Virus record (IMG/VR): IMGVR_UViG_3300037189_020288
Coordinates: 1-46,791 of that record
DNA from: a virus
DNA: 46,791 nucleotides
Direction: 5' to 3' (one strand)
Positions 1 to 46,791 of the stretch are shown in pieces. Each line of letters opens with the position of its first letter. The stretch's first letter is position 1. Below the pieces are notes generated by a model, which did no database searches, was not told the DNA's origin, and was given only the letters and a program-made list of their open reading frames with translations. The position numbers and the translations under genes are program-made.

Positions 1-1728
1 TACTTCTTTCGTTGCGTAGTCGATGCAAAACGCGCCGCCCGGGTGTCGGCAACTGATAAGCAAATCGCCAGTGACAGGGTGCACGTCGATTGAATTAGCG
101 TGAAAATAATCGTAGTGCGGGCCAATATTGAAGTACTCGTCGCTGTGCCAATCCCACACAATGGTTTGTCCGTCGGCAGACAGTTCTTGAATATACAGTT
201 CGTTATTGGGCATGTACGTGCCGGTGCAACCGTACGCGTACGTCATCGAGATAAAGTTGCCGCGGCGGCCTTCGGGGCCGGCGATCATGTGCGACTCGTG
301 GCACTCCCAAATAGGCTGCGAGTTTGACGAGTCGTTTTTCATCGTGTAGTTCGTGGCCGTCATCTGATTCAGGCCAAGTTCTACGGCGTATCGAGTAGCA
401 TCCCCCCACGTGTGCAGCACCAGTTTGTTCGGCACTGTACAGTGGAGCGAAGAGCCGTTATGCCGGTCGTCGTGGGTGTACCAGACAGGCGTGCCGTTTT
501 CGTTAAACACGATGAAGTAGTTTGCGCCATTACCTTGGGACGGGTTGTACAGATAGTAGCCGGGACGATACCCGGCGGTCTTTGTCTGCACTGTGACCAT
601 CGGCAGGTCGGTCGGGATAACCCGAATAAAATACTCCTGCGCGCCGTATGTGACGTGCAGTGCTTTATTGACGTCAATTGAACCGGTTGTGTTAGCGCCG
701 TTGATCGTCAGGCTATAAGCGTCGGTGCCGTTTGTGTCGGAGTAAATGCAGTAGTCTTGAATCGATGGATTAAACGCCGGCATTAAACTGCCGCTGCTGC
801 CATCAATACTGACGTCAAGCGTAGTAATTTGCGCAGAAGCCGAAACCTCAACAAACATGTCAGAGGTCAGCGGCGGTTTTGGCATCAACTGGCTGATTAG
901 CGCCGTGGCATACCAGTAGATCGTTTTGCCCGCAGCGCCAGTCGCGTCAATGGCCAGCGTATACGGTTCAACATCGTCGTCTGCTGTAGCACGAACACTG
1001 ATACCAGCCGCCACAGACCAATCGTTTTCAGCGGTGTTCTCAATGATGGGGCTGCCCACAAAAACAACACCGTCACCACCTAAACCACGTTTGACGCCGC
1101 CGCGAATTGTCCACACAGCCGTTACGTCAGTCGTTATATCGTAAGCCGTGACTTTGATATCAAAATTCCAGATAACACCGATTGGAACTTCAAGGCGCCT
1201 AGCAGTGGATACGCCGCTAGAATAAGAAGCTACGCCATCCAGCGCCAGTACAGTCGCCGCGTCCGAAGTGGTTTGCCCGCGCAAGTTATAGATACTGAAC
1301 TGCGCGTCGCCGGGGGTGTTAAATGCGCCGCTCGAAATCGCCACTTGACCAAAAGAACTGGCCACCGCCTGTTTGCCGATAGCCAGAGAATTTGCAGCCG
1401 TCGCAGAAGATCCGGCGCCAGCCAGTACAGCGGCATTAGCGCCAGATACTGTGTTATCTGCACCGCCGCCAATAAAGCCGTTGAGCCCAGATACGGTATT
1501 TGTGTTGCCGCCGCCGATGAAACCGTCTGTGCCTGTTATTTCATTGTTCGTGCCGCTGTTGATGTCAGCGCCCGTAGCGTACGCAAGCAAGTTCCACGGC
1601 GTAGTCCCGTCGCCGTACTTGACCTTGTTTGTGTCCGTTTCAAGGCACGGCTCGCCCGGCTCCAGAACCGGATTCAGTTCTGCCAGATAAGCCGCCGTGC
1701 CACGTTTAACGCGAATTTCAATAGTCAT
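1..1728 (-). CDS. Tail adhesin with arylsulfotransferase-like propeller (3' end cut by window edge)
   Basis: The frame runs open from an ATG at 1728 to the left edge (576 codons, no stop), so the C-terminus is missing. Residues 1-50 form a phage tail docking-type domain (RRGTAA-like start, then GEP..ETDT and KYGDG..PWN), like that of the next gene upstream. Residues 55-135 are GGGN-NTVSG / NSLAIG repeats of the YadA-head/Hep_Hag type, expected to form a trimeric left-handed beta-roll. Residues 140-285 look like a beta-rich tail-fibre domain. Residues 300-372 resemble a cadherin-like beta-sandwich (PAFNPSIQDY). From about 385 the sequence matches the arylsulfotransferase (ASST) propeller pattern, with FHANS..VHPVTGD..ISCR and a likely catalytic-type His near residue 543. 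It shares this C-terminal architecture with the 9388-12015 gene. Role inferred: host-surface binding or modification. Sulfotransferase activity is not proven. No clear Shine-Dalgarno is visible. Confidence 0.85.
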   Translation of the reverse strand, partial: MTIEIRVKRGTAAYLAELNPVLEPGEPCLETDTNKVKYGDGTTPWNLLAYATGADINSGTNNEITGTDGFIGGGNTNTVSGLNGFIGGGADNTVSGANAAVLAGAGSSATAANSLAIGKQAVASSFGQVAISSGAFNTPGDAQFSIYNLRGQTTSDAATVLALDGVASYSSGVSTARRLEVPIGVIWNFDIKVTAYDITTDVTAVWTIRGGVKRGLGGDGVVFVGSPIIENTAENDWSVAAGISVRATADDDVEPYTLAIDATGAAGKTIYWYATALISQLMPKPPLTSDMFVEVSASAQITTLDVSIDGSSGSLMPAFNPSIQDYCIYSDTNGTDAYSLTINGANTTGSIDVNKALHVTYGAQEYFIRVIPTDLPMVTVQTKTAGYRPGYYLYNPSQGNGANYFIVFNENGTPVWYTHDDRHNGSSLHCTVPNKLVLHTWGDATRYAVELGLNQMTATNYTMKNDSSNSQPIWECHESHMIAGPEGRRGNFISMTYAYGCTGTYMPNNELYIQELSADGQTIVWDWHSDEYFNIGPHYDYFHANSIDVHPVTGDLLISCRHPGGAFCIDYATKEV

Positions 1729-1740
1729 GATAACTCAGTG

Positions 1741-4700
1741 TCAGAAGGGTGCTGTGGGCGGCGTGAAGTCGCTTGTGTAGAGCGCCTGTTTTATAATGCG
1801 AACTTCATCAATAATTACGTTAGATTCAAACCCGCCGGCTGTTGGTACGAAACCGAGGCACAAAATATACGGCCCCGGTTCTGGCGCTTGCGTGCTGGTA
1901 CTTACGGCAACGCCCTTCACGTATAGCGTTGACGTGCCATTAGAGCGAACAACGGCGATGTGGGTCCACTCTCCAACGTTTGCGCCGCCGCCCTGCAATG
2001 CGCCAGAAAAACCGTTATTGCATTCAACGGGTCCGCTTGAAGCGATGCAAAGATGCAATCCACCAAAATAGCTATAGATATCATCAGAAGCGCTCAAGAA
2101 CAACAAAGTGCTGTAATTAAAATTTGACTGACGGTAAGCCCAGCATTCAATGGTGAAATCGCCAGTCGAAAGGTCAGGTACGTTGCGCGTGGTTGACGCA
2201 AAACCGGTTTGATTGTTGCAGTTGTACGCCGCGGCGCCAAACATCTTGGTTGACGTATCAAATACACCCGGCGGCGTCGGGAAAGTTAAACCCGTCGGAG
2301 ATGAATCGACAAGGTTTGACGGGCCGTCGCAGTGCAAGAGTAGTACCGGTAAAACCGGCGCATAAAAATTGACAAACACGGGGTAAAAATTACTTTCGTA
2401 CCGCGCGGCCTGCGTCAGGCGCATGTTTGACATATACACGTTGGCATACATATCAAAGTCGTGCCCGTCGATTGTTTCCCAGTACGCGGGGTTTCCGCTA
2501 CAACTCGGCGACTGATTCACGGAACAAGCGTTAACGCCGTCCACAAATAACGCTGTAAATTGCCCAGCTTTTCCGACCAAGGCAATATGTTGCCAACGCC
2601 CAAGTTTGACAATGTTTGCCGCTGTGCGCGCCACAAACCCGGCCCCGTCAGCCGGCAGGCACCCGCCACTGTTTATGCTCAAACTCTTGTCACCCCACAT
2701 TACAATAGTGCATGGATCTCCGCCGTCACTGCGCAGCACAAGAAACGCAGAATCATTTGCCCCACGAGACGGGTCCACAGATTCGGTGTACAGCCAGAAC
2801 TCATAAGTAAAATCTTGCGTGATGTCTGGCAAGAAACCAGAGCCATCCATTCCGGCGTTTGAATACATGCCGACGCCCTGAGTCCCGTATAGTGCCGTGG
2901 TGTTTGGACAGCCTTGCGGCGCTGTTGTGAACGACGGCAACGAGTTGCCGGGCGCATGCCAGTTTGTAGACAGATCAGATGCGCTCGTGAAATGATTCAG
3001 GTATTTTACATCAGCGGAATACGGGTCACTGGCTGGTTCAAAACTCGGCCCGCCAAACGCTTGCGTGGGCGGCGTGAAGTTTTCGGTGTAGACCGCCTCG
3101 CCCTTGACGATGCGGAGTTCGTCGATGTAGCCGTGGAAGAACTCGCCGCTGCTGCCCTGCTGTGCGATCCACAAATCCGCGCCATTATCAGGTTGAACGG
3201 CCCACGGCCCAGAATCCGCCAAAACGCCGTCGACGTACAGCGACATAGTTCCGTTCTGGTAGCACGCCGCAACGTGGTACCACTGATTCAAATTCAACTC
3301 AAACGGCGTCATCAATTCAGAAACGCCTCCGCTGCTATTAGCGCTAAGATATAAATTCCTTGTCGCCGGATTACTAAAACCACACAACCACTGCCAGTTG
3401 ACCCCGGTTCGGCGAGTAATAACCGTTGTGTAACTATCTGCATACGAAAGCATATGCATCCAGAATTCAACCGTAAACGGCTCGTCGCCAGTCAAATTAA
3501 ATGCGTCGTTTGATGCAATTTGTAAATAACTGTTGTTAACAAAATCAAAATACGCAATTGTCGGACCAAATTTAGTCTCGTTTGTGCTGATTTGAGCGTT
3601 GCCGCCGGCGGTTACAGTTAGCATATTTGGCGACGAATCAATGAACTGGTTGTCGCCGTCAATGCCGTCAAAGTGCAGGAGCAATGATGTTGTTCCGCTA
3701 GACGAAACAATAGGCGGCGCGGTTACAAACTTGTCAGCAAGATACTTCTCGACGGCCGCAAGCGCCGCAACGCCCAGTTTGTGGTCGTAATGAACCACGG
3801 CGGCGATGTCACCTTGCAGCGATTCTGGGGACTGAAATGAGCCTCCAAAACCTAAGAGAAGTTCGGCGCCGGCCATAGAGGCCATGTCAGCGTACAGCGT
3901 TTCAGAAACTTCTTCTCCGTTTATGCGCAACTTTAACAACCCAGCAGCGTCGACTGTGTAACTGATTAATGTCCAGTCAATCGGCAGGGTTGTTGGAAAA
4001 CCACCACACTCTGCAGCGTTATAATTTCCAGTGCACGATGCGTTGTACAACTCCAACCTGCCTTGCGGTTTGTGTACATTTAGCGTTAAACCGTCGAGTT
4101 GGCTAAAGTCGGTCCCCGCCGCTGGTTGAAAACTAATGATTCTTGCGTAATCGTTGTCGTTGGCTGTTTGCCGCACTACAACAAAACCGCTGGAGTTCTT
4201 CAAGTTGAACTGGTGGTTGACCTGCATCACGTTCGGGTCGCCGTTGAAGTGCACGGCATTCTTACCCGTCGGCGTGGCGCTGATTGCCAGTGTCGGAACA
4301 GGGGCGTAATCAGCGTTAGCGGCATTGTTGTTACTGCCGCTCATGTCACCCCAACCGAGAACCGTATCGTTGAAGGTCGTGAAATCAGAATCAGCGCCGT
4401 CCAGCCAGAGATCATTGCCTGTGATAAGTTTGGGCGTGAAGGGGCCGATAAACGGCTGGGTGGGTGGCGTGAAATCAGTGGTGTAGACAGCCGTGCCCTT
4501 GATTACTCGGAATTCGTCAATGTAACCAGTAAACCCGTCTCCCGCACCTTCTGCCGTCCCTAATGAGGCGGAGGCGCTGAGTGTGAAATCATAGGCCACA
4601 TTGGTGTCTGCTATCTTTGTTCCGTCAACAAATGCTCTGACAACACCGCTCTGGCACGTGATTGCGAGATGAAACCACTGGCCTGTAGAAACGCCTAGGG

Positions 4701-7700
4701 CCTCAATTATAAACCAGCCGTACGGCTGCCGGCCGATCATCAGTTCTCCATAATCTGAAAACACGACAAACAAAGATCCGGCGCAGGTCGCGACCTGCGG
4801 ACCCAACAACGCCGGATAATTGGAGAATGTTGTGGCGTTTATCCACATTTCAATTGTGAAATCAGCGGTGCCAAAATGAAATATTTCGGGATCAAAAGAC
4901 ACGCGACTGGAGCCGTCAAAGTACCCGCTTGCCCCACCAAATTTGCTTTGAGCAGTTCTAATGACTGCGTTGCCGTTGGCCGTGACTGTCAACGCGTTAG
5001 AAGATGAATCCGTGAATGTCGTGCTGCCATTCGCGCCATCGAAATGAAGCAGCAAGTCAGCAGTAATCTCGGGCACAAATGGATTCAGGAACGCAGCAGT
5101 CGGCGGCGTGAAGTCTGCCGTATAGCGCGCGACGCCCTTGGTGATGCGGAGGTCGTCGATGTATCCGTACAGCGACCCTTGAACTGACCCGCCATCAAAA
5201 AAACCCGCGAAGGTTGGCTGACCGTCATACGGTGACGAGTCAGTGATCGCCGCGCCTACCATCGCACCGTCTATGAATAACTTCACTGCGCCATTTTCTC
5301 TAGCCGCCGCAATGTGATGCCACTCGTTTGATGTTATGTAGTGGTCGGAAAACGAGGTGTTTGCATTTGTGCCTTCGTTATACCAGTTCAGAATATTGTT
5401 CTGGAGATAGATCGACGGCCTAAAATCTCCGGCGACCTGCCCGCCCCTCCAGTCAGCGAGAAACACAACCTGCTCTTCTTTCAAGTAGACCCACATCTCG
5501 ACGGTGAAGTCGCCCGATCCGAGGCTTAAATCGCCGGAAGCGGACAGTCGACACTGCGCGCCATCATTGTAGTAAGACGATCCTCCAAACTTGCTCTCGG
5601 TCGTGCTGATGTACGCGCTGCCATTTGCAGTCACCGTGTTCTGCAGATACGAATTATCTGTAAATACCGTACTGCCATCCGCGCCGTCCATGTGCAGAAG
5701 CAGGACAACGTCTTCTGCGTACGGGTCGCCAACAGGCGCTGTATCAATAGGATCTGCAAATTCGCGTGTCGGGGGCGTAAAGTCCGCCGTATAACGCGCG
5801 ACACCCTTAGTGATGCGAAGGTCGTCGATGTACAAAGTTGTTCCTGATGACGAAAACTCTGCTACATCTCCGGCTACGGAGCCTATTGATGCGTCGGTAG
5901 AGTTAGGCCAGTTTATTGAGTCAGTACTTGTGTATGAGTCATTCTGCACTCCATCCACAAACAACATGTAATCCGAACCGTTTCGGACTATGGCGAAGTG
6001 CTGCCATGAATTGAGCGGCAAATCAGTTGCAGAACCCAAGAATGGCATTTGCCAACTGCCGTCTATTTTGGCGTCTACACGAAGTTTGCCGTCCGTATAC
6101 ACGTAGCAATTCAGTCCTTCAGGCACATTGGCCGATCTGCCATTGCCAAAAACTCCCACTTGAGACCCGACCGACGACGCTCCGATGTAGTGCCACCATT
6201 CAATGGTGAAGTCACTTTCTCCAAAATTGAATGTTTCGGCAGGAAATTTGATAAAACTTCCGTCACCTTCAAACTTACCGCTGCCATTACCAAATTTGAC
6301 AGTTGTCAAATCAATCCGCGCGCCGCCGCTGGTCGTGACCTCGTGGTGATACTTGGAATTGTCGTAGAAGTAGGTGACAGGTGTTTCGGGCGCAGTCATG
6401 GCGCTAAGCGGGGCTGATGGAGGCGTAAAATTCGCAGTATACACCGCAAAGCCTTTCACGATGCGAAGTTCATCGATGTAGCCGTGGTATGCATCTACGC
6501 TGGCTAACTCGTGCGCTCCGCAACCAATTGTGAGTGGTTGAGCCGCGCCAAGATCTATTACGCCGACGTCTTCTTCAAAAGCGATTACGCCGTCAACGAA
6601 CACTCGAATAACCGTACCCGCGCGTGTCAGCGCCACATGCGCCCATTGCTCTAGCGGCACAGAAACATTGCCAGAATTATTCAACCAATAAAAAGAGTTG
6701 CCGGCAAGATAGAGCGCATCGCCGGCGGTGAGCCGCCACAAAATTCCATTCGCATATGTGCCAACAGACACAACTGAATTTCTAGTGGCGGAAAACATAT
6801 ACGTAAACATTTCGATGGTAAAATCGCCAGTGCCAAAACCAAATAGCGGCGATTCTTCGTATGTCAACGTAGCCACCGGATCGCCAGAGAAATAGCCGCT
6901 AGAACCGCCGAACTGATTCTGCTCTGTCGAAATTAACGCATTAGAAGAATTTATTGGCATTAGCGCATTATTACTGCTATCTGTAAATGAATCACTGCCG
7001 TCGGCGCCGTCAAAGTGGAGTAGCAGCGCCGCGGGTAATCCGCCGGCGCTGAACGGCGCTGTCGGCGGCGTGAAGTTATCCGTGTACAGGGCCGTGCCGT
7101 TTGTGATTCTGAGTTCGTCCACGTAGCCGTCGTTTATCGGGCTTTGGTTGTTGCCCCAAACGCCAATTCTAAAATCAGCCGCCGCTACGGGGTCAGAAAC
7201 TCCAGAGTCATTTTGCGCCTCCACTTGCCCGTTTAAAAACAGAGTGAAGACAGAACCCTGACGCACGAAAGCGATATGGTTCCAATCATTCAGTGTCACA
7301 TAATTACTACCAAAAACACCGTTTGCAAGATCCCAACCGCCGCCGCTGCTCGCCCACATACCGATTCTGCCGTCCAAGTACATCATCACGCCATATGTAA
7401 AATCGTTGGCGCCGGCGAACAAACACTGGCAACCGCCATTCCCGCCGCCGTTGTTATATGTTGTCGGATAAAAGAAACACTCTATCGTAAAATCAGCCGG
7501 TAAATCCAATGCGCCATTTACATTTGTTACGGTCAAATATCTGGCTGCATGAACGTTTTCATCCGACGGGAAATAGGCGCTTGTGCCGCCGAATTTGCTT
7601 TGAGTGTTGGAAAGTTGGATGCCGTCTCCGCCCGTAGCCGTCGTCGTCAGCGCATTCGCGCCACTGTCAGTAAATGTTGTGCCGCCGTTTGAGCCATCAA

Positions 7701-7715
7701 AGTGGAGCAGGAGCG
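1741..7715 (-). repeat. Tandem LamG module repeats within the giant adhesin
   Basis: The module junction encoding DFTPPT recurs as near-identical DNA (plus strand ggcggcgtgaagt or close variants) at about 1757, 3067, 4455, 5104, 5769, 6420 and 7063. It is followed by a conserved stretch encoding the I-D-E-L-R-I strand. Spacing is about 640-670 bp for single modules, and twice that or more where divergent modules intervene. The pattern indicates growth by intragenic duplication and gives homologous sites for module gain or loss. Confidence 0.8.
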
Positions 7716-9369
7716 CATCGGTTGTGACTGGGCCGGCGGTTGTGTTGTTCGGCGACTTGTTCATGTGAAGCAGGAGCGAAACGTTGTCGCCGTAAACATC
7801 TGTCGCAAAGTTTTCTTTGCCAAACCCGCCGTTCCAGAGCATGCCGATGTCAGTAAGACTCAGGGCGCGACTCCAAATACCAATCGAATCCAGCGCGCAC
7901 GCAACGCTGTTTTGCAAACCACCCTGCTCGCCAACACCGACTTGCAGTATGTTCGTGGTGTCAACGAGCGTGCCAGTTACATCCGCGCTATCAGCGAGCA
8001 CGTTGTCTACGTACAGCCGCGCTTTGCCCGCGTCAGCATCGAGCGACAGAACGAAGTGCCGCCACTCGTTCGCGGCAAGTGCAGGATACGCCAGCCGAAA
8101 CTGACCGCTTGTTGTACGGACATAGGACACCAGTTCGTTAGTATTTCCACTTTCATCGCCCCAACCAAGTACAAACTGGCCGTCTGGTGCGTTGCCGTCC
8201 CAGTTCTGCATGATCTCGCCGAACGTGCCGGTCGTTGTGGGCAACTTGAACCAGCCTGAGATAGTGAAACTGGGCGTGAGTTTCAGCGTGGGGTGCGACA
8301 GGTAATTTGCGCCGCCAGTAAAATTACCGGCATTTCCAAGCACGCCGGGCACGCTGGCAACAGTGCCGGTTTGCACAAGCGTATTTCCACTGCCACTGAT
8401 ATCTAAACGGCTGCCGTTCTCCTCGTTCATCGGCCAGAACGCCGTCATGCCGTTGAGAAGCGGGTGCACGACCTGCGTAATTCCCCAGCGGCCCAGCAGA
8501 TACTCTTCAACCTGCGCCCGCTCTGTGTCGGTAAGTACTCGGCTATACAGCACGATTTCGGCAATATCGCCGTTAAACGCGCCAGCAGCATAATCAGCGC
8601 GCGACGAACCCAGTGCAAACTGCGTGAACGTACCAACCGTGTCTTGCTCTGTGGTTTGAGCCGTCAGGCCATTCAGGCTCGTGGTGAACGACGCCGAATC
8701 ACAAGCAACCATGTACACAGCCGGCGCGAACGTCGTAACTTCTTGCGGCGAATAATAGTTGTCACCAACCCGCGCAGCCACGTGCGTCGCGTCTTGCATA
8801 ATGCACGGAATAAACCCGCTAGCGTTAGTGTCTGTCGGGTGGTTCAACGCCGTAAATACACGCCCAGCTGTACTTGTGCCGCGAGGGTTTAATACCACTA
8901 ACAGCGTGAAGCCGGGCTCTAAATCAAAACTACTGAGCATGGCGTCATTCGTGCCGTCAAACGTAACGACGCTCAAATCATTGATCGTGTTGCTGGCTGC
9001 CGGGCGGTTGGCTTTGAGCGACTGGAAGAAGTGCCGCTTGTGAATCGACTTGTCATCCCACTGCGCCACTTTGTTATTAACCAGCGACACAAAGTCGGGA
9101 TCTGCGGCGTCGAGCCACAGCGCCAAACCACTCAGATTCGGCGGCGTGAACTCAGGTGTCGTGCCAGCAGACGCGCGGGCTAGTTCGCCACCGTCCACCA
9201 AATTAACGTCGGGGTTCGCGTACGGCAGGTCATTCCACGCAGTAACGCCGTCGCCAAGTTTAAACTTTCCGGTGTCAATTTCGTGAATGGGTTCTCCGCG
9301 CAGCAACACCGGATTGACGGCGTGCAGGTCGGCGGCGGTACCACGGCGTAATTGAATTTTTGCTGACAT
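1741..9369 (-). CDS. Giant multi-LamG (ConA-like lectin) tail adhesin
   Basis: 2,542 aa from ATG 9369. Residues 1-55 are the tail docking-type domain (RRGTAADL, GEPIHEIDTGK, KLGDGVTAWN). The rest is about 11 LamG/concanavalin-A-like jelly-roll modules, beginning near residues 73, 300, 550, 770, 985, 1200, 1425, 1645, 1890, 2120 and 2340. Typical modules start LLLHFDG..GSTTFTDSS, carry SKFGG..GYFDG, DFTIE.W and GYIDELRI, and end YTADFTPPT.PF. Modules near 73 and 1645 are a divergent subtype (LWLDAADPDF / WLDGADSDF). Such domains usually bind carbohydrate or other surface ligands, so this is probably a long receptor-binding fibre. The gene follows the 875-aa adhesin with an 18-bp gap. No convincing Shine-Dalgarno is visible. 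I see no catalytic domain or protease signature. Confident on domain class; the ligand is unknown. Confidence 0.92.
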   Translation of the reverse strand: MSAKIQLRRGTAADLHAVNPVLLRGEPIHEIDTGKFKLGDGVTAWNDLPYANPDVNLVDGGELARASAGTTPEFTPPNLSGLALWLDAADPDFVSLVNNKVAQWDDKSIHKRHFFQSLKANRPAASNTINDLSVVTFDGTNDAMLSSFDLEPGFTLLVVLNPRGTSTAGRVFTALNHPTDTNASGFIPCIMQDATHVAARVGDNYYSPQEVTTFAPAVYMVACDSASFTTSLNGLTAQTTEQDTVGTFTQFALGSSRADYAAGAFNGDIAEIVLYSRVLTDTERAQVEEYLLGRWGITQVVHPLLNGMTAFWPMNEENGSRLDISGSGNTLVQTGTVASVPGVLGNAGNFTGGANYLSHPTLKLTPSFTISGWFKLPTTTGTFGEIMQNWDGNAPDGQFVLGWGDESGNTNELVSYVRTTSGQFRLAYPALAANEWRHFVLSLDADAGKARLYVDNVLADSADVTGTLVDTTNILQVGVGEQGGLQNSVACALDSIGIWSRALSLTDIGMLWNGGFGKENFATDVYGDNVSLLLHMNKSPNNTTAGPVTTDALLLHFDGSNGGTTFTDSGANALTTTATGGDGIQLSNTQSKFGGTSAYFPSDENVHAARYLTVTNVNGALDLPADFTIECFFYPTTYNNGGGNGGCQCLFAGANDFTYGVMMYLDGRIGMWASSGGGWDLANGVFGSNYVTLNDWNHIAFVRQGSVFTLFLNGQVEAQNDSGVSDPVAAADFRIGVWGNNQSPINDGYVDELRITNGTALYTDNFTPPTAPFSAGGLPAALLLHFDGADGSDSFTDSSNNALMPINSSNALISTEQNQFGGSSGYFSGDPVATLTYEESPLFGFGTGDFTIEMFTYMFSATRNSVVSVGTYANGILWRLTAGDALYLAGNSFYWLNNSGNVSVPLEQWAHVALTRAGTVIRVFVDGVIAFEEDVGVIDLGAAQPLTIGCGAHELASVDAYHGYIDELRIVKGFAVYTANFTPPSAPLSAMTAPETPVTYFYDNSKYHHEVTTSGGARIDLTTVKFGNGSGKFEGDGSFIKFPAETFNFGESDFTIEWWHYIGASSVGSQVGVFGNGRSANVPEGLNCYVYTDGKLRVDAKIDGSWQMPFLGSATDLPLNSWQHFAIVRNGSDYMLFVDGVQNDSYTSTDSINWPNSTDASIGSVAGDVAEFSSSGTTLYIDDLRITKGVARYTADFTPPTREFADPIDTAPVGDPYAEDVVLLLHMDGADGSTVFTDNSYLQNTVTANGSAYISTTESKFGGSSYYNDGAQCRLSASGDLSLGSGDFTVEMWVYLKEEQVVFLADWRGGQVAGDFRPSIYLQNNILNWYNEGTNANTSFSDHYITSNEWHHIAAARENGAVKLFIDGAMVGAAITDSSPYDGQPTFAGFFDGGSVQGSLYGYIDDLRITKGVARYTADFTPPTAAFLNPFVPEITADLLLHFDGANGSTTFTDSSSNALTVTANGNAVIRTAQSKFGGASGYFDGSSRVSFDPEIFHFGTADFTIEMWINATTFSNYPALLGPQVATCAGSLFVVFSDYGELMIGRQPYGWFIIEALGVSTGQWFHLAITCQSGVVRAFVDGTKIADTNVAYDFTLSASASLGTAEGAGDGFTGYIDEFRVIKGTAVYTTDFTPPTQPFIGPFTPKLITGNDLWLDGADSDFTTFNDTVLGWGDMSGSNNNAANADYAPVPTLAISATPTGKNAVHFNGDPNVMQVNHQFNLKNSSGFVVVRQTANDNDYARIISFQPAAGTDFSQLDGLTLNVHKPQGRLELYNASCTGNYNAAECGGFPTTLPIDWTLISYTVDAAGLLKLRINGEEVSETLYADMASMAGAELLLGFGGSFQSPESLQGDIAAVVHYDHKLGVAALAAVEKYLADKFVTAPPIVSSSGTTSLLLHFDGIDGDNQFIDSSPNMLTVTAGGNAQISTNETKFGPTIAYFDFVNNSYLQIASNDAFNLTGDEPFTVEFWMHMLSYADSYTTVITRRTGVNWQWLCGFSNPATRNLYLSANSSGGVSELMTPFELNLNQWYHVAACYQNGTMSLYVDGVLADSGPWAVQPDNGADLWIAQQGSSGEFFHGYIDELRIVKGEAVYTENFTPPTQAFGGPSFEPASDPYSADVKYLNHFTSASDLSTNWHAPGNSLPSFTTAPQGCPNTTALYGTQGVGMYSNAGMDGSGFLPDITQDFTYEFWLYTESVDPSRGANDSAFLVLRSDGGDPCTIVMWGDKSLSINSGGCLPADGAGFVARTAANIVKLGRWQHIALVGKAGQFTALFVDGVNACSVNQSPSCSGNPAYWETIDGHDFDMYANVYMSNMRLTQAARYESNFYPVFVNFYAPVLPVLLLHCDGPSNLVDSSPTGLTFPTPPGVFDTSTKMFGAAAYNCNNQTGFASTTRNVPDLSTGDFTIECWAYRQSNFNYSTLLFLSASDDIYSYFGGLHLCIASSGPVECNNGFSGALQGGGANVGEWTHIAVVRSNGTSTLYVKGVAVSTSTQAPEPGPYILCLGFVPTAGGFESNVIIDEVRIIKQALYTSDFTPPTAPF

Positions 9370-9387
9370 GTTTGTTTATTCGTGTGA

Positions 9388-12015
9388 TCAGTTGACGATA
9401 GTGGGAGTTAAACCGGCAGTGGAGCGCAAATAGTCGGCGTCAAAAAACTCTTTTTCAACTTTGAGTATCCTATACAAATCACCCGGAAAATCTACTGCAA
9501 AGACGGGGTTAACACCGGGACTAGCGCCGTCACCGGCATCTGCGTATTCAACAAGTTGTGGGTGCTGGCCGTTGAAATCAATCACGTGGCTATACGCGCC
9601 GTTTTTGTGCAACACGACGTGATAACTACCAAGATAACCAGACGGACCGACAGTTGAAAAAATACTGGAACGATGAACGGCTTTATTTTGCGCCAAATCA
9701 ATTTCGTACATGACACCGCGAGCGTAGGGCGCGCCATTTGGAAAATAATTTTGCGCTTTCACCGCCGTAATTGTGCCATTTGCCGTAACGCTATTTGCCG
9801 TCGGAAGAGTGTAGGTAAACGTGTTGTTGTCGATTTTTGTGACCAGAAAAACGCCGTTAAAAGCGCTTTGATTAGCACCGCTGATTTGAACATATGATCC
9901 GGTCGTAAACCCGTGGGCGGTCGCAACACCAGTGACAGTCGTGCCACTTTGAATAAGCGATGTCACAGTTTTCAACGAAATTTGTGAGGCAGCGCCGGCG
10001 AAAAAGTTTGTCTGATTATCGAATATTGTGATGACCTGATTGCCGGGTGTCAGCGGATCTACATGCGGACACCAACGCGCGTGGTGCTGCCCGCAAGTGC
10101 CGATGTATTGAAAATTTGCGTGCGTAGGTTCTGAATCAAGTGTCAGGTATTGCGTGTCCGCTGTAGTTGTTGGGTCAGCGACCGCGGCGAGCGTGACTGA
10201 CGTTGTTGACGGCGGACCCTGAATCACCCATTTGACCGCTTTTGTCGTGCCGTCAATGCACATCAAAGCAGAGCAGTTACGCATGCTGCATAACACGTCA
10301 CCAGTAACTGGGTGCACATCTGCCGAGTTCATATGAAAAAACGACGAAACCTGAGTGGCAGCCGTCTGATTGAAGTAATTACCGGTCCACCAATCCCACG
10401 CAACTTGTCCGGTTGTCGGGGTCTGTTCTTGGATATAAATACCGTATGCTTTGTCGGTAATCTGTTGTGATCCAGCCGCAGGGGTCGTCGGGAAGGCAAC
10501 TGTAAGAACGTTGCCGCGGCGGTTAGGCGGGCCGGAGAGTTGCAACAGTTCGTGCTGCTGCCAGTCAATAATTGGACTTGTGTATGTCGTGCCGTTCTTG
10601 GTCGTAGGCAGAAACGAGTAACCACGCGACAATGCCGCGCTGGCGGTTAAATTGATAACATAACGTTGACCAGATGTACCGTTACGGCGGCTAATGACAA
10701 CCGTGTTTCGGTCGTTGCCCGGATGATTGATCTGCGGCAGGCCGGCTTCTTGGCTGTACCAAAACGGCAGACCGTTTTCGTCATAAATGACGTTGTAGTT
10801 TGCCGCGTTGATGTCGCGCCGCGATGTGGTCAGGTAATAGCCCGGAATGTAGTCCGTCGTTGGCTGCGTCGTAATCGTACCCAGCGGCATGTCCGATGGC
10901 AGCAGCCGGATGTAGTAGGCCGAAGAACCAAACGCCACTCGAATAATTTTTCCAACAGGCGCGCTATCTGTAATAGCCACGCCATTGACCGTCAGTGTGT
11001 ACGTGACCGCGTTGCCGAGCGTCGCGGAACTTGTCAGCACGCCGTAATCGTGAATGTTGGTATTGAACGCGGGAAACAATGCGCCGGTCGAGCCTGCGAC
11101 AGAGATTGCCAGCGACGCTACCGGCGCGAACGTTGATACGTTGATAAACGACGCGGGATCAATCGGCATCGCTGCGATCGGCGGCAACGAATAAGCAGCG
11201 CCGCCACCGTTAAATAATCTTGCGGCCTCGGCGGCTGTAAGTGCGCGGTCCCAAATACCGGCGCAATCAAAACTCACATTTACTGCGGGATTGAAAGACC
11301 CAAACGTTACAACGTCGGATTCGATAGCCGTCAGCGTGTCTGTCAAACCAGTTGCGGTCGCGTTTAATACGCCGTTTATGTAGATCTTTGCGGCAGCGGC
11401 GTTGCTACCGATTGTCTCTCGCACAAGCGTGATGTGCGTCCACGCGTCAACCGGAATAGCCGCCGCGCTCGTGGCTGGCGACGAGCTGGCTGTTGTTTGT
11501 TCAGTCCAACTCAAAGTGCGATTTGAATTTATTTGGACGTAACCTGTTTCATTTAGCACACCGAACGGCCCAAACGAAAGAATCGTTGTTTCGACCTCGG
11601 GCGCAGCATAGATTTTCAACCAAAACGCAATTGTGCGTCGCGTAGAAAAAGAATGCGGCGCGTATAAAAAATTAGCATGCGATAACGTCAGTCCGGTGTT
11701 TTGAACGCTAGGTGTTGCCGTCGTGGCCGAAACAGGAACAAAGAGCGGATGTGAGTTGCCAGATACGTCGGGCACATTACCGACAGTCTGATCAAACAGC
11801 CAAAACGCATGAAGACCATTAAGCAGGCTGTCATACACAATTTCGCCGCCGTCGACACTGGCGGCTTGCGTTAGCTCAACCACAGTGCCGTCGGCTTTAC
11901 GTGTAAAAAGTTTGCCGTCCGCGGTATTAACAGCCAACTCACCGGCAGACAAATTATCGGCGGCAGGAACAGCGCCAGTTACATCGCTACGCTTATGCTT
12001 GATGATATTTGTCAT
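9388..12015 (-). CDS. Tail adhesin: docking domain, LamG, cadherin-like and arylsulfotransferase-like propeller
   Basis: 875 aa from ATG 12015 (AGGGT about 5 bases upstream). Residues 1-50 are a tail docking-type domain (KHKRSD, NLSAGELAVNTADGKLF). Residues 60-275 are a LamG-like jelly roll (GLHAFWLFDQ, HANFLYAP, WTHITLVRE, AGIWDRALTAAEA). Residues 300-372 look like a cadherin-like beta-sandwich (LFPAFNTNIHDYGV). Residues 385-870 match the arylsulfotransferase propeller family: FWYSQEAG, DWQQHELLQL, FHMNSADVHPVTGDVLCSMR (560-578), IDGTTKAVKW, GQHHARW (642-648) and VITIFDN. The His residues at 561 and 644 are where the family keeps catalytic His. A beta-rich insert at about 683-755 (AHGFTTGSYVQISGA, FNGVFLVTKIDNNTFTY) is a phage-type repeat placed inside the propeller. 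It is paralogous to the 1-1728 gene. Enzyme activity is unproven; the fold could serve only for binding. Confidence 0.85.
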   Translation of the reverse strand: MTNIIKHKRSDVTGAVPAADNLSAGELAVNTADGKLFTRKADGTVVELTQAASVDGGEIVYDSLLNGLHAFWLFDQTVGNVPDVSGNSHPLFVPVSATTATPSVQNTGLTLSHANFLYAPHSFSTRRTIAFWLKIYAAPEVETTILSFGPFGVLNETGYVQINSNRTLSWTEQTTASSSPATSAAAIPVDAWTHITLVRETIGSNAAAAKIYINGVLNATATGLTDTLTAIESDVVTFGSFNPAVNVSFDCAGIWDRALTAAEAARLFNGGGAAYSLPPIAAMPIDPASFINVSTFAPVASLAISVAGSTGALFPAFNTNIHDYGVLTSSATLGNAVTYTLTVNGVAITDSAPVGKIIRVAFGSSAYYIRLLPSDMPLGTITTQPTTDYIPGYYLTTSRRDINAANYNVIYDENGLPFWYSQEAGLPQINHPGNDRNTVVISRRNGTSGQRYVINLTASAALSRGYSFLPTTKNGTTYTSPIIDWQQHELLQLSGPPNRRGNVLTVAFPTTPAAGSQQITDKAYGIYIQEQTPTTGQVAWDWWTGNYFNQTAATQVSSFFHMNSADVHPVTGDVLCSMRNCSALMCIDGTTKAVKWVIQGPPSTTSVTLAAVADPTTTADTQYLTLDSEPTHANFQYIGTCGQHHARWCPHVDPLTPGNQVITIFDNQTNFFAGAASQISLKTVTSLIQSGTTVTGVATAHGFTTGSYVQISGANQSAFNGVFLVTKIDNNTFTYTLPTANSVTANGTITAVKAQNYFPNGAPYARGVMYEIDLAQNKAVHRSSIFSTVGPSGYLGSYHVVLHKNGAYSHVIDFNGQHPQLVEYADAGDGASPGVNPVFAVDFPGDLYRILKVEKEFFDADYLRSTAGLTPTIVN

Positions 12016-12029
12016 CTTTTACCCTGTGA

Positions 12030-13979
12030 TTAGTATGCGCCGCCGTCCAGAACAGACGATGTGTATAAAACAGTGCCGCCGGCACCAAGCGCAATTGCTG
12101 CGCCATCGGCCCCGCTAAACGCAAGCGTGTTGTTCGCGGTAAGTGTTTTACCGTTTACAATCGTGAGCGTTGCGCTCGTAGCCGGTTGTGTGAGCGTGAC
12201 TTTGTTGATAGACGTCGCCGTAGCGGCGCCAATTGTTACGATGCTCGTGGATCCCGCAGCTGGGGCAGCGCCCACACTGGCCGCGGTCAGGGTCACAGCC
12301 CCTGTTTGTCCGTTTACGCTGCTTATGATATTTGAAGCCGGACTTCCCGCAGCGCCAGTCGCGCCTTGAGGGCCGGTAGCTCCTGTTGCACCGTCGCTGC
12401 CGGCGGGTCCAGCAAAACCGCCCGGTCCGGTTGCTCCGCTCACGCCAACCGGACCTGTGGCGCCCGTAACTCCAACAGGACCAGTAGCGCCAACAGGGCC
12501 AGAAGCACCAGTCACACCAGTGGCGCCTGTAGAACCGGAAGTTCCATTTGTACCCGCCGGGCCAGTTGCGCCAACAGGGCCAGAAGCACCAGTCACACCA
12601 GTGGCGCCAGTAACGCCCTGTGCGCCGCTGATACCAGTAGCACCCTGTATGCCTGTCGCGCCTGTGACACCAACAGGCCCAGTAGCGCCAGTAATACCGA
12701 TTGAACCAGTAGCACCGGTTGAGCCTTGTATGCCTGTCGCGCCTGTGACACCAACAGGCCCAGTAGCGCCGGTAATACCGATCGCGCCGGTTGCACCTGT
12801 TACGCCGGTGATTCCACGTAAACCAGTAGCACCAGTGATACCGCTCGCGCCCTGCGGGCCACGAATAGGCCCGACGTTTACCCACGCGGTGCCTGTCCAC
12901 ACAACACCGTCGCCAGACAAGCCATCGGGCGCGCCGGCTGGAATTGGCGTACTTAGTAGCCACATGTCGCCGATAGACGGGCTGAGCGATGGCGGCCAAG
13001 AATAAACAGTGCCTTTGATAGTTACGCCGGACCCTGCGTCACCTTTAGGGCCGGTTGGACCAGTGATACCTGTTGCGCCCTGAATGCCGGTAGAACCAAC
13101 TACGCCGGTCGCGCCGGTTACGCCGACAGGACCGGTTGCGCCGGTGATGCCGCGTACGCCAGTCGCGCCTGTAATGCCATCCAAACCAGTAGCGCCAGTT
13201 GGGCCGTCGGCGCCTGTAGGGCCGGTTACGCCAGCCGCGCCCGTCGCCCCCGTTACGCCCCTTAAACCTGTTGGACCAGCTATACCGGTTGCGCCAGAAA
13301 TACCAATTGGGCCGGATGGGCCTGTCGGTCCGGTCGGTCCGTTGACGCCGGCAGAACCAGCCGGGCCTGTCGCGCCTGTTACACCAATAGAGCCGGCAGC
13401 GCCACTAACACCAGTAGCACCCTGTATACCTGTGGCCCCGGTTATACCTATTGCGCCGGTAGGACCGGCAATACCGGTCGCGCCCGTCGTACCGACACCA
13501 GTAGCGCCGGTTACACCAGTCAAACCGCGTAAACCCGTTGCACCAATTACTCCGGTGGCGCCAGTCGCGCCCGTAGTGCCCGCGGCGCCAGTGGGACCAT
13601 TAATGCCGGCCTCGCCAGCGGGGCCTGTCGCACCAGTGGCGCCGACAACGCCTGTCGCACCCAGCGGACCAGCGACACCTTGATAGCCGGTCGCACCGAG
13701 CAAACCAGACTGACCAGCCGGCCCCTGCGGACCAGTTGCGCCGGTGGGACCAACCACGCCAGTAGCGCCGGTTACGCCTGTCGCGCCGCGCAATCCTGTT
13801 GCACCGGTTGCGCCGGAGGCGCCGTCAACGCCAGTGGGACCACTTACGCCAAGAAGCGCACCAACAGTAGTGCGCTTTGTAACAAGGTTATTTGGATTCT
13901 GCGTATCAACGATCGGGATAATGTCGTTGAGCGCCGGTGTCTGCTTTTCAGGCAACGACGAGATTTTTTTATTTGCCAT
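12030..13979 (-). CDS. Collagen-like tail fibre protein
   Basis: 649 aa. The ATG at 13979 is preferred over an upstream GTG (13988) because AGGTG lies about 8 bases before it and overlaps the GTG. Residues 1-45 are a typical fibre N-terminus ([22 protein letters not shown]), probably for tail attachment. Two collagen-like G-X-Y blocks follow, at about 46-315 and 372-546, some 140-150 triplets. They are dominated by GATGxxG, GPTG and GITGATG and are Thr-rich like bacterial collagen-like fibres. A non-collagenous segment of about 55 residues ([35 protein letters not shown]) splits them. The C-terminal 100 residues are beta-prone ([16 protein letters not shown], then [14 protein letters not shown]) and probably trimerise the fibre or form its tip. 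First gene of the adhesin cluster. Confidence 0.9.
12340..13840 (-). repeat. Collagen-like G-X-Y coding repeat
   Basis: Short 9-18 bp units encoding GATG, GPTG and GVTGATG recur through this stretch in two blocks separated by unique sequence at about 12865-13030. Several units are near-perfect DNA copies, for example the pair around 12490-12600 and the pair around 12650-12770. This favours slippage or recombination and length variation. The repetitiveness also produces long open frames on the opposite strand and in another minus frame, which are artefacts. Confidence 0.85.
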
Positions 13980-13993
13980 AGCGCGCACCTATT

Positions 13994-14290
13994 TTAATAC
14001 GAGTCTTCTTCTTCCTCGCGTGGGCGGTGCTTGCGCTTCTTGTCAGATTTGACGCCCTCAAGGTCGTCCGCCGCGCGCACCAGCCATTTGGCTAATTTTC
14101 GGGCATCGGCGGGAGAGAGCAGGGGTAATTGCGGGCCATAAACATCGATAACAATTCCTGCTTCGGTGTGGTTGCCGGCATCCCAATCCCCTGATTGCAA
14201 GCTTACCGTCGGAGATTCGTCTGGCGATTTAGCCGTGTTCACGTTCTTAAATTCTATGTGATCCGGCTTGTTAACAACAACTGTGGCCAC
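13994..14290 (-). CDS. Hypothetical protein, charged C-terminus
   Basis: 98 aa from GTG 14290, with GGAGGA about 10 bases upstream. The N-terminal half is beta-prone (VVVNKPDHIEFKNVNT). The middle holds DVYGPQLPLLSPADARKLAKWLVRAADDLEG, a helix-forming segment. The C-terminus is very charged (KSDKKRKHRPREEEEDSY). No family recognised. It lies between a small phage protein and the collagen-like fibre with 5-15 bp gaps, so it is cotranscribed with the fibre genes. Confidence 0.7.
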   Translation of the reverse strand: MATVVVNKPDHIEFKNVNTAKSPDESPTVSLQSGDWDAGNHTEAGIVIDVYGPQLPLLSPADARKLAKWLVRAADDLEGVKSDKKRKHRPREEEEDSY

Positions 14291-14295
14291 GGAAA

Positions 14296-14568
14296 TTATT
14301 CCTCCTGTAAATCATCAACAATCACAGGCGTCATATCTCCCGCCCGTAATACCACAAATTTGCCGCCGTAATACTCGTCCGCATCTTCGCGGGAAAGACC
14401 GTCGGCTAAAAGTTTGGAATAAATTTTGGCCTTACTGTAGACCGCGATAGGCCCGGAGTCGGAAATGTATCCGACGCCTATAAGCGCGCTATTCATATTG
14501 TCAAATAACACGGCTTCGGGATTTAGGTCCGAAAGCTCTGCCACAATTCGCTGTGTGTGTGTATGCAT
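14296..14568 (-). CDS. Small conserved-type phage protein
   Basis: 90 aa from ATG 14568, immediately after the TAA of the upstream gene. GGAA upstream is a modest Shine-Dalgarno. The pattern AVLFDNMNSALIGVGYISDSGPIAVYS, then LLADGLSREDADEYYGGK, resembles a widespread small phage family of unknown function with the layout N....Y.G..TP followed by a helical EA.EY segment. No catalytic motif. Function unknown. Confidence 0.75.
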   Translation of the reverse strand: MHTHTQRIVAELSDLNPEAVLFDNMNSALIGVGYISDSGPIAVYSKAKIYSKLLADGLSREDADEYYGGKFVVLRAGDMTPVIVDDLQEE

Positions 14569-15081
14569 TTAATTGATTCCGTTTTGAACGTCTTCCAGAA
14601 ATAAGATAGCAATATCGCTGGCGCGGCGATAGCCCTCGCGAACACCGCGCTGATATTCAGGATCTCCGGGCGGCGTATTTTTGTCAGTCATATCGGCAAT
14701 TGTTGCAAGTGCCGCTATAAACTTGTTGCGTAATTCGCGGTATTCCGGCGAATTAAATACAACACCGCGTTCCACAGACTTTGTTGGAGCGCATATGTCG
14801 GATGCGACTATAACCTCCATACCCATACGCTGTAGAGTTTTGGTTGCATGCGTTAAAGAATCAAAATCGACAAAAGCCTGTGGTGTCCGGGGCACATACC
14901 GCTGCGCTAGTTGGTGCAACAGCCGACAAATATTCAAAAGTTCAAGAAACCGCCCGTGAATGCTAGCGTCTTTTGCCCGCAGTTTTTCTGCTTTAATTTT
15001 GGCTGCGTTCTTTGTCAGGCGTACAAACTTTTCTCGTTCGGCTTTTTTCTGCAAAACTTCCGGCGCGATAATAAGCTGCAT
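14569..15081 (-). CDS. Hypothetical protein
   Basis: 170 aa from ATG 15081 (AAAGGAATCAC before the start, a good Shine-Dalgarno). The first 45 residues are strongly basic and helical (KKAEREKFVRLTKNAAKIKAEK). The remainder is mixed alpha/beta with no motif I can name (RMGMEVIVASDIC, GVREGYRRASDIAILFLEDV). It directly follows the thymidylate kinase gene and abuts the next gene. Confidence 0.7.
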   Translation of the reverse strand: MQLIIAPEVLQKKAEREKFVRLTKNAAKIKAEKLRAKDASIHGRFLELLNICRLLHQLAQRYVPRTPQAFVDFDSLTHATKTLQRMGMEVIVASDICAPTKSVERGVVFNSPEYRELRNKFIAALATIADMTDKNTPPGDPEYQRGVREGYRRASDIAILFLEDVQNGIN

Positions 15082-15099
15082 GTGATTCCTTTTACCTAA

Positions 15100-15723
15100 T
15101 TAACGTACAACAGTCGAACCCCGGTAAGCGTCCGAGAACAGACGATACACATAAGCGTGCGTTTCTTCCACATCACGATCGGCATTGATGTGGTGAACAA
15201 TTCCGGTGTGCGGACTATTTGCCGCGTGTGTTTGATAGGCTGCGCGCATTCTGTTTTGATCTTCAACACAGCGCCGCTCGTAACGGTCGCTAGGTCCGCG
15301 AGGACGCCGTGATCGCGAAACCACCGGATCAATGTCCATTAAAAAACAAACGTCGGGACAAACGCACGATGTTGCGCAAAAAATGTTTGTGATCAAATCG
15401 AGGGCGATATTGTTTATTTCCCCCTGATACACGAGTGTCGACAAAAGCCACCTATCACAAATAATAACAACACCGGCCCGCATCTGCTCTTCAATATGCG
15501 CGGATAATTCGGCACGAGCCGCAGAGAAAAGAAGCATCTGTGCCGCGGGAGATATCGGATCGTCGTTGTGCAGAAGGATTTGCCTGATAGCCGTTCCGAT
15601 TTTCGTCGTGCCGGGATCTGCAACAAGTTCAGCGGGCACGTTTTCTTTTGTTAACCGCTGATACAGCATGCGCGCCTGCGTCGTTTTGCCGGCGCCGTCA
15701 ATACCCTCAAAGCAAACAAACAC
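15100..15723 (-). CDS. tmk: Thymidylate kinase (dTMP kinase)
   Basis: 207 aa from GTG 15723, with AAAGG 7 bases upstream. It should phosphorylate dTMP to dTDP for phage DNA synthesis in the cytoplasm. The P-loop FEGIDGAGKTTQA is at residues 5-17. DPGTTKIGTAIR corresponds to the family REPGGT..G motif with Arg replaced by Asp or shifted. CDRWLLSTLVYQGE matches the DRY..S..AYQG substrate motif. PDVCFLMDIDP and the Arg-rich lid (RSRRPRGPSDRYERR) follow in the expected order. Length is normal for the family. The altered REPGGT motif hints at changed nucleotide preference. The next gene is 18 bp away. Confidence 0.93.
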   Translation of the reverse strand: MFVCFEGIDGAGKTTQARMLYQRLTKENVPAELVADPGTTKIGTAIRQILLHNDDPISPAAQMLLFSAARAELSAHIEEQMRAGVVIICDRWLLSTLVYQGEINNIALDLITNIFCATSCVCPDVCFLMDIDPVVSRSRRPRGPSDRYERRCVEDQNRMRAAYQTHAANSPHTGIVHHINADRDVEETHAYVYRLFSDAYRGSTVVR

Positions 15724-15740
15724 AAAAAGCCTTTCTTAAA

Positions 15741-16055
15741 TTAGCGCCCCGTAATTTGAAAGCTTTGCGAATCGCCGGCGATTGGCTTAGAAATTTTGAT
15801 TTGATTACCGGTAATACCCACTTCACCCGGAACAGGAATTACCAGCTCTTCGGCCGGCTCGAACAGCAGTAGTTCTTTTCCATCCGCAAATCTCAGCGAA
15901 ATTCCGTTGATCGTGTGTCCAATGCCGACAACGCCTGTGGACGCAAGCCATGTCGCCGCGTAGTCGCAAAACACACGGAGCTGCCCCGCGTCTAGAGCCG
16001 GGTTGTTGGCCGTGAAATCGTCAAGAATCTTGTTCAACACTTCGCTTGCGGGCAT
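15741..16055 (-). CDS. Hypothetical protein
   Basis: 104 aa. Start taken at ATG 16055 because AGGAAGG lies about 6 bases upstream; a longer frame to 16157 would overlap the upstream gene by 137 bp. Residues 5-40 look helical (EVLNKILDDFTANN). The rest is beta-prone (GISLRFADGKELLLFEP, ELVIPVPGEVGITGNQIKI). No family recognised. It overlaps the 3' end of the HD-domain gene by 35 bp. Confidence 0.7.
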   Translation of the reverse strand: MPASEVLNKILDDFTANNPALDAGQLRVFCDYAATWLASTGVVGIGHTINGISLRFADGKELLLFEPAEELVIPVPGEVGITGNQIKISKPIAGDSQSFQITGR

Positions 16056-16785
16056 AGCGACCTTCCTTTTTCTTTTTGGTGGAAGCTGTTTTTGCTTTTT
16101 CAGCGGCTGCGGCTCTGGCGCGTATACCGGTTGTATGTTGCGCCACAATTTTGTCAAGTTTTGCTTTATGCTTGCACGCTTTAATCGTCTGGCTTATGTC
16201 ATTGAGCATGTTGCGAGCAGCGTGAACGTACATACGCAGAACGTAATACCGACTCGCTGCCTGAATGGCTAGAAGATCGCCGTCAAGCTGTGTGAGAAGC
16301 TTTTTGGCTTTTGGCGTTGCTTGAATACCGGCCTTGGCAAGTGCATTTAAGATATCTTTAGCTGTACAGATGATGTCAGCCACCACAATAATTTGCGAGC
16401 CGATAGGGCTTTGACTTAAGCGGCCGCGAAACTCCATGTCGCGCTTAGTTTCTACCAGCCGAAAGTCGCGGCTAATGTCGGCAACCATTGCGGCGACCTG
16501 TACCGTTGATATCTCAGCAATATTTTCAAACGCACACGAACTAACGTTGATAACGTCGTGAAGTAGCGCGCCGTGAACAATGGCCGCAATACTTTCCTTC
16601 GTGTCGTCCGGCATAAAATCGACGCGCACATCTTGATATAGTTTTTGCGCGATGACCTCCGCTTGCTGCGCTACAAGCTTGCAGTGATCAAGCAAATTTA
16701 TGCCGATGCTAGTGCTACGCCCTACATAATGCGTCGCCGCAAATTCTAGTGTTTTTTGAATCGGTGATCCTTCCGGCTTTTTCAT
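16021..16785 (-). CDS. HD-domain phosphohydrolase, SpoT/MESH1-like
   Basis: 254 aa from ATG 16785 (GGAG 6 bases upstream); an alternative GTG at 16830 would overlap the glycosyltransferase. Residues 15-50 follow the SpoT/MESH1 start pattern (FAATHYVGR, then GINLLDHCKLVA with His34). HGALLHDVI supplies His76-Asp77 and VVADIICTAKDIL supplies Asp137, completing the H...HD...D metal site. The long helix TKRDMEFRGRL between them fits the family. The Glu-Asp pair that follows HD in ppGpp hydrolases is not present (HDVINVSS), so the substrate may differ. The C-terminal 40 residues are a Lys/Ala-rich tail. Possible roles: alarmone or nucleotide hydrolysis. Fold fairly likely, activity uncertain. Confidence 0.65.
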   Translation of the reverse strand: MKKPEGSPIQKTLEFAATHYVGRSTSIGINLLDHCKLVAQQAEVIAQKLYQDVRVDFMPDDTKESIAAIVHGALLHDVINVSSCAFENIAEISTVQVAAMVADISRDFRLVETKRDMEFRGRLSQSPIGSQIIVVADIICTAKDILNALAKAGIQATPKAKKLLTQLDGDLLAIQAASRYYVLRMYVHAARNMLNDISQTIKACKHKAKLDKIVAQHTTGIRARAAAAEKAKTASTKKKKEGRYARKRSVEQDS

Positions 16786-16802
16786 GGCATCTCCATATGC
16801 CC

Positions 16803-17846
16803 TTAAACTAGTCTCAGTATTGTCCGCCACCCCAATTCAAATGATTTACTACGTGTAGACAAGTTGTAATTCACTCGTTTGTTGAGGTTGTCGATGTGGC
16901 CGGGCTCAGCAATCATCGTTTGCAGTACAGTCACCAATTTTTCATAGTCTGGCGCGGCGTGTGGGACGCCGTTATCGTCATAATCAACGCGTGTTTTTAC
17001 AAGCACGCCATTTGCGTCTTGATACACGAAATCGATTTGTGGGGATAGAGCAAAAGACAAGACTGGCGTGCCGCAGCTAATCGATGTGAGGCTGCATAAC
17101 CCGTAGTTGTCGCACTCTGCCGGAAATAACGTCAGATCGTGCGCCGTGTACATCGCCGGGCGTTTAGATAACTGAACGTTGCGCACAAGTTTGACCCGCC
17201 CGTGTGTTTTGCGCCCAAGCGTTTGAAAAAACTTGGCAATAGACGGCGCAAACCGGCTAGACGTAATAGCCACGGTCAGCTGCGCGTCCGGCATTCGCTC
17301 AAGCAAGTAACCGAGCAAACCCAAAAACTGGCTGTGGGCGCAGCGGGCATTCCGGTCAAACCACGGCAAAAATATCTTTATCTGCCGGCTGTTGATTGCT
17401 TTCGTTTTTTTAATTGCCGGCAAACCGACGTCAAATGGGATAAACGTGACATTTTTCAGTTTGTATATTTTGGCAAACAACTCGCGCGCTTCGGCGTTCA
17501 TGGCAATTACGTGATCCGCCCTGTTCATAACTTTTTTGAACGGGCGCTCAAGTTCTTGCCACATCGGCACAATAATCGTCCGAACGCCGACGCGCTTGGT
17601 GTAGTTAAGCGTGTCTAGTTTGGGAGGGTGCGTCCAGATAATGATTTGGCAAGTTTTTGCCCATTGCGTAAATGAGCATTTCTTTTTGTGCACCACGCTA
17701 CGGTCGTATTCTGTTTTCAACTTGGCCGGCTGTGTGTTTGAATACAGCGTGCAGTCAGCGCCCTGAGTGCGTAAAAACCCAGCAAGACGCAGCGCAAAAT
17801 ACGCTTCGTCGCAGTGCGCATAATGTGTATAGATGCCGATACGCAT
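16803..17846 (-). CDS. GT-B (GT4-like) glycosyltransferase
   Basis: 347 aa. The ATG at 17846 starts MRIGIYTHYAH, the usual first strand of a GT-B fold, and sits 1 bp after the portal stop codon (TAGTATG). The N-terminal half ends with DHVIAMNAEARELF. The C-terminal half has the GT4 layout: KIFLPWFDR near the domain junction, RVKLVRNVQL, MYTAHDLTLFPAE and NYGLCSLTSISCGTPVLSF. The EX7E motif is altered (Asp in place of the first Glu, Thr in place of the second), so catalysis may be atypical. The family transfers sugars from nucleotide-sugars. The target here could be phage DNA, a virion protein or a host glycan; nothing in the sequence decides. Confidence 0.8.
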   Translation of the reverse strand: MRIGIYTHYAHCDEAYFALRLAGFLRTQGADCTLYSNTQPAKLKTEYDRSVVHKKKCSFTQWAKTCQIIIWTHPPKLDTLNYTKRVGVRTIIVPMWQELERPFKKVMNRADHVIAMNAEARELFAKIYKLKNVTFIPFDVGLPAIKKTKAINSRQIKIFLPWFDRNARCAHSQFLGLLGYLLERMPDAQLTVAITSSRFAPSIAKFFQTLGRKTHGRVKLVRNVQLSKRPAMYTAHDLTLFPAECDNYGLCSLTSISCGTPVLSFALSPQIDFVYQDANGVLVKTRVDYDDNGVPHAAPDYEKLVTVLQTMIAEPGHIDNLNKRVNYNLSTRSKSFELGWRTILRLV

Positions 17847-17847
17847 A

Positions 17848-19779
17848 CTACTGAGCAGGCGGAGCCCCTTGCGGTTGTCCTTGCCCAAATTGCTGCGCCA
17901 TCATCATTGCGCCACCCTGAGACCGCGCCTGCTGACGAATATCGTCGATGATGCTCGTAACCAATGCGTGCATCGTGGCGTCAGAGCGCTTTAGCTTAAT
18001 CAGTTCAGAATCCTTTACAGACTCGGGCATAGACAGCAACTGGTTGGCTATAAGCTGGGCCTGTTGCTGTAGGTCTTCGGGCGTTCGCGGCACATTTGGC
18101 GCGTTCTGTCGCTGCGATAAGAACTGGTCGACAGGACTCGGCATCTGACCGGGGACGCCACCAGCGGGCGCGCCGCCCTGCGCCGGCGCCGGCATACCGG
18201 TGGCCCCAGCGCCGGTATTACCGACGCCCGCTGTCATGTCCGGCGATTGACTCATGTCTTTCATTTGCTGCGCCTGCTGCATCTCAGCCTGCATGCGCTC
18301 TTGCTCTTCCGCGTAGATCTTTTCCTCTTCAAGCATCTGCTTGATTTCGTCTTTGTAATCAAGCCCGACACTGGCAAGCCCAGTGCTCTTGCTGATCTGT
18401 TGACCCTGCATAAGCTGCAACTTCGCCATCTGGCGATTGAGGTCGTCAGCATGCGTGACACGGACAAGTTTCGCGTTAACCGGCTCCCACGACATGACTC
18501 GGGAAAGCGACGATGCAAGTTCGTTTAAGAACAAGTTCATGTTGTGCGGCAAATGGCTCCAGTTCGCCTCAAATAGGCGTAACGCTGCCGGGGCTGCTTG
18601 CAGCGTCAGCGTGCCGTTAAACAGTTCCACTGGCATGCCGATGCATTTCAGCAACGTTTCAAGACCCTGATCCAGTAACTCGCGCGGGGCAAGCTGCTGC
18701 GCGTCGCCGCCCAGCGCCTGATAATTGACCGGAAACGGCAAAACATTCCAGCGCGCCGGATCGGTGCGGCGTGCACGAATCATGGCATTAACGCGCGCTG
18801 TAAAGCTGGATAAATTAATCGTGTGCACCGGGTCGGAAGACTGCCCGTCACCGCCGCGTGGCGCCGGCGTAATCACGCGGAACGGGATAACATAATCCAG
18901 CGCTACTGCTTCGTTGTAACGCTGTAGAATCTGGTAGTACCAAGCCTGCCGGAAGTTTGCGAGGATGCGAGAAATACCCCAGCCGCGATTACGCATGCCG
19001 GCCAGCGCATCTTCGCGCAGATGAAAAACGACGCCCTTATCAAACATCAAATTCTTGCCATCTTTGATTGCCTGAATAACTTCCCAGCTCGCGCGCTCAA
19101 GATGGTGAAGATGACCTTGCTTGATAAGCGTCCGATAATCTTCAGGGATCTTCCACACATACGAGCACTCGCCGGTATACGGATCCCACAGCAGATCAAT
19201 CTCGTGCGGGCTCCAACGTTTAACCGAGATGTGCCCGGTGTCACCACTGCGGCGGTCGATGTGCTTCCACGGGCCGACATATTTGCAGTTCGGACACGTA
19301 GCGTGAAACTGAAAGTTCTGCCATGAAAACGCGCAAGCGTCAGAGTTGTGCACGCGGTCAAGCGGCATCTCAAGCGCGCACTTCGGGCAGAAGAGGTAGC
19401 GGCGAAACGGGATAATAAGGCTGGTAAAAGAATTGCCGTAGGTCATGTAATCCATGCCAACGGTTTTCAGCACGTTCTTAATACTGAGCGTTTCAGATAA
19501 AAACGTCTGATACTTTTCTTTCTCTTCCCGACCAGTCTTGTTTTCGCCGATGTCTTGAATTTCGACGTCTGTAATAAAGTACGAGACAACGCGGTCAATG
19601 GCCTGCCGGTAGGGGCCATTCGCGTTCATGATGTATTCAGACCAGCGCAGCGCCGTCTGGATGCTCTCGGGCATCGACAGGCTGGCTACGTCGCAAAACG
19701 GGTCGGGAAATCGCTCGTCGGCCTGAACGCCGCGGCCGAGCGAGTTGTACCCCATAGAAGCTGCAGGTAATAGCGTCAC
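17848..19779 (-). CDS. Portal protein with inserted zinc-ribbon-like segment
   Basis: 643 aa from GTG 19779 (GAGG 7 bases upstream). Portal proteins form the ring at the capsid vertex through which DNA is packaged. Portal-like features: an N-terminal segment with ALRWSEYIMNANGPYRQAIDRVVSYF, the MTYGNSF motif near residue 110, RNRGWGISRI..NFRQAWYYQILQRYNEAVALDY, then PRELLDQGLETLLKCIGMPVELF and ALRLFEANW. The C-terminus is Gln/Gly/Pro-rich and probably flexible. CPKC and CPNC pairs about 35 residues apart (near residues 131-170) form a treble-clef or zinc-ribbon-like insertion, uncommon in portals. Followed by the glycosyltransferase gene. Confidence 0.85.
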   Translation of the reverse strand: MTLLPAASMGYNSLGRGVQADERFPDPFCDVASLSMPESIQTALRWSEYIMNANGPYRQAIDRVVSYFITDVEIQDIGENKTGREEKEKYQTFLSETLSIKNVLKTVGMDYMTYGNSFTSLIIPFRRYLFCPKCALEMPLDRVHNSDACAFSWQNFQFHATCPNCKYVGPWKHIDRRSGDTGHISVKRWSPHEIDLLWDPYTGECSYVWKIPEDYRTLIKQGHLHHLERASWEVIQAIKDGKNLMFDKGVVFHLREDALAGMRNRGWGISRILANFRQAWYYQILQRYNEAVALDYVIPFRVITPAPRGGDGQSSDPVHTINLSSFTARVNAMIRARRTDPARWNVLPFPVNYQALGGDAQQLAPRELLDQGLETLLKCIGMPVELFNGTLTLQAAPAALRLFEANWSHLPHNMNLFLNELASSLSRVMSWEPVNAKLVRVTHADDLNRQMAKLQLMQGQQISKSTGLASVGLDYKDEIKQMLEEEKIYAEEQERMQAEMQQAQQMKDMSQSPDMTAGVGNTGAGATGMPAPAQGGAPAGGVPGQMPSPVDQFLSQRQNAPNVPRTPEDLQQQAQLIANQLLSMPESVKDSELIKLKRSDATMHALVTSIIDDIRQQARSQGGAMMMAQQFGQGQPQGAPPAQ

Positions 19780-19793
19780 AATCGCCTCGTGCG

Positions 19794-19940
19794 TTATTTA
19801 CTAGCGTGCTTGGATGCGTCGGCAGCGCGTTTACGGAAGTCGCTGTCGAGCTGCTGAATTTGAGCCTGCTTTTCCTGACTCTTAGAAACGGGCTCGTCAG
19901 GCGGCGTGACGCCAGCTTTGATAACAGCGCGCTTTTCCAT
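19794..19940 (-). CDS. Small hypothetical protein
   Basis: 48 aa from ATG 19940, with GAGGA about 7 bases upstream. The frame extends far upstream without a stop, but that part overlaps the 306-aa gene and has no start context. Sequence is helical and charged (MEKRAVIKAGVTPPDEPVS, then KQAQIQQLDSDFRKRAA). It sits between the 306-aa gene (1 bp away) and the portal (14 bp gap), so a head-assembly accessory role is possible but unproven. Confidence 0.65.
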   Translation of the reverse strand: MEKRAVIKAGVTPPDEPVSKSQEKQAQIQQLDSDFRKRAADASKHASK

Positions 19941-19941
19941 T

Positions 19942-20862
19942 TTATTCCTCGTCGTAATTTGCCCGCAGGGCCCGCTCAACAAGTAAAACGCAATACTCGC
20001 GGTTATCATAAACATACTGAAATCCGGTCGTATGGACAAGGTACAAACGGCGGTCGTCGTTAATTTGAGCGGCCCAAGGACGCTGATACGGATCGTTTGA
20101 CGGTGGGAACCAGCGGGCCGCATTTTGTTCAAAACGTAAGTCGTAAACAAGAACGATAAAACCGCTCTCCTCCGCGCTGTCTGGTTCTTTCTGCGCGACA
20201 GAAATAATGATGTCGTGAAAAAAAGCGGGGACGGTGCCAATACCTTCTTTCTCAAAATACACCAGTTTCTGCGGCGGGCCAGATTTTTGCGCCGGAGTAA
20301 CTGGCGGCGGGGCCTGCGTAGCGGACTGCTTTTTTAATCCGAACGCCGCCATCGGGCTGTAGTTCCTGTCTATTTTTTCAATCGGCGGTAACTGCGGCTG
20401 GATAGGCTGCGCGGCTTCAGCAGCTAGCTCGGCAATAACCTGTTCTTCTTCGTATTCTTCAACAACTTGCGGCGGCGAGCGGAGGGCTGCTTTTTTAACC
20501 GGCACTCGCTGTACGCCGGTTTTTTCACCTTTTGCCAGTTCCTCAAATACCATGGCTGCACGCTCCCTTACGGAATTAATATCATTACCCGGAATCTGCG
20601 ATCGTGCGACAGCCATGGCATTCTCAATTGCAGGGCCATTCATTTGCGATAGTGTGAGGCCGCCGACGTTCGCGCCATTAGGATCAACAACGTTTATTTT
20701 GATTTTCGCCCGGTCGTGCGGATCGAAATTGATGGGGATTCCGCCCGGTGTTGCAGGAGCTACCACGACGCCGCGCAAGCCCTTTACACCGCCGCGCATG
20801 ACATCCAGCATGGACCGGCCGTTTTCCATGCGTTCCTGTGACGGATCTCTATAGCCGCTCAT
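19942..20862 (-). CDS. Hypothetical protein upstream of portal
   Basis: 306 aa from ATG 20862 (GGAG 7 bases upstream). Residues 1-110 look structured (GGIPINFDPHDRAKIKINVVD, NDINSVRERAAMVFEEL). A Pro/Gln/Ala-rich linker spans about 120-195. Residues 200-306 are a compact alpha/beta region (VYFEKEGIGTVPAFFHDIIISVAQ, FIVLVYDLRF, RLYLVHTTGFQYVYDNREYCVLLVE). No family recognised. First gene after the terminator at 20879-20922. Its position before the portal suggests a structural or packaging role, which is inference only. Confidence 0.75.
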   Translation of the reverse strand: MSGYRDPSQERMENGRSMLDVMRGGVKGLRGVVVAPATPGGIPINFDPHDRAKIKINVVDPNGANVGGLTLSQMNGPAIENAMAVARSQIPGNDINSVRERAAMVFEELAKGEKTGVQRVPVKKAALRSPPQVVEEYEEEQVIAELAAEAAQPIQPQLPPIEKIDRNYSPMAAFGLKKQSATQAPPPVTPAQKSGPPQKLVYFEKEGIGTVPAFFHDIIISVAQKEPDSAEESGFIVLVYDLRFEQNAARWFPPSNDPYQRPWAAQINDDRRLYLVHTTGFQYVYDNREYCVLLVERALRANYDEE

Positions 20863-20878
20863 AAAAGCTCCAATAGCT

Positions 20879-20922
20879 AAAAAAAGGGGGCAACGAGCGG
20901 CCGAAGCCTACACGTTGCCCCC
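20879..20922 (-). terminator. Rho-independent terminator overlapping a gene end
   Basis: Read on the minus strand, GGGGGCAACG (20922-20913) pairs perfectly with CGTTGCCCCC (20895-20886), followed by seven T (20885-20879). The loop contains GGC-TTCG-GCC, a C(UUCG)G-type tetraloop that can extend the hairpin. The 5' arm lies inside the last codons of the 95-aa gene (Gly-Gly-Asn-Val, stop at 20910-20908), so coding sequence and terminator overlap. This divides the middle block from the portal block. Confidence 0.88.
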
Positions 20923-21195
20923 GAAAGATTCTGACGTCAAATCGGGGCATACTGGGTATAGCTGTTCTTTCGGAATTCGAAAATACAGCCGACCAAGCGG
21001 AACCCCACCACCGCAAACTAGCCTTACGTGCTCTTCTGTTGGCAATACTTCTGCGAGTATTCTGCCGGAGATGAGCTGCGCTACCACCAAACCGATATCA
21101 CTGTCGTCTGGGAAGAACGGCAGTGTACTTGGGGTTGTGTCGATTTCTAACAACCACGACAACGCCGAGTTTTCAGGTTTGATGAAATAACGCAT
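20908..21195 (-). CDS. Hypothetical protein
   Basis: 95 aa from ATG 21195, beginning 1 bp after the stop of the 399-aa gene. No clear Shine-Dalgarno, so translational coupling is likely. Sequence is beta-rich (YFIKPENSALSWLLEID, VRLVCGGGVPLGRLYFRIP). No motif recognised. Its last four codons form the ascending arm of the downstream terminator. Confidence 0.7.
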   Translation of the reverse strand: MRYFIKPENSALSWLLEIDTTPSTLPFFPDDSDIGLVVAQLISGRILAEVLPTEEHVRLVCGGGVPLGRLYFRIPKEQLYPVCPDLTSESFGGNV

Positions 21196-21196
21196 G

Positions 21197-22396
21197 TCAG
21201 ACTAGCGCGGCAGAGTTTGTTTCCGCGGGCGTATGAAACTTATAGCCCTTGGGAACAAACTTAACAGGCGCCAACAGTTCACCAACATACGGGAACGGCA
21301 CACTCTGCCATTCCTCAACCCGGTTAACCTGAATAGCGCTGAGTCGGCTCAGTACTAAAGGTTTATCCGGTGACAGCGCGGCTGTAAATAGCTCTTCATC
21401 GGTCGCTTCTCGCTGCGCCCGCTTGGGAGCCTGAAACCGCAACAACGTCGCGGCCGCCGCCGGCATCTTTTCGATAGCCGTTTTGATATCAACCACTATC
21501 TCCATTGGACTATCCGGCGAAACCAGCGCATCGCACATTTCCTCGTACGTCGGCTTGATATCTCCAAGCTCGCTGTACATGGCGCTGATCATATCGTCGA
21601 GAATCCACTGGGGAACACCCTCAGCGTCTTCGAGTCCGTGCCGGGCCAGAACCTTAGCGGCCGGGTTTGGAATCGAAACCGTCATGTCATTGACGGCGCC
21701 GAAGGGATTTCGATCAAGATCGCCCAACACAGGCGAAAAGTCCTCGATAGCCGCGTCGTGCTTGACGGCCAAGAAAACATTCTTGGCATCTTCTTCGGTC
21801 AGAGCGGCAACGTTAACATACGTCTTGTTGCCAAACTGCCGAACCATGCTATCGCGTAGCTTGCTGCGATAGCTTTCTACCAGCTCCGCCGGTGCGTTCT
21901 GGATCGCCAGTGCCGTCATCTTATCTTCGTCGACGCGCACGTGGTTACGAGCCGGAATATACACCATCGGCCAGCGGCACGGTTCAAACGCTAGCCTTTC
22001 GCCGCGCTTGTCCGCATATCCATAATCGCAAATAGCATGAAGCATGTCGCAACCGCGCTTGGCATTCAGCCGGTGCTTTTGCTTCTTGATGCTAAGTTGC
22101 GCGCCAAAACCCTTGTGCGAGATGGGGGCTCGAAAGTCCCACTTGCCAAGAGTTTCAATGGTTATCTTGCCGGACCTATCAGCAATGGCCATAGCCACCG
22201 ATAGATTCAGCCCCGCATTCTGGGTCACTTCAAGCACAACCGCTGTCGGGCGAGCATCATCGCCAAACCGCCTAAAAGGCGTATCAAACTTTCTGTTTTC
22301 GCCGGCCAACCAGCTTACGGCCACTAGTCCCTCGCAGCGCGCAGCTACCCGGTCGAAAGCGTTGATGATGCTTGCCTGTGTCTTCGCGATATCCAC
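21197..22396 (-). CDS. Hypothetical protein
   Basis: 399 aa from GTG 22396, chosen for AAGGAG 7-8 bases upstream. Mixed alpha/beta sequence. Recognisable stretches include TAVVLEVTQNAGLNLSVAMAIA, a helical region with MTALAIQNAPAELVESYRSKL (about 165-185), TYVNVAALTEEDAKNVFLAVK and a C-terminal region with PFPYVGELLAPVKFVPKGYKFH. No family or catalytic motif recognised. The upstream frame (22284-22604) overlaps its start by 113 bp. Confidence 0.75.
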   Translation of the reverse strand: MDIAKTQASIINAFDRVAARCEGLVAVSWLAGENRKFDTPFRRFGDDARPTAVVLEVTQNAGLNLSVAMAIADRSGKITIETLGKWDFRAPISHKGFGAQLSIKKQKHRLNAKRGCDMLHAICDYGYADKRGERLAFEPCRWPMVYIPARNHVRVDEDKMTALAIQNAPAELVESYRSKLRDSMVRQFGNKTYVNVAALTEEDAKNVFLAVKHDAAIEDFSPVLGDLDRNPFGAVNDMTVSIPNPAAKVLARHGLEDAEGVPQWILDDMISAMYSELGDIKPTYEEMCDALVSPDSPMEIVVDIKTAIEKMPAAAATLLRFQAPKRAQREATDEELFTAALSPDKPLVLSRLSAIQVNRVEEWQSVPFPYVGELLAPVKFVPKGYKFHTPAETNSAALV

Positions 22397-22604
22397 TGTC
22401 TACTCCTTTATTCAAGTTACCGTCCTTGACGTGGTTTCGGTCAAAGTGTTTCGACGAATATAGGGACCACTCTCTCGGTGTTACGACAATCTCTTCGTAC
22501 TCCCCACTTGGAGTCTTGTCATAAAACTGAATGAGTGTCCGAGTTACATCGAGAACTTCCTGTCTCCGAACAGGCCGTCCTTTGAACCGAATAACATCAC
22601 GCAC
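22284..22604 (-). CDS. Small hypothetical protein overlapping the next gene
   Basis: 106 aa from GTG 22604, with AAGGGGG about 9 bases upstream. An ATG 4 bases earlier is followed at once by a stop in its own frame. Residues 1-65 look protein-like (VIRFKGRPVRRQEVLDVTR, EYEEIVVTPREWSLYSSKHF). The last 38 residues are read from DNA that also encodes the start of the 399-aa protein and are low-complexity and basic, typical of an out-of-frame tail. Either a genuine long overlap or a 3' end created by mutation of an earlier stop. Function unknown. Confidence 0.5.
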   Translation of the reverse strand: MRDVIRFKGRPVRRQEVLDVTRTLIQFYDKTPSGEYEEIVVTPREWSLYSSKHFDRNHVKDGNLNKGVDSGYREDTGKHHQRFRPGSCALRGTSGRKLVGRRKQKV

Positions 22605-22709
22605 GCATGAATTCCCCCTTACAGCAATAAAGCTGCGGCTATAGAGCTTGTCCGCGAAAACGCTAAACGCGGTACAATAAATATGCCAGCTTATGCTGAA
22701 AAATTTAGT
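22605..22709. promoter_or_regulatory. Intergenic region with small inverted repeats
   Basis: 105 bp without a gene. On the minus strand GCTGAA (22714-22709) can pair with TTCAGC (22700-22695) across the stop codon of the upstream gene, and the second arm can instead pair with a following GCTG. CCGCG/CGCGG flank an 11-base loop further on. TATAGC at about 22642-22637 lies between AAGCT and AGCTT arms, but no good -35 element stands upstream. A regulatory role is possible but weakly supported. Confidence 0.3.
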
Positions 22710-23147
22710 TCAGCTGTCGGGGTCTGGCAGAATGTTATCAAAGACGTTAATCGTGTTTTCGTCTTCGTCAGAGAAGAAGTCGTCGGGATTCGTCGACGGC
22801 TTGTTACTGCCCTGAGTTTTGATCTCAGGCGGCGTTTCTAGATGGATAGGATCAGAACCAAGGTATCCAGTATCGTCCGGCTCGAAATTGTCTTTGGGTA
22901 CATCGAACAGCGGTAGGTTGCCCCACGGTGTTAGCAAATGCCTAAACGGCGGTTTAGATATCTGCAGCCGAGCACCTGCAAAACTGAATACCGATACGTC
23001 GTGGTCAATAAGGTCTTTCATGCGCTCCGTCATAGCCTCAAGCGCGTTAAACTCTTCGACGCCAAACTCGCCGTCAGCGCGGAGAATGACGATATAGAAA
23101 TGCTCCGGCATGTCCGGCTGCTCGATCTTATTTTCTTCTTCGTCCAT
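22710..23147 (-). CDS. Hypothetical acidic protein
   Basis: 145 aa from ATG 23147, overlapping the upstream stop (TAATG). Residues 15-70 look folded (EHFYIVILRADGEFGVEEF, MTERMKDLIDHDVSVFSFAG). The C-terminal 65 residues are acidic and probably disordered (DNFEPDDTGYLG, DDFFSDEDENTINVFDN). No family recognised. An acidic tail could be a protein-interaction segment. Confidence 0.72.
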   Translation of the reverse strand: MDEEENKIEQPDMPEHFYIVILRADGEFGVEEFNALEAMTERMKDLIDHDVSVFSFAGARLQISKPPFRHLLTPWGNLPLFDVPKDNFEPDDTGYLGSDPIHLETPPEIKTQGSNKPSTNPDDFFSDEDENTINVFDNILPDPDS

Positions 23148-23791
23148 TACTCATCTCGCATATCGAGTGGATCTTTACCGTCGAAGCCGGCCGTCACACC
23201 AGCCGCATAAATACTGCGCGGCATCATGTTTAATGCAGCGCCGCTTAGTTTGCGAACGACAGCCGGGGCGTTTAACTGCGGATCTAAATATACAACAAAC
23301 TGATTTGACATCACGCCAAAAACGGTGATATCCAAAAACTGTCCGCTTTTCGACGTGGGGTCAAGCACGACAACCGAGTGAGAAAACGTACTCGCAAACA
23401 TGCTGACTTTTGGGTCGGAGTAAGCGATACCGCCAAGAAAATCAAAACACTCTTCTCGGCGACGTTCGTCAATGCAGTACAACCGTTTATCCCAGTTCAC
23501 CGTTTTTTTCTTTCCCGGCGCAGGACAAATTCCTACACCAGAAAAAAAGTACTCGTCTGTTTTGACAAGATCGATGTGAAACGGACGAAGATCGCTTGAC
23601 GCCGCAGGAAAGCGGGCATCAAACTCGATCACCGGGTCGCGGTCAAATCCGCCGTGAGTGAACAACAGCGCAGCGGTAAAAAGCACGAGCGGGTTGTCGC
23701 GCTGCTGCAGGGCGTCGGCGCACGACAACGCAGGTATGCTGTCCGCGCCAGAGACAGCGTCGACCTGAATAAATGTGTTTGGCCTCAGCAT
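23147..23791 (-). CDS. Hypothetical protein
   Basis: 214 aa. The ATG at 23791 is chosen because GGGG lies 6 bases upstream and the longer frame would overlap the RuvC-like gene by 146 bp. The N-terminal half has LRPNTFIQVDAVSG and NPLVLFTAALLFTHGGF. The C-terminal half is beta-rich (SVVVLDPTSKSGQFLDITVF, QFVVYLDPQLNAPAVV). No motif recognised. It lies 10 bp after the RuvC-like gene and overlaps the next gene by 1 bp. Confidence 0.72.
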   Translation of the reverse strand: MLRPNTFIQVDAVSGADSIPALSCADALQQRDNPLVLFTAALLFTHGGFDRDPVIEFDARFPAASSDLRPFHIDLVKTDEYFFSGVGICPAPGKKKTVNWDKRLYCIDERRREECFDFLGGIAYSDPKVSMFASTFSHSVVVLDPTSKSGQFLDITVFGVMSNQFVVYLDPQLNAPAVVRKLSGAALNMMPRSIYAAGVTAGFDGKDPLDMRDE

Positions 23792-23801
23792 GGCGACCCC
23801 G

Positions 23802-24440
23802 TCATTTCTTGACGTTGACAAGCCCTGCGTTTGTCGTCTGAATGAGCAACAGTAACACAAACGCCGCGTCAACCACGTTATCAATACCCGTGGATTTATA
23901 TTTTGCTGAGTCGAATGCGGCGCCGAGCGATTTATTTGCCGCGGCAATCATGTCTTCTTTGCTGGCTTTGCCACTACCGGTAGCAAACTTTTTAATAGTG
24001 CTGATCGCAAATCCGCTCGCGATAAGATTGGCTTCTTCGGCCCATGTTGCGACCGTCACCTTCATTCCGCCAAGCACTTCAGACGCCGTAGCAACACGCG
24101 ACAACACTGCCGGAATGCCGAACTTCTTATTGACAAAAAACTCGCGCGGCGGTGTGTACTTTACGTCTTCGTAGCCAATGACGTCGGCCGCGGCTGTGTT
24201 TAAAAACGCACGCAGCCGAACAAAACGAGACGCGCCAGACTCCAGCCCCTGCACCGACAAATCCCATTGGAACAACTGCAGCTTTTCCTGCAGCATCTTT
24301 TTACCGGGGATAAAGTCGTAGACGGCCACGCCACAATTACTGCCCAAGTCGAGCCCGAGGAATCTAATCGCGTCTGCTGGTTTTTTCTCAAGCTTAGCCC
24401 CAAACTGCTTGGGGTCTTTGTACATCCTGTACTTGGGCAC
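23802..24440 (-). CDS. RuvC-like Holliday junction resolvase
   Basis: 212 aa from GTG 24440 (AGGAG 6 bases upstream; an ATG at 24425 is the alternative). The RNase H-like fold is seen in FLGLDLGSNCGVAVYDF (Asp31), DVIGYEDVKY (Glu91) and, after a Lys-containing helix GKASKEDMIAAANKSLG, GIDNVVDAAFVLLLL (Asp187 and Asp191). This is the acidic tetrad of RuvC. The enzyme should cut four-way or branched DNA, resolving recombination intermediates before packaging. It lies among unknown genes rather than with the replication operon. Other RNase H-fold nucleases are possible, but motif spacing favours RuvC. Confidence 0.82.
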   Translation of the reverse strand: MPKYRMYKDPKQFGAKLEKKPADAIRFLGLDLGSNCGVAVYDFIPGKKMLQEKLQLFQWDLSVQGLESGASRFVRLRAFLNTAAADVIGYEDVKYTPPREFFVNKKFGIPAVLSRVATASEVLGGMKVTVATWAEEANLIASGFAISTIKKFATGSGKASKEDMIAAANKSLGAAFDSAKYKSTGIDNVVDAAFVLLLLIQTTNAGLVNVKK

Positions 24441-24453
24441 GCAACGCTCCTGA

Positions 24454-25131
24454 CTATTTCGGGCCGGGGTAATCGTTTTTCTGCGACGACCAAGCAACAA
24501 ACCGCTGCCACAATGTTCGCGGCGGTTGTTTGACTATCTCGGTTTCCTTGGCTTGATAAGTCAGCAACTTATCTTGCGCAGATTGCAACTCCTTATACAC
24601 CAGATTGAGCCGCGTCTGCAAGACATCGTTCATCATTTTCAGATGCTCAGCCATAAAGTTTGCGTTGTACGTTGGTGTTCCGTTACGCGCCGCAAACTCA
24701 ATAACGGTTGCAGAAAAGCGCGACATACCACCCGCTGCCGGCGACTCTTCTCCGATAACGGATACTTCACGCACCGCTTTGAACCACGCAGCGCAGAACA
24801 CTTCACCGATCGCGGCAAACAACGCCAGACGAACTGGATATCTAAACGCAAAAAATTCTCGGCGGTTCAAAGCCTGCTCAAACGTCTTTACAGGATCTGC
24901 GCCGTTGACGAAGTCGCGCTGAGCCGCGGCGAGCGCTTCAGCAATTTTTACAATCTCGTCTTGGGAGATGTTGTGCTGCACATACCAATTTGCAGCTTCT
25001 TCGGTGCGGGCGGCAGGATCTAAGTTTTCAATTGCACGCACCATGAGTGTCGGCGTAATGTAGGCATAGTCGCGCTCAGGGTTGTAAAGCGGACCAGAAT
25101 CACCTTTTTGCCGATAACCAATACTGCTCAT
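24454..25131 (-). CDS. Hypothetical helical protein
   Basis: 225 aa from ATG 25131, with AAAGGA 7 bases upstream. Mostly alpha-helical. Residues 15-90 include YAYITPTLMVRAIENLDP and helices rich in Ala/Glu; the middle has FRYPVRLALFAAIGEVFCAAWF, which is hydrophobic but probably not a membrane span. Residues 150-200 form a probable coiled coil (MAEHLKMMNDVLQTRLNLVY, KELQSAQDKLLTYQAKE). The basic, Trp-containing C-terminus may be an interaction tail. No family recognised. Confidence 0.72.
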   Translation of the reverse strand: MSSIGYRQKGDSGPLYNPERDYAYITPTLMVRAIENLDPAARTEEAANWYVQHNISQDEIVKIAEALAAAQRDFVNGADPVKTFEQALNRREFFAFRYPVRLALFAAIGEVFCAAWFKAVREVSVIGEESPAAGGMSRFSATVIEFAARNGTPTYNANFMAEHLKMMNDVLQTRLNLVYKELQSAQDKLLTYQAKETEIVKQPPRTLWQRFVAWSSQKNDYPGPK

Positions 25132-25144
25132 AAAAAATCCTTTC

Positions 25145-25996
25145 TTAGTGCGTAGGCTCCGCCTGCTGCGCAGCCGAATGACGACACCGAATACACATAA
25201 CGCCGCGGTCATTTGGGTCAAAGAACCCGTCGCTGCGGCATGTGTCGCAGTATCGTGTCACATACGTACGCGGGTGAGTAGCAAATTCGCACTGATCGTA
25301 TCCAAGCCAGCAGTGCACGCACGAATGCTCGTACTGGTCTGGGCAAGGGCGGGCACGAGTTCGAACTTCAATGCGCGCGCGGTTTTCTTTAAACATGCTG
25401 CTGCTGACGCTGACCTTCGAAAAGAACGGTGTCTCCCGACTTTTGGCAGCTTCAACATGCGCGAAGAACAACAAGTTCACAAAATGCACTGCCGTCGTGT
25501 ACGGGTAGGCACCCCACGGAGCAGAAAAACCAAGCGTCTGCGAAATCGCGCGGCAGCTGTTTGACGAGAAGAACTGCGTAAACGACATCGGACACGGCGA
25601 GCCGGCCAAAGCCCGACACTCGAATATGTAGCCCGGCGTGTTCTTACGCTTATACGGCCGGATATGCTCAACACGGACGGGCACTAGCTCGTCTTCAAGC
25701 TGCCGAGTCCACGGCAGAACAGGAATACCATCTTTAAGTTTTTCAACGTTTCCGGCTAACCTCCACGCCAGATCTGCTGCCATCCGTTTTGTTATCTTAG
25801 TTCCCGCCAATGCCCGAATAGAGTCGAACACGGCTGGCTGCGATACAGAATCAGGCAGCTCAGCCAACACATCGCGGCACATATCACGCAACGTGTCTCC
25901 TACCACGTTAGCGTCAAAATATGGTCGCAACGCGCGGCTGATAAGGCGATCGCGGCAGTGACGAATTCGGATGTAACTAAACGGCGGACGCGCCAT
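25145..25996 (-). CDS. Hypothetical protein with cysteine-rich C-terminus
   Basis: 283 aa from ATG 25996 (GGAGG about 10 bases upstream). The N-terminal 70 residues are basic and helical (FSYIRIRHCRDRLISRALRP). The C-terminal 65 residues hold C..HC...GYDQC, then YCDTC, then MCIRC.H, enough for one or two zinc sites (rubredoxin-like knuckles). Such a tail suggests nucleic-acid or protein binding. It overlaps the preceding 214-aa gene by 20 bp. Family not recognised. Confidence 0.72.
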   Translation of the reverse strand: MARPPFSYIRIRHCRDRLISRALRPYFDANVVGDTLRDMCRDVLAELPDSVSQPAVFDSIRALAGTKITKRMAADLAWRLAGNVEKLKDGIPVLPWTRQLEDELVPVRVEHIRPYKRKNTPGYIFECRALAGSPCPMSFTQFFSSNSCRAISQTLGFSAPWGAYPYTTAVHFVNLLFFAHVEAAKSRETPFFSKVSVSSSMFKENRARIEVRTRARPCPDQYEHSCVHCWLGYDQCEFATHPRTYVTRYCDTCRSDGFFDPNDRGVMCIRCRHSAAQQAEPTH

Positions 25997-26621
25997 TGCT
26001 ACCCTCCAGCGTAACAGGGCTGGCTGGAATTTGTGCGCCAGAATCAGCTACGACAGTAGTTACACTCATAGCTTCAGCATCGCGAGTTACAACCTTACGG
26101 TCAGGGTTGTTGGCTTCCCACGTCTGCCGTGCCTTTGTGCATGTATCTTCGGCTGTCGTCGCAGTTTCTTTAATGGCGGCAGCTTCTTGCTGCAACGCAA
26201 GAATAATCGTCCCCAACTCACTCGACAGCAGGCTGGCGATGTCTCCAATGCATACTACGTTTTTCACAGAAGCTACAATCGGTTCGGAAGTCTTGCCGTC
26301 TTTCACCGTGCTAAACTTGATTGAAATCTCTTCAAGTTTCAGCGTAGCCGGCAGCGGATCACTGAGCGCTTTTCCATGCAGCTCAGAACCAATCTGCTTC
26401 AGCGCGTTAAAGCGAGTATACAACTCTTCCATCCGCGCAGCCGACTCTTTAATCAGCTCAGACGGATTGACGCGTACAACTTGTTGGGGCGCGTTAGCCG
26501 CCGCCTGTAAGGCTTTCGCAAGCGCTGACGCATCCATCTTGATCGGGACCGATACGTTCGTAACCCCGGTGGAGCATGCGGCTTCAGACTTTACTGCGTC
26601 TACAATTGTCGTTTTTGACAT
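25977..26621 (-). CDS. Hypothetical protein, coiled-coil prone
   Basis: 214 aa from ATG 26621 (AAGGA 7-8 bases upstream). Residues 28-80 are helical (DASALAKALQAAANAPQQVV, SAARMEELYTRFNALKQIG). A beta-prone middle (LKLEEISIKFSTVKDGKTSE) precedes another long helix (SSELGTIILALQQEAAAIKE, TATTAEDTCTKARQTWEA). The C-terminus is low complexity. No signal peptide or known motif. The opposite strand is also open here, but this frame has the Shine-Dalgarno and operon context. Confidence 0.68.
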   Translation of the reverse strand: MSKTTIVDAVKSEAACSTGVTNVSVPIKMDASALAKALQAAANAPQQVVRVNPSELIKESAARMEELYTRFNALKQIGSELHGKALSDPLPATLKLEEISIKFSTVKDGKTSEPIVASVKNVVCIGDIASLLSSELGTIILALQQEAAAIKETATTAEDTCTKARQTWEANNPDRKVVTRDAEAMSVTTVVADSGAQIPASPVTLEGSNGASAV

Positions 26622-26631
26622 TGTGTGTTCC

Positions 26632-27036
26632 TTATAAAAGTTTTACTGCAAAACCAAACCAATAACGCAAACCAGTATTGATATCTGTATCAGTGTCGTA
26701 CAAAAGTTCAACTGGGTCGCCGGTTACCACGTAAAAATGCGATACGGCGCCGGGCAGGTAACTCGCGCACGATAAACCCATCTGCAGCATAAAAGCTAGC
26801 GCGAGATCGGCTTTCGGACTGAGATCATACGAAAAAATCGGAATGCGTAAATACTCGTCGTGCGCGCTGTGTGCCCACGTAGGCGACTCACCCGGCAAAT
26901 AAGGCGCATCAAGCACATGCCAGTCTGCGCCGCCAAGTTTCTCGACCGGCAGCACACGGGCGGGCAGAAATGGTTCGCCGTCCGGCCAGTTTGACCGCGT
27001 TCTTTTCAAATCTATTCGATCCACTGATAGTTTCAT
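26632..27036 (-). CDS. Hypothetical protein
   Basis: 134 aa from ATG 27036, overlapping the glycosyltransferase stop as ATGA, so probably translationally coupled to it. Contains PFLPARVLPVEKLGGADWHV, APYLPGESPTWAHSAHDEYL, IPIFSYDLSPKADLALAFML and VSHFYVVTGDPVELLYD. No family recognised. Coupling to the glycosyltransferase raises the possibility of a joint role, which is inference. Confidence 0.7.
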   Translation of the reverse strand: MKLSVDRIDLKRTRSNWPDGEPFLPARVLPVEKLGGADWHVLDAPYLPGESPTWAHSAHDEYLRIPIFSYDLSPKADLALAFMLQMGLSCASYLPGAVSHFYVVTGDPVELLYDTDTDINTGLRYWFGFAVKLL

Positions 27037-27761
27037 GGACAGTAATCAAATCCTATTGGTTGCTCATTTTTACCGCGCTTCGAACCGGCGGCTTCAACAC
27101 CGTCCGCGTTTGCGTTAATCCAAACACCGTCACGAAAATGACCAAGTGCTAGATCTTGTTGACGGCATAGTTCGCCCAACATGACATCAACACCGCGATG
27201 CGTATTCGTGTGCGGCGGCCAGTCAAACTGTTGCAGGACTGCTGTTTGCGCAGCCCACCAACTGCCGGCTGGAAAAGAAACATATGTCGCCGGTTCTTTC
27301 CCTGCGTACCACGGCTGAGCTTTAATCCACGCAGCCTGATTACCCGCTAAACGAGTGCGATAAATAGACCCGACAACGGAGTGGTGCCCAACCTGTTGCG
27401 TCAGCCGCGGCAGCCACTTTTCAACATCTACGTCTTGAGCCAGACAAGAGTCGTCGTCAAACCACATTGTGATCGGCGCTGAAATAGGCTGACTGTAAAA
27501 CAACCGACGCATCATTGGGTACTTATTTACGTTTTCTGTAGAGTCCAAAAACATTGCCTTGGGGAAGTGAGCCTCGATTTGCTGCTGCAAAAATGTCCGA
27601 GTGTTCGCGCCAATCGCGTTGCACCCAAAACGAAATTCAATGTCGTGTTTTGTGAGTTCGCGCATGGGCGTGTTTAAAACACGTTGCGCAAGCTTAAAGC
27701 ACGTAGCGTCGTTGCCGTAAAACAACACGCACACACAGATTGCAGCGGCTCCATCCGCCAT
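27033..27761 (-). CDS. GT-A (GT2-like) glycosyltransferase
   Basis: 242 aa from ATG 27761 (GGAG 8 bases upstream). The N-terminus AICVCVLFYGNDATCFKLAQ fits the first strand and helix of GT-A enzymes. NVNKYPMMRRLFYSQ followed by ITMWFDDDSCL places an Asp triad (102-104) as the DXD metal and nucleotide-sugar site. Later YVSFPAGSWWAAQTAVLQQF and HTNTHRGVDVMLGELCRQQ fit acceptor-side helices. Related phage genes are often annotated as glycosyltransferases of unknown target. The second sugar transferase in this window. Confidence 0.82.
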   Translation of the reverse strand: MADGAAAICVCVLFYGNDATCFKLAQRVLNTPMRELTKHDIEFRFGCNAIGANTRTFLQQQIEAHFPKAMFLDSTENVNKYPMMRRLFYSQPISAPITMWFDDDSCLAQDVDVEKWLPRLTQQVGHHSVVGSIYRTRLAGNQAAWIKAQPWYAGKEPATYVSFPAGSWWAAQTAVLQQFDWPPHTNTHRGVDVMLGELCRQQDLALGHFRDGVWINANADGVEAAGSKRGKNEQPIGFDYCP

Positions 27762-27791
27762 AACCGGCTCCGTCCGACAGTCATTGTCGTG

Positions 27792-28340
27792 CTAGAACTT
27801 GACAGGGCTTAGCGCCGCTCGTGCAACGGCCACCGGCATAACCACCGGAGGCACACGAGACCGACCCAGCAAGGTCATAGCTCTCACTACGTCCTTCGGA
27901 GTTGGCGCTACGCCGTTCTTTACTTCCTTGACCATTTTCTCAATCGTTTCAAGAAACGTGGTTCGGTCTTTGACAGAGCTAAAATTAAACCTGACAGAAA
28001 ACTGCGTAACTGTCTTGCCGGCATGCTCGTCTGCAACGTCACAACGCTCCCAAACAGATTTGTCGTCGCCGCGCGTATACACGCAACTTAAACGACCTAA
28101 GAAATCATAGATAACAAGAACAGCTGATTTGTCAACATCAGTAATTAACGAAAACACGTGTGGAAAATGAGTTGCCGGAATAAACGGCAACTTCTCAACA
28201 ATCTTTTCGTCAAGGTCGAGGCGCTGTAGTTGGAGCGGGAAGATGCGGTTGCCCAGCTTCTCATCGGCGATGAAAAACTCAGCCTCCAGCGCACCTACAC
28301 CCGGCTCGATAACAATAGGCACATTACGTACGGAAAACAT
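27792..28340 (-). CDS. Hypothetical protein
   Basis: 182 aa from ATG 28340, with AAGGAG 7 bases upstream, a near-consensus site. Beta-rich N-terminal half (MFSVRNVPIVIEPGVGALEA, HVFSLITDVDKSAVLVIYDF) and helical middle (DRTTFLETIEKMVKEVKNG). No motif recognised. Lies 10 bp after the DUF1016-like gene and before the GT-A gene. Confidence 0.72.
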   Translation of the reverse strand: MFSVRNVPIVIEPGVGALEAEFFIADEKLGNRIFPLQLQRLDLDEKIVEKLPFIPATHFPHVFSLITDVDKSAVLVIYDFLGRLSCVYTRGDDKSVWERCDVADEHAGKTVTQFSVRFNFSSVKDRTTFLETIEKMVKEVKNGVAPTPKDVVRAMTLLGRSRVPPVVMPVAVARAALSPVKF

Positions 28341-28350
28341 TTCAAGCTCC

Positions 28351-29238
28351 TTATCGTGTCATACCGGATCGACGGCGGGGCTGCGATTCCTGCGACTCGC
28401 CGTCCTCTTCGTTTTCTTCTCTCCCGCTAAGTTCTTCCTGCACTTTGGCGCACATCGCAACGTGATCCGCAACAATGTCCGACATCTTGCTGAAGTTTTC
28501 AACAATTTCCGCAAAGTATCCTTGCGTTGTTGCATCAAATTTACTCGGCGACGCATTTGCGATATCGTCGTAAATGTTGTCGCGCTTCTCGCTAAGCCAC
28601 AGCGTTTCAGAACGTGCAATAAATCGCCGCTGGTGCTGCAGCAAATCGTGGATCTGCTGTTTCAATCCCTTCGGGGCCTGATGCGTACGGCCGCTGTTCT
28701 TCTGCTTGCCGCGCATTTCTTGCAGCTCTGTCGCCAGCGTCTTGGCCGTGTAAGCCTCTTCAGCGCACTTCTCCTCGATCGCCGACCGCTGAGTGTCGTC
28801 AGGGATCTGTGTCAGAAGCTGCACGTGAGACGTCGTCAATCTCCACCGCGGTCGGTCCGGGCACCGAAGCCCGAGCAGCCGGGTGATTTCGGCCTCGCTC
28901 GGATACTTGTCGAAAAAGGTCACTGCGCCACGAAGCTGCTCAACGGTGTACACAGGCGCAAAGATCGACATGAGCAACGACGCACCGTCGATATGCTGCG
29001 ACTGTTGTTCGGCCGTCAGGTAGCGTTCGGGGTCGCCCTTGACCTCTGTAATCAACCGACCGATCCGCCAGTACGCTGTCAGGCTTGCGGCCTGCGCGTC
29101 GCTGAACAAATGATCGATTTCTGACACCACGTCCTGCAACGCTGGCGTCAGATTTTCTACTGCTACTAAATACGGCGAGTTACGCGATTCGATAAGCTCA
29201 GCCTGAATCATCGCCGCCGCTTTAGATTTCCTACCCAT
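28351..29238 (-). CDS. DUF1016/YhcG-N-like protein (tentative)
   Basis: 295 aa. The ATG at 29238 is chosen for AGGAGAG 6-8 bases upstream; the frame stays open further but overlaps the next upstream gene. The order AYWRIGRLITEVKG, then LLMSIFAPVYTVEQLRGAVTFF, then RLTTSHVQLLTQIPDDTQRS, then a helix (TAKTLATELQEMRGK) recalls the N-terminal domain of DUF1016 (YhcG) proteins. There YW.IG, S..L..M..FY, LSWSH...LL.I.D...R and a final helix occur in that order. No PD-(D/E)XK nuclease part is evident. The C-terminus is acidic, then Arg-rich. The family match is by eye only. Confidence 0.6.
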   Translation of the reverse strand: MGRKSKAAAMIQAELIESRNSPYLVAVENLTPALQDVVSEIDHLFSDAQAASLTAYWRIGRLITEVKGDPERYLTAEQQSQHIDGASLLMSIFAPVYTVEQLRGAVTFFDKYPSEAEITRLLGLRCPDRPRWRLTTSHVQLLTQIPDDTQRSAIEEKCAEEAYTAKTLATELQEMRGKQKNSGRTHQAPKGLKQQIHDLLQHQRRFIARSETLWLSEKRDNIYDDIANASPSKFDATTQGYFAEIVENFSKMSDIVADHVAMCAKVQEELSGREENEEDGESQESQPRRRSGMTR

Positions 29239-29266
29239 TGAAGCTCTCCTTAAAGAGTGAAGTAAA

Positions 29267-30421
29267 CTATTTACGCTTCCGACTTTTTGTCTCAGGAAGC
29301 AGAATTTGAAGCGCTGTGGTTTGCAGTTGATCGCGGAGCGTGTGGTAATGCCCGCGGGAACACCGCAATATAGAACAGAACAGATCGTAGGCTGTTCGTG
29401 TGCGTAATACCTCCTTTGTAAATACATCCATAACGTCACGCGCTTCGATGTCTGCGCCGACGGTGGTTGTGTTTTTGATGATCTGTTTCGCGTCTTCTCG
29501 TGGAATCTTGAATTTCATCAGATAGGACAGCCACTTCTCATTCGCGGCTTCCATACTTGCCCGGTCGTCTGAGAACTCAAGCGACAAGCTGGTCAACGCT
29601 CGGGTGCGCTGGGCAACAAAATTCATATCAATAACGCGCTCAGAAACTTTGCCGGCCAGAACCGCAGTGCGGCCGACAAGATCAGCGCCGGTGTGGTTTA
29701 GACGACCACCAGAGCCGGGTGAAGACAGCGCCACACCGAATTTGGTGTATAGGCATGTCGAGGCCCGAATGGCGTTACCAGTGTCCTCGCGGTTCGAGAA
29801 ATACCAACCCGCAGCGAACGTGTGACGCGGGTCAGTATAGATATCAGTACGCCGCGATGTGGGGTCGATGAAATACAGGCGCAGTTCTCGGCCCAGCAGC
29901 TCTGCCCGGAAGAACTCCGCCGCAGGTTGCTTGTCGTGCAGCTCGTTACGAACGGTTTCAAGAAATACGCTGTTGTCGAGCATCCGGTGATCGAGGCCAA
30001 GAAAGCCCTCAATCGTGCGCTCGCGGTGATTGACGAGAAGATTGCGTTCGCGAAGCGCATCGAAGCGCACTCGTAGCGTGGTGTTGTAAACACTCACCGC
30101 GGCCGCAATGTCTGTAGCCTTGCCCAGCGTTTTAAGTTGACGGACGTTTTCGCCAGACAGCTCGTTGAACAGCTGCGACAGCCCGACCGACAGCACCGAC
30201 GACAAGGCGCGAAAACCAATAGGGTTAAAGCGGTAACCGCTTTCGGTGATTCTGCCGTCGGCCGCCATGACCAGCTGCGCTTCGTCCACAACCGGGACTG
30301 ATTCTGTGCTGGCCGACCGGGCTTCAAGAAAGTTCCGGCACTCTTCGAACTGACTCGCAGAGAACGAGAACGCCGGCACAGGCGCAAACACACTGCGCAC
30401 AGTTGTTCCCGCCGACGCCAT
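29267..30421 (-). CDS. DUF932-like phage protein (tentative)
   Basis: 384 aa from ATG 30421 (GGAGG upstream). Residues 55-80 include GRITESGYRFNPIGFRALSS, and residues 200-250 include FAAGWYFSNREDTGNAIRAS followed by LYTKFGVALSSPGSGG. This recalls the DUF932 layout in which a Gly...SNSE.G segment precedes a conserved Cys/Asn-Gly region. The C-terminal third is helical (ANEKWLSYLMKFKIPREDAK, MDVFTKEVLRTRTAYDLFCS) and ends in a basic tail. DUF932 is common in phages and plasmids and its function is not settled. Confidence 0.65.
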   Translation of the reverse strand: MASAGTTVRSVFAPVPAFSFSASQFEECRNFLEARSASTESVPVVDEAQLVMAADGRITESGYRFNPIGFRALSSVLSVGLSQLFNELSGENVRQLKTLGKATDIAAAVSVYNTTLRVRFDALRERNLLVNHRERTIEGFLGLDHRMLDNSVFLETVRNELHDKQPAAEFFRAELLGRELRLYFIDPTSRRTDIYTDPRHTFAAGWYFSNREDTGNAIRASTCLYTKFGVALSSPGSGGRLNHTGADLVGRTAVLAGKVSERVIDMNFVAQRTRALTSLSLEFSDDRASMEAANEKWLSYLMKFKIPREDAKQIIKNTTTVGADIEARDVMDVFTKEVLRTRTAYDLFCSILRCSRGHYHTLRDQLQTTALQILLPETKSRKRK

Positions 30422-30438
30422 CCGGCCCTCCGTGCCAA

Positions 30439-31005
30439 TCAGTCGTAATACCAGTCAAATCCTATAGACCCGAACAGGGTCGATGTGTGCTCAACAACAA
30501 AGTAGTTTTTGTTTGTCGGCGGGAAACTGCAACGCCACTGAATACGCGGAACATCAGGCCCGTCATCCGCATTGTGGTTATGTGCGCAAAGCATTGTGCG
30601 CACAACCGGGAAGCACATAATAAACCGACGTTCTGTGTTGACTTCGAGTCTGTGAAGATTCTTAGCCACCGCAGCGCATAATCTGTTTTTACCGTTTTTC
30701 GGTAGTTTGAACAGATCGGCAAGCGTCAGTTCGTGGAGCCGCGGAATTCGACGTCCGTAAAGCAGGCCGGGAAACCGGTGGAACTCGGAGTTAAACCAAC
30801 TGAAGTTAAGTTTGTCATGCCCGGTCATATCACGGCATTCGTTCACAAACTTGCCCCAGCCAGATATCTTAATCCCGCATTCTTTAAACACGCGCTTGAT
30901 AATCCGTTCTTCAAACGCAAGCTGCCGCTGAAAACGGATGGCATCAGCGCCCTGACTGTCCTGATTGAACAGCTCGTTGAAGAACTGGTCGCGTGGGTCA
31001 GACAT
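30439..31005 (-). CDS. Hypothetical protein
   Basis: 188 aa from ATG 31005, two bases after the upstream TGA (TGATCATG) and without a good Shine-Dalgarno, so coupled translation is likely. The N-terminal 45 residues are a charged helix (RFQRQLAFEERIIKRVFKE). Later FSWFNSEFHRFPGLLYGR and ELTLADLFKLPKNGKNRL. The C-terminus has MCFPVVRTMLCAHNHNADDG and YFVVEHTSTLFG. No family recognised. Confidence 0.7.
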   Translation of the reverse strand: MSDPRDQFFNELFNQDSQGADAIRFQRQLAFEERIIKRVFKECGIKISGWGKFVNECRDMTGHDKLNFSWFNSEFHRFPGLLYGRRIPRLHELTLADLFKLPKNGKNRLCAAVAKNLHRLEVNTERRFIMCFPVVRTMLCAHNHNADDGPDVPRIQWRCSFPPTNKNYFVVEHTSTLFGSIGFDWYYD

Positions 31006-31007
31006 GA

Positions 31008-31217
31008 TCAGGGCGCCGAAAACGGTTTAAAGTAATTCTCAATTGAATCCGGTGAAGGGAGCGGCATCCATAGCAGCAGCTCTGATCTCGCCGCAAGTTC
31101 GCCGCCCGTCACCATGAACTGGTCATGTGTTTTTGGGTCTGCGGCTAGTACTTGATCGTGCCGGCCGGGAAGCCGTTCGTTTACGTGCGTCCATTTTCCA
31201 AATTTAGGTTCTTTCAT
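31008..31217 (-). CDS. DUF551-like small protein
   Basis: 69 aa from ATG 31217 (AAAGGTG upstream). The sequence KWTHVNERLPGRHDQVLAAD, then LLLWMPLPSPD matches the DUF551 plan W..V.ERLP....VL...... W.PLP. The family is small, widespread in phages and of unknown function. It overlaps the next upstream gene by 14 bp. Confidence 0.7.
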   Translation of the reverse strand: MKEPKFGKWTHVNERLPGRHDQVLAADPKTHDQFMVTGGELAARSELLLWMPLPSPDSIENYFKPFSAP

Positions 31218-31389
31218 TTAACACCTTTGCAGTTTCTTGCAGTAGTTCTTCTGCAGTGATGATCTTGTCACAAGCGCTTTCGCCCGGGGACACACACTGA
31301 TGCTCTGCTAATACGTCGCGCACCACCCACGCCAACCAATCTATTTCTTCTTTTGTAAACGAAATTGTCGTGCCGCGTGGAGCGGTCAT
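31204..31389 (-). CDS. Small hypothetical protein
   Basis: 61 aa from ATG 31389, preceded by GGAGGAGAGCTG, one of the best Shine-Dalgarno sites here. Helical throughout (SFTKEEIDWLAWVVRDVLAE, ITAEELLQETAKVL). Overlaps the upstream gene as ATGA. No family recognised. Confidence 0.68.
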   Translation of the reverse strand: MTAPRGTTISFTKEEIDWLAWVVRDVLAEHQCVSPGESACDKIITAEELLQETAKVLNERT

Positions 31390-31733
31390 CAGCTCTCCTC
31401 CTGCTGCGGAAATACCAACGGGATCACCGGATTGGAGTTAATTATGTCACCGACGTCAGCGTCTTCTGCATGAACACCACGATACGCATAAAAATTCCAC
31501 CAGCGATTTGCTCTCACCGGGTCTGGTTGCTGAAACATGCAATACCAGTGGCATACGTCATTACCGTTTTCGTCCTGCACTTTTTGATAGAACAGCGCTG
31601 GCGCTTCGTAATAAATATCTGGGTAAAGTTCCTCTACATTTTCCGGCTCCATGACCGGTATATCGCGACCGTCGAGTGGCCCGCCAAAACATGTCATTAG
31701 CGCCCAGCCGCGGCAATCTTCAGCTTTTATCAT
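31389..31733 (-). CDS. GGPxDG-type small phage protein (paralogue A)
   Basis: 114 aa from ATG 31733, overlapping the upstream stop (TAATG). Carries MTCFGGPLDGRDIPV, then YYEAPALFYQK, WYCMFQQP and WWNFYAYRG. The GGP.DG and FYAYRG/FYAYAG elements recur in the next upstream gene, so the two are tandem paralogues. The GGP.DG signature is frequent in small phage proteins of unknown function. Confidence 0.7.
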   Translation of the reverse strand: MIKAEDCRGWALMTCFGGPLDGRDIPVMEPENVEELYPDIYYEAPALFYQKVQDENGNDVCHWYCMFQQPDPVRANRWWNFYAYRGVHAEDADVGDIINSNPVIPLVFPQQEES

Positions 31734-32056
31734 TAGTCTTTATCCCGGTTGTACCAGTCTGGTTCCAGATCAGGGTCATAGTTGTTTTTATTAGAGCCCG
31801 GATACCCAACAATTACATTACGCCACAGCGCCTCGCGAACTGTGCCGGCATACGCATAAAACTGCATAACCGGCACCAGATCGCCTTTTGCTGCCGTATA
31901 GTGCGTCAACAAAACATAAAAATGCTCAACATTATCAGGGTCACGATATGAGAGCATGCCGCCGCGGCCGTTATTAAGATCACCCGTGCTGCACCAATAA
32001 CCGTCTTTTGGCCCGCCATAATGTTCACACCAGTTATAGTCGGATTTTTTAAGCAT
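31733..32056 (-). CDS. GGPxDG-type small phage protein (paralogue B)
   Basis: 107 aa from ATG 32056, overlapping the RecA-like stop (TAATG), so it follows the recombinase in the same transcript. Contains WCEHYGGPKDGYWCST, YRDPDNVEHFYVLLTHY and MQFYAYAGTVREALW. It shares GGP.DG, an aromatic middle strand and FYAY with the downstream neighbour. Function unknown. Confidence 0.7.
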   Translation of the reverse strand: MLKKSDYNWCEHYGGPKDGYWCSTGDLNNGRGGMLSYRDPDNVEHFYVLLTHYTAAKGDLVPVMQFYAYAGTVREALWRNVIVGYPGSNKNNYDPDLEPDWYNRDKD

Positions 32057-33426
32057 TAGTCCACCTGTCCAAGAGGATCAAAATCGGAGCCGACGACATC
32101 GCCTACGATGTTAGAAGCCGCCATGAGCTCAGGTACATCCGTCATCTCGCGTTGCTTTAGCTCGGCAAGAACCTGCTCACGATAGCGCCGCGCCGGATCA
32201 CAAATGGTGTAGTCGTTCACGCCAAGCAGGCCGTGAAGCATACCCAGCACCTTTTTGTTCTCCTCCAGAATCATGGACGCTTCGACCTCTGACACGGCCT
32301 GCTGCTTCGTGATGCCAAGCGCAGTCGAGTAAACAAGCGGCGTGTCAGAATTCTTGGTGCCGTGCTTGTACTCCAAATCGCAAACCTGCTTGATCAGGCC
32401 CGGGAGCTTAGGATCCATACCGGGCATTGGTTTACCTTCGCCGGTCTGCAGTTCTACGAGCAACCTAATCGACGCGGTGTGCCAGTCCCAGAAATGAAAC
32501 TGCTGGTTCTTATAAGTATCATTACCGTTGGCGTCCTTGGCCTCGACAATCTCGTTGTACCAGAGCAGGTTTACAACGATCTTACGACCGGGAGCGCCGA
32601 GATTGTTTTTGGTGGCAACGATACGCACCGACTGGCCCTCGTACCGCCCAGTGATGTTCTTGACCGAAGCCTTGGACATGTCTAGGATCAACGTCGGGTA
32701 GTAGTCGAGGCTCGCGCCGCCCGGAGCATACTTCTTCGGCGGGCCAAACCCCATGGAGTTAATTTCTTCCTTGAGATGATTGGTCGCCACAAAAGCAATC
32801 GGGTAATGCCGCAGAGTGGGCACTAAAGCCGTCCGCATGAAATCCGACAGGTTGCGGGCGAGATACGGATGGCCAGCCGCGGCGTGCCCTTCGTCTGCAA
32901 CCTTCTCGACGCGCCTATCTACCTCGACAGCCGAGATGGAGTCGACGCCAATGCAGATCGGGATAACCCTGTCTGGCGCGTTAGCCGCGTCGATCTGCTT
33001 GTGAATAGCCTGACAGAAGCCCATGTACTTTTTCTGCCACTCTTCCACACTCGCTGCCGTCTCGACGCGTGTCCGGCTGATGTACTGCTGGTTGTGTCCG
33101 AACAAGCCAGCCATCATCGTCGGAGAGCCCTTGTTCTCCGTGTCGATCATGATGGCGCCGCCGCCATAAACATGGAACCAGCGCATGATCTCCGTGAGCA
33201 TCGCAGACTTGCCGGCACTAAACTCGCCGCGGAGCTGGGTAAACCGGCTTAGCGGAAAGATGTTGGCTTGCAACAGATATCGCGCAGCCAGTGTCGGGAG
33301 CGGCAGACCGATCAGCGGATCTTGATCTTCCGCCGACGCTTTAAGAACTTCGGTGATGACCGGGTGTTCACCGTTACGGGCAAACACATCTACTTCTTCT
33401 GTTTCTTCTTTACGTTTGCGACCCAT
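32056..33426 (-). CDS. RecA/UvsX-like recombinase
   Basis: 456 aa from ATG 33426, with GAAGGA about 6 bases upstream; the longer frame lacks a start context. RecA-family ATPases coat ssDNA and drive strand exchange. Walker A is GEFSAGKS (residues 67-74). IMIDTENKGSP (93-102) is the RecA region that carries Glu. PICIGVDSIS (156-165) is Walker B, and IAFVATNHLKEEI matches the RecA strand with the conserved Gln/Asn-His segment. SMGFGPPKKYAPGGASLDYYPTL corresponds to the P/GG.AL.F segment near loop L2. At 456 aa it is larger than bacterial RecA. Operon context with SbcC, primase and polymerase supports the call. Confidence 0.92.
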   Translation of the reverse strand: MGRKRKEETEEVDVFARNGEHPVITEVLKASAEDQDPLIGLPLPTLAARYLLQANIFPLSRFTQLRGEFSAGKSAMLTEIMRWFHVYGGGAIMIDTENKGSPTMMAGLFGHNQQYISRTRVETAASVEEWQKKYMGFCQAIHKQIDAANAPDRVIPICIGVDSISAVEVDRRVEKVADEGHAAAGHPYLARNLSDFMRTALVPTLRHYPIAFVATNHLKEEINSMGFGPPKKYAPGGASLDYYPTLILDMSKASVKNITGRYEGQSVRIVATKNNLGAPGRKIVVNLLWYNEIVEAKDANGNDTYKNQQFHFWDWHTASIRLLVELQTGEGKPMPGMDPKLPGLIKQVCDLEYKHGTKNSDTPLVYSTALGITKQQAVSEVEASMILEENKKVLGMLHGLLGVNDYTICDPARRYREQVLAELKQREMTDVPELMAASNIVGDVVGSDFDPLGQVD

Positions 33427-33462
33427 AAATTTCCTTCGTTGTAAAATGCGCGCTAGAAATAA

Positions 33463-33513
33463 CCGTCTTGAGGCCGGGGCGAAAAGCCCGGGCAGCCCAC
33501 GACCCCAAGACGG
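33463..33513 (-). promoter_or_regulatory. Long hairpin between the accessory and RecA-like genes
   Basis: On the minus strand CCGTCTTG (33513-33506) pairs with CAAGACGG (33470-33463). Inside lies a second, one-mismatch GC-rich stem around a GAAAA/TTTTC loop at about 33475-33491. The tail is TTATTTC, only weakly T-rich. Placed 37 bp before the RecA-like start codon, it could be a leaky terminator, an mRNA processing site or a translational control element. Confidence 0.55.
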
Positions 33514-33522
33514 CAAAAGAAA

Positions 33523-34878
33523 CTACTTCGACGACGCGCGTGCACGGGCACGGGCCAGAATGTCAGCCGAATCGCGCTTGGGCGCTGCTACAGCCGGCGG
33601 TGCCGGCGGCGCAGGAGGCGCGCTGGAGAAGATATCCGCAACGCTCTCAGCCGCCTCTTCCGAGATTTCGGCTTCGGGCTGCGGGTCCCATGGTGCTACC
33701 GGATCAGTCTGCGGCGCAGCGCGCTTTACGGGCGCTGACATGCGAGCTTTGGGAGCCGGCTCTTCCAGATCATCAACCGCCGTGTTCACGCCCTGAAACG
33801 TCGACGTACCCTTCGGCAGCGCCCGGAGGTACTGCGGGAAGTCACGCCACGCAAAGTCGAGCGCTTCACGAGGGAACACGGGAGCCAGCATTTCAGCCTG
33901 CTCCTCGTACGACGGCAGCCGCAGGTAATCAGCCCACGTGCCGGTCTCAGCAACAATCCGCTCTGCGTACGGCTCCAGCGAAATCTCCTGACCGTTAAAC
34001 GTGTCATGGAGAATACCGAAGTGCGTGTAGTCACTCCGCGAGTGCGGATAACCCACGATGTACTGCGCATTGGCAGGACCGCGCGCAAACTTCGGGCACT
34101 GAAACGTAGCCGGACCCTCTGCGCCGACAGCAATCAAGTTAGCGCTGCCGCTCTTGAACGCTTCGGGCAGAATGGTGAACAACTTCGAGTTGCTGAATGA
34201 CAGCATATCTCCGCTCAGGAACGCGCCTGTGCTTTCATCACGCACGCTGAGCGCAGAATGCATCGCCTCTGCGGCACTGGTCTTCAGTCCGATGATGCGG
34301 GCATTCCGCTTCTGGTCATCCGAGAACGCGCCAAGAGTAATCTTGCCGTGTTCGTCGACGTATACGACGCTAGCCGAGATAAACAACGTTTTCTCAGGTT
34401 TCTTGAGCGAACCAACGTGAGAGCTACGCACAAACTCCTTCGACAGCAGTTCCGAAAACAGCCGGCCCAACGTCGGGTGCGGGTTGTCCTTAGAGTTGTC
34501 GTAGGCTACCTTGCGCAGTACGTGCAGCGGGCTTTCGTACAGGTTCACTTCCGGGTTGCCGTCGTGAACGATGAAACAGATGCCCGGGTTACCAACCCAG
34601 TGGGCGCACGTTACAAGGCGGCTCCAGTCGCCGTAGGCCACTTCTGCGTGACCTTCACGAAAGTTGGCGAACGACTTGTCGGCGCCTTCCTCGTAGATGG
34701 GAAGCAGCCGCAAGCAAAGGCCGTTTCCAAGAAGTTCGCCGCCGGCTGCGATCAGAACATTGTTCTGTTTGCCGTAAGCGTAGCGACTCTTACTGTTAGA
34801 GCCGCCGGTACCGATGTTATTAGCTTTACGGTACTCGGGATCAATAGCCGCCAAATTCGCCGCGTTATAGCGTGGCAT
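33523..34878 (-). CDS. Candidate ssDNA-binding or replication accessory protein
   Basis: 451 aa from ATG 34878 (AAAGG 7 bases upstream); the longer frame to 34959 covers a promoter. It lies between polymerase and recombinase, where several phages encode their ssDNA-binding protein, and it has its own promoter. The N-terminus has RYAYGKQNNVLIAAGGELLG and CLRLLPIYEEGADKSF, then DWSRLVTCAHWVGNPGICF and a helical region LGRLFSELLSKEF. Residues 170-270 are beta-rich (TLFISASVVYVDEHGKITLG). The C-terminus, about 385-451, is an Ala/Pro-rich acidic linker and a basic tip. I do not recognise the family, and no OB-fold is demonstrable by eye. The SSB call is inference from context. Confidence 0.7.
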   Translation of the reverse strand: MPRYNAANLAAIDPEYRKANNIGTGGSNSKSRYAYGKQNNVLIAAGGELLGNGLCLRLLPIYEEGADKSFANFREGHAEVAYGDWSRLVTCAHWVGNPGICFIVHDGNPEVNLYESPLHVLRKVAYDNSKDNPHPTLGRLFSELLSKEFVRSSHVGSLKKPEKTLFISASVVYVDEHGKITLGAFSDDQKRNARIIGLKTSAAEAMHSALSVRDESTGAFLSGDMLSFSNSKLFTILPEAFKSGSANLIAVGAEGPATFQCPKFARGPANAQYIVGYPHSRSDYTHFGILHDTFNGQEISLEPYAERIVAETGTWADYLRLPSYEEQAEMLAPVFPREALDFAWRDFPQYLRALPKGTSTFQGVNTAVDDLEEPAPKARMSAPVKRAAPQTDPVAPWDPQPEAEISEEAAESVADIFSSAPPAPPAPPAVAAPKRDSADILARARARASSK

Positions 34879-34923
34879 AAAAACCTTTCTATGTAATTGA
34901 GGGCCCTGTTGCCCTGTGTTGAT

Positions 34924-34958
34924 GTCTGCCACTATAGCAGACAAAACCCTTCTGTCCA
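34924..34958 (-). promoter_or_regulatory. Sigma70-like promoter with dyad over the -10 box
   Basis: Read on the minus strand, TGGACA (34958-34953) is a 5/6 match to the -35 consensus. After a 16-base spacer, TATAGT (34936-34931) is a 5/6 match to -10. The arms GTCTGC (34942-34937) and GCAGAC (34929-34924) flank the -10 element as a perfect 6-bp inverted repeat with a 7-base centre. That could be a repressor operator or a short hairpin in nascent RNA. Transcription would begin about 34924 and read the accessory and RecA-like genes. Confidence 0.65.
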
Positions 34959-34961
34959 TAC

Positions 34962-37900
34962 CTACTCATCACAAAACCAATCGACTCCCAAACCCCTAGA
35001 TTTCTCGGGTTTTAGGTTCTCCCCCCAATGGAAAAACACGTCTCGGCTCATGCCGAAGTGATACGGCCCGGCACCCGCAATCAAAGTGCCGTCCAACTGC
35101 CGCGGCCAAAATTCCACGGCGTCGATCATGCAGTACGGAATAACTTTTTTGTACACGCGTTCAGCGTGCTCAAGCGGCACAAGAAGCACAATTGCGTCAT
35201 GGATCTGTAGCGCAATTTTGTAGTCAATGTCCGTGTGCTCTTCGCGGTACTTGTAAAAGTTATTAAGCGCAATAGACACCGCGTCAGCAACGCCACCTTG
35301 AATCGGGAAGTTCTGTGCCTGTCGTTCTTGTTCGCCGCGAACGGCTCTGTCCTTCGAAGGGACAAAGCGGCGAAACCGACCGTACGGCCCCATCAACCAC
35401 CCGGGATTCTGAGACCGCAACCGGCACTCGGCCAGAAATGTTTTGGTACCCGGATATGACTTGAAGTAGGCGTCGATCATCGCTTGGCACTGTTCGGCCG
35501 TAACTTCGTGACCTTCCTCTTTGCACTGCCGCGCCAAGGCTTCAGAACCACGACCGTACGGAATACCGAAATTCACGTTCTTGGCCGCGACGCGCAAACC
35601 CTTTACGCCGGCGTCGGCCATACCTTGCTTTGTCGGCACGACGCCGTCAAGGTGGAACGTTTTCACAGCCTGCTGGCTGTGGATGTCGTAGTGGTCCGGG
35701 TGATCCTCGGGAAGAAGATTGCGCCGGACGTGCTCGATCATGTTTTTGTCCTGCGACAGCCACGCGAGGACGGCCAGTTCCGCACCAGTGAGGTCCGTTT
35801 CCATGCCAACGTATCCTTCCGGTACACGGAGGATAGATCGGACGGGATGCTGATATTTATCTTTTCCGATGATGCGTTTGTAATCGTCTTCCCGCCGCGA
35901 ACTAAGGTTTTGAAGCGGCGGACGAGAGGAAGAAGCACGTCCTGTTTCCTTGGTCTGGAACATGTGCGTGCGCACCTTACCGTCCGCGTGCACGCATCCA
36001 ACCAGACCTTTTTCATACGTGTAATTACCGTTTTCATCGGTTTCAATCTCTCCCTCTTCGTTTTCAGACGGCTTGCGTAATACAGACTGCAGCACTTGAC
36101 TTGTAAACTTGTAGTCGCGAATCTTGGCTGCCGTCGAATTCAGGTGCCCAAGAATACCAAGACTTTCTTTGTCTGTGCTGGGCGTAGCCGTTTCCGGGTT
36201 GACTCCGCGGTAGTGCATTTCATTCCAAAGCACGGGCCGCTTACCAGTTGTCTTCACGGGCCGAAGATCAAGCGTACGCGCGTCATCAGGTACAGCGGGA
36301 GCATTTGTATACCTGTCTGCAAAATCTCGCCCAAACAACGCAATCGATAGCTGTGGCTGCGACTTGGGGTTGAAGTTTGGCCAACTCAGTTCTTCGCGAA
36401 TTTCAGCTAGTAGCCGATCTTGCGTATTCATAAACAACGTCGTCAACTCGTCCGCGCGATTGCGGTCAATTTCAAGTCCTGTCATTTCCATTTCTAGGAA
36501 CGCCAGCGACGAGTTGTGCGCAGTCCAGTACGGCATCCAGCAATCGTGCCCGGTGTTGGACCGGGCGATCAAACCATCTGTGCCGTTCGTTCCATAGAAC
36601 CGCATCATGATTCGCCGCGTTACGTCGACGTCGTATGAGGCGTACGGGTGCAGTACGTGCGCCGGGCAATTACCGTAACCGCCGATTTCACTAGCTTTCA
36701 ATTTGTTATCAGCCCGGTATTTCTTCTTCCATGCGTCCAGCGGTTCCCAGTACGTCGGAGCCGTTGTAAACCGCATAGAACACTCGTCGAGGCCATACCG
36801 GGCGCACTCGTTGACTGCGTGGTACATAAGGCTCGTGTCCCAGCCGCCGTGTGTGCGGTCGTCTGGATCGCTTGCCGGCGCATATTCCGGGCGAACGTCA
36901 ACGCCGAAGTCGTATAGCCACGGCAAGTCAGCCCGGAAGAAATGACCACCCACGCGAACATGACGCTCCGGCGTACTCTTGAGCAAGCGCTGCAGCTGCG
37001 CTCGGGCAGCAGCCAGATTCGGCTGGAAGGCTTCCGCGCCGCCTTCGTGCCGCAACACAATTGTCCGCGCCCACTTGTCTTTATTAGATATCTGAACCGT
37101 GCGCAGATACGCGTCCTCTTCGGTCGGGTAATCGCCGTGCCACTCGCAGTCGATGGCGATGATGTTTGCATTCGGGTCGGGGTCAGCGATCATGGCGTCC
37201 ACGATTTCTGTCAGCGCCGCCTCTGTGTAAACATCCGCGTGATCGACGGCTTCTTCGTCTAGGATCTGGTCGTTGATGAGGGCCGTAAAACGCCGAATCT
37301 GACCGATAAAATCTTCGGTCACTTCGGGCTTGCGCACCACGAATGACGGGTGCATGACGGCCATAGCCTTGATTTGCCGCGCTGCTCCTTCGGCGTCATA
37401 CGCAGAAACGTCAAGAATTCGACCAGACAAACCCGTCACGGCGCTGTTGGTCTTCATAACGGCTTTAATCGCCTCGTTGCCCAAGCACAGAATGAATTCA
37501 GGCTGCACCATGCGGATTTCCTGTTCCAGCAGAATGGCGCAGTTTTTAATCCACGCTGCTGGAACCGCCGTGATATCGTCAGACGGCGCAGCAAATTTAC
37601 AAGCGAACGTCACATACCAATTTTCATACGTCTCAGGCTGAATGCCGCAGTCGGCAAAAATTTCAGCGAGCGCAACCATACCCGGGCCGACGGTGGCGCT
37701 CAGCTGCTCCATCTCGTAGTAGCCGGGCAGCTTACCGACGACCATGACCTTGGATTTGTGCCACGGGCCATAGATATCAATAGGCTCTCCCGGCTTTCCC
37801 CAGCGATGTCCGGGCAGGAACTGTACGCTGATCAAATCTTTAGAGGACTTGTGTGAAATCGGTAGATGAAAATCTGACCGATACAGCGCGTTCCGGTACA

Positions 37901-38126
37901 GGTTGATAAGGTGCGTGCCGACCGGCACCGTTTTCTTTTTCTTGGCGTCGGCAGCGTCTATCTCGTCGCCCAGCGCGATTGCGTGCGCAATAAAATCTGG
38001 CCCGGCTGGCGGCATGCCCGGTTCCGTCAAAGGAATGAACGGGTATGCCGCCGCCGTAAATTCTTCCGTCTTGGGATCGTACAGCGTTTGTGTTAACCGA
38101 TGAGTTAACGAAATACCCGAAGTCAT
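34962..38126 (-). CDS. Family A DNA polymerase with N-terminal uracil-DNA-glycosylase-like domain
   Basis: 1,054 aa from ATG 38126 (GAGG upstream). Residues 95-285 form a UDG-superfamily domain: VVGKLPGYYEMEQ (motif 1-like), WYVTFACKF, LLEQEIRMVQPEFILCLGNEAI and MHPSFVVRKPE (HPS motif). A DnaQ-like 3'-5' exonuclease follows: IIAIDCEWHG (Asp326, Glu328), VGGHFFRADLPWL (Asp400) and YASYDVD (Tyr495/Asp499). The polymerase has TGRASSSRPPLQNL, motif A METDLTGAELAVLAWL (Asp778, Glu783), motif B KGLRVAAKNVNFGIPYGRG (842-860), QNFPIQGGVADAV and motif C LQIHDAIVLL (Asp977). Motif C is HDA rather than HDE, so a usually conserved Glu is Ala. This is the probable replicative polymerase. Some other phage family A polymerases are also reported to carry UDG-like N-termini. 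Confidence 0.95.
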   Translation of the reverse strand: MTSGISLTHRLTQTLYDPKTEEFTAAAYPFIPLTEPGMPPAGPDFIAHAIALGDEIDAADAKKKKTVPVGTHLINLYRNALYRSDFHLPISHKSSKDLISVQFLPGHRWGKPGEPIDIYGPWHKSKVMVVGKLPGYYEMEQLSATVGPGMVALAEIFADCGIQPETYENWYVTFACKFAAPSDDITAVPAAWIKNCAILLEQEIRMVQPEFILCLGNEAIKAVMKTNSAVTGLSGRILDVSAYDAEGAARQIKAMAVMHPSFVVRKPEVTEDFIGQIRRFTALINDQILDEEAVDHADVYTEAALTEIVDAMIADPDPNANIIAIDCEWHGDYPTEEDAYLRTVQISNKDKWARTIVLRHEGGAEAFQPNLAAARAQLQRLLKSTPERHVRVGGHFFRADLPWLYDFGVDVRPEYAPASDPDDRTHGGWDTSLMYHAVNECARYGLDECSMRFTTAPTYWEPLDAWKKKYRADNKLKASEIGGYGNCPAHVLHPYASYDVDVTRRIMMRFYGTNGTDGLIARSNTGHDCWMPYWTAHNSSLAFLEMEMTGLEIDRNRADELTTLFMNTQDRLLAEIREELSWPNFNPKSQPQLSIALFGRDFADRYTNAPAVPDDARTLDLRPVKTTGKRPVLWNEMHYRGVNPETATPSTDKESLGILGHLNSTAAKIRDYKFTSQVLQSVLRKPSENEEGEIETDENGNYTYEKGLVGCVHADGKVRTHMFQTKETGRASSSRPPLQNLSSRREDDYKRIIGKDKYQHPVRSILRVPEGYVGMETDLTGAELAVLAWLSQDKNMIEHVRRNLLPEDHPDHYDIHSQQAVKTFHLDGVVPTKQGMADAGVKGLRVAAKNVNFGIPYGRGSEALARQCKEEGHEVTAEQCQAMIDAYFKSYPGTKTFLAECRLRSQNPGWLMGPYGRFRRFVPSKDRAVRGEQERQAQNFPIQGGVADAVSIALNNFYKYREEHTDIDYKIALQIHDAIVLLVPLEHAERVYKKVIPYCMIDAVEFWPRQLDGTLIAGAGPYHFGMSRDVFFHWGENLKPEKSRGLGVDWFCDE

Positions 38127-38132
38127 AAAACC

Positions 38133-39206
38133 TCACAGTAAAAAAGATAAGTCAGCCGATACATCCACCGCTTCGGCAGCGGCGGACAGAAGGCTGAACA
38201 ACTCTGGCCGAGAATAGTCTGCCGGATCGCGATCGTCTGGCAAGATCACCGGCACAACGTTCACGTTACGCGCGCAAAGCGCTGTGACAGCCTGATCCAA
38301 CTCTGTCTGAGCGTCGTGATCGAGCACTACGAATACAGGTTTGTCAGCCCATGTCGTCGCGATCGTGTTGCACTGCCACGCCGACAGAGTTTTGCCGAAA
38401 ATACACACGCCGGCGGCGCCAATTCGCCACACACTCGGTACGCCCTCGACTACCACGGCTACCGGCTGAGTTGCCGCCAAATCGTAGTTGTAGAGCGCCT
38501 GACTCTTGCGCAACCCGTTGTAGTACTTCACCGATATCTTGCTGTCGCCGACATATCGACCCTGCCAGCCAACCAGCTGCCTATTGAAATACACGGGGAT
38601 ATAGATCCGGCCGTGCATGATGCGGTGCTTGTCCAGTCGCGGATTAACGCACACGCCAATCCCGAACAGACTCGCCAGTTCCTGCATGTCAGGAAATCCG
38701 CGCCGTGTCAAATACTCGACTGCCGGGTGATATGACGGCAGCTCGTCAATCGGCAGAACGTCTCCCGGCGGTTCTACAGCGACATGCACCGTATCCAGCG
38801 GTACCACCCGAATAGGCGTCTTCAACATGAAGCGCTTGCTGGCGCCAAAGACCATGTCTTCCAGCTGCTCAAGCCGCCCAGTTTTTTCTAGGCAGTTCTC
38901 GTTGTAGCAGTGGGCCAGATGCGTGTTGATACGCCGGCCATTCTGAAAATCGGCGCCGTACTGGTGATTGACCCACAAGCGGTTTCGCTGATCGCGGCAA
39001 AACGGGCAGCACACACAATAGTACTCACCCCAGTTGCTGCCGCGGTACGTAAACCGACCGGGTCGCAGCGGGTCTGCGATTCTTTCGACTTGGGCTGGTG
39101 CGCCCTCGTTGGCAATCTTAATCTCACCGAATTTGTGTTCGAGCAGCCCGTACAGTACTGGATTCAGGGGATTTGAACTTGGCGTTTTTGCAGCCGCCAT
39201 CTTCAT
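38133..39206 (-). CDS. DnaG-type (TOPRIM) DNA primase
   Basis: 357 aa from ATG 39206 (GAGGAG upstream). Primases lay RNA primers for the replicative polymerase. A zinc-binding region at residues 64-105 has CVCCPFC and, 30 residues on, LAHCYNENC. The TOPRIM domain has VAVVVEGVPSVWRIGAAG (Glu254), PVFVVLDHDAQTELD (Asp296 and Asp298) and LPDDRDPADYS. RIYIPVYFNRQLVGWQGRYVG just before is the strand region seen in DnaG and gp61-like primases. Immediately downstream of the DnaB-like helicase gene (11 bp gap) and upstream of the polymerase (6 bp gap). Confidence 0.92.
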   Translation of the reverse strand: MKMAAAKTPSSNPLNPVLYGLLEHKFGEIKIANEGAPAQVERIADPLRPGRFTYRGSNWGEYYCVCCPFCRDQRNRLWVNHQYGADFQNGRRINTHLAHCYNENCLEKTGRLEQLEDMVFGASKRFMLKTPIRVVPLDTVHVAVEPPGDVLPIDELPSYHPAVEYLTRRGFPDMQELASLFGIGVCVNPRLDKHRIMHGRIYIPVYFNRQLVGWQGRYVGDSKISVKYYNGLRKSQALYNYDLAATQPVAVVVEGVPSVWRIGAAGVCIFGKTLSAWQCNTIATTWADKPVFVVLDHDAQTELDQAVTALCARNVNVVPVILPDDRDPADYSRPELFSLLSAAAEAVDVSADLSFLL

Positions 39207-39217
39207 ACTGACTCCTC

Positions 39218-40897
39218 TCAGTTCATCATGTCTTCTACATAAGTGTCTGCCGGCATGATACGCCGGCCGCCCGCGCGGGGACGGTTAGTAATATTTGCGA
39301 CCTCTTCGGGGCTGACGGGCCCGATGTCGCCGCGCTGAATGATTCTCTTTGCTGCTTCGGACGCGGTGTACTCGTCGTTCACCAGCCTGATCTCGGCAGT
39401 CTTGTCGTCAATCTTGATGAGGCCCTTCAGGTTGTCAGCCCGCAGGTACCGCAACTTTGACCAATAGATCGTTGAAACGTGGCATGCCTCGTCGCGTTTG
39501 TTTACGCAAAGGCAGGCGTGAAGATTTTCCGCAAAAGACTTTGAACCAGACGCGTCGGCGTGCGACACATACCGGTACGTCGGGATGTTTTTGACCTCGC
39601 CCTGCGCAAGCTGATGCGCCAGCATGATAACAGCGCCACTCGGCACCGCAATCCGCGCGCGCAACTGATCCACCGCGTTCTTGATCGGCCGGGCCAGCGA
39701 CTCTACATAGCGCGTCCGCGGGTTGGCGTTCATTTCACGCTCCACCATAACGCCACAGTAGTCGATGGCCACGAAACCGATTTCCATGCCCAGTTCTTCT
39801 GCCAACTGTTCCAGTGCAACCACGATTTCAGCCACGCCACCAGAACCGCGGTTACCCGTCTTCTCGTTTTGCGAGAAATCGAGGTACATAAAGTTGGTAT
39901 TGAACCACGGTTGCACCGCTATCCAACGCTCGCGTTCGCCGAACACAACTTCGCCGTTGCGGTTCATGGGTAGCTCGCGGTCGTAGTCCTTCAGGTTCTC
40001 CGCGGTAGATAACTCAGCCCAGAAGTCTCGGCCGGTCGCAAACAGAGAACGATCAATCTGGGCTGCGGCCGACCAAAACGTCGGATTCATCTTTTCCGCC
40101 GGATCTTCGTAGCCGATGAATACAGATAACTTATTTGGCGACAGTGCGGCGTACTGCTGCGCCATTCGCACGGCTGTTACAGCCAGCAGCGTCGTTTTAC
40201 CGCCGCCGTACGGGCCAAGCACGCCAATGATGTCACCGGCGCGAAAACCCTGCAGATACTCGTCAATGAACGGCAGCGTCGTCGGAATAGCCTGCGGCGG
40301 AAGAGCGATCGGCTCGCCGATGTTAGGCATCCGAGCAGCGTTTTCAAACCGCTTGCCAAGCGCCTCAACAGACTGCGCCTTCTTCGTCCACTGCGCCAGC
40401 TGCGCCTCCAGATCGGCCGGAGCGCCGCCGAGCGTATTCAGCACGGCCTGCGCTTCGCCCTTGATCATACGCTCGCGGATGAACCGCCGGACAATATCGT
40501 CAATGTATCCCTTTTCTGCCCGCGCCTCCTGCTCAGGAAGCGCAGGAGTCGTGAACGACGCGGTAGTGAAGTTGATTAGTTCTTCAACCTCTTCGTTATG
40601 AAGCGCGATAGCCGTAGCTCCAGACGCAGCGCTGTCACGCCACGACAGCAACCGCGTAGTAATCATCTCTGCTGTGATCGCGCCAAACTGCTCGTGCAAT
40701 TCTTTCATTGCCGCGAACAGGTAATAAAACGGCAGCTCTTCGCGCGACTGACCAAAATGATGGTGAGCGAGACCGACGCGCAAAGAATCACGCAGCAACC
40801 CCGGATACCGCAAAAGACCCGAGACCATTGCCGAAATTTCGGATACGGTTACGGAGTCGGTCGTTTTCGGCTGCTCGTCCATGAAATCGTTACGCAT
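39218..40897 (-). CDS. DnaB-family replicative helicase
   Basis: 559 aa from ATG 40897 (GGAGGAATTACG before the start). A hexameric 5'-3' helicase that should unwind the fork with the neighbouring primase. The N-terminal helical domain (1-180) is followed by LPFIDEYLQGFRAGDIIGVL and Walker A GPYGGGKTT (228-236). SVFIGYEDP fits motif H1a. Walker B is IGFVAIDYCGVM (Asp379), and VIMLAHQLAQGE matches the DnaB sensor strand, followed by YVSHADASGSKSFAENLHAC. A 60-residue stretch between H1a and Walker B with FWAELSTAENLKDYDRELPM is longer than usual. Overlaps the upstream gene by 8 bp. Confidence 0.93.
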   Translation of the reverse strand: MRNDFMDEQPKTTDSVTVSEISAMVSGLLRYPGLLRDSLRVGLAHHHFGQSREELPFYYLFAAMKELHEQFGAITAEMITTRLLSWRDSAASGATAIALHNEEVEELINFTTASFTTPALPEQEARAEKGYIDDIVRRFIRERMIKGEAQAVLNTLGGAPADLEAQLAQWTKKAQSVEALGKRFENAARMPNIGEPIALPPQAIPTTLPFIDEYLQGFRAGDIIGVLGPYGGGKTTLLAVTAVRMAQQYAALSPNKLSVFIGYEDPAEKMNPTFWSAAAQIDRSLFATGRDFWAELSTAENLKDYDRELPMNRNGEVVFGERERWIAVQPWFNTNFMYLDFSQNEKTGNRGSGGVAEIVVALEQLAEELGMEIGFVAIDYCGVMVEREMNANPRTRYVESLARPIKNAVDQLRARIAVPSGAVIMLAHQLAQGEVKNIPTYRYVSHADASGSKSFAENLHACLCVNKRDEACHVSTIYWSKLRYLRADNLKGLIKIDDKTAEIRLVNDEYTASEAAKRIIQRGDIGPVSPEEVANITNRPRAGGRRIMPADTYVEDMMN

Positions 40898-41657
40898 CGT
40901 AATTCCTCCAATGCTGCCGTATCTCCACGATCGCGGCTTTAATGTCGTTTTCTATCCACCATTTGTATTCTGGGTGTTTCGTCATCACCATGTCGTAGGC
41001 AACCTGCTGGGCGTCATAGTCCAGCGCGGCACGCCACAGGTAATGCTCGACAGCCGTTGTATGTTGCCCGAGAGCGGCAAAAGCATTTCGAAAGAACGGT
41101 GTTGCCGTGACGTAACTTTCGTCACAGAGCACGTACAGTTCTTGTTTCCGTTTCGGCATTTTGTATATGGCTGTGGTTGCCATACGCAGCTTTAACGTCT
41201 CTGCCGCCACGTGAAATCGGTCCATGAGTATCCGCGGAATGTGCTGCATGTAATCGCGGTATATCTCGGGCGAACTGGCGCTGTATAACATCGACGGCCG
41301 CATTTCTGTGACACGCTGATTGTTTTTGGCGATACGTTCGGCGGCTACGGCAGAGAAATGCGCATAGACCCAGCCACCCGGATCAGCGCCGGCATTTTCA
41401 GCCGCCCGCATGATCTTGCCCCACACTGGCGTATGTTTTACGCCGAAGCTGTCCTTACCGCCGTCCCACGCCGGTCGGCGTTTACGGTGGGCATTCGCGT
41501 CCCAGTCGACGACGCATTCATTTAGATAGATGTACTGGTACCGGATATACGCAAGCTGTTGCTCTGCCGTAAGTGCTTTGTACCAGTCAGCCGACAAGAT
41601 ATCTGAATCAATCTCCGCTGTCGGCGTCGCGGTTTCTCCAAGAGCGCTGTGCGTCAT
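40890..41657 (-). CDS. Hypothetical protein between the two helicases
   Basis: 255 aa. Start at ATG 41657 (GGAG about 11 bases upstream), giving a 50-bp overlap with the SF2 helicase; the longest frame would overlap by 155 bp. Helical and rich in Trp and Tyr (LSADWYKALTAEQQLAYIRY, QYIYLNECVVDWD). KRRPAWDGGKDSFGV and GWVYAHFSAVAAERIAKN follow, then YSASSPEIYRDYMQHIPR. No motif recognised. Its place in the replisome operon suggests a replication accessory such as a helicase loader, but no AAA+ motif is present. Confidence 0.72.
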   Translation of the reverse strand: MTHSALGETATPTAEIDSDILSADWYKALTAEQQLAYIRYQYIYLNECVVDWDANAHRKRRPAWDGGKDSFGVKHTPVWGKIMRAAENAGADPGGWVYAHFSAVAAERIAKNNQRVTEMRPSMLYSASSPEIYRDYMQHIPRILMDRFHVAAETLKLRMATTAIYKMPKRKQELYVLCDESYVTATPFFRNAFAALGQHTTAVEHYLWRAALDYDAQQVAYDMVMTKHPEYKWWIENDIKAAIVEIRQHWRNYDA

Positions 41658-43146
41658 GCCAATTCTGCTCCCATCCGAGGAGTTTGTAGCTGTTTCGTCG
41701 ACCAAGACTCTTCCGGTAGAAGGTCGGGTCGAACGTGTCCATGCAATCGAGTACTTCGCCAAATTCTTTCTTTACGCCATCCGGGGACGTGTAAATTCGA
41801 CTCACACGACCCGGGCCCTGCACGTCAACAATATCGCTGTCGCGGTCATCGGCGCGGACTAGAACGCTTAGTTGTTCAAAGTCAACGCCGGTGGCCCACA
41901 CGTCCGTGGCGATTACGCGCTTGAGTTGTCCAGACTCGAAATTGGACCGCATGTCGTACTTCTCGAAGTCTGTGAGCGGTTTATAGTCCTTGGGCAGCAG
42001 GCCCTTTTTCCTATAAGCCGAACAGTCATACGGCGACATGTTTCCATACACGAGACTGAATTCAGGCAATTGCGCGCCGAGATGAACAGCATGTTCAATC
42101 GTTTCAACGAGGATCAAAATCTGATGCGATTCTGGATATCCCCGCACGGCTTCGGCGATGATACGGTTCCGCTCATGGTTTGTCCAGATGCCGTACCGCT
42201 TTCTCGCCACGCGATTGCTGTAGCGTTCAGCAGGATTCGAACGTAAGCGCATTGGCAGCCAGTTGACGCGAACGGGCACAACCAGCCCAAGCTCCACAGC
42301 CTGCTGATACGTCAGCTCGAAAACCATTGGACCGAACAGTGGCTCAAGCACAGCATGAGCGTTATCCATCCGCGCATATGGCGTCGCGCTAAGACCGAAG
42401 TTGCGGCTGGTCCGATAGCGGGCTGCAAGAGCAGTTGAGAAATTAATCGTGGCTAGCTGATGCACTTCGTCAGCGAACAAGAAATCTGCGTCGCCATCTG
42501 AGTGCGCCAAACTTCCGGCGGTAATAACCGTGACGCGTTCCCATTGTTTCCAGCCATCGCCTACACGGCCGACTTTGGGTAGCAGCCGCTTCAAGCTGCG
42601 CACGATACGGTCAGCCACATCTACGGACTTCGTGACTACGTGAATCTTGGCCTTCGGAAACAGCAGCGCCACCGCGCCAATAAGCGTGGTTTTGCCAAAG
42701 CCCGTAACAGCCTTGATGATGCCGCACGGTACACGCGAGATCGTCCGCAAACATTCGTCTTGCCGAGCACGAAACGTGATACGGCCCTCTAGGTTCTCCC
42801 AAACAGGCGTATAGCAATCATCGCGTTTGCGAGGGCTCGACCGATCTACAAGGAGCGTCTGGCAACCCAGCTTTTTAAGCCTGTTAACCATTCGCGCCAG
42901 ATAGCCGCTGAGAACGACAACGTGGCCGTTCTCGACGCGGAATAGCTTGTACTCCTTGGTCTGGAAAAACATGCGCTGCCCGGTGATTGGGTCGCGGCGT
43001 GCTTGTCCGTGAACCTGCTCGACGTGGGAGTACCGCAGGTCGTGAGTCAGGCGTTTAATCAGTTCTTCATTCAAGGGGCCGCTGTCGGCACCGGTCAACG
43101 TCAGCACATTGCCAACGCGTGTAATCGTCACGGGTTGTGCAATCAT
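41608..43146 (-). CDS. SF2 DEVH helicase (UvsW/RadD-like)
   Basis: 512 aa from ATG 43146, 1 bp after the preceding stop (TAGCATG). The N-terminus (1-120) is a small beta-rich lobe (QTKEYKLFRVENGHVVVL). Motifs in order: Q-motif region FRARQDECL, Walker A KAVTGFGKTTL (145-155), DFLFADEVHQL (DEVH, 221-231), FGLSATPYAR (motif III region), HQILILVETIEHAVHL, RVIATDVWATGVDF (motif V, 410-423) and VQGPGRVSRIY (motif VI, 442-452). Such helicases remodel branched DNA and R-loops during recombination-dependent replication. T4 UvsW is the functional comparison. Substrate unknown. Confidence 0.92.
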   Translation of the reverse strand: MIAQPVTITRVGNVLTLTGADSGPLNEELIKRLTHDLRYSHVEQVHGQARRDPITGQRMFFQTKEYKLFRVENGHVVVLSGYLARMVNRLKKLGCQTLLVDRSSPRKRDDCYTPVWENLEGRITFRARQDECLRTISRVPCGIIKAVTGFGKTTLIGAVALLFPKAKIHVVTKSVDVADRIVRSLKRLLPKVGRVGDGWKQWERVTVITAGSLAHSDGDADFLFADEVHQLATINFSTALAARYRTSRNFGLSATPYARMDNAHAVLEPLFGPMVFELTYQQAVELGLVVPVRVNWLPMRLRSNPAERYSNRVARKRYGIWTNHERNRIIAEAVRGYPESHQILILVETIEHAVHLGAQLPEFSLVYGNMSPYDCSAYRKKGLLPKDYKPLTDFEKYDMRSNFESGQLKRVIATDVWATGVDFEQLSVLVRADDRDSDIVDVQGPGRVSRIYTSPDGVKKEFGEVLDCMDTFDPTFYRKSLGRRNSYKLLGWEQNWHDAQRSWRNRDADSGD

Positions 43147-43147
43147 G

Positions 43148-43642
43148 CTAGTTGTCGTTTCCCGGTCCGGCGACTGGTTCGACGGAAATGACTTCAAATG
43201 TCCCATACTTTTCCTGCGAGTTATTAAACGGAGAAAACCCGCGGTATTTACCAACGAGCGTTAATAGATGCACAAAATCCGCAAGAGGAATTTCATCTGG
43301 GAGTACGGCAGTCAGAACAATCGTATCTCCCGGCCGAAAAGCTTCGTGCAGCGCGTAGTGACTGCGCGCCTGATCAACTTGCTGCGTAATGATGGTGCGC
43401 CGCCAATCATTTCGAGGCTCGCCCATGACGATCGGACACCAGTCGATCTTTTTCACTTCCGTATGATGCCGGTTGGCAATCTTGGCCGCATAGCGCATAC
43501 ACGAAAGCCACGCCGACGGAAGAAACATGACGCGCTGACTCGGGTCTCGGTCAAAGCAGAAAATGATTTGACCGTGGCGGCGTTTTTTTGCCGCGCCAAG
43601 ACAGACGCGATTAAATCGAAGCGTGACTGTTATTTCTTGCAT
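43148..43642 (-). CDS. Hypothetical protein
   Basis: 164 aa from ATG 43642, five bases after the upstream stop, without a strong Shine-Dalgarno. Beta-rich: MQEITVTLRFNRVCLGAAKK, a central RVMFLPSAWLSCMRYAAKIA helix, then YALHEAFRPGDTIVLTAVLP and LLTLVGKYRGFSPFNN followed by YGTFEVISVEPV. The final GKY.GFSPF...YG.FEV pattern looks like a conserved phage family, but I cannot name it. Sits between SbcC-like and SF2 helicase genes. Confidence 0.75.
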   Translation of the reverse strand: MQEITVTLRFNRVCLGAAKKRRHGQIIFCFDRDPSQRVMFLPSAWLSCMRYAAKIANRHHTEVKKIDWCPIVMGEPRNDWRRTIITQQVDQARSHYALHEAFRPGDTIVLTAVLPDEIPLADFVHLLTLVGKYRGFSPFNNSQEKYGTFEVISVEPVAGPGNDN

Positions 43643-43646
43643 GGCG

Positions 43647-44582
43647 TTAGTGCTTCTTGCTCATGTGGTCCGCATATGCAGTGAGTTCAGCCGGAGTTTT
43701 AAAAAATAGGTTTGGCGCAAACAAACCATCTTTTGTTCCTTTACGGTTTTCTAAACCGGCCAACCAGTTGTAGCGTAAATACCGCACAAAAGCCTGCGAC
43801 GCGCGCAGATCACCCTTTGGTCCGCCGCCAGCAGCTTTGCAAATTCGGTACAGGAAGTTTGCCGGTTCTGTCAGATCAACCTCTTCTACAGGCTGCGTTT
43901 TCCACGCGCGCAAAACCGTAGCGCAGCGCACCTCGCGGCTGCGTGTCAGAATTTTGGGCAAGGATACCCTATTCTGCACCTGCGGCGTAAGCCCCAGATA
44001 CAGCTCTAGCTTTGCTGCCCTGTCCGGCGAACGCCGGTCGACATACCAGCGCGGATCGACAATCGTCGTCAGCAGCTGCGCAGCCACTTCAGCGTCCAGC
44101 GTCGGTATAAATATCAAAGCCTTGTGGGCTGGATGCATCCTGAAGTACGCCTGCGCCGCATCGTCAAAAACGAAGTTCGTACGAAGCAGACGACCGAGCA
44201 TGGCATAGGTGGGATAGTCGTGCGTGGACAGGGCGTGCCACCCGCCTGCGGCGGCCGAAATGTCCACGCTGCGCATACGCTGCAGTACGATTTGCGGATC
44301 ATTTACTTCGTCTGAAGTGTGCAGCACGTTTGGCCCTGCGACTTCGACAAGCCGAATTTCGTTCTTGTATCGCCGCAGGTACAGCGCCGCGATCAGCTCT
44401 GCGTTTTGCGGCAAGCCCAGTATGCGAACCTGCACACCCATACCGTTCAGCGTGGACGACAATAAAAACGAGTCCAGCATCTGCGTGGAATTCACCGGCG
44501 GCCCCAAGCCGGATGAATACCATACACGGCCGTCTTTGTCGGTGTGTAATTTAATTACACTCTCGTCAAGCACGCTGTACAT
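43647..44582 (-). CDS. Hypothetical protein in recombination operon
   Basis: 311 aa from ATG 44582 (GGAG 8 bases upstream), overlapping the SbcC-like gene by 17 bp. N-terminal half: DESVIKLHTDKDGRVWYSSG, AELIAALYLRRYKNEIRLVE and PAHKALIFIPTLDAEVAAQL. C-terminal half is helical and basic (AKLELYLGLTPQ, CATVLRAWKTQPVEEVDL, GDLRASQAFVRYLRYNWLAG). No catalytic motif recognised. Overlap with the SbcC-like gene implies coupled expression. Confidence 0.75.
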   Translation of the reverse strand: MYSVLDESVIKLHTDKDGRVWYSSGLGPPVNSTQMLDSFLLSSTLNGMGVQVRILGLPQNAELIAALYLRRYKNEIRLVEVAGPNVLHTSDEVNDPQIVLQRMRSVDISAAAGGWHALSTHDYPTYAMLGRLLRTNFVFDDAAQAYFRMHPAHKALIFIPTLDAEVAAQLLTTIVDPRWYVDRRSPDRAAKLELYLGLTPQVQNRVSLPKILTRSREVRCATVLRAWKTQPVEEVDLTEPANFLYRICKAAGGGPKGDLRASQAFVRYLRYNWLAGLENRKGTKDGLFAPNLFFKTPAELTAYADHMSKKH

Positions 44583-46719
44583 GTCGTAACTCCGGGGCCT
44601 CTAATTCAATTGCAGATTCAAACAGATGCGACAGATTTGTCGCGTGGGTCACAAGCAGACACTGCAGCCCCTTGGCCGTCGACAGCTCGCGCAACTTTTC
44701 TAGTACAGGCGCCAATGCCTGAATACGCGGCTGATCCAACGACGCAGTCGGCTCGTCCAGCGCAAGCAGACCAATTTCTTCGGCAAACATTGCGTTGACG
44801 GCGACTCGAAACGCAAGAGCCAAGACCGTCTTTTGCCCGACAGATAGACGCTGAGCGACTTGTTTTCGCCCGTCGAAGAATTCGGCGATAAATGTCGGCG
44901 TGCCATCTGTGGCAACCTTTACAACAAAGTTCACTCGAAAAATCTGCAGCAGTTCGTTTACTGCCGATTCAAGCCGCTGTAGATTTCTCTGCGCTACGAC
45001 GCGTGGCGCGTTTTTCAATGCCTCCCGGGCTACTTCGGCAACGGACGTCCAACGCCGGAGCTTTGCAGCCAACTGTTCTTGGTCTTTAACACTATTGTAC
45101 TGTTCTTCCACCCGACGCTTCTCAAACAAAAGCTGGGTTTTCTGTTCGACTAGATCAGCCCGATGTTTTAGCTGTTCTTGCAGCTTGTTTAATCGCAACT
45201 GGGCAAGATGCGCGTCAGACTGGGTAACCAAGATATCGGCTATCTCAGACTCCAGCTGTTTCTTTCGTTCCTGCATCGTGGAAATCGCGCCGGCAAATTT
45301 GGCCTTATCCTCGCGAGATTTCTGAGCTAACGGCTCAATTTCCTTTTTTACAAGTTGAAACTCTTCGTAGTCCACAACCGCCTGCCGCAACTCGTCTTCG
45401 CTAGATTCGGGTGGCTTAACCGCCAGCAGCTCATTTTCAGACGAGATAAGCTGCTGCTCTTTGGCGTTGATCTCTTTTTCGCGAATCTGCCAATGCTGCC
45501 ATGTCTTCTCAACGCCGGTCTGTTTGTTCGCAGCTTCATTTAGTTCCAGCAACGACTCGCGAAGCTGCGGGAGTTCGGCCTGACGCTGCGCCACCTGCTT
45601 GGCCAGAGCCGAAGACGGCGTATGGCACGTTGGGCACTCGGCAATTCCTGCCGCTGAGAACATTGCTATAAAGTTCTCAACTTCTTTAATCTGCCGTCGT
45701 TTAGCGTCTTCGTCTCGCCTGATCTCCTCTGCTTTCAACAACCCGGGTTCTACTGGCTTTACATTTCGCGCACGTTCATCCGCAATCTCGTCTCGTGTGG
45801 CCTGCATTTTTGCTTTGGCCTTTTCCACGCTCTTGTAACTTGCCCAGTGCCCCAACGCTACCCGTGCAGCCGCATGAGCTGATTCATATCCGTTTGCCGC
45901 ATCTGTTAGCGCCAACAGGTCAGCCTCATACTGCGCCGTCGCGTCTGTAATAGCGTCCAGCTGTTTCTGCTGCTGCGTCAGCTGGTGTTCGAGTTTTGAC
46001 AGCTCACCCGCCGCACGCTCGCGAGACTCCCACTGCTGAATCACACCCTGATCGGCGCGCATCAATGTCAGCAGGTCATCTGGATTCGGCAGTTTTGATA
46101 TCTTTTCCGCCAGTTCACCAGCGCTGCGATCAAGATCGTCGCGCTGTTCCGCCAGCTGATCGGGCGTCTGCACGATCTCTGGAATAGTCAGCTTGGACAG
46201 ACCCTTGCCGATTGCGTCCTGACACTTGTCTGCCTTGGCTGTGTTAAACAGGCGCTGGAAGAACTTGTCAGTGTCCGTCTGGTTGTCGTCGATGAACGAG
46301 AAGATCTCGGTCTGCGACACAATGATGAACCGACTAATAAACTTGGCGTCGACACCCAGCAGTTTTTCAATGCCGGCAGTCACCGACTTATCGCCGCGGC
46401 CTACTTCCTTGCCGTCCACTGTCAGGGTGGACTGTTCTTTCTCTGGAAGTAGGTGGCGCGTCACGACGGCAATATGGCCGTTGTGCTCAAACTCCAAACA
46501 GGCGTACGAGGGTTCGCCTTCTTTTGCGTACTGCGAAACGTTATCGGCTTTTACGCCGAAGTTCGGGTTCTCGCCTGTGAGCAGCCAGCGGATTGCTCCA
46601 AATAGACTGCTCTTCCCCGAGCCGTTTTCGCCGAGGATCGCCACCAGCCCGCGAGTGAATTCACATACTCGATAGCGATGGTGTACCCAGTTCTTCACTT
46701 CCAGTCTCAAGAGCTGCAT
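44566..46719 (-). CDS. SbcC/Rad50-like recombination ATPase (gp46-like)
   Basis: 717 aa from ATG 46719 (GGGAG about 10 bases upstream). With a metallo-nuclease partner, this family processes DNA ends for recombination-dependent replication. Walker A is ILGENGSGKSSLF (28-40) and the Q-loop is FIIVSQTEI (Gln136). A long coiled coil runs over about 185-570, interrupted by the zinc hook ECPTCHTP (Cys362 and Cys365). The C-terminal ATPase half carries signature RLSVGQKTVLALAFR (624-638), Walker B LLALDEPTASLD (651-662) and LLVTHATNLSHLF. All elements are in canonical order. It is short compared with bacterial SbcC and similar in size to phage versions. Confidence 0.95.
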   Translation of the reverse strand: MQLLRLEVKNWVHHRYRVCEFTRGLVAILGENGSGKSSLFGAIRWLLTGENPNFGVKADNVSQYAKEGEPSYACLEFEHNGHIAVVTRHLLPEKEQSTLTVDGKEVGRGDKSVTAGIEKLLGVDAKFISRFIIVSQTEIFSFIDDNQTDTDKFFQRLFNTAKADKCQDAIGKGLSKLTIPEIVQTPDQLAEQRDDLDRSAGELAEKISKLPNPDDLLTLMRADQGVIQQWESRERAAGELSKLEHQLTQQQKQLDAITDATAQYEADLLALTDAANGYESAHAAARVALGHWASYKSVEKAKAKMQATRDEIADERARNVKPVEPGLLKAEEIRRDEDAKRRQIKEVENFIAMFSAAGIAECPTCHTPSSALAKQVAQRQAELPQLRESLLELNEAANKQTGVEKTWQHWQIREKEINAKEQQLISSENELLAVKPPESSEDELRQAVVDYEEFQLVKKEIEPLAQKSREDKAKFAGAISTMQERKKQLESEIADILVTQSDAHLAQLRLNKLQEQLKHRADLVEQKTQLLFEKRRVEEQYNSVKDQEQLAAKLRRWTSVAEVAREALKNAPRVVAQRNLQRLESAVNELLQIFRVNFVVKVATDGTPTFIAEFFDGRKQVAQRLSVGQKTVLALAFRVAVNAMFAEEIGLLALDEPTASLDQPRIQALAPVLEKLRELSTAKGLQCLLVTHATNLSHLFESAIELEAPELRHVQRA

Positions 46720-46791
46720 CTTCTTGTTCTCCCGTCATAAACTTAGAAAACTGTACATCAAGCTCTTTTCCAGCATCGTCCGCGTTCAACA
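46661..46791 (-). CDS. 3' end of a gene upstream of the SbcC-like gene (partial)
   Basis: Only the last 42 codons are in the window, ending at TGA 46663-46661 and overlapping the SbcC-like start by 59 bp. The readable end is acidic (DDAGKELDVQFSKFM, then TGEQEDAALETGSEELG). The other two minus frames stop within the first 35 bases at the window edge. In T4 and many other phages the nuclease subunit (gp47/SbcD) precedes gp46, so this may be its C-terminus. That is inference from order only; no catalytic motif is visible. Confidence 0.45.
   Translation of the reverse strand, partial: LNADDAGKELDVQFSKFMTGEQEDAALETGSEELGTPSLSSM

Follow-up and report, generated by a model that had tools for sequence, protein, structure and literature searches.

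A large-phage tail fibre with a C-terminal arylsulfotransferase-family module and a predicted role in editing host-surface sulfate

An apparent tail fibre gene of a large uncultured phage encodes a C-terminal module of the arylsulfate sulfotransferase (ASST) family in which five active-site residues are retained. The gene lies in a 46,791-base virus record, the whole of which is hereafter called the window. There, an open reading frame of 875 codons coincides exactly with positions 9388–12015 on the minus strand (12015..9388), while the plus-strand reading of the same interval contains many stops. We favour, with a probability of about 0.6, the reading that the gene encodes a receptor-binding tail fibre and that its C-terminal domain works as a PAPS-independent, ASST-family sulfuryl transferase, editing sulfate on the host surface. 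A sequence-only reading had already noticed the ASST-like character of this protein, and our analysis bears that observation out; what it adds is the strand, a second copy at the left edge of the window, a small insertion domain and the finding that other large phages carry the module as well.

The fibre (copy 1; window coordinates here and below refer to the minus strand) begins 14 bases past a collagen-like tail fibre gene (12030..13988; PF01391, 2.4e-65; tail fibre PHROGs), and the same gene is found at five further loci, L063 and L064 among them. Residues 1–51 (11863..12015) form a long-tail-fibre or Mtd_N-like segment matching phrog_29752 (1.5e-8) and phrog_1699 (6e-8), both of which correspond to the N-termini of distal subunits of long tail fibres; this segment presumably attaches the protein to the virion. 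It is followed by a concanavalin A-like lectin domain of the LamG type at residues 124–264 (11224..11646; Laminin_G_3, PF13385, 1.2e-13). Of the LamG and docking-type domains proposed earlier, the former is thus present; no docking domain was found, and the N-terminal segment is tail-fibre-like instead. The ASST module spans residues 290–875 (9391..11148), with an N-terminal β-sandwich (~290–375) and a β-propeller (~376–875). A small domain inserted at residues 681–751 (9763..9975), phrog_9998, occurs elsewhere in phage proteins and is missing in the second copy and in distant modules. The two motifs that first drew attention to the protein, H.NS...HP.TGD.L.S.R and GQHHARW, are both present, the first as FHMNSADVHPVTGDVLCSMRN (H561, N563 and R579) and the second around H644.

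Profile and fold searches assign the module to the ASST family, as the sequence-only reading had suggested. Both Pfam models of the family score above their curated cut-offs in copy 1, PF05935 at residues 555–670 (7.4e-9, 35.5 bits against a cut-off of 24.2) and PF14269 at residues 549–608 (1.7e-8, 34.7 bits against 27), and copy 1 therefore does not carry a chance motif; a search of NCBIfam gave no model for it. The second copy also exceeds both cut-offs (34.2 bits for PF05935 and 28.9 bits for PF14269), and PF05935 was matched in five of the six relatives with any ASST match, scanned whole or as the module. Against the PDB, a single-sequence phmmer search with copy 1 returned no match and a two-sequence profile reached only E = 0.085, prompting us to gather more members of the module. 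A profile built from one bacterial relative together with seven phage modules then retrieved Cpz4 (E = 4.5e-14) and E. coli ASST (2.7e-6), and a profile of 13 phage modules alone matched Cpz4 at 7e-7.

The predicted structures lead to the same family. For the copy 2 module (pLDDT 88, pTM 0.90), the best eight Foldseek matches were all chains of E. coli ASST (E from 1.7e-14 to 1.4e-13), followed by the next fold at 1.3e-6. The copy 1 model is of only moderate quality (pLDDT 78), and its best five matches were ASST or Cpz4. For both modules, the E-value rises by roughly four to seven orders of magnitude from ASST to the next fold, which groups them with ASST rather than with a different family of propellers. 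Residues ~290–875 of copy 1 thus form a β-sandwich and a propeller of the ASST type, six-bladed by fold match rather than by a blade-by-blade count. A search of BFVD found no ASST-like viral model, the best matches (1e-5, low TM-scores) being to propellers and fibres of a generic kind.

A 2026 review (PMC13426309) lists His252, His356, Asn358, Arg374 and Thr501 as the active site of E. coli ASST, grouped about His436, the residue that is sulfated transiently. In copy 1, the counterparts are His488 (10552..10554) for His252, His561 (10333..10335) for His356, Asn563 (10327..10329) for Asn358, Arg579 (10279..10281) for Arg374 and His644 (10084..10086) for His436. The spacing of H561, N563 and R579 is identical to that of His356-x-Asn358 and Arg374. 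His488 belongs to an HE motif (488–489) present in all aligned phage modules; E. coli ASST reads ATHES at residues 250–254, and Cpz4 has DLHD in this column. When the phage profile was aligned by hhalign with one Salmonella ASST, HxNS..R and R-x-V-x-Y-x-I-D were matched and the QH motif was mis-registered, so the equivalence of His436 and H644 rests on other alignments, including the PDB profile search, where the His644 column holds H in 3elq and N in 4p04, the H436N mutant.

All five residues are invariant in 12 of 12 non-redundant phage modules with a mean pairwise identity of 40%, an alignment in which 49 of 419 columns are invariant and the chance of five given columns all being so is 2e-5. 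The His/Arg comparison proposed in the sequence-only reading thus finds every His, Arg and Asn position kept. A wider scan, covering 21 loci and 17 non-redundant modules, shows the same residues invariant throughout; the scan patterns sat beside HxNS and at RGVxYEID and favour members that keep the DVHP..GD and RGVxYEID stretches, a bias that does not concern H488 or H644. Close module pairs have dN/dS values of 0.05 and 0.09 and are under strong purifying selection. Thr501 is not kept, its place being taken by Leu, Gln, Met and others in the phage modules. Since Cpz4 has Gln at this position, Thr501 does not define the family.

These comparisons also indicate how far the phage proteins stand from characterised enzymes. 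The ASST of E. coli CFT073 (3ELQ/3ETS/4P04) likewise combines a β-sandwich with a propeller and aligns at the five residues, but it is periplasmic, is about 13% identical over the fold and lacks fibre domains. Cpz4 of Streptomyces (9KF4/9KF6), the best PDB profile match, has the active-site residues in common with the phage modules but is an enzyme of secondary metabolism with no virion context. The nearest cellular relative found, an ASST of Ca. Dormiibacter (28% identity), has a similar N-terminal sandwich; it differs in being cellular and in carrying further repeats behind the ASST module in place of fibre domains.

The surroundings of the gene were traced beyond the window in IMGVR_UViG_3300032321_001270 (G001, 205,188 bases), which represents the same phage: the module is 100% identical, there is one mismatch in the 13,237 bases compared, and window position x corresponds to x + 74,763 on the G001 contig. 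This contig also carries a second collagen fibre, a tail-sheath-like protein, for which the Pfam sheath model stayed below threshold in G001, and a split RNA polymerase β′ protein. Because of the collagen fibre, the sheath-like protein and the split polymerase, we take the source to be a tailed phage of large size and probably of the myovirus type. The β′ fragment (PF04998, G001:C1:12103-14025) is of the multi-subunit type, for which phiKZ-like jumbo phages provide a precedent.

Searching the window with the copy 1 module revealed the second ASST fibre, 37% identical, at 1..1728, where the left end of the window cuts it to 576 of 762 codons. It is complete in G001 (C1:74203-76491), where its 762 residues comprise Mtd_N, a β-roll and the ASST module. 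The stalk between Mtd_N and the module is an antifreeze-like β-roll; the relative L062 has YadA-head repeats. Between the two ASST fibres lies a giant fibre gene (1741..9369) whose 2542-residue product contains Mtd_N and nine LamG stretches. In two fibre proteins nearby, Pfam Mtd_N lies where copy 1 has residues 1–51, and this N-terminal segment together with the position inside a fibre gene cluster marks copy 1 as a fibre-type protein. Bordetella phage Mtd and other Mtd_N fibres have the same type of N-terminal segment, but they carry a lectin-type receptor-binding domain and no enzyme.

The order collagen fibre, ASST fibre 1, giant LamG protein, ASST fibre 2 and collagen fibre is retained in the relatives L063 (205,044 bases) and L064 (198,101 bases). 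The second ASST fibre in the same phage and the gene order kept in relatives of ~200 kb are new here. The giant LamG protein has 2542 residues in the window, 2981 in L063 (4880-13825) and 3718 in L064 (4877-16033), a strong shift in length, as if LamG units had been gained and lost.

Pattern and profile scans of IMG/VR located ASST modules at 21 loci in 16 contigs. Fibre architectures differ among module-bearing contigs of 125, 152 and 163 kb: fibres of 1158 and 1645 residues that contain BppL_N or PA14/GLEYA domains end in the module, and a LamG fibre of 1863 residues begins with it. Across phages, the domains joined to it are Mtd_N, LamG, β-roll, PA14/GLEYA and BppL_N. This variety identifies the module as a movable building block of fibres. 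In a phylogenetic tree (midpoint-rooted for drawing only), the phage modules together make up a single, fully supported clade apart from the bacterial sequences; first copies group together (100/100), and second copies branch at its base but do not unite into a group of their own.

Among 50,697 deposited phage records, no ASST module was detected at tblastn sensitivity. Whole copy 1 matched deposited phages at its N-terminus only, and matches to the propeller region were short, had E-values of 0.08 and worse and fell outside the catalytic motifs (query residues 334–417 and the inserted domain). Records filed as phage that matched the module of locus L037 were rejected: two annotated ones were bacterial ASST genes on Salmonella Infantis contigs, and the remainder were unannotated pieces of 1.5–2.9 kb. 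The phage collection includes bacterial contigs: AFYI01000004.1, filed among phages, is a whole-genome contig of Salmonella Infantis with fadA, fadB and a chromosomal ASST.

In the mechanism we propose, the N-terminal segment would attach the fibre to the virion, LamG would help to hold surface glycans, and the propeller would use a sulfate ester to sulfate His644; from this sulfo-His644 intermediate the sulfuryl group would go on to water or an acceptor hydroxyl. The physiological act would be the editing of sulfate on host surface polysaccharide at adsorption, most likely by stripping or relocating it, and the two paralogous fibres of a phage may serve two sulfate linkages or two host glycans. 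A functional parallel exists in SGNH-hydrolase tail fibres (phage G7C gp63.1 and Klebsiella prophage receptor-binding proteins), which edit polysaccharide substituents and leave the chain uncut (PMC13123978); their reaction is the hydrolysis of acetyl esters, on an unrelated fold. We favour catalysis because the nucleophile and the sulfuryl-binding partners are conserved through such divergence, and a surface substrate because of the fibre setting. The precedent of the SGNH-type fibres and the activity of Cpz4, which sulfates a sugar hydroxyl of caprazamycin (PMC13426309), add to these grounds for sulfate editing. Against an enzyme count the replaced Thr501, the pLDDT of only 78 for the copy 1 model and the bias of the scan patterns. 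Characterised ASSTs moreover prefer aryl sulfate donors.

Alternatively, the propeller could be a receptor-binding lectin for sulfated glycans that kept the old sulfate pocket and lost turnover. Placement in a fibre beside LamG, the ordinary receptor-binding job of such proteins and the loss of Thr501 speak for this, yet a bare sulfate pocket would need no nucleophile, and the nucleophilic His and four further active-site residues stay invariant while the module drifts to 30–40% identity; we regard a lectin as unlikely. Less likely still is an enzyme that uses small aryl sulfates to sulfate glycans of the host or the phage, as a means, for instance, of masking receptors: all characterised ASSTs run in this direction, as Cpz4 does on its sugar hydroxyl, but a virion would bear only a few copies on its fibres, these would depend on a donor from outside, and the gene is located among fibre genes. 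An unrelated propeller with a chance motif, with which the empty single-sequence search would agree, is very improbable and for practical purposes refuted by the profile and Foldseek searches and by an active-site alignment with all five residues and the conserved His/Asn/Arg spacing.

The tail enzymes known to date cleave polysaccharides or deacetylate them. The open-licence PMC literature yielded no tail enzyme acting on sulfate, no paper on a phage ASST module and no characterised phage enzyme of this kind, in line with the sequence-only reading. A sulfuryl-transferring fibre would extend substituent editing by tails from acetyl to sulfate groups. The relatives in fibres of other large phages suggest that some phages edit host-surface sulfate groups. 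We lean slightly towards the broader view that large phages bear catalytically competent tail sulfuryl-transfer enzymes, often two per phage, and that sulfated surface glycans act as a phage receptor or barrier. If borne on the virion, such an enzyme would bring bacterial surface sulfation into phage host range as a factor that can be tested, suggest that the hosts of these uncultured large phages have sulfated envelopes, and supply new, possibly glycan-tuned sulfotransferases for biocatalysis.

No classical sulfatase (PF00884) was found in seven of the phage records. Just upstream of the fibre cluster, the window contains thymidylate kinase-like (15100-15723) and glycosyltransferase-like (16803-17888) genes. 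Farther along, it encodes a family A DNA polymerase of 1054 residues (34962-38126) with a 3′–5′ exonuclease domain, only 22–27% identical to those of cultured phages, to which a domain of the uracil-DNA glycosylase superfamily is fused N-terminally (residues 120–268).
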